IMG/VR virus record: IMGVR_UViG_3300042338_000041
Coordinates: 1 to 45,916 of that record
Length of the DNA: 45,916 nt
Strand: one strand, 5' to 3'
Origin: a virus
Of this stretch, positions 1 to 45,916 are shown piece after piece. The position numbers were made by a program, and so were the translations under genes. Numbering within the stretch: the stretch's first letter is position 1; each line of letters begins with the position of its first letter. Below the pieces are notes generated by a model. It made no database searches, was not told the origin of the DNA, and worked only from the letters and a program-made list of their open reading frames with translations.

Positions 1-3000
1 TACTTTAACTAATAGACCTATGTCAACTTTGGTATCTTTTAACATTACAATATTAGCTAAAGCATCTTCTTTATTTTGCCATCTTACAATATCTTCAGCT
101 GGAGTATTATCTCCATCTAGTTTATTGAATAATGGTAGACCGTCTTTTAAAATAGCCATTCGCATTTCATCTGTAATAGGTAGATAAGGTTGTTTACCTA
201 TGCCATTAACTTCTTGTAGTTTTACAGAGGTTTTATATTTCTTGCCAATTTTATTAGCAACTTTTACCATTATGTTTTCATAGAACTCTAGATAACCAGT
301 AGCACCAAACAACATAGTCCCACCTTCTTCAGATGGTTTTATAACAAAAGGTTCAAATACATTATCACGACTACTATCTGTAATCTCTTTAGCTTTTGCT
401 TTACCTACATAATTATGCAGTTCATTTGCAGAAATAGCATCGAAGTTTCGTTTATTACCAGATTTTTCATCAATAGTTATATCGTAAGAATCAGTAAAAC
501 CACTAGCAAAACTTTGTGTTTTAGTTACAGAAATTTCAGAAACATTATCAATTATAATTTTGTTATAACGATCAGCTTGTTGTTGTCCTGTAGTCCAAGC
601 AACACCATCAAAGCCATGCTCTACAGCATACTTTAACATGCGTTTGAATATCAAACCACCCCATGCTTCTGATGATTTAAAAGGAGCTAAAGGTAATAGA
701 TCTGGATCTATAAGATTAAGACCTTCATTTAATGCTGTTAAGTCAGCTAACTCTCTTGCTAAAGTACTTTCATATGTGAATAAAAAGTCTAATTCCTCAA
801 TATGCTGTTTATATGGTTTTACATTAGGTAAAACATCAGATGGCAATTTAGACATTAATTGTTGCTTTAAAAAGTATTTAACTAAAACCAAAGCATCCGC
901 TAAGTCTTTAGGTTCTTTTATTAGTTTTAATTCTAAATTCATTCCAGCTATTATATTGTCAACACTACTACTACCATAGCCGTATGCAAACGAAGAAGAA
1001 TATTTAAATAAAGGATGTTGACTTATATTAATAATGTTATTGCCCATACTATAAACAATATCTTTTGCTTTTGTCATTCCAGTAAGATCAAAATTACCTT
1101 CTGGAAATATAGCACCTACTCCAACTTCTTGTGAGCCATCAGCTATATCATATAAAATATGTGCAGTATAATCACTAAATGTATAGTTATTGTCAATAAG
1201 ATCAAAAGTTTTATTACGAATAACAATATAAACTGGTTGTGTTATATCAAATCCATACGCATCAATAGGTTGTTTAGATTTCCACGCTTTTTTAATTTCA
1301 TCAGCATTAAAAGAAAGCTCAACTAATATATTATACTTATCTAGTTGTTGTGTTTTAGTTGAAAATAATTTATCAGGTAGTTCAGTATTAGAAAGTTTTA
1401 CTTCATTATCCATAATTTTTTTTATATCAGGAACAATTGCACCTAATCTTTCACTAACTTCTTTTATTCTCTGTTCGTTGTTAACAAACTCTTCAGGTTT
1501 TTCTGGTGTATCTTTAGGACGATAACCTCTTTCGTTTCCTTTTTGATGCCAATCGCTTTGGAATTCTTCACCAAATAAAACTTTAAAGTTTTCTGGAGTA
1601 TATCTAGTATTAGCACGACCATGTACAACAACATTTGTTACTGGAGTGTTATTACCATGCCAGCCTCCTTCCCAATGTGTCATACCACTTTGTAATTCAA
1701 TATCAGGAAATCTAATTAAGAATTCTCTTTGATCTTCACCATTAGGTAAAACTAAAGTTTCGTGTTGATATTTATCCCAGATAGTATGACCACCGGGTAG
1801 TGGCTTTTCTATTGTTTCTCTATAAGGTGCAAATAAATCTAAGATAGCACTCTGAATATTTTCTGGTAATTTATCTAATTCAGTTTTAAGATATTCTTCA
1901 ACTTGATTAAAAACAGTATTATAAACCTGAGCGCGTAATTCTTTATTTCTAAAATAAGGATATAATTCAGGTTCTTCTCTCATTAATCTTTCTTTAGGTA
2001 AATTATTGCCCCATAAAAGTGATTCATTAGCCTTAATTACATTTTCAGCAGTTACTTTACCATATCTAGATTCAGGTATTATTTCTTCAGGATAGAAAGT
2101 TGTAGCTTGCTCTTTACTAGTTACAAATTCAATATTATCTTTACTTGAATTAATTAGATTACCATCTTTTAATTTTACATATTCCATACCACCAAAGACT
2201 TCTGACTTTTCAATATTAGCTGCAATAAACTCTTTAATGGCTGCAATAAGAAGCGGCCAATTATCTTTATCTGTTATTTCTGCTTGTTTTTCTAAAGCGT
2301 ATTCTCCTAGCTTTTTAAAAAACAAAGGATCTCTAAGTGTTTTAGAAACAGGAATAACGCTAGAAGGAAATACAATTGTTTTGTAAGTTTTACCGCCGCT
2401 ACTAGTAACTGAATCAGTTATTGGAAGTGTATCTGTTTTAATAAAATCGTGTACTAAAACTCTTGAAACATTTTTCGTAGAATGAACTATTGTTGTTTCC
2501 GAGCCTTTAATAACTTCTTCTATTTTAACAGGTTTAATAATAGAAATAAGTGTATTTAAATCTACTTTAGCATCTTCAGGTAATGCATCCATATATTCTT
2601 TTAGACCAGTCCATTCAATCTCTTCTTGTTTAATACTACCTTTAACCAACAAAGCAGCAAGTTGTTGCTTTGTCATTGTTCTTTGTGGATTAGTCTTTAT
2701 TGTTTCAACAAGACTAGAATAGAATGTAGACAACATCAATTCTTTTTGTGGTGTTGTGTTAAACGAAATATCAAATAGTTTATTTGAAGGATCATCAAAG
2801 CCTAGAATAAAAGCGGCTCTTCCAAGAAGACCAGTAACACTAGCCATTTCACTTAAACCATTTTTCTCTAATCTATCTCTAACCAAATCTAAAATAGAAT
2901 TATTAAAGTATTCATTTGAGCTAACAGTCTGTAGCAAGTTTGCTCTGTCTTCAACAGACATAAGATCTTTATTAGTAAAAGAAACAAAATCATACTTAGG

Positions 3001-6000
3001 ATCTAATACAGGTTTTGCTTTACTACCAAAGACAGTCTTATCAAATAGAGGATCTGAGGCAACTTCAAACAAACGCTTACCTGTAGTAACTAAGTAAGCA
3101 TAGTCATACTTACCTTCAGGAATCTTTTCTTTTTTTGCGTATTGTTCAAACACATCAAGGATCTTAAGTGAGCGTTCTTCATAAGTAGCTGGAATAGCTC
3201 CCATGTTTCTTCGCTCAGCGCTGATTGAGAAGAACTGTTCTTTAAAGTATTTTAGTCTTTCTTCGGTAGTCATGTTAATGAACTTATCGTAGTCTTTAGC
3301 TGACTCAAAGAAATACATTACTTTATAAAGAAGAGAGTTAGTCTGTGTCTTTTTATATTCAGAGTAGGCTTCAACAAACATATTAAAATGTTTGCCTATT
3401 CTTCCACCAGAATCAATTGCAGATAGCCCTTGGCTTTTAACTATAGTCATAGCAGCTATCATAGCTGGATCAAAGTATTGACCATTCATCAAGAATTCAT
3501 ACTCACCTCTAGTAAGCATGTACTTGTCATTGATTCCTTTTTTATGGATTATTGTAGCAAACTCACGCGCATTAGTAGCAAACTTAGTATAGCCACCAGT
3601 TAACTGTGCAGATCTTGCAAAGACTTCATTTAACTCATGGACAGATAATGTTTGATCTGCCATTTGTTTATTGATGTTCGTAATTTCTTTTACAAGAGCA
3701 CTAGCAGTATCATAAAACTCAGAACTATTTAAAATCCTAGTTGCGACTAGAACTGCTTTCTGAATATCTAATAGAATAGATTTAGTCCAAGAGACATCTA
3801 TTGGATTCATCTGTTGTATTATTGTTTCAGCTTCTGTTAATAATACTTTTGAAAAAGTCTGTACAAAAAACTCTTCAGCATTTATTAAATGATAAGTACT
3901 TAAGAATCTTTCGTTTAACATAGGATCATCTAGCTTTAAGGTAGATTTAAAACCCTTGTCTTGAACAAGAGCCATACCAAAAGATGAAACAGCTTTGTTG
4001 TATAACTTAAGATTTGATAAATAGATATTACCTGTAGCTCTTGATTTAAAATAAGCGTGACCTATCTCATGTAGGATAGATCTAATGCGCTGATTTGATC
4101 TTGCTTTTGGAGATAGGAAATAACCAAAGTTTGCATTAAGTGTAATCTTCTTCTTATCATATTCCCATTTAGCAACAGTAGAAGAATCGCTTACTATTGA
4201 CTTTGTTCCAGTAACTTCGTCTGTCTTTACTGTTGTCATTTTCTCTACACCAAACTCAAGGAATGGAACATCACTAAAGTTTAGATGAACAACAGAAGCA
4301 AATAGAAGAATACGATCTTCGCTTGTAAGCATGGAGTTAGTTACAAGACTGTCAACGTAGTCTGCAAACTTTTTAGCGGAGTCTTTGTTACCTGAAACAA
4401 TAGAAACAAAAGCATTTGATATATCTGCTTTGTTATCATTTAGATATTTAATCTTAGCTACTCTATCTTTATCAACCTTTGCAATATTAATTGCGTTTCT
4501 AATCTGCATTGATAGAGCATTAAAAATAGTTTCTTTGCGTTCCTTAGCTCCAGCAATATCTCTTACGGCATTCTCAGTTGTTTCACTGATTTCACCAGTA
4601 AGCTTTGCTTCTAAAATAGCAGCATCAACAACATCAGAAGCTTCTGTTGGAATACCAGCTTTGACAGTCGCTTCTCTTTCTGGAGAGGTTGCAGCAGATT
4701 CAATAGCTTCAAGTAACTTATGAGCTGCTTCTTCTGCTGCTACTTTTCTTTCAGCTGCTGGCTTTGCTGTGTCTCTTGCTTCCTTAATTAGATCAGGAAT
4801 ATTACGCTGAGATCTCTTTTTTAATCCTTCTAGTTCTGCCTTAAGTGCCTTATAACGATCTGAACCTAGACGCTTACGAAGTCTAAAGAACTCTCCCTTG
4901 CGTTGTCTTTCTAGTTCTTCATAGACACGCTCTCGTTCTTTTGGTAGACCAACAGCTTCTGTTTCCACCTTCTTGGCATCTTCTAGAAACTTCTTACCAG
5001 CAAACAAGACACGCATCTTATCAGATACTGACATTTGATCAAAGACTTCACCAGACTCAATAAATCTTTCAGAGCCTTCATTATTAGTACGACGAGCAAA
5101 CTCAGTCATTACTTCATGTATATTTCTAAAGACACGATTAGGCGCTGCTCTAGCAATATATTCTGCTGTAGTTTCATTCTCATATCGGCGTGTGCCTACA
5201 TCTTCTGGTGTTGATCTAGCTACTTCAGGAGAATTCAAAGCTTCTCTTGTTTCAACACGATCAACTCTTGCTTCAGTTTCGGTTGCCATTTTTTCTGCAG
5301 TAATATCAGTATTTTCAATTACTGCTTCTTTAGCTAGCTTTTCTGGAACTGGAGCATCAATGATTGGCTTTTCGGGCTTCTTCATAAGACCAGAAATATT
5401 ATCAATTGTATTACCTAGTGGAGTTCCTTCAAGGGTAAGACGCTTATCCAATGAGTTTCTAAGCCCACGACCAGCATCAATCTCTACGCCTTGCACTCTG
5501 TTTCTAACAGCACCAACACCACTGCGTAACAAGCCACCACCTAGACCAAACACACCACCAAACGCCAAGCCTTCTTCTAATGCTGTTGTAGCAATCAAAG
5601 AAGCATTATAATCAGTGAGTGCGTATGGGTTGGCATATAGAGTTGCAGCACCAAAGGCAATTTCTCTTTGCTGTCTAGCATACTCAGCTAAGCCACCTTG
5701 TACTGCTCCGAATGTAAACGCAGCAGCAGCTCCACGCAGCAAACCAAAGTTACTTACATAACTAGGCATAATGCCAAGTGGTAGTTTATAAAGTGTTTCA
5801 GTTGTGTAAGCAGTTGCCTTTAAAGCCTTACCAGCAACAGATGCAGAATCATAGACACGCTTTAAGCGCATAAACAAAGATGTCCCACCTAAAGCAGTGG
5901 CTGTTGCTTCTGCTGCCATAACACCACCAGCTAAACCAGCGGCGGTTCCTACTCCCGGAACAAGAGATCCAATGGCTGTTGTAATACCAGCTAATGCCAA

Positions 6001-6936
6001 CTCAGCACCAATACTTGGAATAGTATCAGGACTATTAATCATACCTCCAACAAGACCATCTCGGAATAAACGAACATAGTCTAGTGTTGTTGGTTTGTAT
6101 GTTCCAATTCTTTTTTGAATGTCAGTAACATTTAGCTGATGCATGATACGAATCATTGCATGGTCAGCATTTGGAGAATCACTTACAAAAGAAGAATCAA
6201 TACCATTCTCTAATAGATATTGATTTACAATTGGATTTGAAAACTTACTTGAAAACCAATTATTTGGTTCAAAGTTTGGGTCTTCTCTTGCCATAATCTT
6301 TTCAATATCTTTTGTATCTCCAGCTAATTCTGTATCAGAGAATGAACTAGTAATTCCAAACAAATCTTGAGCGACAAATTGATCGAACCAGTTAAAGCCT
6401 AGCTTTTCATCAGCTTTGCTTTGTGCTTCTGCATACAAAAGCTTTGTTGAAATATCTCTAATTTGTTTCTGTCTATCAGTAAGTTCGTCATAAGACAAAC
6501 CACTAAGATCCTGTAACTGCTCGGCTTGAAGCATCATGTCTAGATTTTTTCTATCGACATCTAATGCTTCTGCGGTAAGCTCGCTATCCCCATAGCGCAT
6601 TGGGGATAGCGGAGCCTTACCGATTAATTGTCGCCATGCAGCACCCTTAGTAGGATCATTAGCAATACCAAGAAGACCGTCTGATACGCCAGTGAGATTT
6701 CCTTCTAATGAGCCTAAAGCCTGAGTCAAAGCATAAAACTGATTATAGGTTTCGACCTTCTTAATGTCACCCTTCACATATGAAAGAGGATCAGTAAGAC
6801 GCGCTGGGTCTAAAAATTCTAAATTATCTCCGTCATAAGCAGCTAATACTTGGGCTGGTCTATAAGCATTTAGTTGGAGTAAACCAGCTGATGGTTTCTC
6901 CGAACCTATAGGAAATCCTTCTGAGTAATTTAACAT
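1..6936 (-). CDS. Giant polyvalent internal-virion-like protein, C-terminus beyond window
   Basis: The frame opens at an ATG at 6936, preceded by an AAGGA ribosome site seven bases upstream. Every line I checked is open and the frame is unstopped at base 1, giving at least 2312 residues. Seen: a Gly/Ala-rich hydrophobic stretch at about residues 313-352 and more Gly/Ala-rich segments up to about 490; a Lys/Glu-rich helical stretch in the middle; HEIGH at 956-960 followed by NAEEFF at 1019-1024, a gluzincin-like layout; EEFQSDWHQKG near 1790-1800; and AWTTGQQQADRY at 2113-2124. The last two resemble motifs recurring in phage and mobile-element large polyvalent proteins (family knowledge, not searched). 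It is the last gene of an operon of gp14-like and other large proteins, so I infer an ejected virion protein with protease and effector domains. No single function can be named. Confidence 0.85.
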   Translation of the reverse strand, partial: MLNYSEGFPIGSEKPSAGLLQLNAYRPAQVLAAYDGDNLEFLDPARLTDPLSYVKGDIKKVETYNQFYALTQALGSLEGNLTGVSDGLLGIANDPTKGAAWRQLIGKAPLSPMRYGDSELTAEALDVDRKNLDMMLQAEQLQDLSGLSYDELTDRQKQIRDISTKLLYAEAQSKADEKLGFNWFDQFVAQDLFGITSSFSDTELAGDTKDIEKIMAREDPNFEPNNWFSSKFSNPIVNQYLLENGIDSSFVSDSPNADHAMIRIMHQLNVTDIQKRIGTYKPTTLDYVRLFRDGLVGGMINSPDTIPSIGAELALAGITTAIGSLVPGVGTAAGLAGGVMAAEATATALGGTSLFMRLKRVYDSASVAGKALKATAYTTETLYKLPLGIMPSYVSNFGLLRGAAAAFTFGAVQGGLAEYARQQREIAFGAATLYANPYALTDYNASLIATTALEEGLAFGGVFGLGGGLLRSGVGAVRNRVQGVEIDAGRGLRNSLDKRLTLEGTPLGNTIDNISGLMKKPEKPIIDAPVPEKLAKEAVIENTDITAEKMATETEARVDRVETREALNSPEVARSTPEDVGTRRYENETTAEYIARAAPNRVFRNIHEVMTEFARRTNNEGSERFIESGEVFDQMSVSDKMRVLFAGKKFLEDAKKVETEAVGLPKERERVYEELERQRKGEFFRLRKRLGSDRYKALKAELEGLKKRSQRNIPDLIKEARDTAKPAAERKVAAEEAAHKLLEAIESAATSPEREATVKAGIPTEASDVVDAAILEAKLTGEISETTENAVRDIAGAKERKETIFNALSMQIRNAINIAKVDKDRVAKIKYLNDNKADISNAFVSIVSGNKDSAKKFADYVDSLVTNSMLTSEDRILLFASVVHLNFSDVPFLEFGVEKMTTVKTDEVTGTKSIVSDSSTVAKWEYDKKKITLNANFGYFLSPKARSNQRIRSILHEIGHAYFKSRATGNIYLSNLKLYNKAVSSFGMALVQDKGFKSTLKLDDPMLNERFLSTYHLINAEEFFVQTFSKVLLTEAETIIQQMNPIDVSWTKSILLDIQKAVLVATRILNSSEFYDTASALVKEITNINKQMADQTLSVHELNEVFARSAQLTGGYTKFATNAREFATIIHKKGINDKYMLTRGEYEFLMNGQYFDPAMIAAMTIVKSQGLSAIDSGGRIGKHFNMFVEAYSEYKKTQTNSLLYKVMYFFESAKDYDKFINMTTEERLKYFKEQFFSISAERRNMGAIPATYEERSLKILDVFEQYAKKEKIPEGKYDYAYLVTTGKRLFEVASDPLFDKTVFGSKAKPVLDPKYDFVSFTNKDLMSVEDRANLLQTVSSNEYFNNSILDLVRDRLEKNGLSEMASVTGLLGRAAFILGFDDPSNKLFDISFNTTPQKELMLSTFYSSLVETIKTNPQRTMTKQQLAALLVKGSIKQEEIEWTGLKEYMDALPEDAKVDLNTLISIIKPVKIEEVIKGSETTIVHSTKNVSRVLVHDFIKTDTLPITDSVTSSGGKTYKTIVFPSSVIPVSKTLRDPLFFKKLGEYALEKQAEITDKDNWPLLIAAIKEFIAANIEKSEVFGGMEYVKLKDGNLINSSKDNIEFVTSKEQATTFYPEEIIPESRYGKVTAENVIKANESLLWGNNLPKERLMREEPELYPYFRNKELRAQVYNTVFNQVEEYLKTELDKLPENIQSAILDLFAPYRETIEKPLPGGHTIWDKYQHETLVLPNGEDQREFLIRFPDIELQSGMTHWEGGWHGNNTPVTNVVVHGRANTRYTPENFKVLFGEEFQSDWHQKGNERGYRPKDTPEKPEEFVNNEQRIKEVSERLGAIVPDIKKIMDNEVKLSNTELPDKLFSTKTQQLDKYNILVELSFNADEIKKAWKSKQPIDAYGFDITQPVYIVIRNKTFDLIDNNYTFSDYTAHILYDIADGSQEVGVGAIFPEGNFDLTGMTKAKDIVYSMGNNIINISQHPLFKYSSSFAYGYGSSSVDNIIAGMNLELKLIKEPKDLADALVLVKYFLKQQLMSKLPSDVLPNVKPYKQHIEELDFLFTYESTLARELADLTALNEGLNLIDPDLLPLAPFKSSEAWGGLIFKRMLKYAVEHGFDGVAWTTGQQQADRYNKIIIDNVSEISVTKTQSFASGFTDSYDITIDEKSGNKRNFDAISANELHNYVGKAKAKEITDSSRDNVFEPFVIKPSEEGGTMLFGATGYLEFYENIMVKVANKIGKKYKTSVKLQEVNGIGKQPYLPITDEMRMAILKDGLPLFNKLDGDNTPAEDIVRWQNKEDALANIVMLKDTKVDIGLLVKV

Positions 6937-6972
6937 TACAGTCCTTTCTGGGAGCTATGCGCCATGAATAGG

Positions 6973-9900
6973 TTATAGCTGTAGCATTGCTGCTATAGCT
7001 TCAATTCGTGTTTGTTTAGTTGATCTATTAGTTTTACTCATATACCCATCAGGATATAGAGTCATTTGAAAGTATTTTCTTTTGATATTTACAAGTTTAC
7101 TTGGATCTTTAATCGCTTCTAAAATACCATCAGTATTTGTTATTTTTACATTTCTTAAAGAATAAGCTTGTAAGATTTCGTCTTTAAGTTTAATTTCTCT
7201 TAGTTCATCTAGAGTAAATTCATTTGGATTAAGCTGTCCAATAACTTCATTCATTGTCTTAGCTGCTTCTTCTTTAGTTGGTTTATTCCAATCTAACGCA
7301 CCATTATTTTTCCGAATAGTTTGAGTATTGTTTGGTTGTTTACCAGCAATAACTCTAAGTTGATATTCTAGTTCTGGTTTTGTTAGTGGAGAATCTTGAA
7401 TTGTTTTCCAAGATTGTTCACTTAAACCAAAAGAAGACTCAGCATTATAGGGATTGTTTGAGCTTTTAATATAATGAACTACATTAAAAGTTTGTTCTGG
7501 AATATTCCATACTGTTCTTCCTGTTGATCTACGAATTACAGATAATTCGTCAGTTCCAAAAAGAGAGTTCAACCAATCTTGTGGATCAGCATCTATATTA
7601 TTTTCTCTAAAGATTTCTATATCTCGCTTGTTTGTATCCACAAAACTAGAATAAACACCACGAACAAAACCTTCAGTACCAGCAATAACAGTAGGAGCTG
7701 CTGCTAATTCAGGCATTACATTAGGACTAGAAGGTGTTCTTTCTTTGATTGTTTCTTCTATACCTTGCCCAATATAACCCTGATCTCTTCCTTGAATTGC
7801 AATTCTAGCTCTAAGAGGTAGGGTTGAAGAGTGTCCGGGTAGGAAATATTCACTAGGAATTTCTTCTGGATTATCTGGAAAACTTCCAGTGTCTGTATAT
7901 AACTGAGTCCAGTTAATATATCTAAAGTCAGGATTATTTATAAGATCCTTGCTATACGCATATTTCATAAAGTCTTGCTGGAATGTAGCAAGTTTTTCCT
8001 GAGAAATTGTAGAAGGCTTTGCTAAATTTTCAAGAGCTTCAGTAGATATGTTTGGAATAGGCTGCGTATAAAAAATTGATTTAGCTGCTTTTGCTTTTTT
8101 TTGCTTGGCTTTTAAACCAGTTAATTCTGATGAATCTGCAGCAGTCGCGGAATCTATAATAAGACGGTAGTCTTTATTACTTTCTTCAGGACGAAGCATA
8201 TAATACTTACCACTCTTATAATATAGATTCAACCCATTAGCAAGATTAGTCTCAACACCAGTAATGAACTTCTCACTGTTTGGCGAATAAAGAACTAAAC
8301 CTTTATTATCTCCTCTTTGAACAACAAAATCAGTTGAGGAAGATTTAGTAGCTCTTTCCATATTAGTATTTCTACCAAAGTCTACTTGAGAATTATCTTG
8401 ATATACACGCATAGCATTAAAAACATAACCAAGAAATTCTACATTAGTTTTTGCGCCGTTAGCAACTGCTTTGTCAAACAGCTGCTTTAAGTTAGCGTCA
8501 GTAAACAATGCTTTATTTTCATCATAGGTTTGAGTACCATCAGCATCTCTTGCAATTTCCCAAGCTAAGTTTTTAGATTTCTTTAACTGTGAATCTGACA
8601 TAACAATATCATGGAATGCTGTATTGTTTTGAGCAAAGAATGCTTTAGCATCTTCAAAGGTAGTTAAAGGACTATTTACATTAGCAAGAATAGCGGATCT
8701 AGTTGGTAGATAAGGTTCATTAACAGCGTAAATAACTTGATCTGCTTCCATTGGTCCAAAATTAGGGGCTGATTCAGAATCAAAAGGAACAAAAGTATAA
8801 GGATATATACCTCGTTCGGCTTCTAAATACTTAGACATTCCTTTTTCAAGGCTTAGTCTATCACCGCCACTAGCATCGCTTTCTTGTGGAATATACAATA
8901 GTGGTGTTCCATCAGCAGTCATTGGAGTAATAGCGCCTAGTTGTCGTGATCCTTTTGGTGTAATTACTTCTATGTAATCTGTACCAGAAGCTCCAGTTAA
9001 TTTTGTAATTTTAATGGGACGGCCTCCTCTTGGAGTTCCCATAAAATTATACATAGTTTGGCTATAATTAAAAGACGCATCAAACCAAGGAATTGCACCT
9101 GTACTAGAAGTAATTGGTAAATCATCAAAGACTTGCTTTGCTGCTACTAATCTAGCTTCAAATGCTGGAGTATATCCCTCAGCAAATACAATACCATTCT
9201 TACCTTTTGATGTTCGTTTTTCCATTGCAGTTGGAGAAGAAGCAATAGTAAAGCGTAGTAAATCAAAACCAGTAATAGAAGTTTGAATTCTAACTCCATT
9301 CTTATCTCTGGTTGTATTTACAGCGCCATCAAGCAAGGCTTCAAAAACTTCAGTATCAACTTGTGGGTTGATTTGCTTTGCAAAATTTAAAGCACTGCTT
9401 TTAAAATCTCTATCAGCAGTCATAGTATTAAGCCAGTTATTCCCAAACATATGGGCTTTAATCAAAGCTTTATCTTTTTCTACTGGGTCTTTTAACAGTT
9501 CCTTTTTTTCTTTAGGCAAGCCAGCAAGCATAGGAGATTTATCCAAAGATGCTTTTATGTTTTCCATATAAGACATGTTAGGAGCATACAGAATAAGAGG
9601 CATGCCTGTATTTGGATTATTAGTTACAATGTAACCTTCTCTTCTTACTTGTTCATCAAGTAAAGTTTCAATTGCTGTTTTTCTAGCTTCACTGTCAGCA
9701 CCAAATAAACCGGGATTACTTTCTAATGTAGCAGAAACTCTGGCAAGTATAGGAACAAGCGCTGGATTTTCTGCCAATAAAGAAGAAGCTGAAATATTTG
9801 GAGTCTCATCTATTAGATTACCTGCTTTAGCAGTTAACTCAAGACTACCTTCTTCAATATCTGCTCCAAACTTTTTTAGTACAGAATAGGTTACACCAAC

Positions 9901-11220
9901 TAATTCTTCAAACTTAACCACATCTTGTGGATTTTGGGAAGCATTAAAGATTGTGGTTCCGGCTCTAAGCTGTTGTATTCTTTTAAAGGTATCTTTTAAA
10001 GCATCTCTCTTTAAACCAGTAATCTGACCTAGTTGCGCTGGATCAAATTTATTTTTAACATGTAAGCGCATCATAGATAGTTTGAGTTTTTGTCCTTCAT
10101 CAAGACCATCAATTCTATCTATTGCGTTTTCTGCTAAGTGATCTGGAACATTAGCCAAAAGTGTTGAAACATAAGTGGCTGTACCAATGTTTGGTTGTTC
10201 GGTTTCAACCGTATCTTTAATTAATCTTTCTATATCTGCAGTAGGTTGACCAGTAGCATTCATAACAGCACTATATGGACCATAACCAAAGTTATCATAG
10301 TTTATTAGTTTTTCAAAATCTTCAATTGATTTTAAACTATCAATATACTGTGGTTGAAAATACCACTTACCATCTGCTCGTTTAATAACGGGGGAATTTA
10401 CTTCTCCTGTTACTGGATCTACTGTTGTTATTTGTGTCCAATTTCCTGCCATATCTTTTTCAAAACCGATATCAGGAATTGAAGGATTTTCTTGATTAGG
10501 TGGAAGAGGAAAAGCGCCTAGAAATACTTGTGGTTGAATCTTTGCATCTCTAACTCCAGAACCATTCTTCCAAGCAGCAAAGTTTTCTTCTTCTTTTACG
10601 ACACCATTAATAACCCGCTGAGTTTCATATAGTAACTTGTTTGCAAATCTATCAATATCTCTTAAAGAGTTTCTAGATGATAAAGCAAGCTCTTGATATT
10701 TTAAACCTAGTTTTGTTACATCTAAATCTTCAGCAAAATATTTTTCATCGCCTAAAACTTTAATAGCATCGGTTCTGAAATCTTCTTTAGTTTGCTTAAT
10801 CTGAGTAACTAAATCATTAATTACTTTGCTATTGGCTGGTCTTTTTTCTTTATCTGCATTGTAGATTTCAGTACTCTGTTGAAGATAAAAGTCATCTAAA
10901 GTACTTTGGTACTTATCTTTAAGTTCTACTACACCGTTTCTTTTTGAATCAATAAGGTAGTCTAATGCAGTTTCAAAAGTCTGAGATGCCATTTGAAAAG
11001 CATTCTGACCTAGGTTATACCAATAAATATCAGCGTTATCAATTCCAATTTGCTGTTGTGCAAACTGTACTTGACCTTCTTGATAGACATTAGCAACTTC
11101 TGGAGGAGTGAAGCCAGCCTGTGGACCTGTCTCAAATACTGTTTGTTCAATGGGATCTAAATTCTTAGAACCACCAAGTAAATTCTGTAGTTCTTTACTT
11201 ATATTATTCTGTTTTGCCAT
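6973..11220 (-). CDS. Very large internal virion-like protein, 1415 aa, function unknown
   Basis: A single open frame of 1415 residues begins at an ATG 17 bases inside the preceding gene's 3' end and stops 36 bases before the giant gene. I recognise no family. The first 250 residues look helical and coiled-coil-like, rich in Lys, Glu and Gln; the rest is mixed, without signal peptide or obvious membrane segments. I found no soluble lytic transglycosylase signature of the kind at the N-terminus of T7 gp16. Size and place between a gp14-like gene and the giant gene suggest a counterpart of the T7 gp15/gp16 ejection proteins; this rests on context. An alternative is a phage-specific tail or virion protein unrelated to T7. 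Confidence 0.85.
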   Translation of the reverse strand: MAKQNNISKELQNLLGGSKNLDPIEQTVFETGPQAGFTPPEVANVYQEGQVQFAQQQIGIDNADIYWYNLGQNAFQMASQTFETALDYLIDSKRNGVVELKDKYQSTLDDFYLQQSTEIYNADKEKRPANSKVINDLVTQIKQTKEDFRTDAIKVLGDEKYFAEDLDVTKLGLKYQELALSSRNSLRDIDRFANKLLYETQRVINGVVKEEENFAAWKNGSGVRDAKIQPQVFLGAFPLPPNQENPSIPDIGFEKDMAGNWTQITTVDPVTGEVNSPVIKRADGKWYFQPQYIDSLKSIEDFEKLINYDNFGYGPYSAVMNATGQPTADIERLIKDTVETEQPNIGTATYVSTLLANVPDHLAENAIDRIDGLDEGQKLKLSMMRLHVKNKFDPAQLGQITGLKRDALKDTFKRIQQLRAGTTIFNASQNPQDVVKFEELVGVTYSVLKKFGADIEEGSLELTAKAGNLIDETPNISASSLLAENPALVPILARVSATLESNPGLFGADSEARKTAIETLLDEQVRREGYIVTNNPNTGMPLILYAPNMSYMENIKASLDKSPMLAGLPKEKKELLKDPVEKDKALIKAHMFGNNWLNTMTADRDFKSSALNFAKQINPQVDTEVFEALLDGAVNTTRDKNGVRIQTSITGFDLLRFTIASSPTAMEKRTSKGKNGIVFAEGYTPAFEARLVAAKQVFDDLPITSSTGAIPWFDASFNYSQTMYNFMGTPRGGRPIKITKLTGASGTDYIEVITPKGSRQLGAITPMTADGTPLLYIPQESDASGGDRLSLEKGMSKYLEAERGIYPYTFVPFDSESAPNFGPMEADQVIYAVNEPYLPTRSAILANVNSPLTTFEDAKAFFAQNNTAFHDIVMSDSQLKKSKNLAWEIARDADGTQTYDENKALFTDANLKQLFDKAVANGAKTNVEFLGYVFNAMRVYQDNSQVDFGRNTNMERATKSSSTDFVVQRGDNKGLVLYSPNSEKFITGVETNLANGLNLYYKSGKYYMLRPEESNKDYRLIIDSATAADSSELTGLKAKQKKAKAAKSIFYTQPIPNISTEALENLAKPSTISQEKLATFQQDFMKYAYSKDLINNPDFRYINWTQLYTDTGSFPDNPEEIPSEYFLPGHSSTLPLRARIAIQGRDQGYIGQGIEETIKERTPSSPNVMPELAAAPTVIAGTEGFVRGVYSSFVDTNKRDIEIFRENNIDADPQDWLNSLFGTDELSVIRRSTGRTVWNIPEQTFNVVHYIKSSNNPYNAESSFGLSEQSWKTIQDSPLTKPELEYQLRVIAGKQPNNTQTIRKNNGALDWNKPTKEEAAKTMNEVIGQLNPNEFTLDELREIKLKDEILQAYSLRNVKITNTDGILEAIKDPSKLVNIKRKYFQMTLYPDGYMSKTNRSTKQTRIEAIAAMLQL

Positions 11221-12256
11221 TTAAATCTCCGAACATGTTTGGATACTTTGTCATTGCTGTGTAAATACTTTCAGCAAGTTCTTGTTCATTAGTAATACGC
11301 TTGCTAGCAATCTCTCCCTTAAGACCACGCATAATCTGATCTTGTGGGCTGCTTTCAGCGTTAATTGAAAAAGCCTCACCCCAACGATCAAGAGTATAAA
11401 AGCCTTGCTCAAGAAGTTTAGTAGACTCCATAGCAGCTTGTCTTTCTTGCATTGAGATGACTGAGCGTTGTGCTGATAGTTTCATATCAACAGCTTGCTT
11501 GATTGGATTGATTGCGCTGTCTCTAACTAAGACTTGCTCAGCAAATGATGGCGCACCAAACTGATCTTTTGGAAATACTTGTTGTCTATTTTCAACAGCA
11601 AAGCCGGGAATAAAACCTGTATTCTGTCCATAGATTCCAATGCGACCATTAACAACATTAGCAATATCAAACAAATTTAATTGCTCTAGTCTTACAAAGT
11701 CAGCAGTATGCTGTTCAACAGAAACATCTGGATCAAGATCATTCTTCAAAATAAAGTTATTTACTTTATCTGATAATGACTTACTGTAGACTTGATTAGC
11801 TTTGCTTAGATTAGCATTGGCAACTGTTGTTGATAACTTTGCCAACTCAGGTTCCAATACGGATCTTGCCCATGTTGGTGAGTTGTCAATACGATCTCTC
11901 AAAAAGAATTCTTTATTGGAGACACCATTAATTAAATTGGTTTCGTTTAAAGTTACATTAACAAAGTCAGACTGTGCGCCTTCTAATCCCCGTGGATGCA
12001 TGTTCTCATAGGTTTTCCAATATGTATTTCTAGCGTTATTGGACATACCATCAATATTAATATTCTTCTTCCAGTAGTTAAAACGACTGGCTGGATTATT
12101 TGGATACATGTTGGATGCGACTTCAGCAACTTGCTTGATCTTTGCGACATCCTGTATATCAATCATATCTTGTTCTTTGGCTTCTGGTATTGTTGTCCCT
12201 GATACGGACTCAGAAGCAATCTTCTGCAAAGAAGACATAAGATCTTTCTTAGCCAT
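11204..12256 (-). CDS. Putative internal virion protein, 350 aa
   Basis: The gene starts at an ATG that overlaps the stop of the gp14-like gene in a TAATG arrangement and overlaps the next gene by 17 bases, so the three are probably translated together. The product is hydrophilic, with a Ser/Thr-rich N-terminal tail and mostly helix-forming composition. No signal peptide, membrane segment or catalytic motif is visible. I do not recognise the family. Its place second in the internal virion operon suggests an ejection or core protein, taking part of the role of T7 gp15 although it is much shorter than that protein (about 750 residues). Confidence 0.8.
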   Translation of the reverse strand: MAKKDLMSSLQKIASESVSGTTIPEAKEQDMIDIQDVAKIKQVAEVASNMYPNNPASRFNYWKKNINIDGMSNNARNTYWKTYENMHPRGLEGAQSDFVNVTLNETNLINGVSNKEFFLRDRIDNSPTWARSVLEPELAKLSTTVANANLSKANQVYSKSLSDKVNNFILKNDLDPDVSVEQHTADFVRLEQLNLFDIANVVNGRIGIYGQNTGFIPGFAVENRQQVFPKDQFGAPSFAEQVLVRDSAINPIKQAVDMKLSAQRSVISMQERQAAMESTKLLEQGFYTLDRWGEAFSINAESSPQDQIMRGLKGEIASKRITNEQELAESIYTAMTKYPNMFGDLNGKTE

Positions 12257-13077
12257 TAACTACCTCCAATACTCATTGTTGGGGTGTAGGAAGTACTACC
12301 CATTCCTGTGTAAGCTGGCATAGATGCTCCTGCATTATAAGCACTAAAAGCTGTATTCATCATACCCATAGTCCAATTAGCAAGACCACCAGCCATACCG
12401 CCTCCAGTAGATGGTGGCGAGCCACCACCACTTTGACCGGGGAAACCATACTTAGCACCAGCACTAACAAATGCAGAGGCTCCAGATAGACCAGCCTGAA
12501 TTAAACCAGTTGTCAGAGCAGTGCTTGAGTTGTCTACAATACCACCCTTAGCTGGAATAAATACGCCTAGATCTGGGGCAATAGACGAAACTCTTTGAGA
12601 AAGTCGTGCTTGCTGTTGTGTCACAATATCTTGATATGCACTTCTATGGTTGAGTTTTAAAGCAGCCATATTATTACCAAGCGATTCAATGTTCTGTCTA
12701 AACAAAGCTCTGGCTGTTCCACTTGTTGGATTCATTCCTCGGCCTGTCGTTGCTGCCAAGAACTGTGCGTTTACCTGAGCAGTTTGTTTGCTTAGTGTAC
12801 TCTTTTGATTTGAAAAAGACTTATCTAAATAAAGCTCGGCCATTGCTCGTTCTTTATTTGCAGCCTTTTCAATCTGAGTATTTCTTTCAAGATTGGCTTG
12901 AAACTGTCGCATTGTATTACGATCTTGTGCTTGTTTCTGCCATTGATTCTGGAAGTTAGCATTACGCTGTTGAATTTCAGCAGCCATTGCCTGAGACTCA
13001 GCCTGACTTGATTGCCCAAAAGCGCCCATAATACCGGAAGCTAAAGACATTACGCCCATTCCGATTGCTACTGGCAT
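12256..13077 (-). CDS. Internal virion protein, T7 gp14-like
   Basis: The 273-residue product has a hydrophobic Gly/Met/Ala-rich N-terminus (about residues 1-20), a long Gln/Asn-rich helical middle section and a Gly/Ser-rich C-terminus. This layout is typical of gp14-type internal virion proteins of T7-like phages, which leave the head during infection and help build the DNA-ejection channel. It begins ten bases inside the sulfotransferase-like gene and hands over to the 350-residue gene by TAATG. T7 gp14 is about 196 residues, so this one is longer. The assignment rests on composition and position, not on a specific active-site motif. Confidence 0.65.
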   Translation of the reverse strand: MPVAIGMGVMSLASGIMGAFGQSSQAESQAMAAEIQQRNANFQNQWQKQAQDRNTMRQFQANLERNTQIEKAANKERAMAELYLDKSFSNQKSTLSKQTAQVNAQFLAATTGRGMNPTSGTARALFRQNIESLGNNMAALKLNHRSAYQDIVTQQQARLSQRVSSIAPDLGVFIPAKGGIVDNSSTALTTGLIQAGLSGASAFVSAGAKYGFPGQSGGGSPPSTGGGMAGGLANWTMGMMNTAFSAYNAGASMPAYTGMGSTSYTPTMSIGGS

Positions 13078-13565
13078 GATAATCCTCTTTCTATAAATGA
13101 GAGAATACTATTTATGGAAGAATCTAAGTCTTCAGTATACACTCTCATAACTTGTTTATTGTTCAGTGATGATAACCACTGCTCTGTATTTTCTATGAAT
13201 GGAAGTAGTAAAGAAGATGGTGAATCTAAAGATAGTAACTGGTTATTTAGTTTGCACTCGTCTTTAAATACTTTGTAAAGACTGGCAACTTGAGCTACTT
13301 TATCCTTACGCTCAAGAGCAACAACACCAGCTATTTTATTAACATCAATGTCTAAATAAGAAGGATACCATAGCTTAACCAAACAGTTATTGATTGTTGG
13401 ATCGTATACAATAGCATCCCAATATCCATCTACATTGTGTTGTTCGACTGTAAAGTTAGGTATAAACTTATAACCATGTATTGGTATTCCTTTTTGTTTT
13501 GCTTGCTGCATAACAAATGATGTTCCTGTCCGTGGGCCTAAGCCTGTTACAATAACTATACTCAT
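13068..13565 (-). CDS. Sulfotransferase-like P-loop protein
   Basis: The 165-residue product starts with a beta strand and the loop GLGPRTGTSF (residues 8-17), which matches the 5'-phosphosulfate-binding loop of PAPS-dependent sulfotransferases (G-x-x-R-[ST]-G-T-[ST]). Further on, an Arg followed by Ser in LERKDKVAQVASLY fits the 3'-phosphate-binding element, and RVYTEDLDSS fits the 'YEDL' strand seen near the end of that family. Known family members transfer sulfate from PAPS to carbohydrates, lipids or protein. It is coupled to the large terminase gene by an ATGA overlap and runs into the gp14-like gene. At 165 residues it is short for a complete sulfotransferase, so it may be a minimal or divergent member. 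The substrate cannot be read from the sequence; another P-loop kinase-type role is the main alternative. Confidence 0.6.
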   Translation of the reverse strand: MSIVIVTGLGPRTGTSFVMQQAKQKGIPIHGYKFIPNFTVEQHNVDGYWDAIVYDPTINNCLVKLWYPSYLDIDVNKIAGVVALERKDKVAQVASLYKVFKDECKLNNQLLSLDSPSSLLLPFIENTEQWLSSLNNKQVMRVYTEDLDSSINSILSFIERGLSCQ

Positions 13566-15247
13566 CTTCGTTTACGGTTTAAAATAGATTTACCAAACTT
13601 ATTTTCTTTTGGTTCTTTCCCATTCAGTAGGACAGCACCAGAGATTCTATCACCTAGAATACCTAGGGATCTCTTGTTGCTCATCCAATCTTTTACTTTA
13701 TTCTTATAATCTTCTTCTTGTCTATTGATCATTTCTCTTTCGGGATCAACCGCAAGAGCTTCAGTCCAATAGGATACAGCAGCAGCGAGTACATCTACAC
13801 GGTCATCGTGCTTTAGTGCGCCACGCTTTTCCTGCATTCTAGTAATTTGAATTTGATTATCTTTATTTTTTAATACTTCGGTATCCATAACTAATCTATG
13901 CTGTGCCATAATTGGCTCTAGTATATTAATTATTCTATGTTCCTTTTGTCCTGATACTTTGAATTCTTCAATACCAACAGCACCACAATTCTGCATTACG
14001 ACAGGTGTAAGGATCTTGCCAAACATACCATCACCGTAGTTAGACTCATACCTTACGAGATTAATGTCGTACTGATTAATCAACTTACAGATTTGTTTAA
14101 GTGTTGGTGTATCATAGCCACCCTGAATACCTAGTAGTTCATGGATGACAACATAACCATGAGCGAACGATGCAACGCATACCGCAGTTTCATCCGCGCC
14201 TCTACCAGATGGGTCGATAAACAATACAGTCTGTGAATACGGGACAAACTTAGGTTCAATGTGCATTGGTTCATATACAAGATCTCCTTTCATACCAAAA
14301 GAAGAAACTCTTCTATTTACCACGCTCTTAGCATGAACAACTTTTACCGGAAAGACTTCTGGATCGACATCAATAACGATGATGTCTTCCAATCTGAGGG
14401 GGTATTTCTTGTTGTCAGCTGAAGTCGTTTTGAGTTTATAGTGGAGTTCAAAATTTGTAGGACCAATCTTTGCTTCAAGTTCAGCAAGTTTCTCATCCGA
14501 GAATCGCTCTGGCTGTGTCGAACAACCCGGCTCCATGCCCAACTGCAACACATAGGAATCAACATCTTCAACATCCTCTGCATTATCCAAGTCTGGCATG
14601 ACTGCCGGAAACTTGATAATCTTGTAGATACCACCTAGTTTGTTATATACAGAGTCTTTGGATTGTGGTGTACCAAGGAATCTGATAGAGCAGTCTTCAC
14701 CTTTGTTCTTGACATTCTCAAGCTCAAGGCAACGCTCCCATAATTTTTCTCTAGCCTGTGGGCTATCTGAGTTCTCAGGAATCTCTACATCGTCACCAAT
14801 GATCTTGTCTGCGTGTAGACCTGTGATCTGGGAAGTAATACCTCTAGCGGTAACGGATAGATCCTGAGTGAATTTAGTTCTACTGTTTACATTAAAACCA
14901 AAAGCACTATCCTTATCGGACTCCTTTGGTTCTAGGTTTGCCATGTATGGAACCAGAGTTAAAATGTTTCTGGCCTGAGATACAAACTTAATTGCCTTAT
15001 CCGCTGTAGCAGAAAGTACAAGTATTGTTGTATTGGGATTCCGTAGTAGAATCCAAGATACATAACAAGCTGTGATTACACTCTTACCAGCACCACGCCC
15101 TGCCTGTAGGATATGATCACTTGGACCTTCCTGTAGACGGTTAGCTATGGCATACTGGAGAGGGGTGGGTTCACCTAAACCCAAATACTTAAAACAAAAA
15201 TAAAGGTGATTGCGGAAGTCGTCTATGACCTCTGGGGGTGGCTTCAT
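13562..15247 (-). CDS. Terminase large subunit (T7 gp19-like DNA packaging motor)
   Basis: A 561-residue packaging ATPase and nuclease, close to the length of T7 gp19 (586). The ATPase domain shows a Walker A loop GRGAGKS at residues 50-56 and a Walker B region ending in GDD in KIIGDDVEI. The C-terminal nuclease domain shows FIDPSGRGADETA with its metal-binding Asp and a later DDRVDVLAAA segment, as expected for the RNase H-like fold that cuts concatemers. The start at 15247 has a near-perfect AGGAGG ribosome site. It works with the small subunit upstream and the portal. A 119-base structured gap separates it from the small subunit gene. Confidence 0.95.
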   Translation of the reverse strand: MKPPPEVIDDFRNHLYFCFKYLGLGEPTPLQYAIANRLQEGPSDHILQAGRGAGKSVITACYVSWILLRNPNTTILVLSATADKAIKFVSQARNILTLVPYMANLEPKESDKDSAFGFNVNSRTKFTQDLSVTARGITSQITGLHADKIIGDDVEIPENSDSPQAREKLWERCLELENVKNKGEDCSIRFLGTPQSKDSVYNKLGGIYKIIKFPAVMPDLDNAEDVEDVDSYVLQLGMEPGCSTQPERFSDEKLAELEAKIGPTNFELHYKLKTTSADNKKYPLRLEDIIVIDVDPEVFPVKVVHAKSVVNRRVSSFGMKGDLVYEPMHIEPKFVPYSQTVLFIDPSGRGADETAVCVASFAHGYVVIHELLGIQGGYDTPTLKQICKLINQYDINLVRYESNYGDGMFGKILTPVVMQNCGAVGIEEFKVSGQKEHRIINILEPIMAQHRLVMDTEVLKNKDNQIQITRMQEKRGALKHDDRVDVLAAAVSYWTEALAVDPEREMINRQEEDYKNKVKDWMSNKRSLGILGDRISGAVLLNGKEPKENKFGKSILNRKRR

Positions 15248-15299
15248 GGTTTGCCTCCTAATGGCCCTAGAATGGCCTATAAACGGTTTTAATGTGTTC

Positions 15300-15317
15300 A
15301 GGCTATCTGGGTAGCCT
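15300..15317 (-). other. Small hairpin upstream of the terminase large subunit gene
   Basis: A six-base-pair inverted repeat (AGGCTA / TAGCCT) with a six-base loop sits just beyond the terminator in the 119-base gap between the terminase genes. It has no T-run, so it is not itself a terminator. It may shape the 5' end of the terminase mRNA or be an RNA-processing site. Only the inverted repeat is seen; the role is inferred. Confidence 0.35.
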
Positions 15318-15325
15318 CGGCATAC

Positions 15326-15360
15326 GAAAAACCCTAGGGAGCAATTAAGCCCCCTAGGGC
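15326..15360 (-). terminator. Rho-independent terminator between terminase genes
   Basis: On the minus strand GCCCTAGGG pairs with CCCTAGGGT and is followed by a run of T (plus-strand A run at 15327-15331). It begins seven bases after the small terminase subunit stop codon. The stem arms are themselves palindromic (CCCTAGGG), so alternative pairings are possible. Placement between small and large subunits suggests partial read-through or a separate promoter for the downstream genes. Confidence 0.65.
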
Positions 15361-15366
15361 GAACTT

Positions 15367-15591
15367 TTAAATCTGTGAGGACTTAAACTTGAATGGCATC
15401 TTGGCCTTCATGCTATCCTCAAGGGTATTGAGGGTACTGGAGGGGATGCCATCTAGCACCTCCCGGTTGTCGTTTACCACGCCACGAATGACTTGGTATA
15501 GTCCGGGGGTACTCTTTGTATCGTCCTTGAGATCGTCTAGTAGACGCTCAATAAGACGAGAGTTCAATAAATTGATTAGTTCTGGATTCAC
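15367..15591 (-). CDS. Terminase small subunit (T7 gp18-like)
   Basis: A 74-residue product. Its stretch RLLDDLKDDTKSTPGLYQVI matches in spacing and character the RMLADLSDDERRSPQLYNAI region of T7 gp18 (DNA maturase A, 89 residues), which recognises concatemeric phage DNA and hands it to the large subunit. The predicted start is a GTG at 15591 overlapping the stop of the tiny membrane-protein gene as GTGA, with an AAGAAG ribosome site. It lies just upstream of the large subunit gene, the usual place. The T7 likeness is from memory of that sequence. Confidence 0.72.
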   Translation of the reverse strand: MNPELINLLNSRLIERLLDDLKDDTKSTPGLYQVIRGVVNDNREVLDGIPSSTLNTLEDSMKAKMPFKFKSSQI

Positions 15592-15701
15592 TTCTTCTTG
15601 AACAACTCAGGAAGCTTACTTACGGGAACGACTGAACCCGCAACATAGCCTACTACGAAGAGCATGAGAGCAAACCAAACTGAACCTAGGAATGATTCCA
15701 T
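15588..15701 (-). CDS. Tiny single-pass membrane protein, 37 aa
   Basis: A short ORF with an AAGGA ribosome site eight bases before its ATG. Residues about 5-25 form one hydrophobic membrane segment, followed by a Lys-rich tail ending in KKK. It lies between a lipoprotein gene (six bases away) and the small terminase gene (GTGA overlap), in the position where T7-like phages keep holin and lysis functions. A pinholin-like or lysis-accessory role is plausible but not shown. Confidence 0.6.
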   Translation of the reverse strand: MESFLGSVWFALMLFVVGYVAGSVVPVSKLPELFKKK

Positions 15702-15706
15702 AATTA

Positions 15707-16177
15707 TTATCCTTCTACTTTCTTATATGCAGCATTGAATGCGGGATCTGAGGCCCGTAGTACTGCAATTGCTTCACGAATTGTTGTGGGGTCTGTTTCA
15801 TCCTTGGCCTCGGCAAGCACCTTGGCCTGTTGAATCTTCTTCTCTGGGATGAATAGACCTAATGAATAAACGATTTTTTGAATTAGAGTTCCGACACCTG
15901 TGTACCACAACAACACACAGATACCAATGATAGCCAAGGCTATGAAACCATAGCTTAGCATATCTCCCCACCACGGCGTAATGTCTTTTACATTGCCAAC
16001 GGCTCCTGCTATGTCAGCAGACTCACCAAGAATATTATGGGCATGCTTGTGAGCAGTCTTAATATCCGTGGTTTGAATGATAGCCATAGCTTCTTGTTGA
16101 ATATAGTGATTGCTTGTGGATATCTCCTGTGTGGAAGAACACCCAGCCAAAGCAATCAATGAGAATAGATAACGCAT
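15707..16177 (-). CDS. Lipoprotein-like membrane protein of the lysis region, 156 aa
   Basis: The N-terminus MRYLFSLIALAGCSS is a short signal peptide ending in a lipobox, with lipidation expected at Cys13. A second hydrophobic segment lies at about residues 75-95 and a charged helical C-terminus follows. The start overlaps the preceding stop as TAATG with a GGAG ribosome site. Lipoprotein plus membrane segment next to a membrane/coiled-coil partner gene recalls outer-membrane spanin subunits, although classic o-spanins lack an internal membrane helix. A role in host lysis or superinfection control is inferred from context only. Confidence 0.6.
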   Translation of the reverse strand: MRYLFSLIALAGCSSTQEISTSNHYIQQEAMAIIQTTDIKTAHKHAHNILGESADIAGAVGNVKDITPWWGDMLSYGFIALAIIGICVLLWYTGVGTLIQKIVYSLGLFIPEKKIQQAKVLAEAKDETDPTTIREAIAVLRASDPAFNAAYKKVEG

Positions 16178-16431
16178 TACTTAGACTCCAGCATTTCTAC
16201 ACGATAGCGTAGTGCCTTGAGATCTCCTATGACGGTTATGATACTCTTTCCATTTTCAATATCAGCCTTTACTAAGTCTTTGGTTATTTCCTTGAGTTGT
16301 CTAAGCTCATCGGCATTAGATTCAATCAAAGCTTCTCGCTTACCTAGTCTGACAATCACAGTGACCACACCAATGGTGAGAATAGCCAACTGCATAAACG
16401 AAACAAATATTGCAAGGTTATTCTCTGTCAT
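16177..16431 (-). CDS. Small membrane protein with coiled coil, candidate holin or i-spanin
   Basis: The 84-residue product has one hydrophobic N-terminal segment (about residues 6-28) followed by a charged heptad-like helix to the C-terminus. A single N-terminal membrane anchor with a long coiled coil is the architecture of inner-membrane spanins and of some single-pass holins. It starts at an ATG with an AAAGGA ribosome site ten bases after the tail fibre stop and is translationally coupled to the lipoprotein-like gene. The pair may act together across the cell envelope during lysis. Confidence 0.6.
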   Translation of the reverse strand: MTENNLAIFVSFMQLAILTIGVVTVIVRLGKREALIESNADELRQLKEITKDLVKADIENGKSIITVIGDLKALRYRVEMLESK

Positions 16432-16441
16432 TGCTTATCCT

Positions 16442-19400
16442 TTAAGTTAGTCTAGTAATAAGAATTTGTGCATATCTACCAGCTGTTCCTGTGGCTACAC
16501 CAGCATTTCTAAGTTTTGCTATTGTAAAAGACCCAGCAGTTTCAATAAAAGGACCAACAGTGTATGCAGCTGCAGCAATACCAAGATTTTGTAATGTGAC
16601 GGCATCTGTAAGAGAGTGAGCAACAGCACTAGGAATACTCTGTTTTTCTGAATCAAAGTCCCAAGTATGAGATGTACTGCTACCAACACCATAAAAAGCA
16701 CCTGTGGTGACTAAGAATGTTCCAGTTCCAGTTATAACAACACCTGAGTTTCTACAATCAACACCATTAGCTAGTGTAATTTTTAAAAGAGTGGGTGTGT
16801 TAATAGTGAAAGATGAAATATTAACATTTATAGTTTGGCTTTGTGCAGTAATAGCCGCTGTTACTAAAGTGCTAGTTGGTTTTAAAGTATCTACATAACC
16901 CTTAGTGGCTGCATGATTAGCTACAGTAGGTGTAGCAACTCCGCTGATTACACCGTTTACTGTTAGTGTACCATAGATAGCAGAGTTACCATTGGTACTT
17001 CCAGCAGTACCAGTAGTTAAACCACCAGCAGTAATGGTAACACCATTTGTTTCTACAGTAAGACCGTTCTTAATAGTTGTTCCACCAGTACCAGCAATTG
17101 TCAATCTATCTGTGTTATTTGTTTGAATAGCAAAGGTATTAACAGTACTTGTACCAAGGGTTTGAGGAGTAGCGCTGACTGCTCCGTTTGTAGGCATGAA
17201 ACCGCTGATACCAGCGATTGCAGTATCTAGCACACCCTTAGTAATCACTGCATCATTAGCAGTAGTGACTGTTGTGTTTGTAGCATTTGATACTATATAA
17301 GCCTTACCACTGGCAGGGGTGCGAAGAATAATATCTCCTATACTGCTTACACCAGCAGCAGTACCAAGACGCTCAATGGAGGTTGTGGCTAATGCGGCTG
17401 TATTATTAAAGGCAATCTTACCCGCAGCTGCGCTTAGAGCAAGGCTATCACCAAGGGTTACTGCTCCACCTAGTGAGGTGGTGTTGCTACCAGTGACAGC
17501 CAATGAACCAGCAATACTGGTGTTATCATTGATTGTTGTGGTTCCGCCTGTAGAATCTAAAATTAGATTACCAGAAGAAGTATCAATCTGATTTGCAGTA
17601 TTGCTAATACGGATATTACCAAGAGTAGCAGAACCAAACTGAACATCACTAGTAGTACCGATATTTTGTGGTAGCGTTAAAGCAACTGAATCAACTGTTC
17701 TTGTTGCAGTTATTGCGTTTGCTCCAGTACCAGTAACAGCAGTTACCGCTTGACCAGCAGCAAGGGTAGTAGATATTGTAATATTACTTGAACCATCAAA
17801 TGCCGTAGCACTACTTGTTACTGCTCCAGACAAAGTAATATTCTTTGTAGCAGCTAGCTTAGTAGCAGTTGCTGCATTACCAGTAATAGAACTATCTGTA
17901 AAAGCAATATCCTTGGTTGTGCTACCATCAGTGCGTAACTTTAGTGTACCACTTTGATTCCAAACATCGCCAATAACAGGAAAAGTTGGGGCCACGCCTG
18001 AAGGCAAGTTTAGACTTGCAATGCTTGTGGTTGATGCAACTGCGGTTAGCTTTCCACTCATAGACTGAGTACCATCGCGTAGCACGGTTAAACCACGCAG
18101 GTCATTCACTGCCTTAGAGTTAGCTAGTGTTGTAGTAGAAGTACTACTAGTAGAATCACTTCGGGTTACTGAAATTAAACCACTTGTATTTGTCAAGCCA
18201 GCGGTATCATCAATTCTAACACCACCAAGTTGTGTTAAGGATGCTGTAGGTAAAGATAGCGCACCTGTTGTGGTGTTTAAATTCAGACCACTTGTAGCAA
18301 CAGCAGCAACCATTACTTGACCAAGGGTAGAGTTTCCAGCAACTGAAGTAACACTAACAGTACCACTAGCAATAGAAAGACCAGTACCAATTTTAATACC
18401 ACCAAGTTGAGAAGCTGTAGCAGTATTAAGAGTAATATCTCCTGTACCACTATTGATTAGTAAACCACCAGCTGTAGGAACTTGAACTAAACCTAGTGTA
18501 GCAGCACCAGCAATACTTGCTGAGACTGATCTAGATGTTCCAAAGTTTCGGATAAAGACAGAACCAGATGGAGTGGTTGTACTTTCTAAGTAAACAATTA
18601 TTTTTTTAGGGCTTACGCCTGTATCTAAACGGAAGAAACGACCAGCTGCTGCTGGAATCGCTGTGCTTGGAATATAAATACGACCTTGTGAGTCGGTCAC
18701 TATTACCATTTCTGCGGTGGTTGCTGCAAGAGTAGCTAAAGAAAACTCATATGGTAAGTTTCCATTTACTATAGTACCAGCAGTAGGCCAAGCATTTGTA
18801 AAGGTTTGTGGATCTGTGACAGCCTGACCATAAAGAGTAAGGGCTTGTACATATCCGTAGTTTACAGCATCATTAGCGGCTAGCGAACCACCAGAACGCA
18901 TTGTAACATTAATGATTGGGTTGCTATTAGCGTTAATAAGACCGCCAGAAATAGCCAAAGCATTGGCTTCTAAATAACCTCTTGTGACTACATCTTGAGC
19001 ACTTGTTGGGTCTACAACATTACTAATCTTTTTAGTACCAGCACTAAGAACGCCACCTGTTAGGAATACGGAATTAGTAGCTAATCGGTTATCAATAACG
19101 GTGTTAAGACCTGAAGTTAAGGTGTAGTTTGTGTCTACATAATTCTTAGTAACAGCGTCTGTAGAAAGAGTAGGCTCACCTAAAAGTAGAATCTTTTGGT
19201 TATTAAGACTTACAGCTGCTGTAGGCGCAGTCATTTGATCAAGTCTATTTGCTTGGACTGCGGTATTAAAATTGGAAACATTACTAGCTGTAATACTACC
19301 ACCAGATACAGAAGTCACACGACCATAGGTATCGACAGTAATGCTGTTGGGGATGCTAGTAACACCTGCAGTTACTACTCCCGATGGGAGGTTAGCTGAA

Positions 19401-20728
19401 GTAAGAGCACCAGTAATTGCACTAGCATTAACAGCAGGAATATCTGTTGCAGTTAGTGCTCTCTCAGAGGCTGCTGTGATACGACCAGTACTGTCCACAG
19501 TTACCTGTGTTAGCACGGTAGTACTATCACCATAAGTACCTGCAACTCCTCCAATAGTTGGAAGATCTGCGGCAACAAGGTTGCGATGACCAATAGAAGT
19601 AATTCTGCCCTTAGTATCTACAGATGCGTATAGCATGTTATTGGTATTGCTACCAGAGCTAGCACCAAAGGATGTGGTTGAACTCAGGCTGTTTGCTACA
19701 GGAAGAGCATCAGATGGCAGGACATAACCCTGACCAGACGCATTGGAAAGCTTTCCTAAAGAAAGACTGCTATTGGCGATTAGTGCAGCGGCTAGTGTAC
19801 CTGTTGTTAGGTTGCTGGCATTGCTAATCTGGCTAATAGTTGCTGCATCTGTAGCAGACACACCATTGGCTAGATTTGTTAGCTTAAGACCACCAGCAGT
19901 ATAGTCTCCGGTAAATGTAGGAGGAGTGGTAGCAACACCAGTTCTGTGTAGTGTGCCATTAACTATAGCATTGCGTAATGTTAATAAATTTGTAGCAAAT
20001 GTTTGAGCAAAATAACTTAAATTACCATCAGAAATCTGAGTTCCATACTGCGTTAGCGCAGGGGAATTCATATCCTTAATGTAATTATTATTCATCTTAA
20101 AGTCAGCTTGACCGAGGAATGGACCATCTACGGCATTCTCGTCATATTTTAGAATAGCTTCATTACGAAATCGTGCAACAAGTTCCTGTACAATGTACTT
20201 TAACTGATCAAACTGCAGATTTAACTGTGTTGTGGTCAGGCGAGTACCGGGAGCAAAGGTAACAATGCTGTTGATTGATGGGGTTTTACGGCGAATGTAG
20301 ACTTTATCTGCTTCTCTAACAGGAGGACCAGCTGTAGATCCTGCCTGTACAGTGGGAATTAATAAATCCTCTTCGCTTTCTATAATGTAAGTTCTAGAAT
20401 TTGGGTAATATAATCCATTATCTTCGAAGGTAGGTATTGTACTAAGGTCTACAAATGTTAGTACCTTTGTTTGCTCATTGATTGTATACCAGTTTTTTGG
20501 GAAAATAAAAATCTGCCTACGATCAGCAATTGTAAAACCATATCCACCAAATTTAGTATCCGTTCCTGTATCAAAAATACGCTCTACTTCAATTTGATCA
20601 ATAAGAGGAACATTAGGTAAAAAGCTTAGTGTACTTAAATCAAATGTACCTGCAGAAATTGATGGGTTATTATTCCCATCAAAGATCAGGGTTGTTGTAG
20701 CTATATTTAAATTATCATATGTTGTCAT
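16442..20728 (-). CDS. Tail fibre protein, 1428 aa, T7 gp17-like N-terminus
   Basis: A long fibrous protein for host recognition. The first 170 residues fit the tail-attachment domain of T7-like fibres, including the segment FAPGTRLTTTQLNLQFDQLK. The remainder is Ser/Thr/Gly/Asn-rich beta-repeat sequence. Repeated motifs of the DAVTKNYVD type occur several times (for example DAVTKNYVDTNY and NHAATKGYVDTL), as do LGGI/LGGV segments, typical of trimeric beta-fibre shafts. I see no peptidase S74 chaperone at the C-terminus. The start has a GGAG ribosome site, and the gene follows tail tubular protein B directly. At 1428 residues it is over twice the length of T7 gp17 (553). Confidence 0.88.
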   Translation of the reverse strand: MTTYDNLNIATTTLIFDGNNNPSISAGTFDLSTLSFLPNVPLIDQIEVERIFDTGTDTKFGGYGFTIADRRQIFIFPKNWYTINEQTKVLTFVDLSTIPTFEDNGLYYPNSRTYIIESEEDLLIPTVQAGSTAGPPVREADKVYIRRKTPSINSIVTFAPGTRLTTTQLNLQFDQLKYIVQELVARFRNEAILKYDENAVDGPFLGQADFKMNNNYIKDMNSPALTQYGTQISDGNLSYFAQTFATNLLTLRNAIVNGTLHRTGVATTPPTFTGDYTAGGLKLTNLANGVSATDAATISQISNASNLTTGTLAAALIANSSLSLGKLSNASGQGYVLPSDALPVANSLSSTTSFGASSGSNTNNMLYASVDTKGRITSIGHRNLVAADLPTIGGVAGTYGDSTTVLTQVTVDSTGRITAASERALTATDIPAVNASAITGALTSANLPSGVVTAGVTSIPNSITVDTYGRVTSVSGGSITASNVSNFNTAVQANRLDQMTAPTAAVSLNNQKILLLGEPTLSTDAVTKNYVDTNYTLTSGLNTVIDNRLATNSVFLTGGVLSAGTKKISNVVDPTSAQDVVTRGYLEANALAISGGLINANSNPIINVTMRSGGSLAANDAVNYGYVQALTLYGQAVTDPQTFTNAWPTAGTIVNGNLPYEFSLATLAATTAEMVIVTDSQGRIYIPSTAIPAAAGRFFRLDTGVSPKKIIVYLESTTTPSGSVFIRNFGTSRSVSASIAGAATLGLVQVPTAGGLLINSGTGDITLNTATASQLGGIKIGTGLSIASGTVSVTSVAGNSTLGQVMVAAVATSGLNLNTTTGALSLPTASLTQLGGVRIDDTAGLTNTSGLISVTRSDSTSSTSTTTLANSKAVNDLRGLTVLRDGTQSMSGKLTAVASTTSIASLNLPSGVAPTFPVIGDVWNQSGTLKLRTDGSTTKDIAFTDSSITGNAATATKLAATKNITLSGAVTSSATAFDGSSNITISTTLAAGQAVTAVTGTGANAITATRTVDSVALTLPQNIGTTSDVQFGSATLGNIRISNTANQIDTSSGNLILDSTGGTTTINDNTSIAGSLAVTGSNTTSLGGAVTLGDSLALSAAAGKIAFNNTAALATTSIERLGTAAGVSSIGDIILRTPASGKAYIVSNATNTTVTTANDAVITKGVLDTAIAGISGFMPTNGAVSATPQTLGTSTVNTFAIQTNNTDRLTIAGTGGTTIKNGLTVETNGVTITAGGLTTGTAGSTNGNSAIYGTLTVNGVISGVATPTVANHAATKGYVDTLKPTSTLVTAAITAQSQTINVNISSFTINTPTLLKITLANGVDCRNSGVVITGTGTFLVTTGAFYGVGSSTSHTWDFDSEKQSIPSAVAHSLTDAVTLQNLGIAAAAYTVGPFIETAGSFTIAKLRNAGVATGTAGRYAQILITRLT

Positions 20729-20739
20729 ATGTGTCTCCG

Positions 20740-23700
20740 TTAAGTATCAATGGTTGTGTATTTCTGTTTGAACTTGCCCTTGAACTCCATATTTGTAATG
20801 TTTACTGGAGTGGGGTATTCGCTAGAAATAGATATAGTAGTTGAGTCTGAATAACCCATAATCTTTGTGACAAACTCACCCTGTACTTGAAAGATTTCAA
20901 GTGGAAGAGTGTCTTCATAGGCTGTGTATTCAGGTCTAGTTGGAATATAGCTTGTAGTGAAAGCTGTTCTTCCTCTATGAGTAACTTCAATATCATATGG
21001 TCCCGTATAGTAGTGTCTAAAGACAGCACTACGGATATTTAGTACACCATCAATGATGTTGTTATTTTCATCTCTTACAAACAATGTACTAAGCTCTACT
21101 CGCATCTTAAACTTAATACCAATATACACATAGTAATTTGATACTGCATAGTTTGCACCCAAAACCACAATCTCTGTGTATGGATTAGAGCTACCATCTA
21201 CTTTGTTTGTTACAGAAATGGGTTGAATAGAAACATTACTTAGATCTTCTTCAGTAGAATTTCCATTGTTGTACCATCCTTTAAACAGTACAACGAAATA
21301 TTTGGTAGCATCCGTAATATCAGTATGACCGGGAATACGATAAGTAGTTGTTGCTGTGTATGGATCATACTTAGCATTATAGTTGGTTGGTTGATCATCT
21401 GAATTAATGATCTTCATCTTAAACATACGGTCAAGACGAGGAACATAAACATCTTCATTTAACATTAGATTTCTATATAGATAGTAAACATAAGAAGAAC
21501 TATTCGCACTAACTAATCTTTTGCTAACAACATACATATGACTATCATAGCACTGAAGGGTTTCAATAGACTCTTCATCAGCTAACATATATCTATAGAA
21601 AGAGTTTTGAATAACTCTGTCACCACTGAATCTATTAATGTAACCGTAAATATGATTACGATTTTCATCATCAATAAACAACAATGTATCTTGTGCAGGA
21701 GCGGTAGCCGCTGCTCTGTACTGCCGTGGTAGATATCCAGCGGCTTGGCTAGATACTTCAGCAGCTGAGGCATAGCCCATCGTTCCCTTGCCTGTAAATA
21801 AAAATAGACGCTGTGAGTCAAAGAAGTACAAGCGAGATCCGATGAACTGTGGATCTAGAATAGGAGCAGTGCCATAGTATGTAACAGGGGCAACAGCCAC
21901 ATTGGTTGGGGACATCTCTTGACCATTGGCAGACATCAATTGGAATTGGATGTTTGCTTTGGTATTAATAAACATATACTCTTCAAAGGGAGTCATACTT
22001 GTGATCTCACAATAATTATTTGAAGAGACACGAATATCAATAGGATCAGTAATTACAAGATTAGATGGATCATCATAGAATAAGTTTTCGTATTCTCCCA
22101 TCTGAGATGAGAAGATGACATCATCCGCAGCAAACCAAAGTCTATCTTTGAATACTGCAATGCTTGTAATTGGAACATGTCTCAACGACTTTCTATCGAC
22201 AGTCTTAAAGATACTTGGACCGGGATTAGATTTCTTGTCACCGGAAGTTCGTGGAGTCCATTTGATTGGTTCCATCTTCCAATCAGTTACATTAGATGCT
22301 GAGATAGTTACCACTAGCTTCTGAGGCATTCGTCTTGGATCAAGATATGAATGTTCGTCTGGTGTTCTTACCTTCTGTAGATAAGGGCGACCTGTAGTTG
22401 TGATTTCAGTTGAATGTGGGGCTGTGTTTGTTTTATAAATAACTCTAGTTGAATCTGCTGTATTATAATAAAACTTTTGATCAGTTGGATTCCAAGAGAT
22501 AACTCTGTAGAAACCAGAAGTTGAATTTAAATATGGATTAACCATAAAGAAAATCTTACCACGACCCTCAATAATACCATTTAAATCTGTATCAGGATCA
22601 TATAAAGACTTAAGCATTAATCTTGCTTTGTCATCTGTAGTCGCAGTAAGCTTTGAGTTATTAGAGTACCAATCATCTGCCTCAGGTGGTAATTTTACTT
22701 CCGAAAGATCGTCTACCTTTTGACCAAGGTATTGTTGAGTTGACTCATAATAAAAGTAATCATCTACTGAGATATAATCGGCACCGGTAACTGCAATTGA
22801 ATAAGTTGTTGTAGTATCAGGATGAGCACCGGGCCATGAAGCAACAGAAGCTTCTCTTGTACTACCTACATAATCTGTAATAAGAACAGCTGTTGAGCTT
22901 GCTCCAGTACCACTAGTTAGAGTAATATACATACCATTATATGTATCATCTACAGCAACAGCTGTTGTTGCTAATTGGATTTTTGTATTTGATCCAGAGC
23001 GTGCTAAGCCTGTAACTACACCGGGTTTCCACCCAAGAAGAATATCATCAGCTGTTGCTGGCTTTTCATCATCTCCAGTATCATATACTTTCATAACTTT
23101 AGATGCAGTATAGTAAGTAAGCTTACGACCCTCAATATCATCATTTGCTGTGACAACACCATTGAGATCAAATAACTTACCACCAGTAGCACCACTATCC
23201 GAACTAAAACCAGCTCGTACATTCTTATTTAGAATAACAATACTTGATCCTAAAGAAACAGCTTTAAGAGATTCTTTAGCTGTCTTGTTATTAGGGTTGT
23301 GTGTGATGTATGCTCTAGTAACTAAACTTACCTTACCACTTGCAGCGGTCTGTGTGGCTGGGGTTAGATCTTCCCAAGATCCTGTGGGGTATACACGGAA
23401 GATATAGAACAATTTATCATTATCAGCTGTTGCATCAAAGTCAACAACAACTAAAAAGGTATTGTCTTCATTAATGCTATACCAATAGTACCACAGATCA
23501 TGGTCTGGAGGAACAGCGGCTAATGAATATAAATCAAGACGAATTGAGTTTGATCCTATGTCCCATGATGAAGCCGTAGTTACAGTCTTCTGTGGAACAA
23601 TTTCAAAGCCGGGACGCTTCTCAAAATTACGCTCTAGGGAGACTAGAGCATTGTCAATATTCTGTGCTTCATTTGGCTGGCGTCTATTGGGAGACTGTCG

Positions 23701-23778
23701 CCCTACACTATTTAGGGAATAAACAGGTAGATTAGTTGTAACTAAACCAGCCCGTGGTCCTCGTCTTCGTATAGCCAT
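20740..23778 (-). CDS. Tail tubular protein B (T7 gp12-like nozzle)
   Basis: A 1012-residue tail protein, longer than T7 gp12 (794). The N-terminus has the short basic opening and then SLNSVGRQSPNRRQPNEAQN and LERNFEKRPGF, a pattern typical of gp12 homologues, which form the nozzle of the short tail. The ribosome site GGAGGA precedes the ATG, which shares base 23778 with the stop of tail tubular protein A. The large middle is beta-rich. Position between tail tubular protein A and the tail fibre supports the call. Confidence 0.88.
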   Translation of the reverse strand: MAIRRRGPRAGLVTTNLPVYSLNSVGRQSPNRRQPNEAQNIDNALVSLERNFEKRPGFEIVPQKTVTTASSWDIGSNSIRLDLYSLAAVPPDHDLWYYWYSINEDNTFLVVVDFDATADNDKLFYIFRVYPTGSWEDLTPATQTAASGKVSLVTRAYITHNPNNKTAKESLKAVSLGSSIVILNKNVRAGFSSDSGATGGKLFDLNGVVTANDDIEGRKLTYYTASKVMKVYDTGDDEKPATADDILLGWKPGVVTGLARSGSNTKIQLATTAVAVDDTYNGMYITLTSGTGASSTAVLITDYVGSTREASVASWPGAHPDTTTTYSIAVTGADYISVDDYFYYESTQQYLGQKVDDLSEVKLPPEADDWYSNNSKLTATTDDKARLMLKSLYDPDTDLNGIIEGRGKIFFMVNPYLNSTSGFYRVISWNPTDQKFYYNTADSTRVIYKTNTAPHSTEITTTGRPYLQKVRTPDEHSYLDPRRMPQKLVVTISASNVTDWKMEPIKWTPRTSGDKKSNPGPSIFKTVDRKSLRHVPITSIAVFKDRLWFAADDVIFSSQMGEYENLFYDDPSNLVITDPIDIRVSSNNYCEITSMTPFEEYMFINTKANIQFQLMSANGQEMSPTNVAVAPVTYYGTAPILDPQFIGSRLYFFDSQRLFLFTGKGTMGYASAAEVSSQAAGYLPRQYRAAATAPAQDTLLFIDDENRNHIYGYINRFSGDRVIQNSFYRYMLADEESIETLQCYDSHMYVVSKRLVSANSSSYVYYLYRNLMLNEDVYVPRLDRMFKMKIINSDDQPTNYNAKYDPYTATTTYRIPGHTDITDATKYFVVLFKGWYNNGNSTEEDLSNVSIQPISVTNKVDGSSNPYTEIVVLGANYAVSNYYVYIGIKFKMRVELSTLFVRDENNNIIDGVLNIRSAVFRHYYTGPYDIEVTHRGRTAFTTSYIPTRPEYTAYEDTLPLEIFQVQGEFVTKIMGYSDSTTISISSEYPTPVNITNMEFKGKFKQKYTTIDT

Positions 23779-24458
23779 TAAATTCCTCCGGTACGCCAGT
23801 ACCTAAATCTGTTTGGATCACTAAAGTAACGAGAGCGCATTGCTGCATCTCTAAGAATACTTGAGGATGAAAAGATGTTTTTCTTCTTGTCATTCACATC
23901 TGAGGCTTTGCCTTTGATACTATGGAGTTGTTCCTGATATCCTAGGAAAGCATCAGTTGCTTCGTCACCTTGGGTAATACTCTGGTAATGACGCATAGCT
24001 GTAGCAAGGATAGCTCGCTGTGCTGCAGTTTCCAGATTCTCCCAAGGAAGTTTCATTGTATATTCAATATAGTAAGGACCAGACTCATACTTCCAGATAT
24101 CTGTATTATCTGTAATATTCCACAGTCTAGCAGGAGAAGAATTAAATAATCCTCTTGCTTTAATGATAGTCATACCATCTGCAGCAAAATGATTTGAGAC
24201 TAGCTCAAGCGCTAGAATACCTTCTTCATCACTATCTGGTGTAGGAAATACAATTGTACCATTAGCGGTCAATTCATATTTCTTAATAAATTTATTTGAA
24301 GCAAGACCTCTTAACTGATAGTCAAGACTAGTCTGCTCTAGAATTGTGTCGGCAATACCAGTATCAATACCCGACTCACCTTCTAGGTCGGCTACAAGGT
24401 TTTCACCTGAAGCCAACAGCATTTGGTTAATTGCTTGTAACTTAGTAATTAAGCCCAT
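23778..24458 (-). CDS. Tail tubular protein A (T7 gp11-like gatekeeper)
   Basis: The 226-residue product (T7 gp11 is 196) opens with LQAINQMLLASGE, the typical N-terminal helix of gp11-like proteins, and has the SLDYQLRGLASNKF region found in this family. The protein forms the ring joining portal to nozzle and adaptor for fibres. Its start has a full TAAGGAGG ribosome site. The gene lies just after the capsid terminator and is coupled to tail tubular protein B. Confidence 0.9.
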   Translation of the reverse strand: MGLITKLQAINQMLLASGENLVADLEGESGIDTGIADTILEQTSLDYQLRGLASNKFIKKYELTANGTIVFPTPDSDEEGILALELVSNHFAADGMTIIKARGLFNSSPARLWNITDNTDIWKYESGPYYIEYTMKLPWENLETAAQRAILATAMRHYQSITQGDEATDAFLGYQEQLHSIKGKASDVNDKKKNIFSSSSILRDAAMRSRYFSDPNRFRYWRTGGI

Positions 24459-24471
24459 ATAGCCTCCTTAG

Positions 24472-24508
24472 AAAAAAAACCACCCGGCTCCCACTTAAGG
24501 GAGCCGGG
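24472..24508 (-). terminator. Strong rho-independent terminator after the capsid gene
   Basis: A perfect ten-base-pair stem (CCCGGCTCCC / GGGAGCCGGG) with a six-base loop is followed on the minus strand by eight T residues (plus-strand A run at 24472-24479). It lies about 75 bases after the capsid stop codon and just before tail tubular protein A. This is the position of the main T7 terminator (after gene 10), where it limits downstream transcription relative to capsid. Confidence 0.9.
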
Positions 24509-24518
24509 GGTAGATAAT

Positions 24519-24529
24519 GATCACCTCCT
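24519..24529 (-). other. Orphan extended Shine-Dalgarno sequence
   Basis: The minus strand reads AGGAGGTGATC, an 11-base exact complement of the 3' end of bacterial 16S rRNA. It lies between the capsid stop and the terminator, and no ATG follows at usable distance. An internal GTG would give only a nine-codon peptide ending in the terminator stem. What is seen is the match; any function is open. Confidence 0.5.
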
Positions 24530-24583
24530 CTTCAAGCTAGGTTAGTAAACAAACTAAACCCCTTTCAGAAGTGGATAAGATCA

Positions 24584-25840
24584 TTAGGCAGTTACAGCGT
24601 ACTCTGCACCGAAGCCAGAAGTACCAAAGATAGCAGCTAGCAAAGCGCGAGTATTAATCTCGGCAGACTCATTAGCAGCAGCAACGCTGGTAGTACCAAC
24701 GAGAAGCTGGCAAAGTTCTGGACGGAGGATACCAGTACCCTTTAGCATACTTGCTACGGTAAACTGGGTGTTGCGACGAACATCCTGTACAGTATCAACC
24801 TTCATTCCCTGTAAGGATAGACCAGCAATTGCTTCTGGCTGGAAGATCATACCGAAGATGTTTACAGTGTTGCAAACTAGGTTGTACTTAGCCATACCAA
24901 TTGAAGCACCAGTAAGGTCAACACGAGGAATGTGGTTGGTCTTGATGATCTTGACGCCCATGTAATCAAGGGTATCAGAGAGCTGATTCATACCAACGCT
25001 GATTGGCGCACCAGCACCGTACTCATCATTACCAGTGAAGAGTGGATTATTTCCATAGTTATTAGTAGCGGCAACTACGTTAGATGTACCAACAACACCA
25101 GCACTTGTAACAGCAGTAAATGCTGAACGAGGAATACCAAGCGCACGAATGACTTGGAAAACCTTTGGAGTTACAGCGCAATAAACATTCTGAACAGGGA
25201 AATCATTCTCTTGCATAAATACAAGATAGTTTTCGATTGCCTGTAGAATGTTAAGTGCAGCTGTTTCAGTGCAGCCACTAACAGCAACACCAATAGCTGA
25301 AGTAGTAGTATCAACAACTACTGGAGCGGGGAAGTTTGCTGCTGTAAAATTACGGGGATCTGAAGCAAGTGGAGCCACTACGCTAGCAGCAATGAGAGTA
25401 GAAACAATCTGACGGTCACGGGTGTTAGCGAGCTGTACACCAGTCTGACGAGCTAGTTCTGAGCGGTAATCCCACTGACTAATAAGCATGTCGATGTTAT
25501 CTGTCTCAAAGTGAGCAGCCATTGGACGAGCATCAAGGTTTACCTTGAAGGTGGTTGAAGTTGAAGCACCACCACCAAGCTCAATACCAGCATTCCAAGA
25601 TGGGTTTAAAGTGACAGTACCAGTAACTGGGAACTCATAAGAGTAGCCGCCAGTAAGACTCTTGGTTGTGATTAGATTTTCAAATACATTGTACTGATCG
25701 TAAGTATTGATTACTTCACCAGACCAGAGTGGTAGCCAAAGCTTGTTAGCTCCTGCTGCTCCACCTGCTGTAGCTGCACTTATTGATGTACGCTGTAGTG
25801 CAAAATCGCTTGCTCCAATATTATCGCCTGAAATTGGCAT
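24584..25840 (-). CDS. Major capsid protein (T7 gp10-like)
   Basis: A 418-residue protein that forms the icosahedral shell, somewhat longer than T7 gp10A. It has no signal peptide or membrane segment and is rich in Ala, Thr, Val and Asn. Segments such as NVYCAVTPKVFQVIRALG and the C-terminal LRPELCQLLVG are in keeping with HK97-fold podovirus capsids. The gene sits directly after the scaffold gene and before a strong terminator, as in T7. The ATG has an AAGGA ribosome site. Its leader (25841-26016) is unusually long for this compact genome. Confidence 0.92.
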   Translation of the reverse strand: MPISGDNIGASDFALQRTSISAATAGGAAGANKLWLPLWSGEVINTYDQYNVFENLITTKSLTGGYSYEFPVTGTVTLNPSWNAGIELGGGASTSTTFKVNLDARPMAAHFETDNIDMLISQWDYRSELARQTGVQLANTRDRQIVSTLIAASVVAPLASDPRNFTAANFPAPVVVDTTTSAIGVAVSGCTETAALNILQAIENYLVFMQENDFPVQNVYCAVTPKVFQVIRALGIPRSAFTAVTSAGVVGTSNVVAATNNYGNNPLFTGNDEYGAGAPISVGMNQLSDTLDYMGVKIIKTNHIPRVDLTGASIGMAKYNLVCNTVNIFGMIFQPEAIAGLSLQGMKVDTVQDVRRNTQFTVASMLKGTGILRPELCQLLVGTTSVAAANESAEINTRALLAAIFGTSGFGAEYAVTA

Positions 25841-25852
25841 AGTATTAATTCC

Positions 25853-25957
25853 TTATATAAGTAGACTAAAAAGTTGAGACAATAAAATAAACTCAATCGT
25901 TCGATTATTCCTAAAGGAGTCTACTTGTTTGAGTGAGTCCAGCCAAGGGTCATCCAT
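25853..25957 (-). CDS. Possible 34-aa ORF between scaffold and capsid
   Basis: An ATG at 25957 opens 34 codons, starting MDDPWLDSLKQ and ending in a hydrophobic stretch just before the capsid ribosome site. A GAGG lies upstream but only two bases from the ATG, too close to be ideal. The ORF overlaps inverted repeats in the capsid leader, so the bases may be conserved for RNA structure instead. Weak candidate. Confidence 0.25.
   Translation of the reverse strand: MDDPWLDSLKQVDSFRNNRTIEFILLSQLFSLLI
25861..25924 (-). promoter_or_regulatory. Structured leader of the capsid mRNA
   Basis: GTAGACT and AGTCTAC at the two ends can close a seven-base-pair stem. Inside it lie three short inverted repeats: TCCT/AGGA, AATCG/CGATT and TTGAG/CTCAA (the last two share a base or two). 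Together they could fold into a multibranched structure just upstream of the capsid ribosome site. It may stabilise or process the capsid transcript; this is inferred from pairing only. Confidence 0.4.
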
Positions 25958-25995
25958 TACCTCTCGGGGGATTTACCCATAGGCTGTTCTCAGTC

Positions 25996-26018
25996 AATCC
26001 GTTGTCTCGGAACGGATT
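25996..26018 (-). other. Hairpin at the end of the scaffold gene
   Basis: A perfect eight-base-pair stem (AATCCGTT / AACGGATT) with a seven-base loop overlaps the scaffold stop codon. No T-run follows, so it is unlikely to be an intrinsic terminator. It may protect the upstream mRNA 3' end or be a processing site. Confidence 0.45.
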
Positions 26019-26940
26019 ATTTGGGTAGTTTTGTAAAGTCGGTTCGTAACATCCGCTGTTCAACATATTCGCGGAACTTTGGATTAAGTTCAAACCGTCT
26101 ATCATTCCGCTCAAACATGAACTCTCGCTTAGTTTGGTAAGCGGTAATTCCTTGCTGAGTGCTTGCCATTGGAACTTGTCCTCTGGCTGTTTGTTTTGGT
26201 TCAGCAGCCTTGCTTGTCCCTGTAGCCTTGGCAAACTTTGCCTGTAGGCCATAGAGAGCAACATCCCAAGAAGGTGATGCGAGGTTCTGATTGATTGCAT
26301 TCTGTTCGGCTTGGGTAAGATTCTTACTTGCCCAATCAAACATCTTTGCTAGTTGATCCTTTCCACCAATAAGCTCAGCAGCCTTGCTATAAGCAATCTC
26401 TAGCTTTGCCTTTTGACCTATCATATATTCACTAATAATAGATTCTGGTAGATTGGTCTTCTTTTTAATCGTGTCTAGAGTTTCAGTAGATAGATTATTA
26501 TTAGTAGCGAACTCAACAGTCCACTGCTTCCAATCATCTTCGGTAGCAACAGCTGGAGTTTCAGCTTTAACTTCTTCTACCTTCTTCTCTGGAATCTTCA
26601 GAACTTCTGGTACGACAGGAATCTCTTCCTTTGTTGGAGCAGCTTCCTGTTTGACTGGGTTTGCTGTAGTGGGATTCTGCTCGTACTTCTTCTTTAGATC
26701 TGCTACTTCCTGCCGTGACTTGGTGTATTCCTTTTGAGCAGTCTTAAGACTTTCAAACCAAGCTCCTGCGTCCTTAAAGTTTTCAGGAACAGCCATACCT
26801 TGGTTTCTTACATAAGCGTCAAAAGCAGCCTTCTCACGGGAGAGAATAGCATCCTCTGCTGTCGATGTAAGAGATTGTTCCTGTGATACTACTGGAGTCT
26901 CGTAAGATTGTTCCATCATATCGGGAGTCTCTTCATTCAT
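26017..26940 (-). CDS. Capsid assembly scaffolding protein (T7 gp9-like)
   Basis: The product is 307 residues, the same length as T7 gp9, acidic at its N-terminus and rich in Glu, Gln and Lys with long helical segments, as expected for a scaffold that shapes the procapsid and then leaves. The C-terminal region is Arg/Phe-rich (ERNDRRFELNPKFREYVEQR), fitting the capsid-binding end of scaffolds. It lies immediately upstream of the capsid gene. The ribosome site is weak (GAAAG). Confidence 0.85.
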   Translation of the reverse strand: MNEETPDMMEQSYETPVVSQEQSLTSTAEDAILSREKAAFDAYVRNQGMAVPENFKDAGAWFESLKTAQKEYTKSRQEVADLKKKYEQNPTTANPVKQEAAPTKEEIPVVPEVLKIPEKKVEEVKAETPAVATEDDWKQWTVEFATNNNLSTETLDTIKKKTNLPESIISEYMIGQKAKLEIAYSKAAELIGGKDQLAKMFDWASKNLTQAEQNAINQNLASPSWDVALYGLQAKFAKATGTSKAAEPKQTARGQVPMASTQQGITAYQTKREFMFERNDRRFELNPKFREYVEQRMLRTDFTKLPK

Positions 26941-26968
26941 AGTGTGTGTCTTTCGTTAGGGTTAAAAA

Positions 26969-27061
26969 TTAATAAGACTTCTTCTTAGCAGCCATCTTCT
27001 TAACAGCTGCCATCTTCTTTTCAGCAGCCTTCTTGACTGCCTTCTTCATTGGTTTCTTCAT
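26969..27061 (-). CDS. Tiny Lys/Ala-rich basic peptide, 30 aa
   Basis: ATG at 27061 overlaps the stop of the upstream 32-residue ORF as ATGA. The product is almost entirely Lys, Ala and Met in repeating AAKK-like units (starts MKKPMKKAVKKAAEKK), similar to histone H1 tails. It could bind DNA or the acidic scaffold. Its tight coupling supports expression, but a 30-codon ORF needs outside evidence. Confidence 0.5.
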   Translation of the reverse strand: MKKPMKKAVKKAAEKKMAAVKKMAAKKKSY

Positions 27062-27156
27062 TTCTTTCCTTTCTTTGGGTACATTATTTTTTGTGCGTCT
27101 TTACCAGTGCATGTTGTGGTCTTACCACAGTTACACTTATATGTTTTCTTTGCCAT
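27058..27156 (-). CDS. Tiny Cys-containing basic protein, 32 aa
   Basis: ATG at 27156 overlaps the stop of the 106-residue gene as TAATG. The product begins MAKKTYKCNCGKTTTCTGKD and has three Cys, possibly part of a small metal knuckle, and a Lys-rich end. It belongs to a run of tiny basic genes between portal and scaffold. Function unknown. Confidence 0.5.
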   Translation of the reverse strand: MAKKTYKCNCGKTTTCTGKDAQKIMYPKKGKK

Positions 27157-27476
27157 TATATAAATATCCTGTATGGAATTGATGGAGGTGGATCGACCTG
27201 AGGAAGAGCATCTATCTGTTCTTCGGTTAATTCAAAGGTGACACGAATATTAGTATGCCAGCGTGTATCTGTTGTGCTAGGGAGCGTAATGACCATATCC
27301 TCACCTTCGCCCTCAGTTATAGCTGCCTTTGTGATTGTACCGATGTGGTCAACATAAACACCTGAAACTGGAAGTTTAACTTCTTGTCCATCAATTGTGT
27401 GTATTTCAAGTAAAGCAGCATTAATCAAAGCTTGTTCCATTTGTTCTTTTGTATTTGCGCGGAGTAGGTAGTCCAT
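27156..27476 (-). CDS. Hypothetical protein after the head spike gene, 106 aa
   Basis: The start lies four bases after the head spike stop codon. The N-terminal part (MDYLLRANTKEQMEQALINA) is helical and the remainder looks like a small beta domain ending in a Pro-rich tail. Similar small proteins often follow tail or head fibre genes in phages, where some act as assembly helpers. Its base composition is nearer the rest of the genome than the GC-rich gene before it. I do not recognise a defined family. Confidence 0.7.
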   Translation of the reverse strand: MDYLLRANTKEQMEQALINAALLEIHTIDGQEVKLPVSGVYVDHIGTITKAAITEGEGEDMVITLPSTTDTRWHTNIRVTFELTEEQIDALPQVDPPPSIPYRIFI

Positions 27477-27480
27477 GTTT

Positions 27481-29295
27481 TTATCCTGTGGTGAGGGCTT
27501 GGAGGGTGGCGTTTGGAAGGTTGGTTGGCCACACCTTCACCTGCCGAATCCAGCCATACGGTCGCAGAGCTGGTGACGCATCAATGTAAAACTTCAGCGC
27601 GTTGATTCCGCTGAGTGTCCCCGCCGCTTGTGCCGGATTGCTGACGGTTCCGCCGTTTCGACAAGCAGCCGTGTTGCTTGTTCCCGGAGCAAACGCGATT
27701 GCCGTCTTGAATCGCTGCGATGCACCAGTTGGAGATACCGTAATAGAACTGACTCCATCCACAATTGCCACATCCCGACGCAAAGACACGCGATTGGAGG
27801 ATGTTTGGCTTCCCAAGCCGTTTCCAAGTTCAATTCCACCGTTTGCATTTGCCAATGCGGAGTGCGTGATGTCTGCAAACAGCGTTCCAGTCTGCGTGGA
27901 TGCGCTGTACCAAGACGAGAAGTTTGTCCCGTCCATATAGCAGGTATCCTCTGCCCTGCTCCCCTGACTTGCCCCGCTCGGGATGTACGAGGATGCGCCA
28001 GCACCCGCCTCAAGTTGTGCGCCCCAAATGTAGACACCGCTTCCGGTGGTTCCGGTGTATGAGGTAGTTGTCCCGTCCGTTGAAAGTCGGAATTGAACAT
28101 TGATGTTCGTCAGCGTTGGAGTTCGCACCACGATGCGATACCAGTTGTCCGGATATTTTGTGATCGCTGAAACACCAACAGCCGATTCTGAAACAACTGA
28201 TCCGCTACCGGAAAGGTTGAACATCCCGAATGCGCCGCTGCCGCCGTTATCAATGATTTGGATGTGCTGCCGTTCGGCAGCCTTCACAAATGCAGAGATC
28301 GTGTAGACGCTTGAAGTCAACGATGAGTAGACAATCAGCGGAGCGTGTAATCCAGCCGCGTTTGTTTCCTGAATTTTCACCACCGTGGTACTGATTCCCG
28401 CCGGATTGGTTGTCGTTACTGTTCCGCGAGTGGTATTTAGAGCCGAGAAATTCCAATTGTTTGCCGCGCCTGAAGTCTCAAATGACTCACTCCAGTAGAA
28501 CAGATTGCTCGCGCTTCCCTCAATCAGCAGCCCGCGAGGCGTGGGCGGCGTAGTGGTGGGGTCGTAGTCGAAGCGGGGGGCTTGGTAGACGGTCGTGGTC
28601 GTTCCGTAGTACGGCGATGCGGTTGTTCCGGCATTCATCTGCACGCCCCACATGAACAGCGTTGTTCCAGATGTTGGCGTTCCAGCCGTGTCCGGATAGA
28701 ACAGCAATGAACCACCGGAAACTGGAGCAGTCAGCACAATCTGGATCAGCGTCCAAGTGGTAGTCAGATTCGTAATCGAGAACAAGGTACTACCAGAAAT
28801 CGTCGCCGTTCCACCTGACACCACGGAACAGGTTCCCGTCTGGAAACTTACATTGAAGTATCCAACGTCAATCCTCGTGGCCGTACCTGCGCGGATCCAA
28901 AAGCGAATCGTGTGCGGCACTCCAGATGTAATGGTCGGGCTTTGAAAAACTGCGCCGTTTGCATTTCCAGCCGTCACTCTGGATGATGTTGGCCCACCGA
29001 TTGGGTTTGTTGTTGCAACATCGAGAACCTGTACAGTTCCTCCTTGAATAGTCCACGGTGACGTTTGCAGAGACTCGCTCTGTCGAATCAAGTTCGCATC
29101 GGCATACTGCACGTACCCCTGCGAGTTGATGAAGGTGGCGTTGGTGCTGCGTGTAAATGTTAGGCGTGGGTCAAGTATTCCTGTAGTAAAATCTAATGAC
29201 AAAGTAGAACCATCCCCACCTTCAGCTGGAAGCAAACGATTTCTTTGCGTTCTCCACTCAGGGGGATCTAAAGTCCAAGAACGAAATCTATGCAT
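27481..29295 (-). CDS. Head spike/fibre protein with tandem carbohydrate-binding-like domains
   Basis: A 604-residue product. After a short N-terminal piece it has LDFTTGILDPRLTFTRSTNA (about residues 34-53), the hallmark of proteins annotated as phage head spike fibre domain. Two related beta-sandwich modules follow: the first runs from NLIRQSESLQTSPW to FMWGVQMNAG and the second from NLFYWSESF to YIWGAQLEAG. A lectin-like C-terminal domain comes last. Likely role: binding host-surface or environmental glycans. Bases 27481 to about 29170 are strikingly GC-rich (sample lines 53-63% GC against about 35% next door), while the first 35 codons match the rest of the phage. This suggests a fibre acquired by recombination onto a native anchor. 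Confidence 0.78.
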   Translation of the reverse strand: MHRFRSWTLDPPEWRTQRNRLLPAEGGDGSTLSLDFTTGILDPRLTFTRSTNATFINSQGYVQYADANLIRQSESLQTSPWTIQGGTVQVLDVATTNPIGGPTSSRVTAGNANGAVFQSPTITSGVPHTIRFWIRAGTATRIDVGYFNVSFQTGTCSVVSGGTATISGSTLFSITNLTTTWTLIQIVLTAPVSGGSLLFYPDTAGTPTSGTTLFMWGVQMNAGTTASPYYGTTTTVYQAPRFDYDPTTTPPTPRGLLIEGSASNLFYWSESFETSGAANNWNFSALNTTRGTVTTTNPAGISTTVVKIQETNAAGLHAPLIVYSSLTSSVYTISAFVKAAERQHIQIIDNGGSGAFGMFNLSGSGSVVSESAVGVSAITKYPDNWYRIVVRTPTLTNINVQFRLSTDGTTTSYTGTTGSGVYIWGAQLEAGAGASSYIPSGASQGSRAEDTCYMDGTNFSSWYSASTQTGTLFADITHSALANANGGIELGNGLGSQTSSNRVSLRRDVAIVDGVSSITVSPTGASQRFKTAIAFAPGTSNTAACRNGGTVSNPAQAAGTLSGINALKFYIDASPALRPYGWIRQVKVWPTNLPNATLQALTTG

Positions 29296-30029
29296 TATAA
29301 TACTCCGTAGAAAGCGTTAGCTGAATTGGCTGCTGTTGCTGCTCCGTGAAAGAACTCAACTTCAACAAGCTCACAACCAAGAGTATCTACTAATACAAAA
29401 GCAGTATCTAGAATACCAGTAGCATTGTAAATTTTACCATCACCATTTAATTTTACAATTGTTTGAGGCACATTAAAATTAGTAAATGCTCTAACATCAA
29501 AAGTAATGGCGCCAAGTGTTGCATGATTTACACTTGCAGTAAACTGAGTACCAGAGTTAATAGCTGTAATTGTTGGTGTTGCGCCAAAAGCGCCAGCACC
29601 AGATGTTTTAACAAGAGTTTGTCCAACTTGTAAACCAGCAGTACTTGCTACTGTTACAACAGCAGTACCTGTAGCAAGAGTAGCTGTTAAACCAGTTGCG
29701 GATAAATAATCAAAGTTGTTAGCATAAAGGGTAGCTTGACCTTCAAACAACAACTGAGGAATCTGAGTTGGTGGATTTGAATTAGTCTTAGAATAACCAG
29801 TTACTTTAAATTTAATAGGAGAAGTTAATCCAGAACTAGCAAAAACAGGAACTAGTTTCACATAGTTTAAACTTGAGTTTGGAATAATAATAGCACCAGC
29901 AGATGTAGCAATACTAGTTGTTGGTTTATTAGCCCCATAAGCATTCATAACTGAAAGACTTGTTGGAGCAAGAAGTTTCATAGGATCTTGCGCTGTCTTT
30001 AGTTGTGTCATTGTGTGTGTATGAATCAT
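29295..30029 (-). CDS. Putative virion surface protein, 244 aa
   Basis: The start overlaps the stop of a tiny basic gene as ATGA, with an AAGGA ribosome site, and the gene hands over to the head spike gene by TAATG. The product is Thr/Ala/Val/Gly-rich and beta-like, with an Ig-like stretch (TAVVTVASTAGLQVGQTLV) near its middle. No signal peptide or catalytic motif is seen. Coupling to the head spike suggests a capsid decoration protein or spike base. The family is not recognised. Confidence 0.65.
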   Translation of the reverse strand: MIHTHTMTQLKTAQDPMKLLAPTSLSVMNAYGANKPTTSIATSAGAIIIPNSSLNYVKLVPVFASSGLTSPIKFKVTGYSKTNSNPPTQIPQLLFEGQATLYANNFDYLSATGLTATLATGTAVVTVASTAGLQVGQTLVKTSGAGAFGATPTITAINSGTQFTASVNHATLGAITFDVRAFTNFNVPQTIVKLNGDGKIYNATGILDTAFVLVDTLGCELVEVEFFHGAATAANSANAFYGVL

Positions 30030-30151
30030 TTCTTTTTCTTCCTTTTTGTTTTAGGAAGCTTGCCCTTTGGTGTTTCTTTTTGCCACCGGGCAGCTATCTT
30101 TGGATGTACAGCGTACATAAACTTTTGTTGTTGACGAGATTTGAATGGCAT
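30026..30151 (-). CDS. Small basic phage protein, 41 aa
   Basis: ATG at 30151 overlaps the preceding stop as TAATG, and the TGA overlaps the next ATG. The product starts MPFKSRQQQKFMYAVHPKIA, then ARW and a Lys-rich end. Near-identical short proteins (PFKS...QQ.FMYA..PKIA..W) are widespread in marine phages, so I regard it as real. Function unknown; a DNA-associated or head-internal role would fit its charge. Confidence 0.75.
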   Translation of the reverse strand: MPFKSRQQQKFMYAVHPKIAARWQKETPKGKLPKTKRKKKK

Positions 30152-30387
30152 TACTCCCACCTTACTTGCTTACCACTCTTTTTGGTGCGAACACCTTTAG
30201 CAGTACACATTGATTTGGTTGGGCGACAGGCAGGATACTTCCTACCTTTTTCGCTTGCGCTCTTACGGCCACATGGTTTACCTGTTTTGCAGTCGATCCA
30301 ACCTTTTCCGTTGTTTCGTGCAAACCAACCATGTAGCCCTTTCTTTTTCTCAAGAGAGAAGTCCGCTTTCTTTTTCTTTTTAGCCAT
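30151..30387 (-). CDS. Basic Cys-containing protein, 78 aa
   Basis: Coupled on both sides by TAATG. It opens with MAKKKKKADF, contains GLHGWFARNNGKGWIDCKTG and GRKYPACRPTKSMC, and is strongly positive with four Cys. Proteins with this GWF...WIDCKTGKPCGR pattern are common in marine phages and some large viruses. The function is undefined; a small metal-binding or nucleic-acid-binding virion protein is a fair guess. Confidence 0.78.
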   Translation of the reverse strand: MAKKKKKADFSLEKKKGLHGWFARNNGKGWIDCKTGKPCGRKSASEKGRKYPACRPTKSMCTAKGVRTKKSGKQVRWE

Positions 30388-30524
30388 TACTTTTTCTTCT
30401 TGGATTTGCTACCCCACTTTGCAGCACCGACTTTACGGCACTGAACCAAAGCACCTGAGGCATAAGCCGAAGGCCACTTCTTATAGCGGGATTTTACTTT
30501 GCGATAACATGCATCTTTAGCCAT
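30387..30524 (-). CDS. Small basic phage protein, 45 aa
   Basis: A 45-codon ORF with TAATG overlaps at both ends. The product runs MAKDACYRKVKSRYKKWPSA, then YASGALVQCRKVGAAKWG and a Lys-rich tail. This W-P-S-A-Y-A-S-G-A-L pattern recurs in short proteins of many marine phages, which supports it as real. Two Cys and high charge resemble its neighbours. Function unknown. Confidence 0.75.
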   Translation of the reverse strand: MAKDACYRKVKSRYKKWPSAYASGALVQCRKVGAAKWGSKSKKKK

Positions 30525-30823
30525 TATTTTTTACACTTTCTACCTTTTGGACATGATGTCTTAGACTTACCGGGTCCACCCCAGAGATCTTTACATGCCC
30601 AGTATTGTGCAGAAAGTTTATTTTTTGCAGATCCACACTTATGTCTTGCACGAAAAGACTTACGAGCACCAGCACTATAATTATTACCATAGCCTGTTGC
30701 TCCGTAATGAATAATCTTTTCTTGTCCATTAGCACAAGCTTTTACCACACGCTTCTTAGCGGGGTTAGGAGACTTGCGTGGTTGATTGCAAGGCATACTA
30801 GCTTTGTTTACTTTCTTAGCCAT
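30524..30823 (-). CDS. Basic Cys-rich protein, 99 aa
   Basis: Starts directly on the portal stop (TAATG). The product is highly basic with seven Cys spread along it, including ACANG, HKCGS, YWACKDLWGG and a final SCPKGRKCKK. The middle YGNNYSAGARKSFRARHKC is shared with short proteins of other marine phages. Spaced Cys pairs could bind zinc. It heads a run of four tiny basic genes between portal and surface protein. Function unknown; binding of packaged DNA is a possibility. Confidence 0.78.
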   Translation of the reverse strand: MAKKVNKASMPCNQPRKSPNPAKKRVVKACANGQEKIIHYGATGYGNNYSAGARKSFRARHKCGSAKNKLSAQYWACKDLWGGPGKSKTSCPKGRKCKK

Positions 30824-32427
30824 TACTGACCTCCCATAAAGGCTGACATATCAGCACCTGAATTCTGTAGGACATTCATAATACCCTGTCCACCATTCTG
30901 AGCAAGGTCTTGTTGACCAGCAGTTACTGCTAGATTACCTAGCGCACCAGCTACAGCCTGACCACCAGCTTGCATTGTCTGCTGCTGCATCATCATACGC
31001 TGCTGTTGCATCTGCTCCATCTGAATATCTTCAGCAGATCGTACCCAATTACGGGCATCAAATCCTAGTGAAGTAATTAATGCTCTTGCATATTCATCCC
31101 ACTTGAATGACATTGCTGCCTGTTCTGGTAGGTTGCGTACCATCTCACCCATTTGCATAAGCTTCTGAAGATCGGTGTCGCGGCTAAGAGCCTGTAGACC
31201 AGTGATTACTTCTACGGATAAAGAACCTTCAGCGTCAAAGAACTGTTCATACATGCGTTGATCTAGTTCTTCAGCTTCAATCATTAAGAAGACTGAACGC
31301 TTAACAATTGGTTCCATAAGATCTCTAGCAATAGCAGAGAATGCACCACCTAAGACTGTCTCAAGTTCTGATCCAATCATTCTAACAGCGGTAGCAGTAA
31401 CGCGATCACCACTAGGAATAGATGCACTAGACATGAGGAAGGCTTGGCCAATCTCACTACGCATTGTTTGCACAGCAGTCTGTGCTGCACCAATCTGTGG
31501 ATTCATTGTCTGTGATGGAGACAGGACGAATACATCCTGCTGTCGTACAGGAACCCATGAACCATTGGTAGAGTCGGCAATGTCATCTACTTCGGTAATA
31601 CCGGATGGATCAATACACATCCAGAAAGCTGAAGCAGCGGCCATGCCATCAAGCATTGCGCGTGTATAGCCATCAAGACTTGAGAGATCTCCTAGGATAT
31701 CTTCGCAGTGCGACCTTCCGTAGTTTTCTCCGGGTATGCCATACCACCGTAGAACCGTTACAGGACAGACTTCGTAGACACCTTCCGCTAGTACTGAACC
31801 ATCGGAGTCTTCTTTCTTGTACTTCCATACATTATCCTCCTTTAGATACTGGCAGTAGGTAGTCTTATAACCTTTTCTAGAAGACTGAGGAAGTGAATAG
31901 TGATAACTAATAACTTCTGGATCTACTAAATCATATTCAATATGAATGATTTCATTTACATCTCCAGCTACAGTACGCTGAACCACATACTGATCCAAGC
32001 GGGTAACACGGAACTTAAAATCATCCATCTCATGTACCAAGCAATCTCCAACAACAATTAAGTTTTGAATAGCTTGATAGATTGTTTCTCGTAAATTAGT
32101 ACCAATAAGCTTTCGGTAAACTTGATAGCTCATTGTTTCTAAGTACTGGCCAATTTCTGCGGTAGGTTCTACACCAGACCGCAGACCAAACTTAAAGAAT
32201 GGGGTATCATTTAAAGGCATCATTGCCGAAAGCATTCGGCTTGCTAAGGAAGTTACTCCTCTAGCACCAACAGAAGATGTTGGTTGTGGTAATTCCATTT
32301 CTTCAGTCCACCCTTCAGGTGGTAGAAGACTGGGAATTGTTAGAGCAGAACATAGTCTTGCTCGGTATAGCTTAGATGTTCGCATAGCATCCAGCATTCG
32401 GAAGCGATCAACTAGATTGCCTGTCAT
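30823..32427 (-). CDS. Portal protein (T7 gp8-like head-tail connector)
   Basis: A 534-residue product, against 536 in T7 gp8. The N-terminal region (GVTSLASRMLSAMMPLNDTP) and later RDLMEPIVKRSVFLMIEAEE are typical of the T7-like portal family. The C-terminal tail is Gln/Met-rich. Twelve copies form the ring through which DNA enters and leaves the head and to which terminase and tail tubular protein A bind. The start has an AAGGAG ribosome site. It is the first recognisable head gene in transcription order. Confidence 0.94.
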   Translation of the reverse strand: MTGNLVDRFRMLDAMRTSKLYRARLCSALTIPSLLPPEGWTEEMELPQPTSSVGARGVTSLASRMLSAMMPLNDTPFFKFGLRSGVEPTAEIGQYLETMSYQVYRKLIGTNLRETIYQAIQNLIVVGDCLVHEMDDFKFRVTRLDQYVVQRTVAGDVNEIIHIEYDLVDPEVISYHYSLPQSSRKGYKTTYCQYLKEDNVWKYKKEDSDGSVLAEGVYEVCPVTVLRWYGIPGENYGRSHCEDILGDLSSLDGYTRAMLDGMAAASAFWMCIDPSGITEVDDIADSTNGSWVPVRQQDVFVLSPSQTMNPQIGAAQTAVQTMRSEIGQAFLMSSASIPSGDRVTATAVRMIGSELETVLGGAFSAIARDLMEPIVKRSVFLMIEAEELDQRMYEQFFDAEGSLSVEVITGLQALSRDTDLQKLMQMGEMVRNLPEQAAMSFKWDEYARALITSLGFDARNWVRSAEDIQMEQMQQQRMMMQQQTMQAGGQAVAGALGNLAVTAGQQDLAQNGGQGIMNVLQNSGADMSAFMGGQ

Positions 32428-32437
32428 TGATAGCTCC

Positions 32438-32773
32438 TTACTGGTTGTTCATACCGTTGTATAGAGAAGAATAGAAATCTAATGAGCGAACATTAGTACC
32501 TTGAATGCCCTGCGTCTGAGTTTCTTCAGCCTGAGCCTGTGCTTCTAATACTGCTTCTTGTTCAGCTTGTGAGGCTTCTTGTATAGCCTGTTCTTCTTCT
32601 GCTTTAAGTTTAGACTTTTCAGTCGCTTCTCTAGCAACTCTACGAGTTTCTGCATCTTCAGCAGCTTTTCTTCGTTCTTCTTCTTGTTGTTTTTGGAATT
32701 CTCTTTCTTCTGCCATTAGCTGTTGCTGCTCGGCAAAGGTCATTCCACCACTAATCTTAGGTGATCCACCCAT
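32438..32773 (-). CDS. Coiled-coil protein before the portal, 111 aa
   Basis: A perfect AAGGAGG ribosome site precedes the ATG. Residues about 12-90 are a Glu/Gln/Ala/Lys heptad-like helix without Pro or Gly, so a long coiled coil is expected; the C-terminus ends in DFYSSLYNGMNNQ. Small proteins of this kind precede the portal in many T7-like marine phages. It may be a minor virion or assembly protein. Family not recognised. Confidence 0.75.
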   Translation of the reverse strand: MGGSPKISGGMTFAEQQQLMAEEREFQKQQEEERRKAAEDAETRRVAREATEKSKLKAEEEQAIQEASQAEQEAVLEAQAQAEETQTQGIQGTNVRSLDFYSSLYNGMNNQ

Positions 32774-32774
32774 A

Positions 32775-32966
32775 TTACTTTCCTCCTTGCTGTTGTTTGA
32801 GGACAGCTTTCAGTTTATTGACAACCTCTATCTGTCCTGCTCTGAACGCAGCTTGTCTAGCAAACTTTAGTTCATTAACATCGGGGTCGTATTCTAAAGG
32901 TTTATAAAGTTCTTCCAGAATCTTTATTAGATCTGGGTCGATTCTCGGAAACTTTTCTAATTTCAT
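32775..32966 (-). CDS. Hypothetical protein, 63 aa
   Basis: The ATG at 32966 has only a weak upstream purine run. The product (MKLEKFPRIDPDLIKILEEL...) is charged and helical, and its stop lies one base before the next gene's ATG. The first 65 bases overlap another small ORF in a different frame (32902-33081). The helical composition and close fit to the next gene favour a real gene. Confidence 0.6.
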   Translation of the reverse strand: MKLEKFPRIDPDLIKILEELYKPLEYDPDVNELKFARQAAFRAGQIEVVNKLKAVLKQQQGGK

Positions 32967-33081
32967 TTGTTAATTCATCTAGCTTAGCGTAGATGTCTTT
33001 AAGCATAAGCTTAACTTCGGGCATATCAATACCAGAAGCAAGCGTTAGTTTTGTTTTTGCTGATTGAATATTTGTAACCAT
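32902..33081 (-). CDS. Hypothetical protein, 59 aa
   Basis: The ATG at 33081 comes three bases after the 281-residue gene's stop. The product (MVTNIQSAKTKLTLASGIDM...) is helical through about residue 45, then ends in a short polar tail inside the next ORF. The 65-base out-of-frame overlap with 32775-32966 is large for this genome. Without this ORF there would be a 118-base gap, so it is likely real. Confidence 0.5.
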   Translation of the reverse strand: MVTNIQSAKTKLTLASGIDMPEVKLMLKDIYAKLDELTNEIRKVSENRPRSNKDSGRTL

Positions 33082-33084
33082 AAT

Positions 33085-33930
33085 TTATTTCTTAGATATC
33101 TTGCCTTTTAATTCATTTATTCTATTAGTAACTTTTGTCTGATTTCTTTTAGCCTCAGCTATACTAGTTTCTAATTGTTTAGCATAAATTTCTGCATAAG
33201 TTTTTTGTAAGCTAGGTGAAGACATAAAACGAGTTGTCTCAACTTCTGTTGTTAGTCTTCTTTTTTCAGCTGACTCTGATTCAGATAATTTAATTGAATA
33301 AACGGGAACTGTTCTTTTAGTAACTGGATCGTAATTGTAAGTTACTTCTCTATTTTTTCCTTTAGCTTGCTGCCATCTAGTTAATCCAGAAGCAGTATTA
33401 AGATCTACTGCATCATATTGGAATGGATTTACCATTCCTTTACCAACAGTAGGATTTAAAATAGTAGATAAGTATGTTTGCAATACTCCTGATTGAGCTA
33501 CTTGCTTTTCACTACTCAAAAATTTTGCAATATCTTCTTGCTGTTTTTGATAAGCTAAATTAGCTTTTTCTACTTCACTAATCTGCTGTTCTGTCTTTTG
33601 TTCAGCTGTTCTGGCCGCATTAAACACATAAAAAGCAGTATCAGTATTTGAAGCAGTAGAAGCATCACCACCAAGTGTGAACTGAACATCTTTAATGGCA
33701 GAATATTCTTTATTATATACATCAGTATATCTAGGAATTTCTTTTGTTGCTAGTTTTTGAGTGCCTGTTTGTTTGAAGTAAGAAGCTTCTCCAATGTCTT
33801 TAAAATCTAAAAGACCAGACTGAACTGTTGCTAATTTATTTCCAAGACTACTTAATGAAGAGCCATAACTTGTTAATTTAGAATTAGCTGTTGCTAACTC
33901 TGCTTCAAGTTGTGCTTTTGTTTTAGCCAT
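33085..33930 (-). CDS. Hypothetical protein with coiled coils, 281 aa
   Basis: Starts four bases before the coding end of the reductase is reached downstream, with the ATG three bases after that gene's stop. The N-terminus (MAKTKAQLEAELATANSKLT) and the C-terminus (IAEAKRNQTKVTNRINELKG) are coiled-coil-like, with a Gln/Lys-rich helix in the middle. No signal peptide or enzyme motif is visible. It lies at the border of the nucleotide genes and the head genes, so it may be a minor virion or assembly protein. Family not recognised. Confidence 0.75.
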   Translation of the reverse strand: MAKTKAQLEAELATANSKLTSYGSSLSSLGNKLATVQSGLLDFKDIGEASYFKQTGTQKLATKEIPRYTDVYNKEYSAIKDVQFTLGGDASTASNTDTAFYVFNAARTAEQKTEQQISEVEKANLAYQKQQEDIAKFLSSEKQVAQSGVLQTYLSTILNPTVGKGMVNPFQYDAVDLNTASGLTRWQQAKGKNREVTYNYDPVTKRTVPVYSIKLSESESAEKRRLTTEVETTRFMSSPSLQKTYAEIYAKQLETSIAEAKRNQTKVTNRINELKGKISKK

Positions 33931-33933
33931 GTC

Positions 33934-35826
33934 TTATCCTTTAAGATCTATGATCTCACACGCACCAGCAGTGCATGCCATTGTATGAGAGGATGTTGTT
34001 GTATCTGTCTTTTCATAGAAAGATAGGTTATTGAAATCGACAGGAACCATTACATATGAATCATATGTTTCCTTAGTGATTGATTCAAACGGAGCCTGAG
34101 CATAGATATGATCAGATTTAGGTAGGAATGAGATACCAGAGATCTTATCAAAGTTCTCCCATACCCACTGACCTACTGGCATAAACTCACTATCGGAATA
34201 ATTAACAGTAATGCTTGGCTTATGCTGGCAGTAATACTCCTGATAGGCAAGCCACAGATTAAGGTGGTCGATTGCCTGTAGTTCATCTTGGGTAAGAGAA
34301 CCTGATGGAGCAGACTGAGCAAAGGTAAAGACAGCGGTTGAATCTGGATTCATTACGCAGTCTTCTACCATAACTTGTGCATCCCGCATTAGATGATAGA
34401 TAGGATCTTTCTTGTCGATACGAACTCTACGATAATAATGCTCAGCATATCGTGGATGTAGACCGCTGGCTGAATTAGCCAAGCATGAGGTAGTTCCCTC
34501 TGGCTTGATGCAAGTGATTGACTTGCTTGGGTTGACGCCCAGCTGTTTAGCCCAATCAAGGTTAGTCTTGATTGCGATCTCACGGAGATTCTCAAGAACA
34601 TGCTTGAGCTTTCCGTAACCATGAATGCCGGACATTAGCTTGTTATCAAAGATGCCTGTCATAGATACACCAAGTAGTCTCTCTTCTTCACAGTTCTTTG
34701 TCCATGAAGAATCTTCACGGGAAAGATAAGGGAAGTAAGTAAACATACTTTGGATTGTACCAATGATTGTAGCCATCTCAATCTTCTTAGCTAATGTCTC
34801 AGGTGTATCTGAAGCGCGGACTACAACGGTCGATAGGTTGCAGAACTGATTGGGTCTGAGAATAATCTCAGAGCAAGGGTTGGTCCCATAATAAATACTA
34901 TCATCACGACCAGCCTTGACTGCAATAGCCCTCATCGCATCACGGTTGCAGATACCGCGCTCTCCGCTGTGAGAATTGTACAGATCAGTCCACTCCTCTA
35001 GGAATTGTCCCATTGAAGGGCGACCATTGTACACAGCGGAATTATTGGCTAGGGCGCGGTGACCTGATGATTCCCACCAAGCACCACTCTTACATGTTGC
35101 CATCTCACGATCCGCGAGATCACTGAGAGAGATCATTGCTGAGCGGCGAACGCCACCAACGATGACTGACTGAGCAATCTTGCAGCAAATGTCGTGACAC
35201 TCAAGCGGAGTGAGTCTTCGTCCCTGAGCCTTATAAAATGTCTGAACAATAAAGCGGAATACTTCCTCAAGCGGGGCAGGACCACTTGCGCGTCCTCCGA
35301 AAGTCTTAAGTTTTTCTCCAGCCTTGCGTACCTTACTAGTGTCCCACTTTAAGTGAACACCTTTGTATAGATTGTCGATTAGTTGATGGAGCGAATCACA
35401 CCAGCCCTCACGACTATCTTCTACGAACATAACATTGTCAAACATCTTATGGATGGTTGGAATAGTTGGCATCTTGTCTGTGCATCTACGCTCAACAGTA
35501 TAGCCAACACCAGTACCACACATAAGAATGTACATTAGATTAGAGAAAGACTTTGATGAGTCGATCTCTAAATATGAGCAGTTGTATAATGCGGTATGAT
35601 CGCGGTCCAAAGCTGGACCTGCGGTCATAAGCCCACGCATTGAGGGTAGAACCTCAAGATTTAGAATTGCATCACGAACATCTGGTCGTGAAGCTAGGGC
35701 TGGAACCTTGGTTGTAAAGTAATTCCACCAACGATCCACGGTTTCATCCCAAGTTTCACGGCGAGATTCAGAATCCATCCATCGGCTATAGCGAGAGATG
35801 GCAATAAAGTTTTGAAATGTATCCAT
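33934..35826 (-). CDS. Ribonucleotide reductase, adenosylcobalamin-dependent (class II, monomeric type)
   Basis: A 630-residue enzyme reducing ribonucleoside triphosphates to dNTPs. Key residues line up with Lactobacillus leichmannii RTPR: Cys83 (first of the redox pair), Cys318 (thiyl radical) and Glu320 in NPCSEI, Cys329 eleven residues later in FCNL, and the C-terminal CTAGAC pair Cys618/Cys623 that recharges the active site. The spacing 318-329 equals 408-419 in RTPR. Class II enzymes need coenzyme B12 and no oxygen or second subunit, so the host must make or import cobalamin. It follows dUTPase by 20 bases and supplies phage DNA synthesis. No intein or split is seen. Confidence 0.93.
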   Translation of the reverse strand: MDTFQNFIAISRYSRWMDSESRRETWDETVDRWWNYFTTKVPALASRPDVRDAILNLEVLPSMRGLMTAGPALDRDHTALYNCSYLEIDSSKSFSNLMYILMCGTGVGYTVERRCTDKMPTIPTIHKMFDNVMFVEDSREGWCDSLHQLIDNLYKGVHLKWDTSKVRKAGEKLKTFGGRASGPAPLEEVFRFIVQTFYKAQGRRLTPLECHDICCKIAQSVIVGGVRRSAMISLSDLADREMATCKSGAWWESSGHRALANNSAVYNGRPSMGQFLEEWTDLYNSHSGERGICNRDAMRAIAVKAGRDDSIYYGTNPCSEIILRPNQFCNLSTVVVRASDTPETLAKKIEMATIIGTIQSMFTYFPYLSREDSSWTKNCEEERLLGVSMTGIFDNKLMSGIHGYGKLKHVLENLREIAIKTNLDWAKQLGVNPSKSITCIKPEGTTSCLANSASGLHPRYAEHYYRRVRIDKKDPIYHLMRDAQVMVEDCVMNPDSTAVFTFAQSAPSGSLTQDELQAIDHLNLWLAYQEYYCQHKPSITVNYSDSEFMPVGQWVWENFDKISGISFLPKSDHIYAQAPFESITKETYDSYVMVPVDFNNLSFYEKTDTTTSSHTMACTAGACEIIDLKG

Positions 35827-35846
35827 GTCTGTCCTTCCTTAGTTAG

Positions 35847-36359
35847 TTATAAACCTGTACTTCCAAAACCACCAGTTCCCCGCGCAGTCTCTGGAAGTTT
35901 ATCGACAGAGATGAATGGGAATTGAGTAACAGGTAGGAAGACAATCTGAGCAATACGATCACCAGTATTTAGTGTGACAACATCATAAGAGTTGTTTACC
36001 AAGGATACCATGATCTCACCACGATAATCACAATCAATAACACCCACAGAATTCTTGAGTGTAATACCCTTTGTAGCCAGACCAGAGCGTGGGAATATAA
36101 GACCCACGAATCCCTCTGGAATAGCAAGGGATACTCCAGTAGCAACCATCTGATTACTACCGGGATGCAGTACAATATCTAGAGCGCACTTAAGATCTGC
36201 ACCAGCAGCACCCTTGGTCTTATACTCAGGATTGCACTTAAGATCGTGGAGAACCATAGGGATACCCTCTGATCTATGGGTATAAGTAGAAGTATTGTAA
36301 TTATTATTATCAGCAAAGATAGCTGAGTTTGTATCAAAGCAAGTAACTTCAGTATTCAT
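35847..36359 (-). CDS. dut: dUTPase (deoxyuridine 5'-triphosphate nucleotidohydrolase)
   Basis: All five motifs of the trimeric dUTPase family are present: GAAGADLKC, PRSGLATKG, GVIDCDYRGEI, GDRIAQIV and the C-terminal ARGTGGFGSTGL. It hydrolyses dUTP to dUMP, keeping uracil out of DNA and feeding ThyX. About 34 residues precede the conserved core; the start at 36359 is kept because of a clear AGGAG ribosome site. The gene overlaps the exonuclease gene by 11 bases. Confidence 0.95.
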   Translation of the reverse strand: MNTEVTCFDTNSAIFADNNNYNTSTYTHRSEGIPMVLHDLKCNPEYKTKGAAGADLKCALDIVLHPGSNQMVATGVSLAIPEGFVGLIFPRSGLATKGITLKNSVGVIDCDYRGEIMVSLVNNSYDVVTLNTGDRIAQIVFLPVTQFPFISVDKLPETARGTGGFGSTGL

Positions 36360-37119
36360 TAGTATCTCCTAAGGTTTGTTCTTCAGTAGCCCCAACTATT
36401 GGGCAGTATAGTTTTACCTGTTTGGTAGCCTTGTCGTACTCACCATCCCGTAGGATGCGGACAGATCGGGCCATAGCCAAACAGTAATCATAATCATATT
36501 TACCGCCATCTGCGGTCTTAGCTTGGTCATAAGCTGCCAGTACAGCAGCCGACCAGTTCCGGGGGTGGACATACTTAAGCCACTTCTCAGCCTTAGCTGG
36601 CCCCCACTTCCAGATACCGGGGATATTATCGGTCGTATCCCCGGTAATCCACTGCTTGTGGAAGTTATAATCAGCAGTGTATTCATCTACTATATCTGGT
36701 GTATGTTCCTTGTCAGGATTCCAGTGCCACCCCGGTACAGACTTGAGGTCTTTATCAATAGTAACAGCTATCCCCTTACCAGAAGAAGCCATAAGTCCCA
36801 TAATATCATCAGCCTCTAGCCTTGGTACTGTCAGAATGTCATGCTCTTTGATAAGCTCAAGAGCGTAGTCCATGCAATCTGGGGTCTGCTTACGAGTATC
36901 ACGGTGAGCCTTATAGGGTTCCCAGAAGTCTCGTCTGTAGTTATCCTTGCGGTTACAAGACATGGCAATGTAGACCTTCTTCATTCCCATTGGTGTCCAA
37001 GCCTTAACATCATGGGATAGCCGTTCTTCTAGATACTCAACACCTTCTTGATCAGCCCAGAAAGCAGCACGATAACACAAGATATCCCCATCTAGAACAG
37101 CAACATCAGGTCTTTCCAT
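36349..37119 (-). CDS. 5'-3' exonuclease (T7 gp6 / FEN family)
   Basis: A 256-residue product with the metal-binding acidic motifs of the 5' nuclease family: LDGDILCYR near the start, LEADDIMG, TIDKDLKSV and TGDTTDNIPGI. A helix-hairpin-helix-like segment (WKWGPAKAEKWL) follows and would contact DNA. It removes RNA primers and supports recombination and host DNA breakdown, like T7 gp6. The ATG at 37119 has GAGGAAA upstream; an in-frame ATG at 37134 is possible but lacks a good ribosome site. Confidence 0.92.
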   Translation of the reverse strand: MERPDVAVLDGDILCYRAAFWADQEGVEYLEERLSHDVKAWTPMGMKKVYIAMSCNRKDNYRRDFWEPYKAHRDTRKQTPDCMDYALELIKEHDILTVPRLEADDIMGLMASSGKGIAVTIDKDLKSVPGWHWNPDKEHTPDIVDEYTADYNFHKQWITGDTTDNIPGIWKWGPAKAEKWLKYVHPRNWSAAVLAAYDQAKTADGGKYDYDYCLAMARSVRILRDGEYDKATKQVKLYCPIVGATEEQTLGDTNEY

Positions 37120-37837
37120 TATCTTTTTCCTCATCTAGTAGTTTAAGAATGTCTTGAATAATTTGCTCTTCATCAGGAGAGCGATCCTCACGGCATGACA
37201 TACACAGTTCACAGTTACAAAGATCACCAAGCAATCCTTCAGTTAGAATGTGAAACCATTCTTCAAACCTTTGGGTTGCTTTTTCTTTGTACTTCTTTTC
37301 TGTACCGTCATTACGAAGTAGGTAATTAAAGACATCAGAATAATTCTTGTCTTCATTTTCTAATGAGTTAGCCATTGCTTCTGACTCATGCTTTCTCCAC
37401 TCAGCAGTATCTTCAGGCAACACACGATTACCGTGTGATACAAAGACAGTCAATGCTCGTAGATCACGGGCAGCAGCAACCTCATTCATGTAGCGGCAGT
37501 CATCTACAATGACAACCTTCTCATGCCATGTCTCTGGGTCTTGGTCTAGTGCTTTCTTTTCTTGTTCGTATAAGAACTTAATCTTTTCTTTAAACTTCTT
37601 TACCCAAAAGTCGGAGTCAATAGTTCTCATGTCTGAACCAAGAGTCTGGCAAAATGCACGATACTCTTCTGGGTTCTTGTCTTTTGAGAAGCCTCTTGTT
37701 TCTGCTTCTTCCTTTAAAGCCTGAGCAAAAGGAAGTAAGATAGGCGAGTAGCCTTCATTGTAAGCGTATTCACTTAGCCATTTGGCCAGTGTTGTTTTGC
37801 CCACGCGGGCCTTTCCACCGATCATTATTATTAGCAT
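37106..37837 (-). CDS. Deoxynucleoside monophosphate kinase
   Basis: The N-terminus MIGGKARVGKTTLAKWL holds a P-loop, and the following segments (FAQALKEEAETRGF, QTLGSDMRTIDSDFWVKKF) match phage dNMP kinases of the T4 gp1 kind, which phosphorylate dTMP, dGMP and hydroxymethyl-dCMP. It would convert the dTMP made by ThyX to dTDP. A C-terminal extension carries four closely spaced Cys (CNCELCMSC, near residue 210), unusual for the family and possibly zinc-binding. The ATG has GGGAG upstream and lies 68 bases inside the preceding gene. Confidence 0.88.
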   Translation of the reverse strand: MLIIMIGGKARVGKTTLAKWLSEYAYNEGYSPILLPFAQALKEEAETRGFSKDKNPEEYRAFCQTLGSDMRTIDSDFWVKKFKEKIKFLYEQEKKALDQDPETWHEKVVIVDDCRYMNEVAAARDLRALTVFVSHGNRVLPEDTAEWRKHESEAMANSLENEDKNYSDVFNYLLRNDGTEKKYKEKATQRFEEWFHILTEGLLGDLCNCELCMSCREDRSPDEEQIIQDILKLLDEEKDNGKT

Positions 37838-38273
37838 GTAAGCTCTCCCATAGTTCCTTTGGACTGAAGAGGTCAGGGATATCCCAACCTTTAAACTTTA
37901 AATAGTCACAGATAAATGTAACACAACTAGCTGGTTTCTTCATACCAAAGAAACGACCAACTGCACAATAAAAGATCATCTTAACCGCGTTAATCTTCGG
38001 ATAGGTTTGAAAGAATGTAAAGTCAGCAGAAGATAACTCAAGATCACCAATGTCATATTCATAATACTTTTCTGCTTTTAGTTTAGATAAGGTTTTTACC
38101 TTTGTAATTTCAGCAGCCTTACCATCAATAACAATAACAGCTATTGGTGGTTCGGTACTAAACTCAAGATGAGCATGAGTATGCTTAGCATTAGTAAGTA
38201 TCCGAATAAAGGCATAACGCCACGCTTGTATTGGTTTGAATTTATAGAAACAAATTTTAACATTAACTCTCAT
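37770..38273 (-). CDS. Hypothetical protein, possible permuted papain-like fold, 167 aa
   Basis: The product begins with a basic beta-rich section containing THAHLEFS (His31, His33 and His35 close together) and later PASCVTFICDYL with Cys117. A His strand followed by a Cys at a helix start is the order of circularly permuted NlpC/P60 or LRAT-like papain folds, which include amidases, peptidases and acyltransferases. The fit is by order and local pattern only. Its start overlaps the DUF4406-type gene by 11 bases and its end overlaps the kinase by 68. It could be an unrelated family. Confidence 0.55.
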   Translation of the reverse strand: MRVNVKICFYKFKPIQAWRYAFIRILTNAKHTHAHLEFSTEPPIAVIVIDGKAAEITKVKTLSKLKAEKYYEYDIGDLELSSADFTFFQTYPKINAVKMIFYCAVGRFFGMKKPASCVTFICDYLKFKGWDIPDLFSPKELWESLHANNNDRWKGPRGQNNTGQMAK

Positions 38274-38595
38274 AAAAGATTGGCATTCCTAAATATGTTG
38301 CGAGTGAATGCTCAACTCTTGCTCCTTCAGAATGCTCCCATCCATGTAGCATTACCATAGCATTACAGTTTAGAATAGCATCAAGATCCCTCTTCATGCA
38401 TGAGCGGAGGTGTTCCTTAGAATCCTCTGCTGTTGTTGGATCAAAGCCTTCATCCTCATCCATACGGGCGGGATTGTAAATCTTTTCAATCATTGGGTTC
38501 TTTACCCACTTCTTTTCTGCATTATAAAAAGCATCAAAGTTGTGGTTCGGGTATCCCCGCATAGGACCAGCAATGTACATAGTAAGTGAACTCAT
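38263..38595 (-). CDS. DUF4406-type nucleoside 2-deoxyribosyltransferase-like protein
   Basis: The 110-residue product starts MSSLTMYIAGPMRGYPNHNF, the typical opening of DUF4406, a Rossmann-like family related to nucleoside 2-deoxyribosyltransferases. Later HGWEHSEGARVEHSLA carries the conserved E-x-x-x-A-x-x-E-x-x-x-A helix. Family members cleave or transfer the N-glycosidic bond of nucleosides; for phage copies this is mostly assumed. The ATG at 38595 has AAGGAG four bases upstream and lies nine bases after the polymerase stop. Confidence 0.8.
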   Translation of the reverse strand: MSSLTMYIAGPMRGYPNHNFDAFYNAEKKWVKNPMIEKIYNPARMDEDEGFDPTTAEDSKEHLRSCMKRDLDAILNCNAMVMLHGWEHSEGARVEHSLATYLGMPIFYES

Positions 38596-38603
38596 ATTAC
38601 TCC

Positions 38604-40295
38604 TTAGTGGGTTTCTGCCCAAGTATTACCGATGCGGTACTCAGCATCAATACGAATGTTAAGATTAAGCTGCTCACCAGCAGTCGTTGCAGCAGCAGTC
38701 ACAGCCTTGCCAAACTCATCGGCAACAGACTTGGGACAACTGTACTGCAACTCGTCATGGATATAAGCCAGCTGATTGGCGCGTAGGCGCGCCGCTGACT
38801 TGCTAGCCTCAACCATCCAGTACTTCGATACGATGGCTCCTGAGCCTTGCAGGAGGGTATTGAGGGCAGCGTGTTCGCTACGGACGGGTACGCTTCTACC
38901 ATCGGGTAGTCGTACCTTGCCTGTCTTGATTGTCTCAAAGCGTACAGCATCCTGTACTTTAGCAAGTGCAGGGATTTCCTTTTGGAAACGCTCACGCAAC
39001 TTACGAGCAGCATCAACAGAGCAGTCGCATACCATAGCAATCTTCTTATCACCAGCACCATAAAGGTAAGCGTAGATGAATGACTTGGCAAGCGAACGAC
39101 TAGACAAACCAGCAGCGTGTTGATTGTGTGTATGAATGTCACCAGTAAGCAGCACCTTAGCATACTCACCGTTGTCATACTTAGCCATGAAGTGAGCAAG
39201 CATACGCAACTCAAGACCTGACAAGTCAGCACCAACCAAAGACTCACCAGCATTTGCAATCCATAGTTCTCTTGCACGGTGGTCGCCACTTACCTGAGCA
39301 ATGTTAGGTTGGCTGTGTGTGCAACGACCTGTAGCAGCACCTTGTGCATTGATGCCACCGTGGATACGATGATCTCTGCTAGATGTTACACGGGTGTTCC
39401 AGTCTTCAACCATACCCATAAGCTTGACTGTGTTAAAGTACTCAGTCAACTTCTTTGCTTCGGGATAGTCAAGAGTAGCAAGCACTGCTTCGTCTACCTT
39501 GGGATTTCCCTTGTCAGTTAGTGGTGGTTCCCATCCATACTTCTCATTTAAGCGGGATGCAATTTGCTGTCGGCTACCGGGATTAAAGATCTCAATCTTA
39601 TCCTTCAGTCTTTTGCCTGTCTTTTCTGAATGACGGATAATGATCTTGTTAGGAAAGATCTCACGCATTTCATCTTCAATACCAAGCTTCTCAAGCATAA
39701 GCTTTTGATACAGCTTGTCTCCTGCATCACTGTCATAATTAAATCCATGCTCTACTTGCTCCATTAGAACTTCAGATACACTGCTCTCAAAGCGAACTAG
39801 TTCTTTGTTCTTTGTAATGAATTGTTTCTGGGCTTGATAGATAGCCATGCCTAGTCTGACATCTTGTAAGCAGTAAGTACCCATCTCATCTGAGTACTGG
39901 CTCCATCCACCCTTGTAATCTATCTTGGGATACTTAAGATACTTACCCCAAGATTCCAGAGAGTTATCACCTAGTGGGTGATTGTTAATGTCTGGATGCA
40001 TTAACTTGCTGATAACGAGCGTATCAACAATGCACTTCGGTCGCGCCATCCCATGCAGTCTACGCATCACGGGAAAATCGTAGCCCCAGATATTGTGTCC
40101 GATAATCACGGGCATCTCACTGAGGTACTTGACCAGATCTTTCATCTGGTGTTCTAACCAAAGGATAGGATCTTCGTCATTGACCTTAGTAGCGGCACAC
40201 AGAATTCTAGTAACCTCTGCATAAGGCTTACCCTTACTATCAAGGATTAGTTCACCAAGTCCGTTACCTTCAATGTCAAGGACGCATACTTTCAT
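38604..40295 (-). CDS. DNA polymerase, family A (T7 gp5 / PolA-like)
   Basis: A 563-residue replicative polymerase with 3'-5' proofreading, shorter than T7 gp5 (704). Exonuclease motifs: DIEG (Asp7, Glu9), IGHNIWGYDF (from residue 65) and YCLQD (Tyr141, Asp145). Polymerase motifs: A, DLSGLELR from Asp357; B (O-helix), Arg400, Lys404, Tyr408, Tyr412-Gly413; C, IHDE at 512-515. Tyr408 stands where E. coli Pol I has Phe762, as in T7. The length difference lies mostly in the region between exonuclease and palm and in the thumb, where the T7 thioredoxin-binding loop would be. The start overlaps the primase-helicase end closely, with GAGGAG upstream. Confidence 0.95.
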   Translation of the reverse strand: MKVCVLDIEGNGLGELILDSKGKPYAEVTRILCAATKVNDEDPILWLEHQMKDLVKYLSEMPVIIGHNIWGYDFPVMRRLHGMARPKCIVDTLVISKLMHPDINNHPLGDNSLESWGKYLKYPKIDYKGGWSQYSDEMGTYCLQDVRLGMAIYQAQKQFITKNKELVRFESSVSEVLMEQVEHGFNYDSDAGDKLYQKLMLEKLGIEDEMREIFPNKIIIRHSEKTGKRLKDKIEIFNPGSRQQIASRLNEKYGWEPPLTDKGNPKVDEAVLATLDYPEAKKLTEYFNTVKLMGMVEDWNTRVTSSRDHRIHGGINAQGAATGRCTHSQPNIAQVSGDHRARELWIANAGESLVGADLSGLELRMLAHFMAKYDNGEYAKVLLTGDIHTHNQHAAGLSSRSLAKSFIYAYLYGAGDKKIAMVCDCSVDAARKLRERFQKEIPALAKVQDAVRFETIKTGKVRLPDGRSVPVRSEHAALNTLLQGSGAIVSKYWMVEASKSAARLRANQLAYIHDELQYSCPKSVADEFGKAVTAAATTAGEQLNLNIRIDAEYRIGNTWAETH

Positions 40296-42017
40296 TTAGT
40301 TCTCCTCTGGGTCAAAGACAAGAGAGCCATCCTCTGCCATAGCAAAGCCGATCTCTTTCAAACGACCCGTAGTGTGGTCATAAAATAGTGTTGCTGCAAT
40401 ACCAGCCCTACCTGTCAGGCGATTCTTGAGAACACGAACAATTGTAGTATTGGCAATCTTGTGGTCTGTGTTCTGACGATCACGCTCAAGAGCAATAACT
40501 GTGTTAGGCACACTAGCCAAAGCACCGGAGCCACGCAGATCTTGCAAAGTAATTCGATCACCTTCTTCATAAGCCTTCTCTGATTTCTTAAGCTGCGATA
40601 CAATGTCAATATGTACACCAGTGCGGACAGCCAATGCTCTTAGTTCTTTCATAAGCGTATCAATAATGATTCGTTCAGAACCACCACCCTCAACATCTTT
40701 GTCAGACATGCTCATAAGACCAGCGGCTGCTGCCGTGATATGATCTAGGACAATGACCTGAACACCAAGAGACACAGCCATAAACTCCATACGAGCAAGT
40801 AGATTCTGCATAGCGTTGTTGCCAAGGTGATCATAGATATAGAAGCTAGTCTCGCTTAGCTTACGCTTAGCAGTGTAGTACTCTTCATCTGTAAGATCAT
40901 CAATCATCTGCATGTTGATAGGATTCTTACCCATCTGTACCCGTAGCTCATTCATCATACGACAAGCACGGATAGCACGGACAGGCTTGTTAAGCATAAG
41001 GCTAATCATGTCATCCATTGTCTCCTGCGGAGACTCCTCAAGCATGATACAACCTACGCTGCGACCTTCTGTAAGATGGTGCATCATAAGTTCACGGAGG
41101 ATAGTAGACTTACCTGAGCCAGTACCAGATGCCCATAGACTAATCTCTCCACCACGCTGGCCAATCAGAAACTCTGATAGACCATCGTATGGAAAGGGAT
41201 ATACCTTACTGTTTGTCATAGTCTCTGATGCATCTACAATCTTAGAGATATGTAGGATCTCATCTGGAGAATACTGGTGGGCTTCCCAGATAGCAGACAC
41301 AAGCTGCTTAGTCTGAGCATTGACAAGACACTCATTGGCATCCTTGTAAGGAAGCTTAGCAATCTTACACTTGCCCGGTGGTAGTAGTTCGGCAACCTCA
41401 TTGGCTGCTTTGATACCCGGCTCATCCATGTCAAAGCACAGAACAACTTCTGCATAAGAGTTAACAAACTCTAGGTTATCACGGATAGATTTAGCTGCTG
41501 ACTGCGCTCCATTTGGGATGGAGACTACAGGCCAAGTACCACCAAGAACTTGATTGACAGTCATGCAGTCAATCTCACCCTCAGTAATTACAAGTCGCTT
41601 GCCACCATTCTTCCATAGGTTCTGACCATAAAGCTCAGCACTCTTGGCTGATCCCTTCCAAGCAAACTGCTTGTTAGGACCACGAAGATGTTGACCAATC
41701 AACTCACCATTGGTATAGTAGTTAGCAATCTGAACTTCCTTGCCATTGACCTTAGCTACCTGATAGCCATAGAGTCGGCAAGTCTTTTCCGTAATACCGC
41801 GATCTTCAAGATCAATGTAAGAACCAGTGAGAGTCTTAAACTCTTTAGGTTGTAGCGTAACAGTCTCATCGGTCATCTCTTTTCCTTTTGTATTACGGTG
41901 ATAACTACACTTGAAACAATACACATGATCATCATAGACCGCGAGATTGTCTCCACTGCGGTCTTCACCATTAGCCGCGCAGCGTGGACATTCTGTTTTC
42001 TTTTGAAATAAGCTCAT
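40296..42017 (-). CDS. DNA primase-helicase (T7 gp4-like)
   Basis: A 573-residue bifunctional replisome protein. The N-terminal zinc-binding primase domain has Cys10, Cys13, Cys34 and Cys37. A Toprim domain follows with VITEGEID and CFDMDEPG. The C-terminal DnaB-type helicase has Walker A GTGSGKST with Lys303 and later VIVLDHITAA (Walker B) and DIVSQLKKS. T7 gp4 is 566 residues. It unwinds DNA and lays down primers for the family A polymerase encoded directly after it. The ATG has GAGGT upstream. Confidence 0.95.
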   Translation of the reverse strand: MSLFQKKTECPRCAANGEDRSGDNLAVYDDHVYCFKCSYHRNTKGKEMTDETVTLQPKEFKTLTGSYIDLEDRGITEKTCRLYGYQVAKVNGKEVQIANYYTNGELIGQHLRGPNKQFAWKGSAKSAELYGQNLWKNGGKRLVITEGEIDCMTVNQVLGGTWPVVSIPNGAQSAAKSIRDNLEFVNSYAEVVLCFDMDEPGIKAANEVAELLPPGKCKIAKLPYKDANECLVNAQTKQLVSAIWEAHQYSPDEILHISKIVDASETMTNSKVYPFPYDGLSEFLIGQRGGEISLWASGTGSGKSTILRELMMHHLTEGRSVGCIMLEESPQETMDDMISLMLNKPVRAIRACRMMNELRVQMGKNPINMQMIDDLTDEEYYTAKRKLSETSFYIYDHLGNNAMQNLLARMEFMAVSLGVQVIVLDHITAAAAGLMSMSDKDVEGGGSERIIIDTLMKELRALAVRTGVHIDIVSQLKKSEKAYEEGDRITLQDLRGSGALASVPNTVIALERDRQNTDHKIANTTIVRVLKNRLTGRAGIAATLFYDHTTGRLKEIGFAMAEDGSLVFDPEEN

Positions 42018-42028
42018 TCATTTTTACC

Positions 42029-42322
42029 TCACCACATAACATTATTATTACTTACTTTAATAACACGAACAATCTTTAGCAAGAGTTCGCGTGGCATGCT
42101 GAATGAAACAACAGTCTCTTCGTTAACACCACGCAGACCACCACGATCTTCAGGCGTTTCATTAATAACAAAGTGAGCACTGTCTGAGTTCTTATCAAAC
42201 TCAATCCTCATATAATGATTCTTTGATGGTACAATATCTCCACCAACAACGATCATTGGACCAGTACCAACTGGGAAGTTCATCTGCAACCACTCATCAC
42301 TAAGAACATTATCATTAAACAT
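42029..42322 (-). CDS. Hypothetical protein, 97 aa
   Basis: I take the ATG at 42322 (MFNDNVLSDEWLQ...), which overlaps the upstream stop as TAATG and has AAGG upstream; a longer version would need a TTG start. The product looks like a small alternating beta domain with a hydrophobic end. No motif recognised. It ends 12 bases before the primase-helicase gene. Confidence 0.7.
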   Translation of the reverse strand: MFNDNVLSDEWLQMNFPVGTGPMIVVGGDIVPSKNHYMRIEFDKNSDSAHFVINETPEDRGGLRGVNEETVVSFSMPRELLLKIVRVIKVSNNNVMW

Positions 42323-42546
42323 TATTCGTCTTTGCCTTTTCCCCAACCTAATTCGATTGGATAAGAGTTTGTGTAGGATTTAAAAGCAGCTGCAATATTA
42401 TTCTTTAAATCGTCACGCTGCTCAACCAGTTTATTATACTTTGCTTGAGTTGAAGTACCATCTGTTTCAATACGACCAACCTTATAACTAAGTGCCGCAA
42501 GATCATAGACCATCTCTTCAAGTTCGCTTAGTGTCTTTGTCTTCAT
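42322..42546 (-). CDS. Hypothetical helical protein, 74 aa
   Basis: The product (MKTKTLSELEEMVYDLAALS...) is charged and helical, probably a short coiled coil, and ends GWGKGKDE. Its 5' end overlaps the 52-residue ORF by 29 bases and its stop forms TAATG with the next gene. Not recognised. Confidence 0.7.
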   Translation of the reverse strand: MKTKTLSELEEMVYDLAALSYKVGRIETDGTSTQAKYNKLVEQRDDLKNNIAAAFKSYTNSYPIELGWGKGKDE

Positions 42547-42676
42547 TGTCTTTTAGTTTCTTTAAAGCTTTGTCGAATTTCTTGTTGATACGATCAAGAG
42601 ATCTGAAGATAGCATCATAGTTTTCTTCGTATTTCTTACGATCAACTGGACGATATTTACTTCCTTTACCGTTCAT
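42518..42676 (-). CDS. Small conserved phage protein, 52 aa
   Basis: The ATG at 42676 has AAAGGA upstream and overlaps the previous stop as ATGA. The product opens MNGKGSKYRPVDRKKYEENY, then DAIFRSL. The NGKGSK.RP.....Y..N.D.IF pattern is shared by short proteins in very many marine and other phages, so it is likely real. Function unknown. Confidence 0.75.
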   Translation of the reverse strand: MNGKGSKYRPVDRKKYEENYDAIFRSLDRINKKFDKALKKLKDNEDKDTKRT

Positions 42677-42834
42677 ATTTTTTTATCCTTTGTAATTAGA
42701 TAACCCCATCCTCTGGCCTTGGCTGCAGCAGTAACCGACAGCTTACCATGAATGGCATCATATGCAATCAATTCCCTACGGGCTTCGTCTCTTTGTAACT
42801 TAATAATATCAATTTCTTTTTCATGGTCTGTCAT
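42673..42834 (-). CDS. Small hypothetical protein, 53 aa
   Basis: The ATG at 42834 lies 14 bases inside the end of the deaminase-like gene and its TGA overlaps the next ATG. The product is helical, contains RDEARRELIAYDAIHG and ends near KARGWGYL. The RDEARRE...RGW layout also occurs in the GC-rich ORF at 45688-45909, so the two may be distant relatives. Function unknown. Confidence 0.65.
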   Translation of the reverse strand: MTDHEKEIDIIKLQRDEARRELIAYDAIHGKLSVTAAAKARGWGYLITKDKKI

Positions 42835-43180
42835 TTATAATTAATCCTTCTTCATTAGAATAAACTATTCGATCAAACACATGGGAACACCAAGGCATAC
42901 AGAACTTGCATGGCCTAGCCATTCCTAATCTACCTGTCTTACTAAACCTAAAGTTATAAAGAACCATCTTATCGTGTGGTGTCTTTATCTTTCGGAAAGC
43001 ATCCAACTCAGAGTGAAGATATGGATACATGTACCCATACTCAGCAGTCTTAGGATGAGTCTTCCAATTGTTAGTACCCAGAGCAAGCAGCCTATTCTTT
43101 CTAACGATCAACGATATATGCGCCCTGTCTCTATCGACAGTCGATGCAATATGTTTAGCTAGATCAATCCACTGTTCCAT
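42821..43180 (-). CDS. Cytidine/dCMP deaminase-like protein, 119 aa
   Basis: I choose the ATG at 43180, which has AAGG seven bases upstream and overlaps ThyX by 17 bases. The product has HSELDAF (His56, Glu58) and PCKFCMPW (Cys91, Cys94), the zinc-binding and catalytic pattern of the cytidine deaminase fold (H-x-E...P-C-x-x-C). In nucleotide pathways dCMP deaminase makes dUMP, the substrate of ThyX encoded just upstream. At 119 residues it is shorter than T4 dCMP deaminase (193), so substrate could also be a free nucleoside, a base or a nucleic acid. Confidence 0.75.
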   Translation of the reverse strand: MEQWIDLAKHIASTVDRDRAHISLIVRKNRLLALGTNNWKTHPKTAEYGYMYPYLHSELDAFRKIKTPHDKMVLYNFRFSKTGRLGMARPCKFCMPWCSHVFDRIVYSNEEGLIINDRP

Positions 43181-43820
43181 TAAGAGCCTTCCAAGACATT
43201 GGGAACGCCTGAGCACATGCATCATCAAGACACATGGCAACCTGTCGGCATTCATTCTGAGCATGAGCATCGAGCCGTAGCTGGCACACACGGGCAAAGC
43301 CGTACAGAGAACCAGTCCAGTACCACTCTGTCATCATAGACTGAGGAAGCACAGCACGGGCTTGCTCTGGGCATACGCCATAAGAAAGCATTAACTCGTA
43401 GGTCTGCCAAATATAAAGCATAGCGTCTTCATAGAATTCCTGTACTTCAATATGATCCTGTACTAAATCATCAGATGAGCCTTGCTTTTTATTTTCAGCA
43501 CGACCTCTCCAATTACGCTTTGGATTCCAGAAAGTAGGATCGCAATCAACATAACGGCGACTCACTTCATTCCAAGCAAACCCAACCTGATGCTTCTGCA
43601 ACTGTCGGGCAACAAAGATAGGAGCCTTGATTCTAAATTGTAGAGTACAATGAGCGAAAGGACTCCAGTGATTATGCTTTGCCAAGTACTTGATAAGCTT
43701 ACTATTCTGCTCTTCTGTGTAGTTAGCAGCTTCTTTGCTGAACGACACTCTAGCAGCATCGACAACCGTGTTGTCTGTTCCCATCTTGTCGATCAACTCA
43801 ACTGAAATATTTTCGTACAT
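43164..43820 (-). CDS. thyX: Flavin-dependent thymidylate synthase
   Basis: A 218-residue product, usual length for ThyX. Early HWSPFAHCTLQF (from His51) and the signature region RQLQKHQVGFAWNEVSRRY (residues 72-90) are diagnostic. The canonical R-H-R-x7-S is here K-H-Q-x8-S (Lys76, His77, Gln78, Ser87), a variant I associate with phage ThyX proteins. The enzyme methylates dUMP to dTMP using FAD, NADPH and methylene-tetrahydrofolate. The ATG has AAGGAG upstream and follows a terminator, so this gene probably starts a transcription segment. Confidence 0.92.
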   Translation of the reverse strand: MYENISVELIDKMGTDNTVVDAARVSFSKEAANYTEEQNSKLIKYLAKHNHWSPFAHCTLQFRIKAPIFVARQLQKHQVGFAWNEVSRRYVDCDPTFWNPKRNWRGRAENKKQGSSDDLVQDHIEVQEFYEDAMLYIWQTYELMLSYGVCPEQARAVLPQSMMTEWYWTGSLYGFARVCQLRLDAHAQNECRQVAMCLDDACAQAFPMSWKALNGTVD

Positions 43821-43832
43821 GATTCTCCTTTT

Positions 43833-43864
43833 GAAAAAAGGAAAGGGGATTTCTCCCCTCTCCC
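43833..43864 (-). terminator. Rho-independent terminator after the resolvase gene
   Basis: One base after the RusA-like stop codon, GGGAGAGGGGA can pair with TCCCCTTTCCT across a GAAA tetraloop (11 pairs with two G-T), followed on the minus strand by a T run (plus-strand A run at 43834-43839). A clear intrinsic terminator separating SSB/resolvase from the ThyX-led genes. Confidence 0.85.
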
Positions 43865-43865
43865 T

Positions 43866-44237
43866 TTAGTTAGATACTTCTAATGTGAAGTAACCATCTT
43901 CACCTTTATTAGCCCACTGTTTAGATACATAGAGTGATGTGATCTGAGAGTCATCCTTCCAGATTTTAGTATTCATTGTATCCAGAACAGCCTTAGCAAA
44001 GTTGTCTATGTCTGCCTTTGGCCATCCTCTTTCAGTAGACTTTGGTTGCTTTACATACAGTTCTATTGTTACTGATAGCTCACCCTCAAGGGCTTGCCAA
44101 CTAGTACCAATAGTATCCCATACAATTTCAGAAGCTTTCTCTCTGAACTCTTTGTATGTGCCTGTATAGTATGCACCCCATTTACCAACCCGTGGTCTTG
44201 AAGCAGCCACGGGATTGATATTAAACTTCCAGTTCAA
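43866..44237 (-). CDS. RusA-type Holliday junction endonuclease
   Basis: A 123-residue product, typical of RusA (120). The N-terminus has NPVAASRPRVGKWG, and the active-site region is KADIDNFAKAVLDTMNTKIW followed by KDDSQI, with Asp76, Asp78, Asp86 and Asp95/96 as metal ligands. RusA cuts four-way junctions during recombination and concatemer processing, a role T7 fills with gp3. No ATG exists near the N-terminus; the best start is a TTG directly after the SSB stop codon in the same frame, so a starting ribosome may simply reinitiate there. No good ribosome site is seen for it. Confidence 0.9.
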   Translation of the reverse strand: MNWKFNINPVAASRPRVGKWGAYYTGTYKEFREKASEIVWDTIGTSWQALEGELSVTIELYVKQPKSTERGWPKADIDNFAKAVLDTMNTKIWKDDSQITSLYVSKQWANKGEDGYFTLEVSN

Positions 44238-44774
44238 TTAGAATGGAAGGTCTTCGTCCTCAGTCTCTTCAACTTCGGGCGCAGACTTTGGGGTTGCTGC
44301 GCCAACAAACCCACCATCGACAGCACTAAAGCCACCGCCAGTAGATCCGGTCATGTTGTTGGCATTCTTCTCTACGATCTGGATACCATTAAGGTAAACA
44401 GACAGACTGTTATCACGGGCGACAACAGCAGGGGCAAGCTTCAGTCGAACCTTGTCACCGCCAAATGGAACCGCATCAGTTTCCTGTGCAGCAGAGTCAA
44501 CGCAAGGGAACTTACCCTGCTCTACATAGACACGGCTCTTAGCCTTGAGTGTCTTGACTCCATCCTTCTCCATGATACCATTGATCTTCTTAGCACCAGA
44601 CTGCTTGAGCAACTCAGCGAGTTTCTTCTCAAGAGTCTTGTCCAGAAGAATCGTAATGTTATGATTAGCAGAAGCCTCACCAAAAGCCGTGTCTGGCTTA
44701 AGGAGATTGCTCCACTTAACTTCAGAAACCTCAGTCACAAACTGAGGCATCTTCTTCATCTTCTTATTAACCAT
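44238..44774 (-). CDS. Single-stranded DNA-binding protein (T7 gp2.5 / DUF2815-like)
   Basis: A 178-residue OB-fold-type protein with a central beta-rich core and an acidic C-terminal tail ending EVEETEDEDLPF. An acidic tail closing with Phe is the hallmark of gp2.5-like SSBs, where it contacts polymerase and primase-helicase. Pattern and length agree with the DUF2815 family. The ATG has AAGGA upstream. The gene ends in TAA followed at once, in frame, by the resolvase TTG start. Confidence 0.85.
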   Translation of the reverse strand: MVNKKMKKMPQFVTEVSEVKWSNLLKPDTAFGEASANHNITILLDKTLEKKLAELLKQSGAKKINGIMEKDGVKTLKAKSRVYVEQGKFPCVDSAAQETDAVPFGGDKVRLKLAPAVVARDNSLSVYLNGIQIVEKNANNMTGSTGGGFSAVDGGFVGAATPKSAPEVEETEDEDLPF

Positions 44775-44976
44775 TAGTGGTCTTATCCTTATTCATTTCG
44801 CCAGTGATTTGATTCACTTGCATGTTCAGGTCGTTAACAATAGCACTCAGACCAGACGCAAGTCCGCTGAGATACGCAACTACGCTATCACTACGGATAG
44901 CAGGAACCATTTCCTGTGCGGGAGTGGTGGTAGCTTCAGTAACAACGCCATCAACCATTTCAGTTTCAGTATTCAT
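44767..44976 (-). CDS. Small hypothetical protein, 69 aa
   Basis: I choose the ATG at 44976 (MNTETEMVDGVVTEATTT...), which has AAGGAG eleven bases upstream; a longer frame to 45021 would have no ribosome site. Thr/Val-rich N-terminus, then an amphipathic helical half (YLSGLASGLSAIVNDLNMQV). It overlaps the SSB gene by eight bases. Function unknown. Confidence 0.7.
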   Translation of the reverse strand: MNTETEMVDGVVTEATTTPAQEMVPAIRSDSVVAYLSGLASGLSAIVNDLNMQVNQITGEMNKDKTTNG

Positions 44977-44995
44977 AATTTCTTTTCTCCTTTCT

Positions 44996-45010
44996 GATAT
45001 ACAGTATATC
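44996..45010. promoter_or_regulatory. Palindrome in the leader of the SSB operon
   Basis: GATATACAGTATATC is a perfect seven-base inverted repeat around one base. It lies in the 58-base gap upstream of the 69-residue gene and SSB, beside a short AGCCC/GGGCT inverted repeat (about 45011-45029). It could be an operator or AT-rich promoter element; only the symmetry is seen. Confidence 0.35.
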
Positions 45011-45034
45011 TGTAGCCCCAACCATAGGGCTTAT

Positions 45035-45691
45035 TTAAAGACTCATCATTTCAATATAGGGCTTGCCATCAACGACAACGCCACAACTAATTACGGGCTT
45101 CTTAATATGGTCTTCGCCATACTTCATAGCAAGGTGCTTGCGATCAACACCACATCCAACATTCATTCCAAAGAGCGAATGCATTGGGCTAACTTGCCAG
45201 TTAATTCCGGCGCAAGAATGGTGATGACCAGCAACCACAGAAATACCCATACTTTTAGCAGTGTTGAAAGCAGGGTATAGACCGCCACCCCCAATACCAT
45301 GATAATAAAACACATTATCAACAGTGTGGTTCTTAACCCAGTGCCAACTTGTATTATAAATTTCATTGAAGCTCCTGATATAAAAGTCTGGAATACCAGC
45401 ATCACCTGCTAGTCGGCGCACTCTATCATCATGGTTACCAACAGTAACAATCATGTTCTTGAATGAAGCCTTCCATTCTTTAATGCATTCCATTGCTTGC
45501 TTGTATTCCGACACAGCACCGGGATGATCCGGGTGCTTAGTATGGAATGAGATACAATGGTGGTCGATCACATCGCCAATATGAATAACCTTGTCACACT
45601 TGTATTCCTTCTTGACATCCTTCACAAACTGAAGGTATCCATCTAGAACTGCGGGGAAGTGTGTATCCCCGATAATTAAAACTCTACTCAC
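45035..45691 (-). CDS. Metallophosphoesterase (calcineurin-like)
   Basis: A 218-residue enzyme with all signature blocks of the calcineurin-like fold: GDTH (Asp9, His11), IGDVIDHH, GNHD, a later His in YHGIGG, and AGHHH near residue 160. The two-metal site cleaves phosphomono- or diesters; relatives in phages act as nucleases or phosphatases. The substrate is not fixed by the sequence. The start is a GTG with GAGGAGG eight bases upstream, overlapping the previous stop as GTGA. Confidence 0.88.
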   Translation of the reverse strand: MSRVLIIGDTHFPAVLDGYLQFVKDVKKEYKCDKVIHIGDVIDHHCISFHTKHPDHPGAVSEYKQAMECIKEWKASFKNMIVTVGNHDDRVRRLAGDAGIPDFYIRSFNEIYNTSWHWVKNHTVDNVFYYHGIGGGGLYPAFNTAKSMGISVVAGHHHSCAGINWQVSPMHSLFGMNVGCGVDRKHLAMKYGEDHIKKPVISCGVVVDGKPYIEMMSL

Positions 45692-45909
45692 TTGCTGTCC
45701 TCCTCAAAGCAATCCCATCCACGCCGCTGCGCTTCTCTGCGCGCATCCGCCATCGTTGGCAGATGGTTGGCCTCGTTCCTGCATACTTCCCGCCTCGCCT
45801 CGTCGCGCTCGGCGGTGATGGTTGCGTTCTCCTGCCGCAGTCGCTTGTTTTCCTGCCATGCCTTTTCGAGCATCGAAACTGCCTCGGTCGGAGTCATCTC
45901 TACGATCAC
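45688..45909 (-). CDS. Small helical protein, 73 aa, GC-rich
   Basis: The product is helical (ENKRLRQENATITAERDEAR) with a C-terminal QRRGWDCFEEDSK. Its DNA is markedly GC-rich (65% in 45721-45780, against about 40% nearby), so it may have come from elsewhere. The start could be the GTG at 45909, with AGGAG only two bases away, or the ATG at 45897; neither is ideal. The RDEARRE...RGW pattern recurs at 42673-42834. Function unknown. Confidence 0.6.
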   Translation of the reverse strand: MIVEMTPTEAVSMLEKAWQENKRLRQENATITAERDEARREVCRNEANHLPTMADARREAQRRGWDCFEEDSK

Positions 45910-45916
45910 TTCTCCT

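Follow-up and report, generated by a model that had tools for sequence, protein, structure and literature searches.

A compact sulfotransferase-like gene beside the terminase gene of T7-like phages

The gene and its neighborhood

We analyzed a virus record of 45,916 bases (the window) which, judging by its sequence, comes from a T7-like phage. PHROG matches in the window include a primase/helicase, a DNA polymerase, ribonucleotide reductase, a head-tail adaptor, the major head protein, and terminase. Directly after the gene for the large terminase subunit (TerL) is an open reading frame on the minus strand, which runs from an ATG start at 13565 down to 13068 and has 165 codons plus a stop (Table 1). 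We will call its product P0001.

A prediction from the sequence alone, which named no strand, had described P0001 as sulfotransferase-like, with GPRTGTSF resembling a PAPS-binding loop, a downstream Arg/Ser element, and a YEDL-like element in a protein of 165 residues. All of these are present: residues 8–17 are GLGPRTGTSF, ERKDKVAQVAS supplies both R86 and S95, and the YEDL-like segment follows. None of 5,921 background open reading frames has the three motifs in the same order and with the same spacing. The coupling to terminase was also described correctly: the start codon overlaps the TerL stop codon as ATGA (13565–13562). At its other end, the gene overlaps the start of the next open reading frame (at 13077) by 10 bases. 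Given this tight fit into the run of TerL and internal virion genes, late expression of P0001 is plausible.

Table 1. Positions of the gene, its motifs, and the adjoining genes in the window
Feature	Positions	Strand	Evidence or remarks
P0001, sulfotransferase-like gene, 165 amino acids	13068..13565	-	Open frame; 41 distinct relatives
GLGPRTGTS, residues 8–16, PAPS-loop-like (5'-PSB) segment with invariant R12	13518..13544	-	
R86 to S95, 3'-phosphate-binding-like Arg/Ser segment	13281..13310	-	R-S spacing 9 (usual 8)
YTEDL, residues 143–147, resembling the YEDL/YEDM segment of sulfotransferases	13125..13139	-	
Terminase large subunit, overlapping the start of P0001 by ATGA	13562..15247	-	phrog_38, E = 2.4e-96
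Next gene, internal-virion-protein-like (weak match)	12256..13077	-	phrog_805, E = 0.012; adjoins the P0001 homolog in relatives

The virion gene run continues on the minus strand with two very large open reading frames, which probably encode internal virion proteins: one of at least 2312 amino acids that runs past the left edge of the window (1–6936), and one of 1415 amino acids that lacks a PHROG match (6973–11220). Another structural gene on this strand (27481–29295) encodes a tail protein of 604 amino acids (phrog_5939, E = 9.6e-47) with a repeated, carbohydrate-binding-like look. Elsewhere on the minus strand are a nucleotide-metabolism set (33934–38273 and 43164–43820), with ribonucleotide reductase, dUTPase, a DNMK-like nucleotide kinase, and a Thy1-type thymidylate synthase, and a calcineurin-like metallophosphoesterase (45035–45691; PF00149, E = 2.9e-12).

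Links from P0001 to known sulfotransferases

With P0001 itself as the query, searches of Pfam, PHROGs, NCBIfam, and the sequences of the PDB found no significant match, and tblastn against 50,697 annotated phage records gave no match (E up to 1). It does not reach the cutoff of Pfam's Sulfotransfer_1 or Sulfotransfer_3 model and is below detection by both. Its best PDB profile match is the sulfotransferase SULT1B1, which aligns at the right place with E = 0.17 only. Matches to forkhead proteins in the PDB (E = 0.3) are due to chance.

Iterated scans of IMG/VR yielded dozens of loci and 41 distinct full-length relatives. Fifteen positions are identical in all of them (V6, G8, G10, R12, G14, S16, N44, G47, K64, W66, R86, Q92, S95, T144, and L147). 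R12 always lies within GxGPRxG[TS]S, so the family has not lost the R-T-G-T loop of the original prediction: R-x-G-T/S-S is retained in 41 of 41. Residue 15, at the place of the Walker lysine, is always T or S and never K. Among close pairs dN/dS is about 0.1–0.2, so the family is under purifying selection.

We built a family profile from 21 core members and ran it against 6,027 open reading frames from the loci collected by that stage. It matches longer phage proteins (L083 at E = 2.9e-15, L089 at E = 2.9e-13, and L099 at E = 4e-10), while unrelated frames begin at E = 0.28. With 40 control profiles whose columns were shuffled, none of these three proteins was ever found at E < 10. L083 is above the Pfam cutoffs for both Sulfotransfer_1 (27.6 versus 22 bits) and Sulfotransfer_3 (29.4 versus 27 bits), and L089 is just under them. 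NCBIfam has no name for any of the bridging proteins.

Profile-profile comparisons with hhalign gave 99.2% for the family against the bridging proteins and 96.8% for the bridge against a Sulfotransfer_3 set from bacterial genomes. Since the latter is a local match over 37 columns, and comparing the family directly with the Sulfotransfer_3 set gave only 12%, the family assignment is a chain of links and not a single direct match. A better profile match to nucleotide kinases would have been a serious objection to the original prediction, but the sets for adenylate kinase, APS kinase, and AAA_33 gave at most 1.2% against the family or the bridge (at most 0.3% against the family), whereas sulfotransferase profiles are reached via the bridging proteins.

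The family profile also matched, more weakly (E = 7e-4), part of a hypothetical protein encoded near an annotated sulfotransferase gene on a Thalassobaculum plasmid. This match is only suggestive, because one of the 40 shuffled profiles gave some open reading frame an E value of 0.0034. The protein (WP_322335118.1; NZ_CP139716.1, L208 2873–3670, minus strand) contains PRSGSSL and NPRGFWD segments that resemble those of the P0001 family. The same stretch encodes the annotated sulfotransferase, a PqqD-family protein, a lasso peptide B2 protein, and an asparagine-synthase-related protein. A search of genome contigs with the family confirmed no bacterial homolog.

The AlphaFold model of P0001 (from an alignment of 18 sequences) has a pLDDT of 89.4 and a pTM of 0.87, and it predicts a strand-loop-helix and a strand-turn-helix on a central sheet. 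Structural comparison gave a divided answer. Foldseek favors PAPS sulfotransferases, which make up most of its best PDB matches (best E = 0.003, none below 0.001) and the first sixteen matches for an earlier, poorer model. VIA-align instead favors NMP kinases: adenylate and guanylate kinases come first, with adenylate kinase (Z = 10.8) above the sulfotransferase Stf0 (Z = 9.3). Against BFVD, Foldseek found weak matches only, including sulfotransferases and one adenylate kinase. The two P-loop classes are not told apart by shape alone. Sequence does separate them, because P0001 has no Walker lysine and the genome has a DNMK-like kinase of its own.

Presence and absence at one site

At nearly all loci of the family, the gene begins at the stop codon of TerL, and the same virion genes come after it. 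The TerL proteins of these loci are down to about 50% identical to that of the window, and at the most distant loci the genes downstream are no longer recognized. L050 departs from this pattern, as no such TerL lies near its gene. Across 80 relatives of TerL, a count that includes many near-copy contigs, the gene is found at this spot in 48 and is absent from 27 that have enough sequence; the other 5 end too early. For several TerL proteins with 91–96% identity to that of the window, the internal virion gene comes directly after TerL, and the sulfotransferase-like gene is cleanly absent. No sulfotransferase is annotated after TerL in three cultured phages with related TerL proteins that we examined (Limnohabitans YIMV22061, Desulfovibrio ProddE, and Pelagibacter Eistla).

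A quick TerL tree of 55 rows implies 9 changes of the trait, and 7 of these are forced by well-supported branches. By these sequence comparisons, the gene is accessory: it is dispensable, conserved where it is kept, and has been gained or lost at least 7 times at one site. Distances between the genes correlate with distances between the TerL proteins (Mantel r = 0.84), which is explained more simply by common descent and repeated loss; gains may have occurred alongside the losses. At L053 the gene and TerL trees disagree: the sulfotransferase-like gene (2835–3341) groups with the window's clade, while TerL groups with L248/L251. Recombination at this site is possible. A gene that is conserved across many uncultured T7-like phages is thus repeatedly gained or lost. 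Because the family is compact and conserved and keeps to one fixed site, and because closely related phages with and without the gene occur as natural pairs, its function is testable.

The proposed role of P0001 and its alternatives

One review defines PAPS sulfotransferases by a PAPS loop that contains Lys or Arg, a Ser on the helix that binds the 3'-phosphate, and the architecture of the sheet (PMC11625862); another uses the same two residues and adds a base, His or Glu, located between the motifs (PMC6637879). In all 41 relatives, R12 provides the first residue and S95, preceded by R86, the second. Candidate bases between the motifs are D/E50 (41 of 41) and H43 (35 of 41). The Arg-Ser spacing is 9 in the P0001 family instead of the 8 of RXXXDXXXS. 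Sulfotransfer_3 and Sulfotransfer_1 proteins (PF13469 and PF00685), such as L083, share the PRSGSS/GPRTGTS loop, HNPxGYY/W[DE], and ERRDK..Q..S / ERKDK..Q..S with the family, but L083 is longer (about 216 amino acids) and P0001 is shorter in its middle and C-terminal parts. By eye, the Lys of DKxP in Sulfotransfer_3 proteins aligns to K64. In the cytosolic SULT1B1 and SULT1E1, the PAPS loop, the Arg/Ser 3'-phosphate segment, and the YEDL-like segment follow one another as they do in P0001, and there is a weak profile match. Cytosolic sulfotransferases also have a C-terminal region IV (GxxGxxK; PMC4199319), and P0001, which ends at residue 165, lacks this PAPS-binding motif; also by eye, its Trp66 is near the expected position of the catalytic His. 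Like P0001, Stf0 and the tyrosylprotein sulfotransferases carry Arg, not Lys, in the PAPS loop, and their core fold is similar. However, the P0001 family has no conserved equivalent of their Glu base at that distance (the usual position, about residue 32–33, is not conserved among the 41 relatives).

Because of the profile chain, the invariant loop residues, the mostly sulfotransferase ranks from Foldseek, and the separate kinase in the genome, we assign P0001 to the PAPS-sulfotransferase superfamily, as part of a compact branch from phages that escapes current family models. This is the reading that the original prediction had proposed, and the profile chain via the bridging proteins and the loop kept in 41 of 41 relatives both support it. 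That P0001 is a compact PAPS-dependent sulfotransferase has, in our estimate, a probability of roughly 60%. We propose that the GPRTGTS loop (Arg12) would hold the 5'-phosphosulfate of PAPS, that Arg86 and Ser95 would hold its 3'-phosphate, that Lys64 would be close to the sulfate during transfer, and that the acceptor would be activated either by His43 or by an acidic residue, D/E50. Since R12 and S95 fit the definitions and D/E50 or H43 could be the base, while the spacing and region IV deviate, PAPS binding is likely and catalysis is plausible.

We also considered that P0001 might be a P-loop nucleotide or small-molecule kinase. The core fold is common to both classes, and the VIA-align ranking would fit. 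However, this seems very improbable given the T or S in place of the Walker lysine of GxxxxGK[ST] in every relative, the negligible scores of the kinase profiles, and the phage's separate DNMK-like kinase with GKARVGKT (37106–37837). A protein with the sulfotransferase fold might instead bind PAPS or PAP without transferring sulfate, and serve as a sponge for the cofactor, as a sensor, or in the structure or assembly of the virion. Such a role would suit a protein of only 165 amino acids that has no C-terminal PAPS-binding region, no base at the position used by TPST and Stf0, and a gene among virion genes. But K64 and the acidic residue 50 are kept in all relatives just as the binding residues are, which exceeds the needs of bare binding, and we consider the non-transferring role rather unlikely.

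If P0001 is indeed a sulfotransferase, then its substrate is a matter of conjecture, with host glycans or virion parts as the candidates. The gene's place in the packaging and virion gene run leads us to conjecture that P0001 would act late, on a virion protein or on host surface material, and would pay off only against some hosts. Our tentative suggestion is that this very small PAPS-using enzyme may, at a late stage of infection, sulfate either virion proteins of the phage itself or the receptor on the host, so that its presence or absence would tune the host interaction between near-identical phages. The original prediction's more specific idea, that late sulfation of host surface glycans blocks superinfection or the re-adsorption of progeny, is improbable in our view. 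Repeated gain or loss at one site is what would be expected of a host-dependent function, and other sulfotransferases act on glycans and glycolipids, but a gene located among virion genes would fit a virion target equally well. Current family models miss short sulfotransferase-like phage proteins such as these. Phages of the OM43 type and others have been reported to carry Sulfotransfer_3 genes, whose role there was called unclear (PMC10580990); unlike P0001, those proteins have a recognized PF13469 domain.

Follow-up and report, generated by a model that had tools for sequence, protein, structure and literature searches.

The window analysed here is a 45,916-nucleotide (nt) stretch of viral DNA, positions 1 to 45,916 of the IMG/VR virus record IMGVR_UViG_3300042338_000041, in which four very small genes form a string next to the portal gene (Head-tail_con, PF12236; 30823..32427), all on the minus strand. 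Following the portal gene, they encode a 99-residue protein (module D; 30524..30823), a 45-residue protein with the motif WPSAYASGALVxCR (module A; 30387..30524), a 78-residue protein with the motif WF..GKGWxDC..GKPCGR..YPACRPT (module B; 30151..30387) and a 41-residue protein with the motif MPFKS..Q.FM.A.HP.IA..W (module E; 30026..30151). On the same strand they are followed by a gene for a 244-residue protein (29295..30029) that weakly matches the virion structural protein family phrog_6005. This order and its stop–start overlaps agree with the sequence-only reading of the DNA: one base is shared (TAATG) at each of the first four junctions, and four bases (ATGA) are shared between E and the 244-residue gene. 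The string lies within the head gene block, because genes for a tail or head-spike fibre protein (27481..29295; NF048003 domain, phrog_5939), a scaffold (26017..26940; phrog_1052 head assembly, phrog_1018 scaffolding) and the major capsid protein (24584..25840; phrog_267), all on the minus strand, lie further on. The spike-fibre gene has a G+C content of 0.53, compared with 0.40 for the window, which suggests recent exchange.

The strong basicity and the cysteine content described in the same reading are also borne out. The ratios of Lys+Arg to Asp+Glu are 25/2 (D), 15/1 (A), 25/5 (B) and 15/1 (E), and three of the four proteins contain cysteine (six residues in D, two in A, four in B and none in E). 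Nine small open reading frames (ORFs) of the window exceed a net charge of 0.2 per residue; four are D, A, B and E, and the remaining five all overlap larger ORFs. The window genes are thus small, basic and placed among head genes, between the portal and the scaffold. On the plus strand, an open frame of 171 codons lies opposite the string (30005–30520) and is probably a shadow of the string's Lys-rich codons.

All four genes are under purifying selection, which is weakest on E. Pooled pN/pS values, calculated after omission of gapped, short, minus-strand and more than 97% identical matches, were 0.169 for D (80 comparisons), 0.203 for A (151), 0.154 for B (35) and 0.397 for E (28), with 0.124 for the portal (32); by this measure, A, B and D show the evolution of genuine proteins. 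The four had been proposed to form one set, and this grouping held in part. In a dereplicated sample of 38 portal relatives among the matches listed, each with at least 1 kb downstream, at least one of D, A, B and E follows the portal in 35, A and B occur together in 30, all four are present in 16 and none in 3. The gene order varies, with D A B and D E A B in nine relatives each, D A B E in seven, D E and A D B in three each, D alone in two, and A B D and A B in one each.

The modules match or resemble orphan families. D matches phrog_7595 over most of the model (E-value 4.6e-15, positions 8–96 of 96), is also related to phrog_220, and resembles DUF5754 weakly (14.1 bits, below the Pfam cut-off of 27.4). 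DUF5754 appears under the name Tlr6F in papers on algal viruses (PMC12220804, PMC4642659), one of which describes a conservation that spans phages, giant viruses and Polinton-like viruses, with no known function (PMC4642659). The first part of the DUF5872 model is matched by A (21.3 bits, model 11–45), itself a relative of phrog_727, and the second part by B (17.3 bits, model 38–89); a single protein in which A and B are fused (A=B; fused modules are joined here by an equals sign) matches the model at 12–99, and none of the three reaches the 27.5-bit cut-off. In the window, these two parts are separate genes. A further module, C, corresponds to the Pfam family DUF6321, above the cut-off in gp114 of the T4-like cyanophage Syn9 and in gp137 of the cyanophage S-CREM2; none was found in the window, and in other phages C holds the place of D.

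Structure prediction added little to these assignments. The AlphaFold2 model of D (pLDDT 76.9) consists of a hairpin and two helices. Its sequence has no relative in the PDB, Foldseek found no PDB match to the model at E ≤ 0.001, and VIA-align returned a best Z of 2.1, with no convincing solved structure. Against BFVD, the D model matched the Tunisvirus protein V9SE36 (E 2.8e-3) and ORF125 of Vibrio phage ICP1. The model of an A=B protein is of low quality (pLDDT 62.4), with an A part that looks like a helical hairpin, and structure searches with A+B and with C gave weak matches to designed proteins and nothing else.

We built module profiles from the window and fetched relatives, and collected loci by searches with the portal, A, B, C, D, E or an A=B protein, keeping the best 80 matches of each; L-numbered labels denote individual loci or records. 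The 516 loci formed 312 dereplicated groups, after exclusion of six pieces (L001 and parts of S-CREM2 and S-SM1), with modules sought within the stretch read and three groups having none. Because the best 80 per search were kept, the totals describe this collection and are not a survey. A and B occur together in 191 of the 312 groups (best 80 per search), of which 101 also contain C, 63 contain D, 27 contain neither and none contains both. On these profile matches, A, B and either C or D form a recurring, widespread set of orphan modules in which C and D replace each other. Phages that infect cyanobacteria, roseobacters, Pelagibacter and Flavobacterium all include carriers of members of this set. 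E could not be retained as a general member, as 60 of the 91 E-bearing groups (best 80 per search) have none of A–D in the stretch read. In phage HTVC106P, the D gene comes after an M15 peptidase gene and is grouped with other small hypothetical genes, A-like and B-like ones among them. Prochlorococcus phage P-SCSP2 has A, B and C as separate mini-genes, and Roseobacter phage CRP-235 has D; two podophages with a D gene (L003 and L006) have groEL and groES genes close by.

Each module has one near-invariant pair of cysteines (99/94% in A, 100/100% in B, 98/96% in C and 99/99% in D). Two further cysteine columns reach 59–62% in D, 44% in B and 37–38% in C, and D additionally has a histidine conserved at 90% or more. 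A zinc finger in each module is not favoured, since two, not four, cysteines are near-invariant in each. Unification of C and D in one family was likewise set aside, the hhalign result of 50% over 18 columns being suggestive only. At L464 (1210–1569), close to an E gene, a single short protein looks like a hybrid, D-like in one half and C-like in the other.

In T4-like cyanophages and in other phages, the modules are parts of longer proteins. Syn9 gp114, encoded between two terminase genes, has 443 residues, of which 109 are Lys or Arg, and contains B, A and C. Among the loci collected (best 80 per search), we counted 69 B=A=C ORFs, 21 A=B, 10 B=A, 7 A=C, 7 A=B=D and 3 A=D, in addition to others. 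Two mini-modules accompany them: F, found in 106 groups and in 99 of these within the same ORF as A–D, and G, found in 47 groups and in 27 of these within such an ORF. In the IMG/VR loci L388 (5005–6315) and L426 (4996–5565), an insertion splits the A motif between WPSAYA and SGALVKC; by eye it looks intein-like, with a Cys start and a TPNHKW motif. No Pfam family was found in the L388 protein, and the A=A=B arrangement is shared by L422.

The fused proteins contain sites that resemble those of a head protease. In phage T4, the internal proteins IPI, IPII and IPIII are small, basic and packed in the head; a leader of 10–19 residues brings the internal proteins into the prohead and is freed by the protease gp21, which cleaves after L/I-x-E (PMC9026906). 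The pattern [LIMV].E[AGSK] occurs within 20 residues before a module at 133 of 294 fused positions, compared with 41 of 216 distal linkers and a mean of 34.6 (maximum 55) in shuffled controls. The excess persists after thinning at 0.7 similarity (74/152; shuffled 19.8, maximum 32; distal 16/106) and at 0.5 (29/65; shuffled 8.4, maximum 18; distal 7/39), and another version of the test gave 151/305 versus 37.8. In nine gp21-bearing records, [LIMV]xE lies within 24 residues upstream of 23 of the 27 modules. Protease-like sites are thus enriched just before fused modules, as judged from motif counts that, like those of leaders, are not independent because the sequences tested are related.

A longer form of the site, aromatic-x-x-W-…-L/I/M-x-E, was counted in 32 ORFs with modules (total length 1,501 units of 100 residues; 21 of 249 groups) and in 34 other ORFs (12,768 units of 100 residues). 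Leader-like starts are also present: by eye and without a count, leaders such as MKFSEWLELRE directly precede A in several A=B proteins. The N terminus of T4 ipII and ipIII is MKTYQEFIAE, and small F and G proteins begin with its near copies MKSFKQFFTE, MKTFKQYFLE or MKTFKQFQE. A strict leader pattern is present in 17 of 857 module ORFs (16 groups) versus 32 of 31,823 other ORFs, 27 of these 32 having one common ..GDFNG.. sequence by hand count. It sits on F and G and hardly on A–D: the 13 distinct leader-bearing module ORFs shown comprise nine G, three F and one D. In 20 of 64 A=B=C groups, the ORF directly downstream has a targeting-like start. At L304, L305, L315 and others, a short gene that begins at about 6223, after the fused B=A=C, often opens with a sequence like MKSFQQFLSE, which resembles the T4 capsid targeting sequence, and from this start it is likely to encode a second internal head protein.

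By PF03420 or a three-sequence profile, 10 of 23 records with fused modules gave a match to the head protease gp21, compared with 0 of 23 with separate genes, the window record included (Fisher, ~0.0003), a split that is confounded with lineage and genome size, contains some near copies (L375–L377 have identical module sequences) and uses labels assigned with the module lists in view (L427 and L443 as separate, S-SM1 as fused by eye from its sequence, and some 'separate' records having D without A and B). Outside both sets are the C-only L343 (gp21 found), L364 and L366 (gp21 not found), and L435, which has gp21 although its A and B genes are not fused; placing L435 among the separate-gene records makes the comparison 10/23 versus 1/24. 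Among the fused records, PF03420 was searched in 15 of 23 and the gp21 profile alone in 8; all 23 separate-gene records were searched with PF03420, PF04586 and PF14550, with 0/23 positive, and 19 also with the gp21 profile. The protease-search sets (42, 37 and 39 records) were hand-picked, not random, and many of the records are fragments. In these sets, PF04586 was absent from 42 of 42 records and PF14550 from all 39 except ICP1. A search of 30 records for gp23 gave five positives, each of them fused and with gp21; a PF16903 capsid search matched no record and is hence uninformative. Thirteen of the 23 fused records, eight of which are 85–381 kb in size, gave no gp21, XkdF or gp23, so that they are either fragments lacking head genes or phages with another kind of head. 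One of them, L377 (165 kb), has its A=B gene among amidoligase, phosphoesterase and glycosyltransferase genes. The window record (G000), which may be partial, matched none of PF03420, PF04586, PF14550 and the gp21 profile.

A connection between D and a head protease is found in ICP1, in which ORF125 has an XkdF protease domain (36–160) followed by a D-like domain (184–261; phrog_7595, 5.8e-11). A review names Gp125 as the protease of capsid assembly (PMC9040626), and the D-like tail on this enzyme implies that the D domain is probably carried into ICP1 proheads on the protease. In the window, by contrast, D has a gene of its own, and the record gave no XkdF match. The protease-like sites and the presence of D on a capsid protease would fit equally well with proteins of an assembly core, which enter the prohead, balance the charge of the scaffold or nucleate assembly on the portal, and are gone before or during DNA entry. 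The location of the genes between the portal and the scaffold and capsid genes is in keeping with such a role, and T4 IPIII affects head assembly (PMC9026906). However, the virion proteins published for S-CREM2 include two module proteins (PMC10665884), and we consider an assembly-core function unlikely.

The S-CREM2 data provide the virion evidence from homologues. CsCl-purified virions were reported to contain 52 proteins, including gp160, with seven unique peptides, and gp137, with four (PMC10665884, Table 3). In our scan of the S-CREM2 genome, A–D modules occur only in these two proteins, gp160 (B and A, and also F) and gp137 (C); with 52 of 219 proteins found in virions, the chance of detecting two of two module proteins is roughly 0.06. 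The adjoining gp136 is also virion-listed and has a targeting-like start under a loosened pattern. Residues 17–70 of gp160 match the major head protein family phrog_696 (4.8e-10), and the N-terminal stretch of gp160 (L207, 28342–29235) resembles the arm of the phage's own major capsid protein (GFTGAAAPEGPVAGYDPLM versus GFTGAAAPGGPNAGFDPVM). This match appears in none of 249 other groups, and a shared capsid-arm motif was dropped as a feature specific to S-CREM2 gp160. Module matches in S-P4 and S-B43 fall under features named 'structural protein', with no basis for the naming given.

The authors of that study note that some of the virion-listed regulatory proteins may be carry-over (PMC10665884), and if this applied to gp160 and gp137, the modules could be ordinary intracellular binders of RNA, DNA or ribosomes with no virion role. 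Their small size and high basicity are compatible with such binders, as is the position of the D gene in HTVC106P. For S-SM1, 41 proteins were detected in virions (PMC3037559). The S-SM1 counterpart of gp114 (SSM1_115) is named 'hypothetical', and neither its record nor that of Syn9 gp114 carries a virion label, as would be expected of an intracellular protein. Proteins rich in Lys and Arg are easily missed by trypsin-based methods. Purely intracellular proteins would have no reason to carry sites like those of a head protease or starts like targeting sequences, or to be fused to a protease as in ICP1, and we regard this explanation as very unlikely.

Head-packed proteins could alternatively act in the new host after injection, for example by inhibiting defence or in takeover, with their charge merely aiding loading. 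T4 IPI acts against a restriction enzyme (PMC9026906), and the S-CREM2 virion evidence fits an injected effector as well. However, a set that spans phages of cyanobacteria, roseobacters, Pelagibacter and Flavobacterium would be unexpected for host-specific counter-defence, and Tlr6F/DUF5754 is reported in algal viruses too (PMC4642659), so that an effector role appears improbable.

Collectively, these results favour, with moderate confidence, the reading that A, B and D are small, basic, head-packed proteins that act like the internal proteins of T4. The sequence-only reading had suggested that all four window proteins could be packed in the head and bind DNA. For A, B, C and D, packing is supported through their homologues, by the S-CREM2 virion mass spectrometry, the protease-like sites, the leaders, the ICP1 fusion and co-occurrence; E is loosely attached to the set. 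Because fused relatives carry apparent targeting and protease-like signals and were detected in the virions of one phage, the window modules are probably head-packed too. In the proposed mechanism, A, B and D, and in the window lineage perhaps E, would be made together with the portal, packed inside the head, placed among the DNA and probably ejected with it. In T4-like phages, the modules would enter the prohead either joined in one polyprotein or behind a short leader, and the head protease would separate the polyprotein modules after [LIMV]-x-E. Since no head protease was recognised in the window record, its modules would be encoded ready-cut, as overlapping mini-genes. We infer packaging in the window phage, location inside the head, cutting at the sites and ejection from these comparisons. 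The task in the head would most likely be to hold or neutralise DNA; binding or condensing of DNA through charge may be expected of the modules, and DNA binding as their main task, predicted from charge and occurrence across hosts, is a prospect that we rate a little below even.

The comparison with T4 has definite bounds. F and G starts are near copies of the T4 leader, and A–D were compared with the T4 proteins by leader only. The window proteins begin with MAKK (D), MAKD (A), MAKK (B) and MPFK (E), differing from the T4 proteins, whose leader ends in a gp21 site, and the window record also differs from T4 in that no prohead protease was recognised in it. Because neither a leader nor a protease was found for the window genes, we propose that their products work like T4 internal proteins, not that they are such proteins. 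A further contrast with T4 is that the module set recurs over many hosts.

More broadly, we tentatively suggest that A, B and C or D may represent a shared, head-packed kit of genome companions, extending from podophages to T4-like phages and, via Tlr6F and DUF5872, to algal giant viruses and Polinton-like viruses, and encoded as a polyprotein where a head protease is present and as overlapping mini-genes where it is not. We rate this wider proposal as possible but less than even. A limited literature search found no published link between these families and head packaging. The proposal would tie together as one kit three orphan families found in DNA viruses, DUF5754/Tlr6F, DUF5872 and DUF6321, and with the virion detection and the protease-like sites it leads to a direct question: are these proteins in the head, cut as predicted and bound to DNA? 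If the proposal is true, the kit would give three orphan families a common virion function, and the polyprotein and the mini-genes would be two solutions to one head-loading task.
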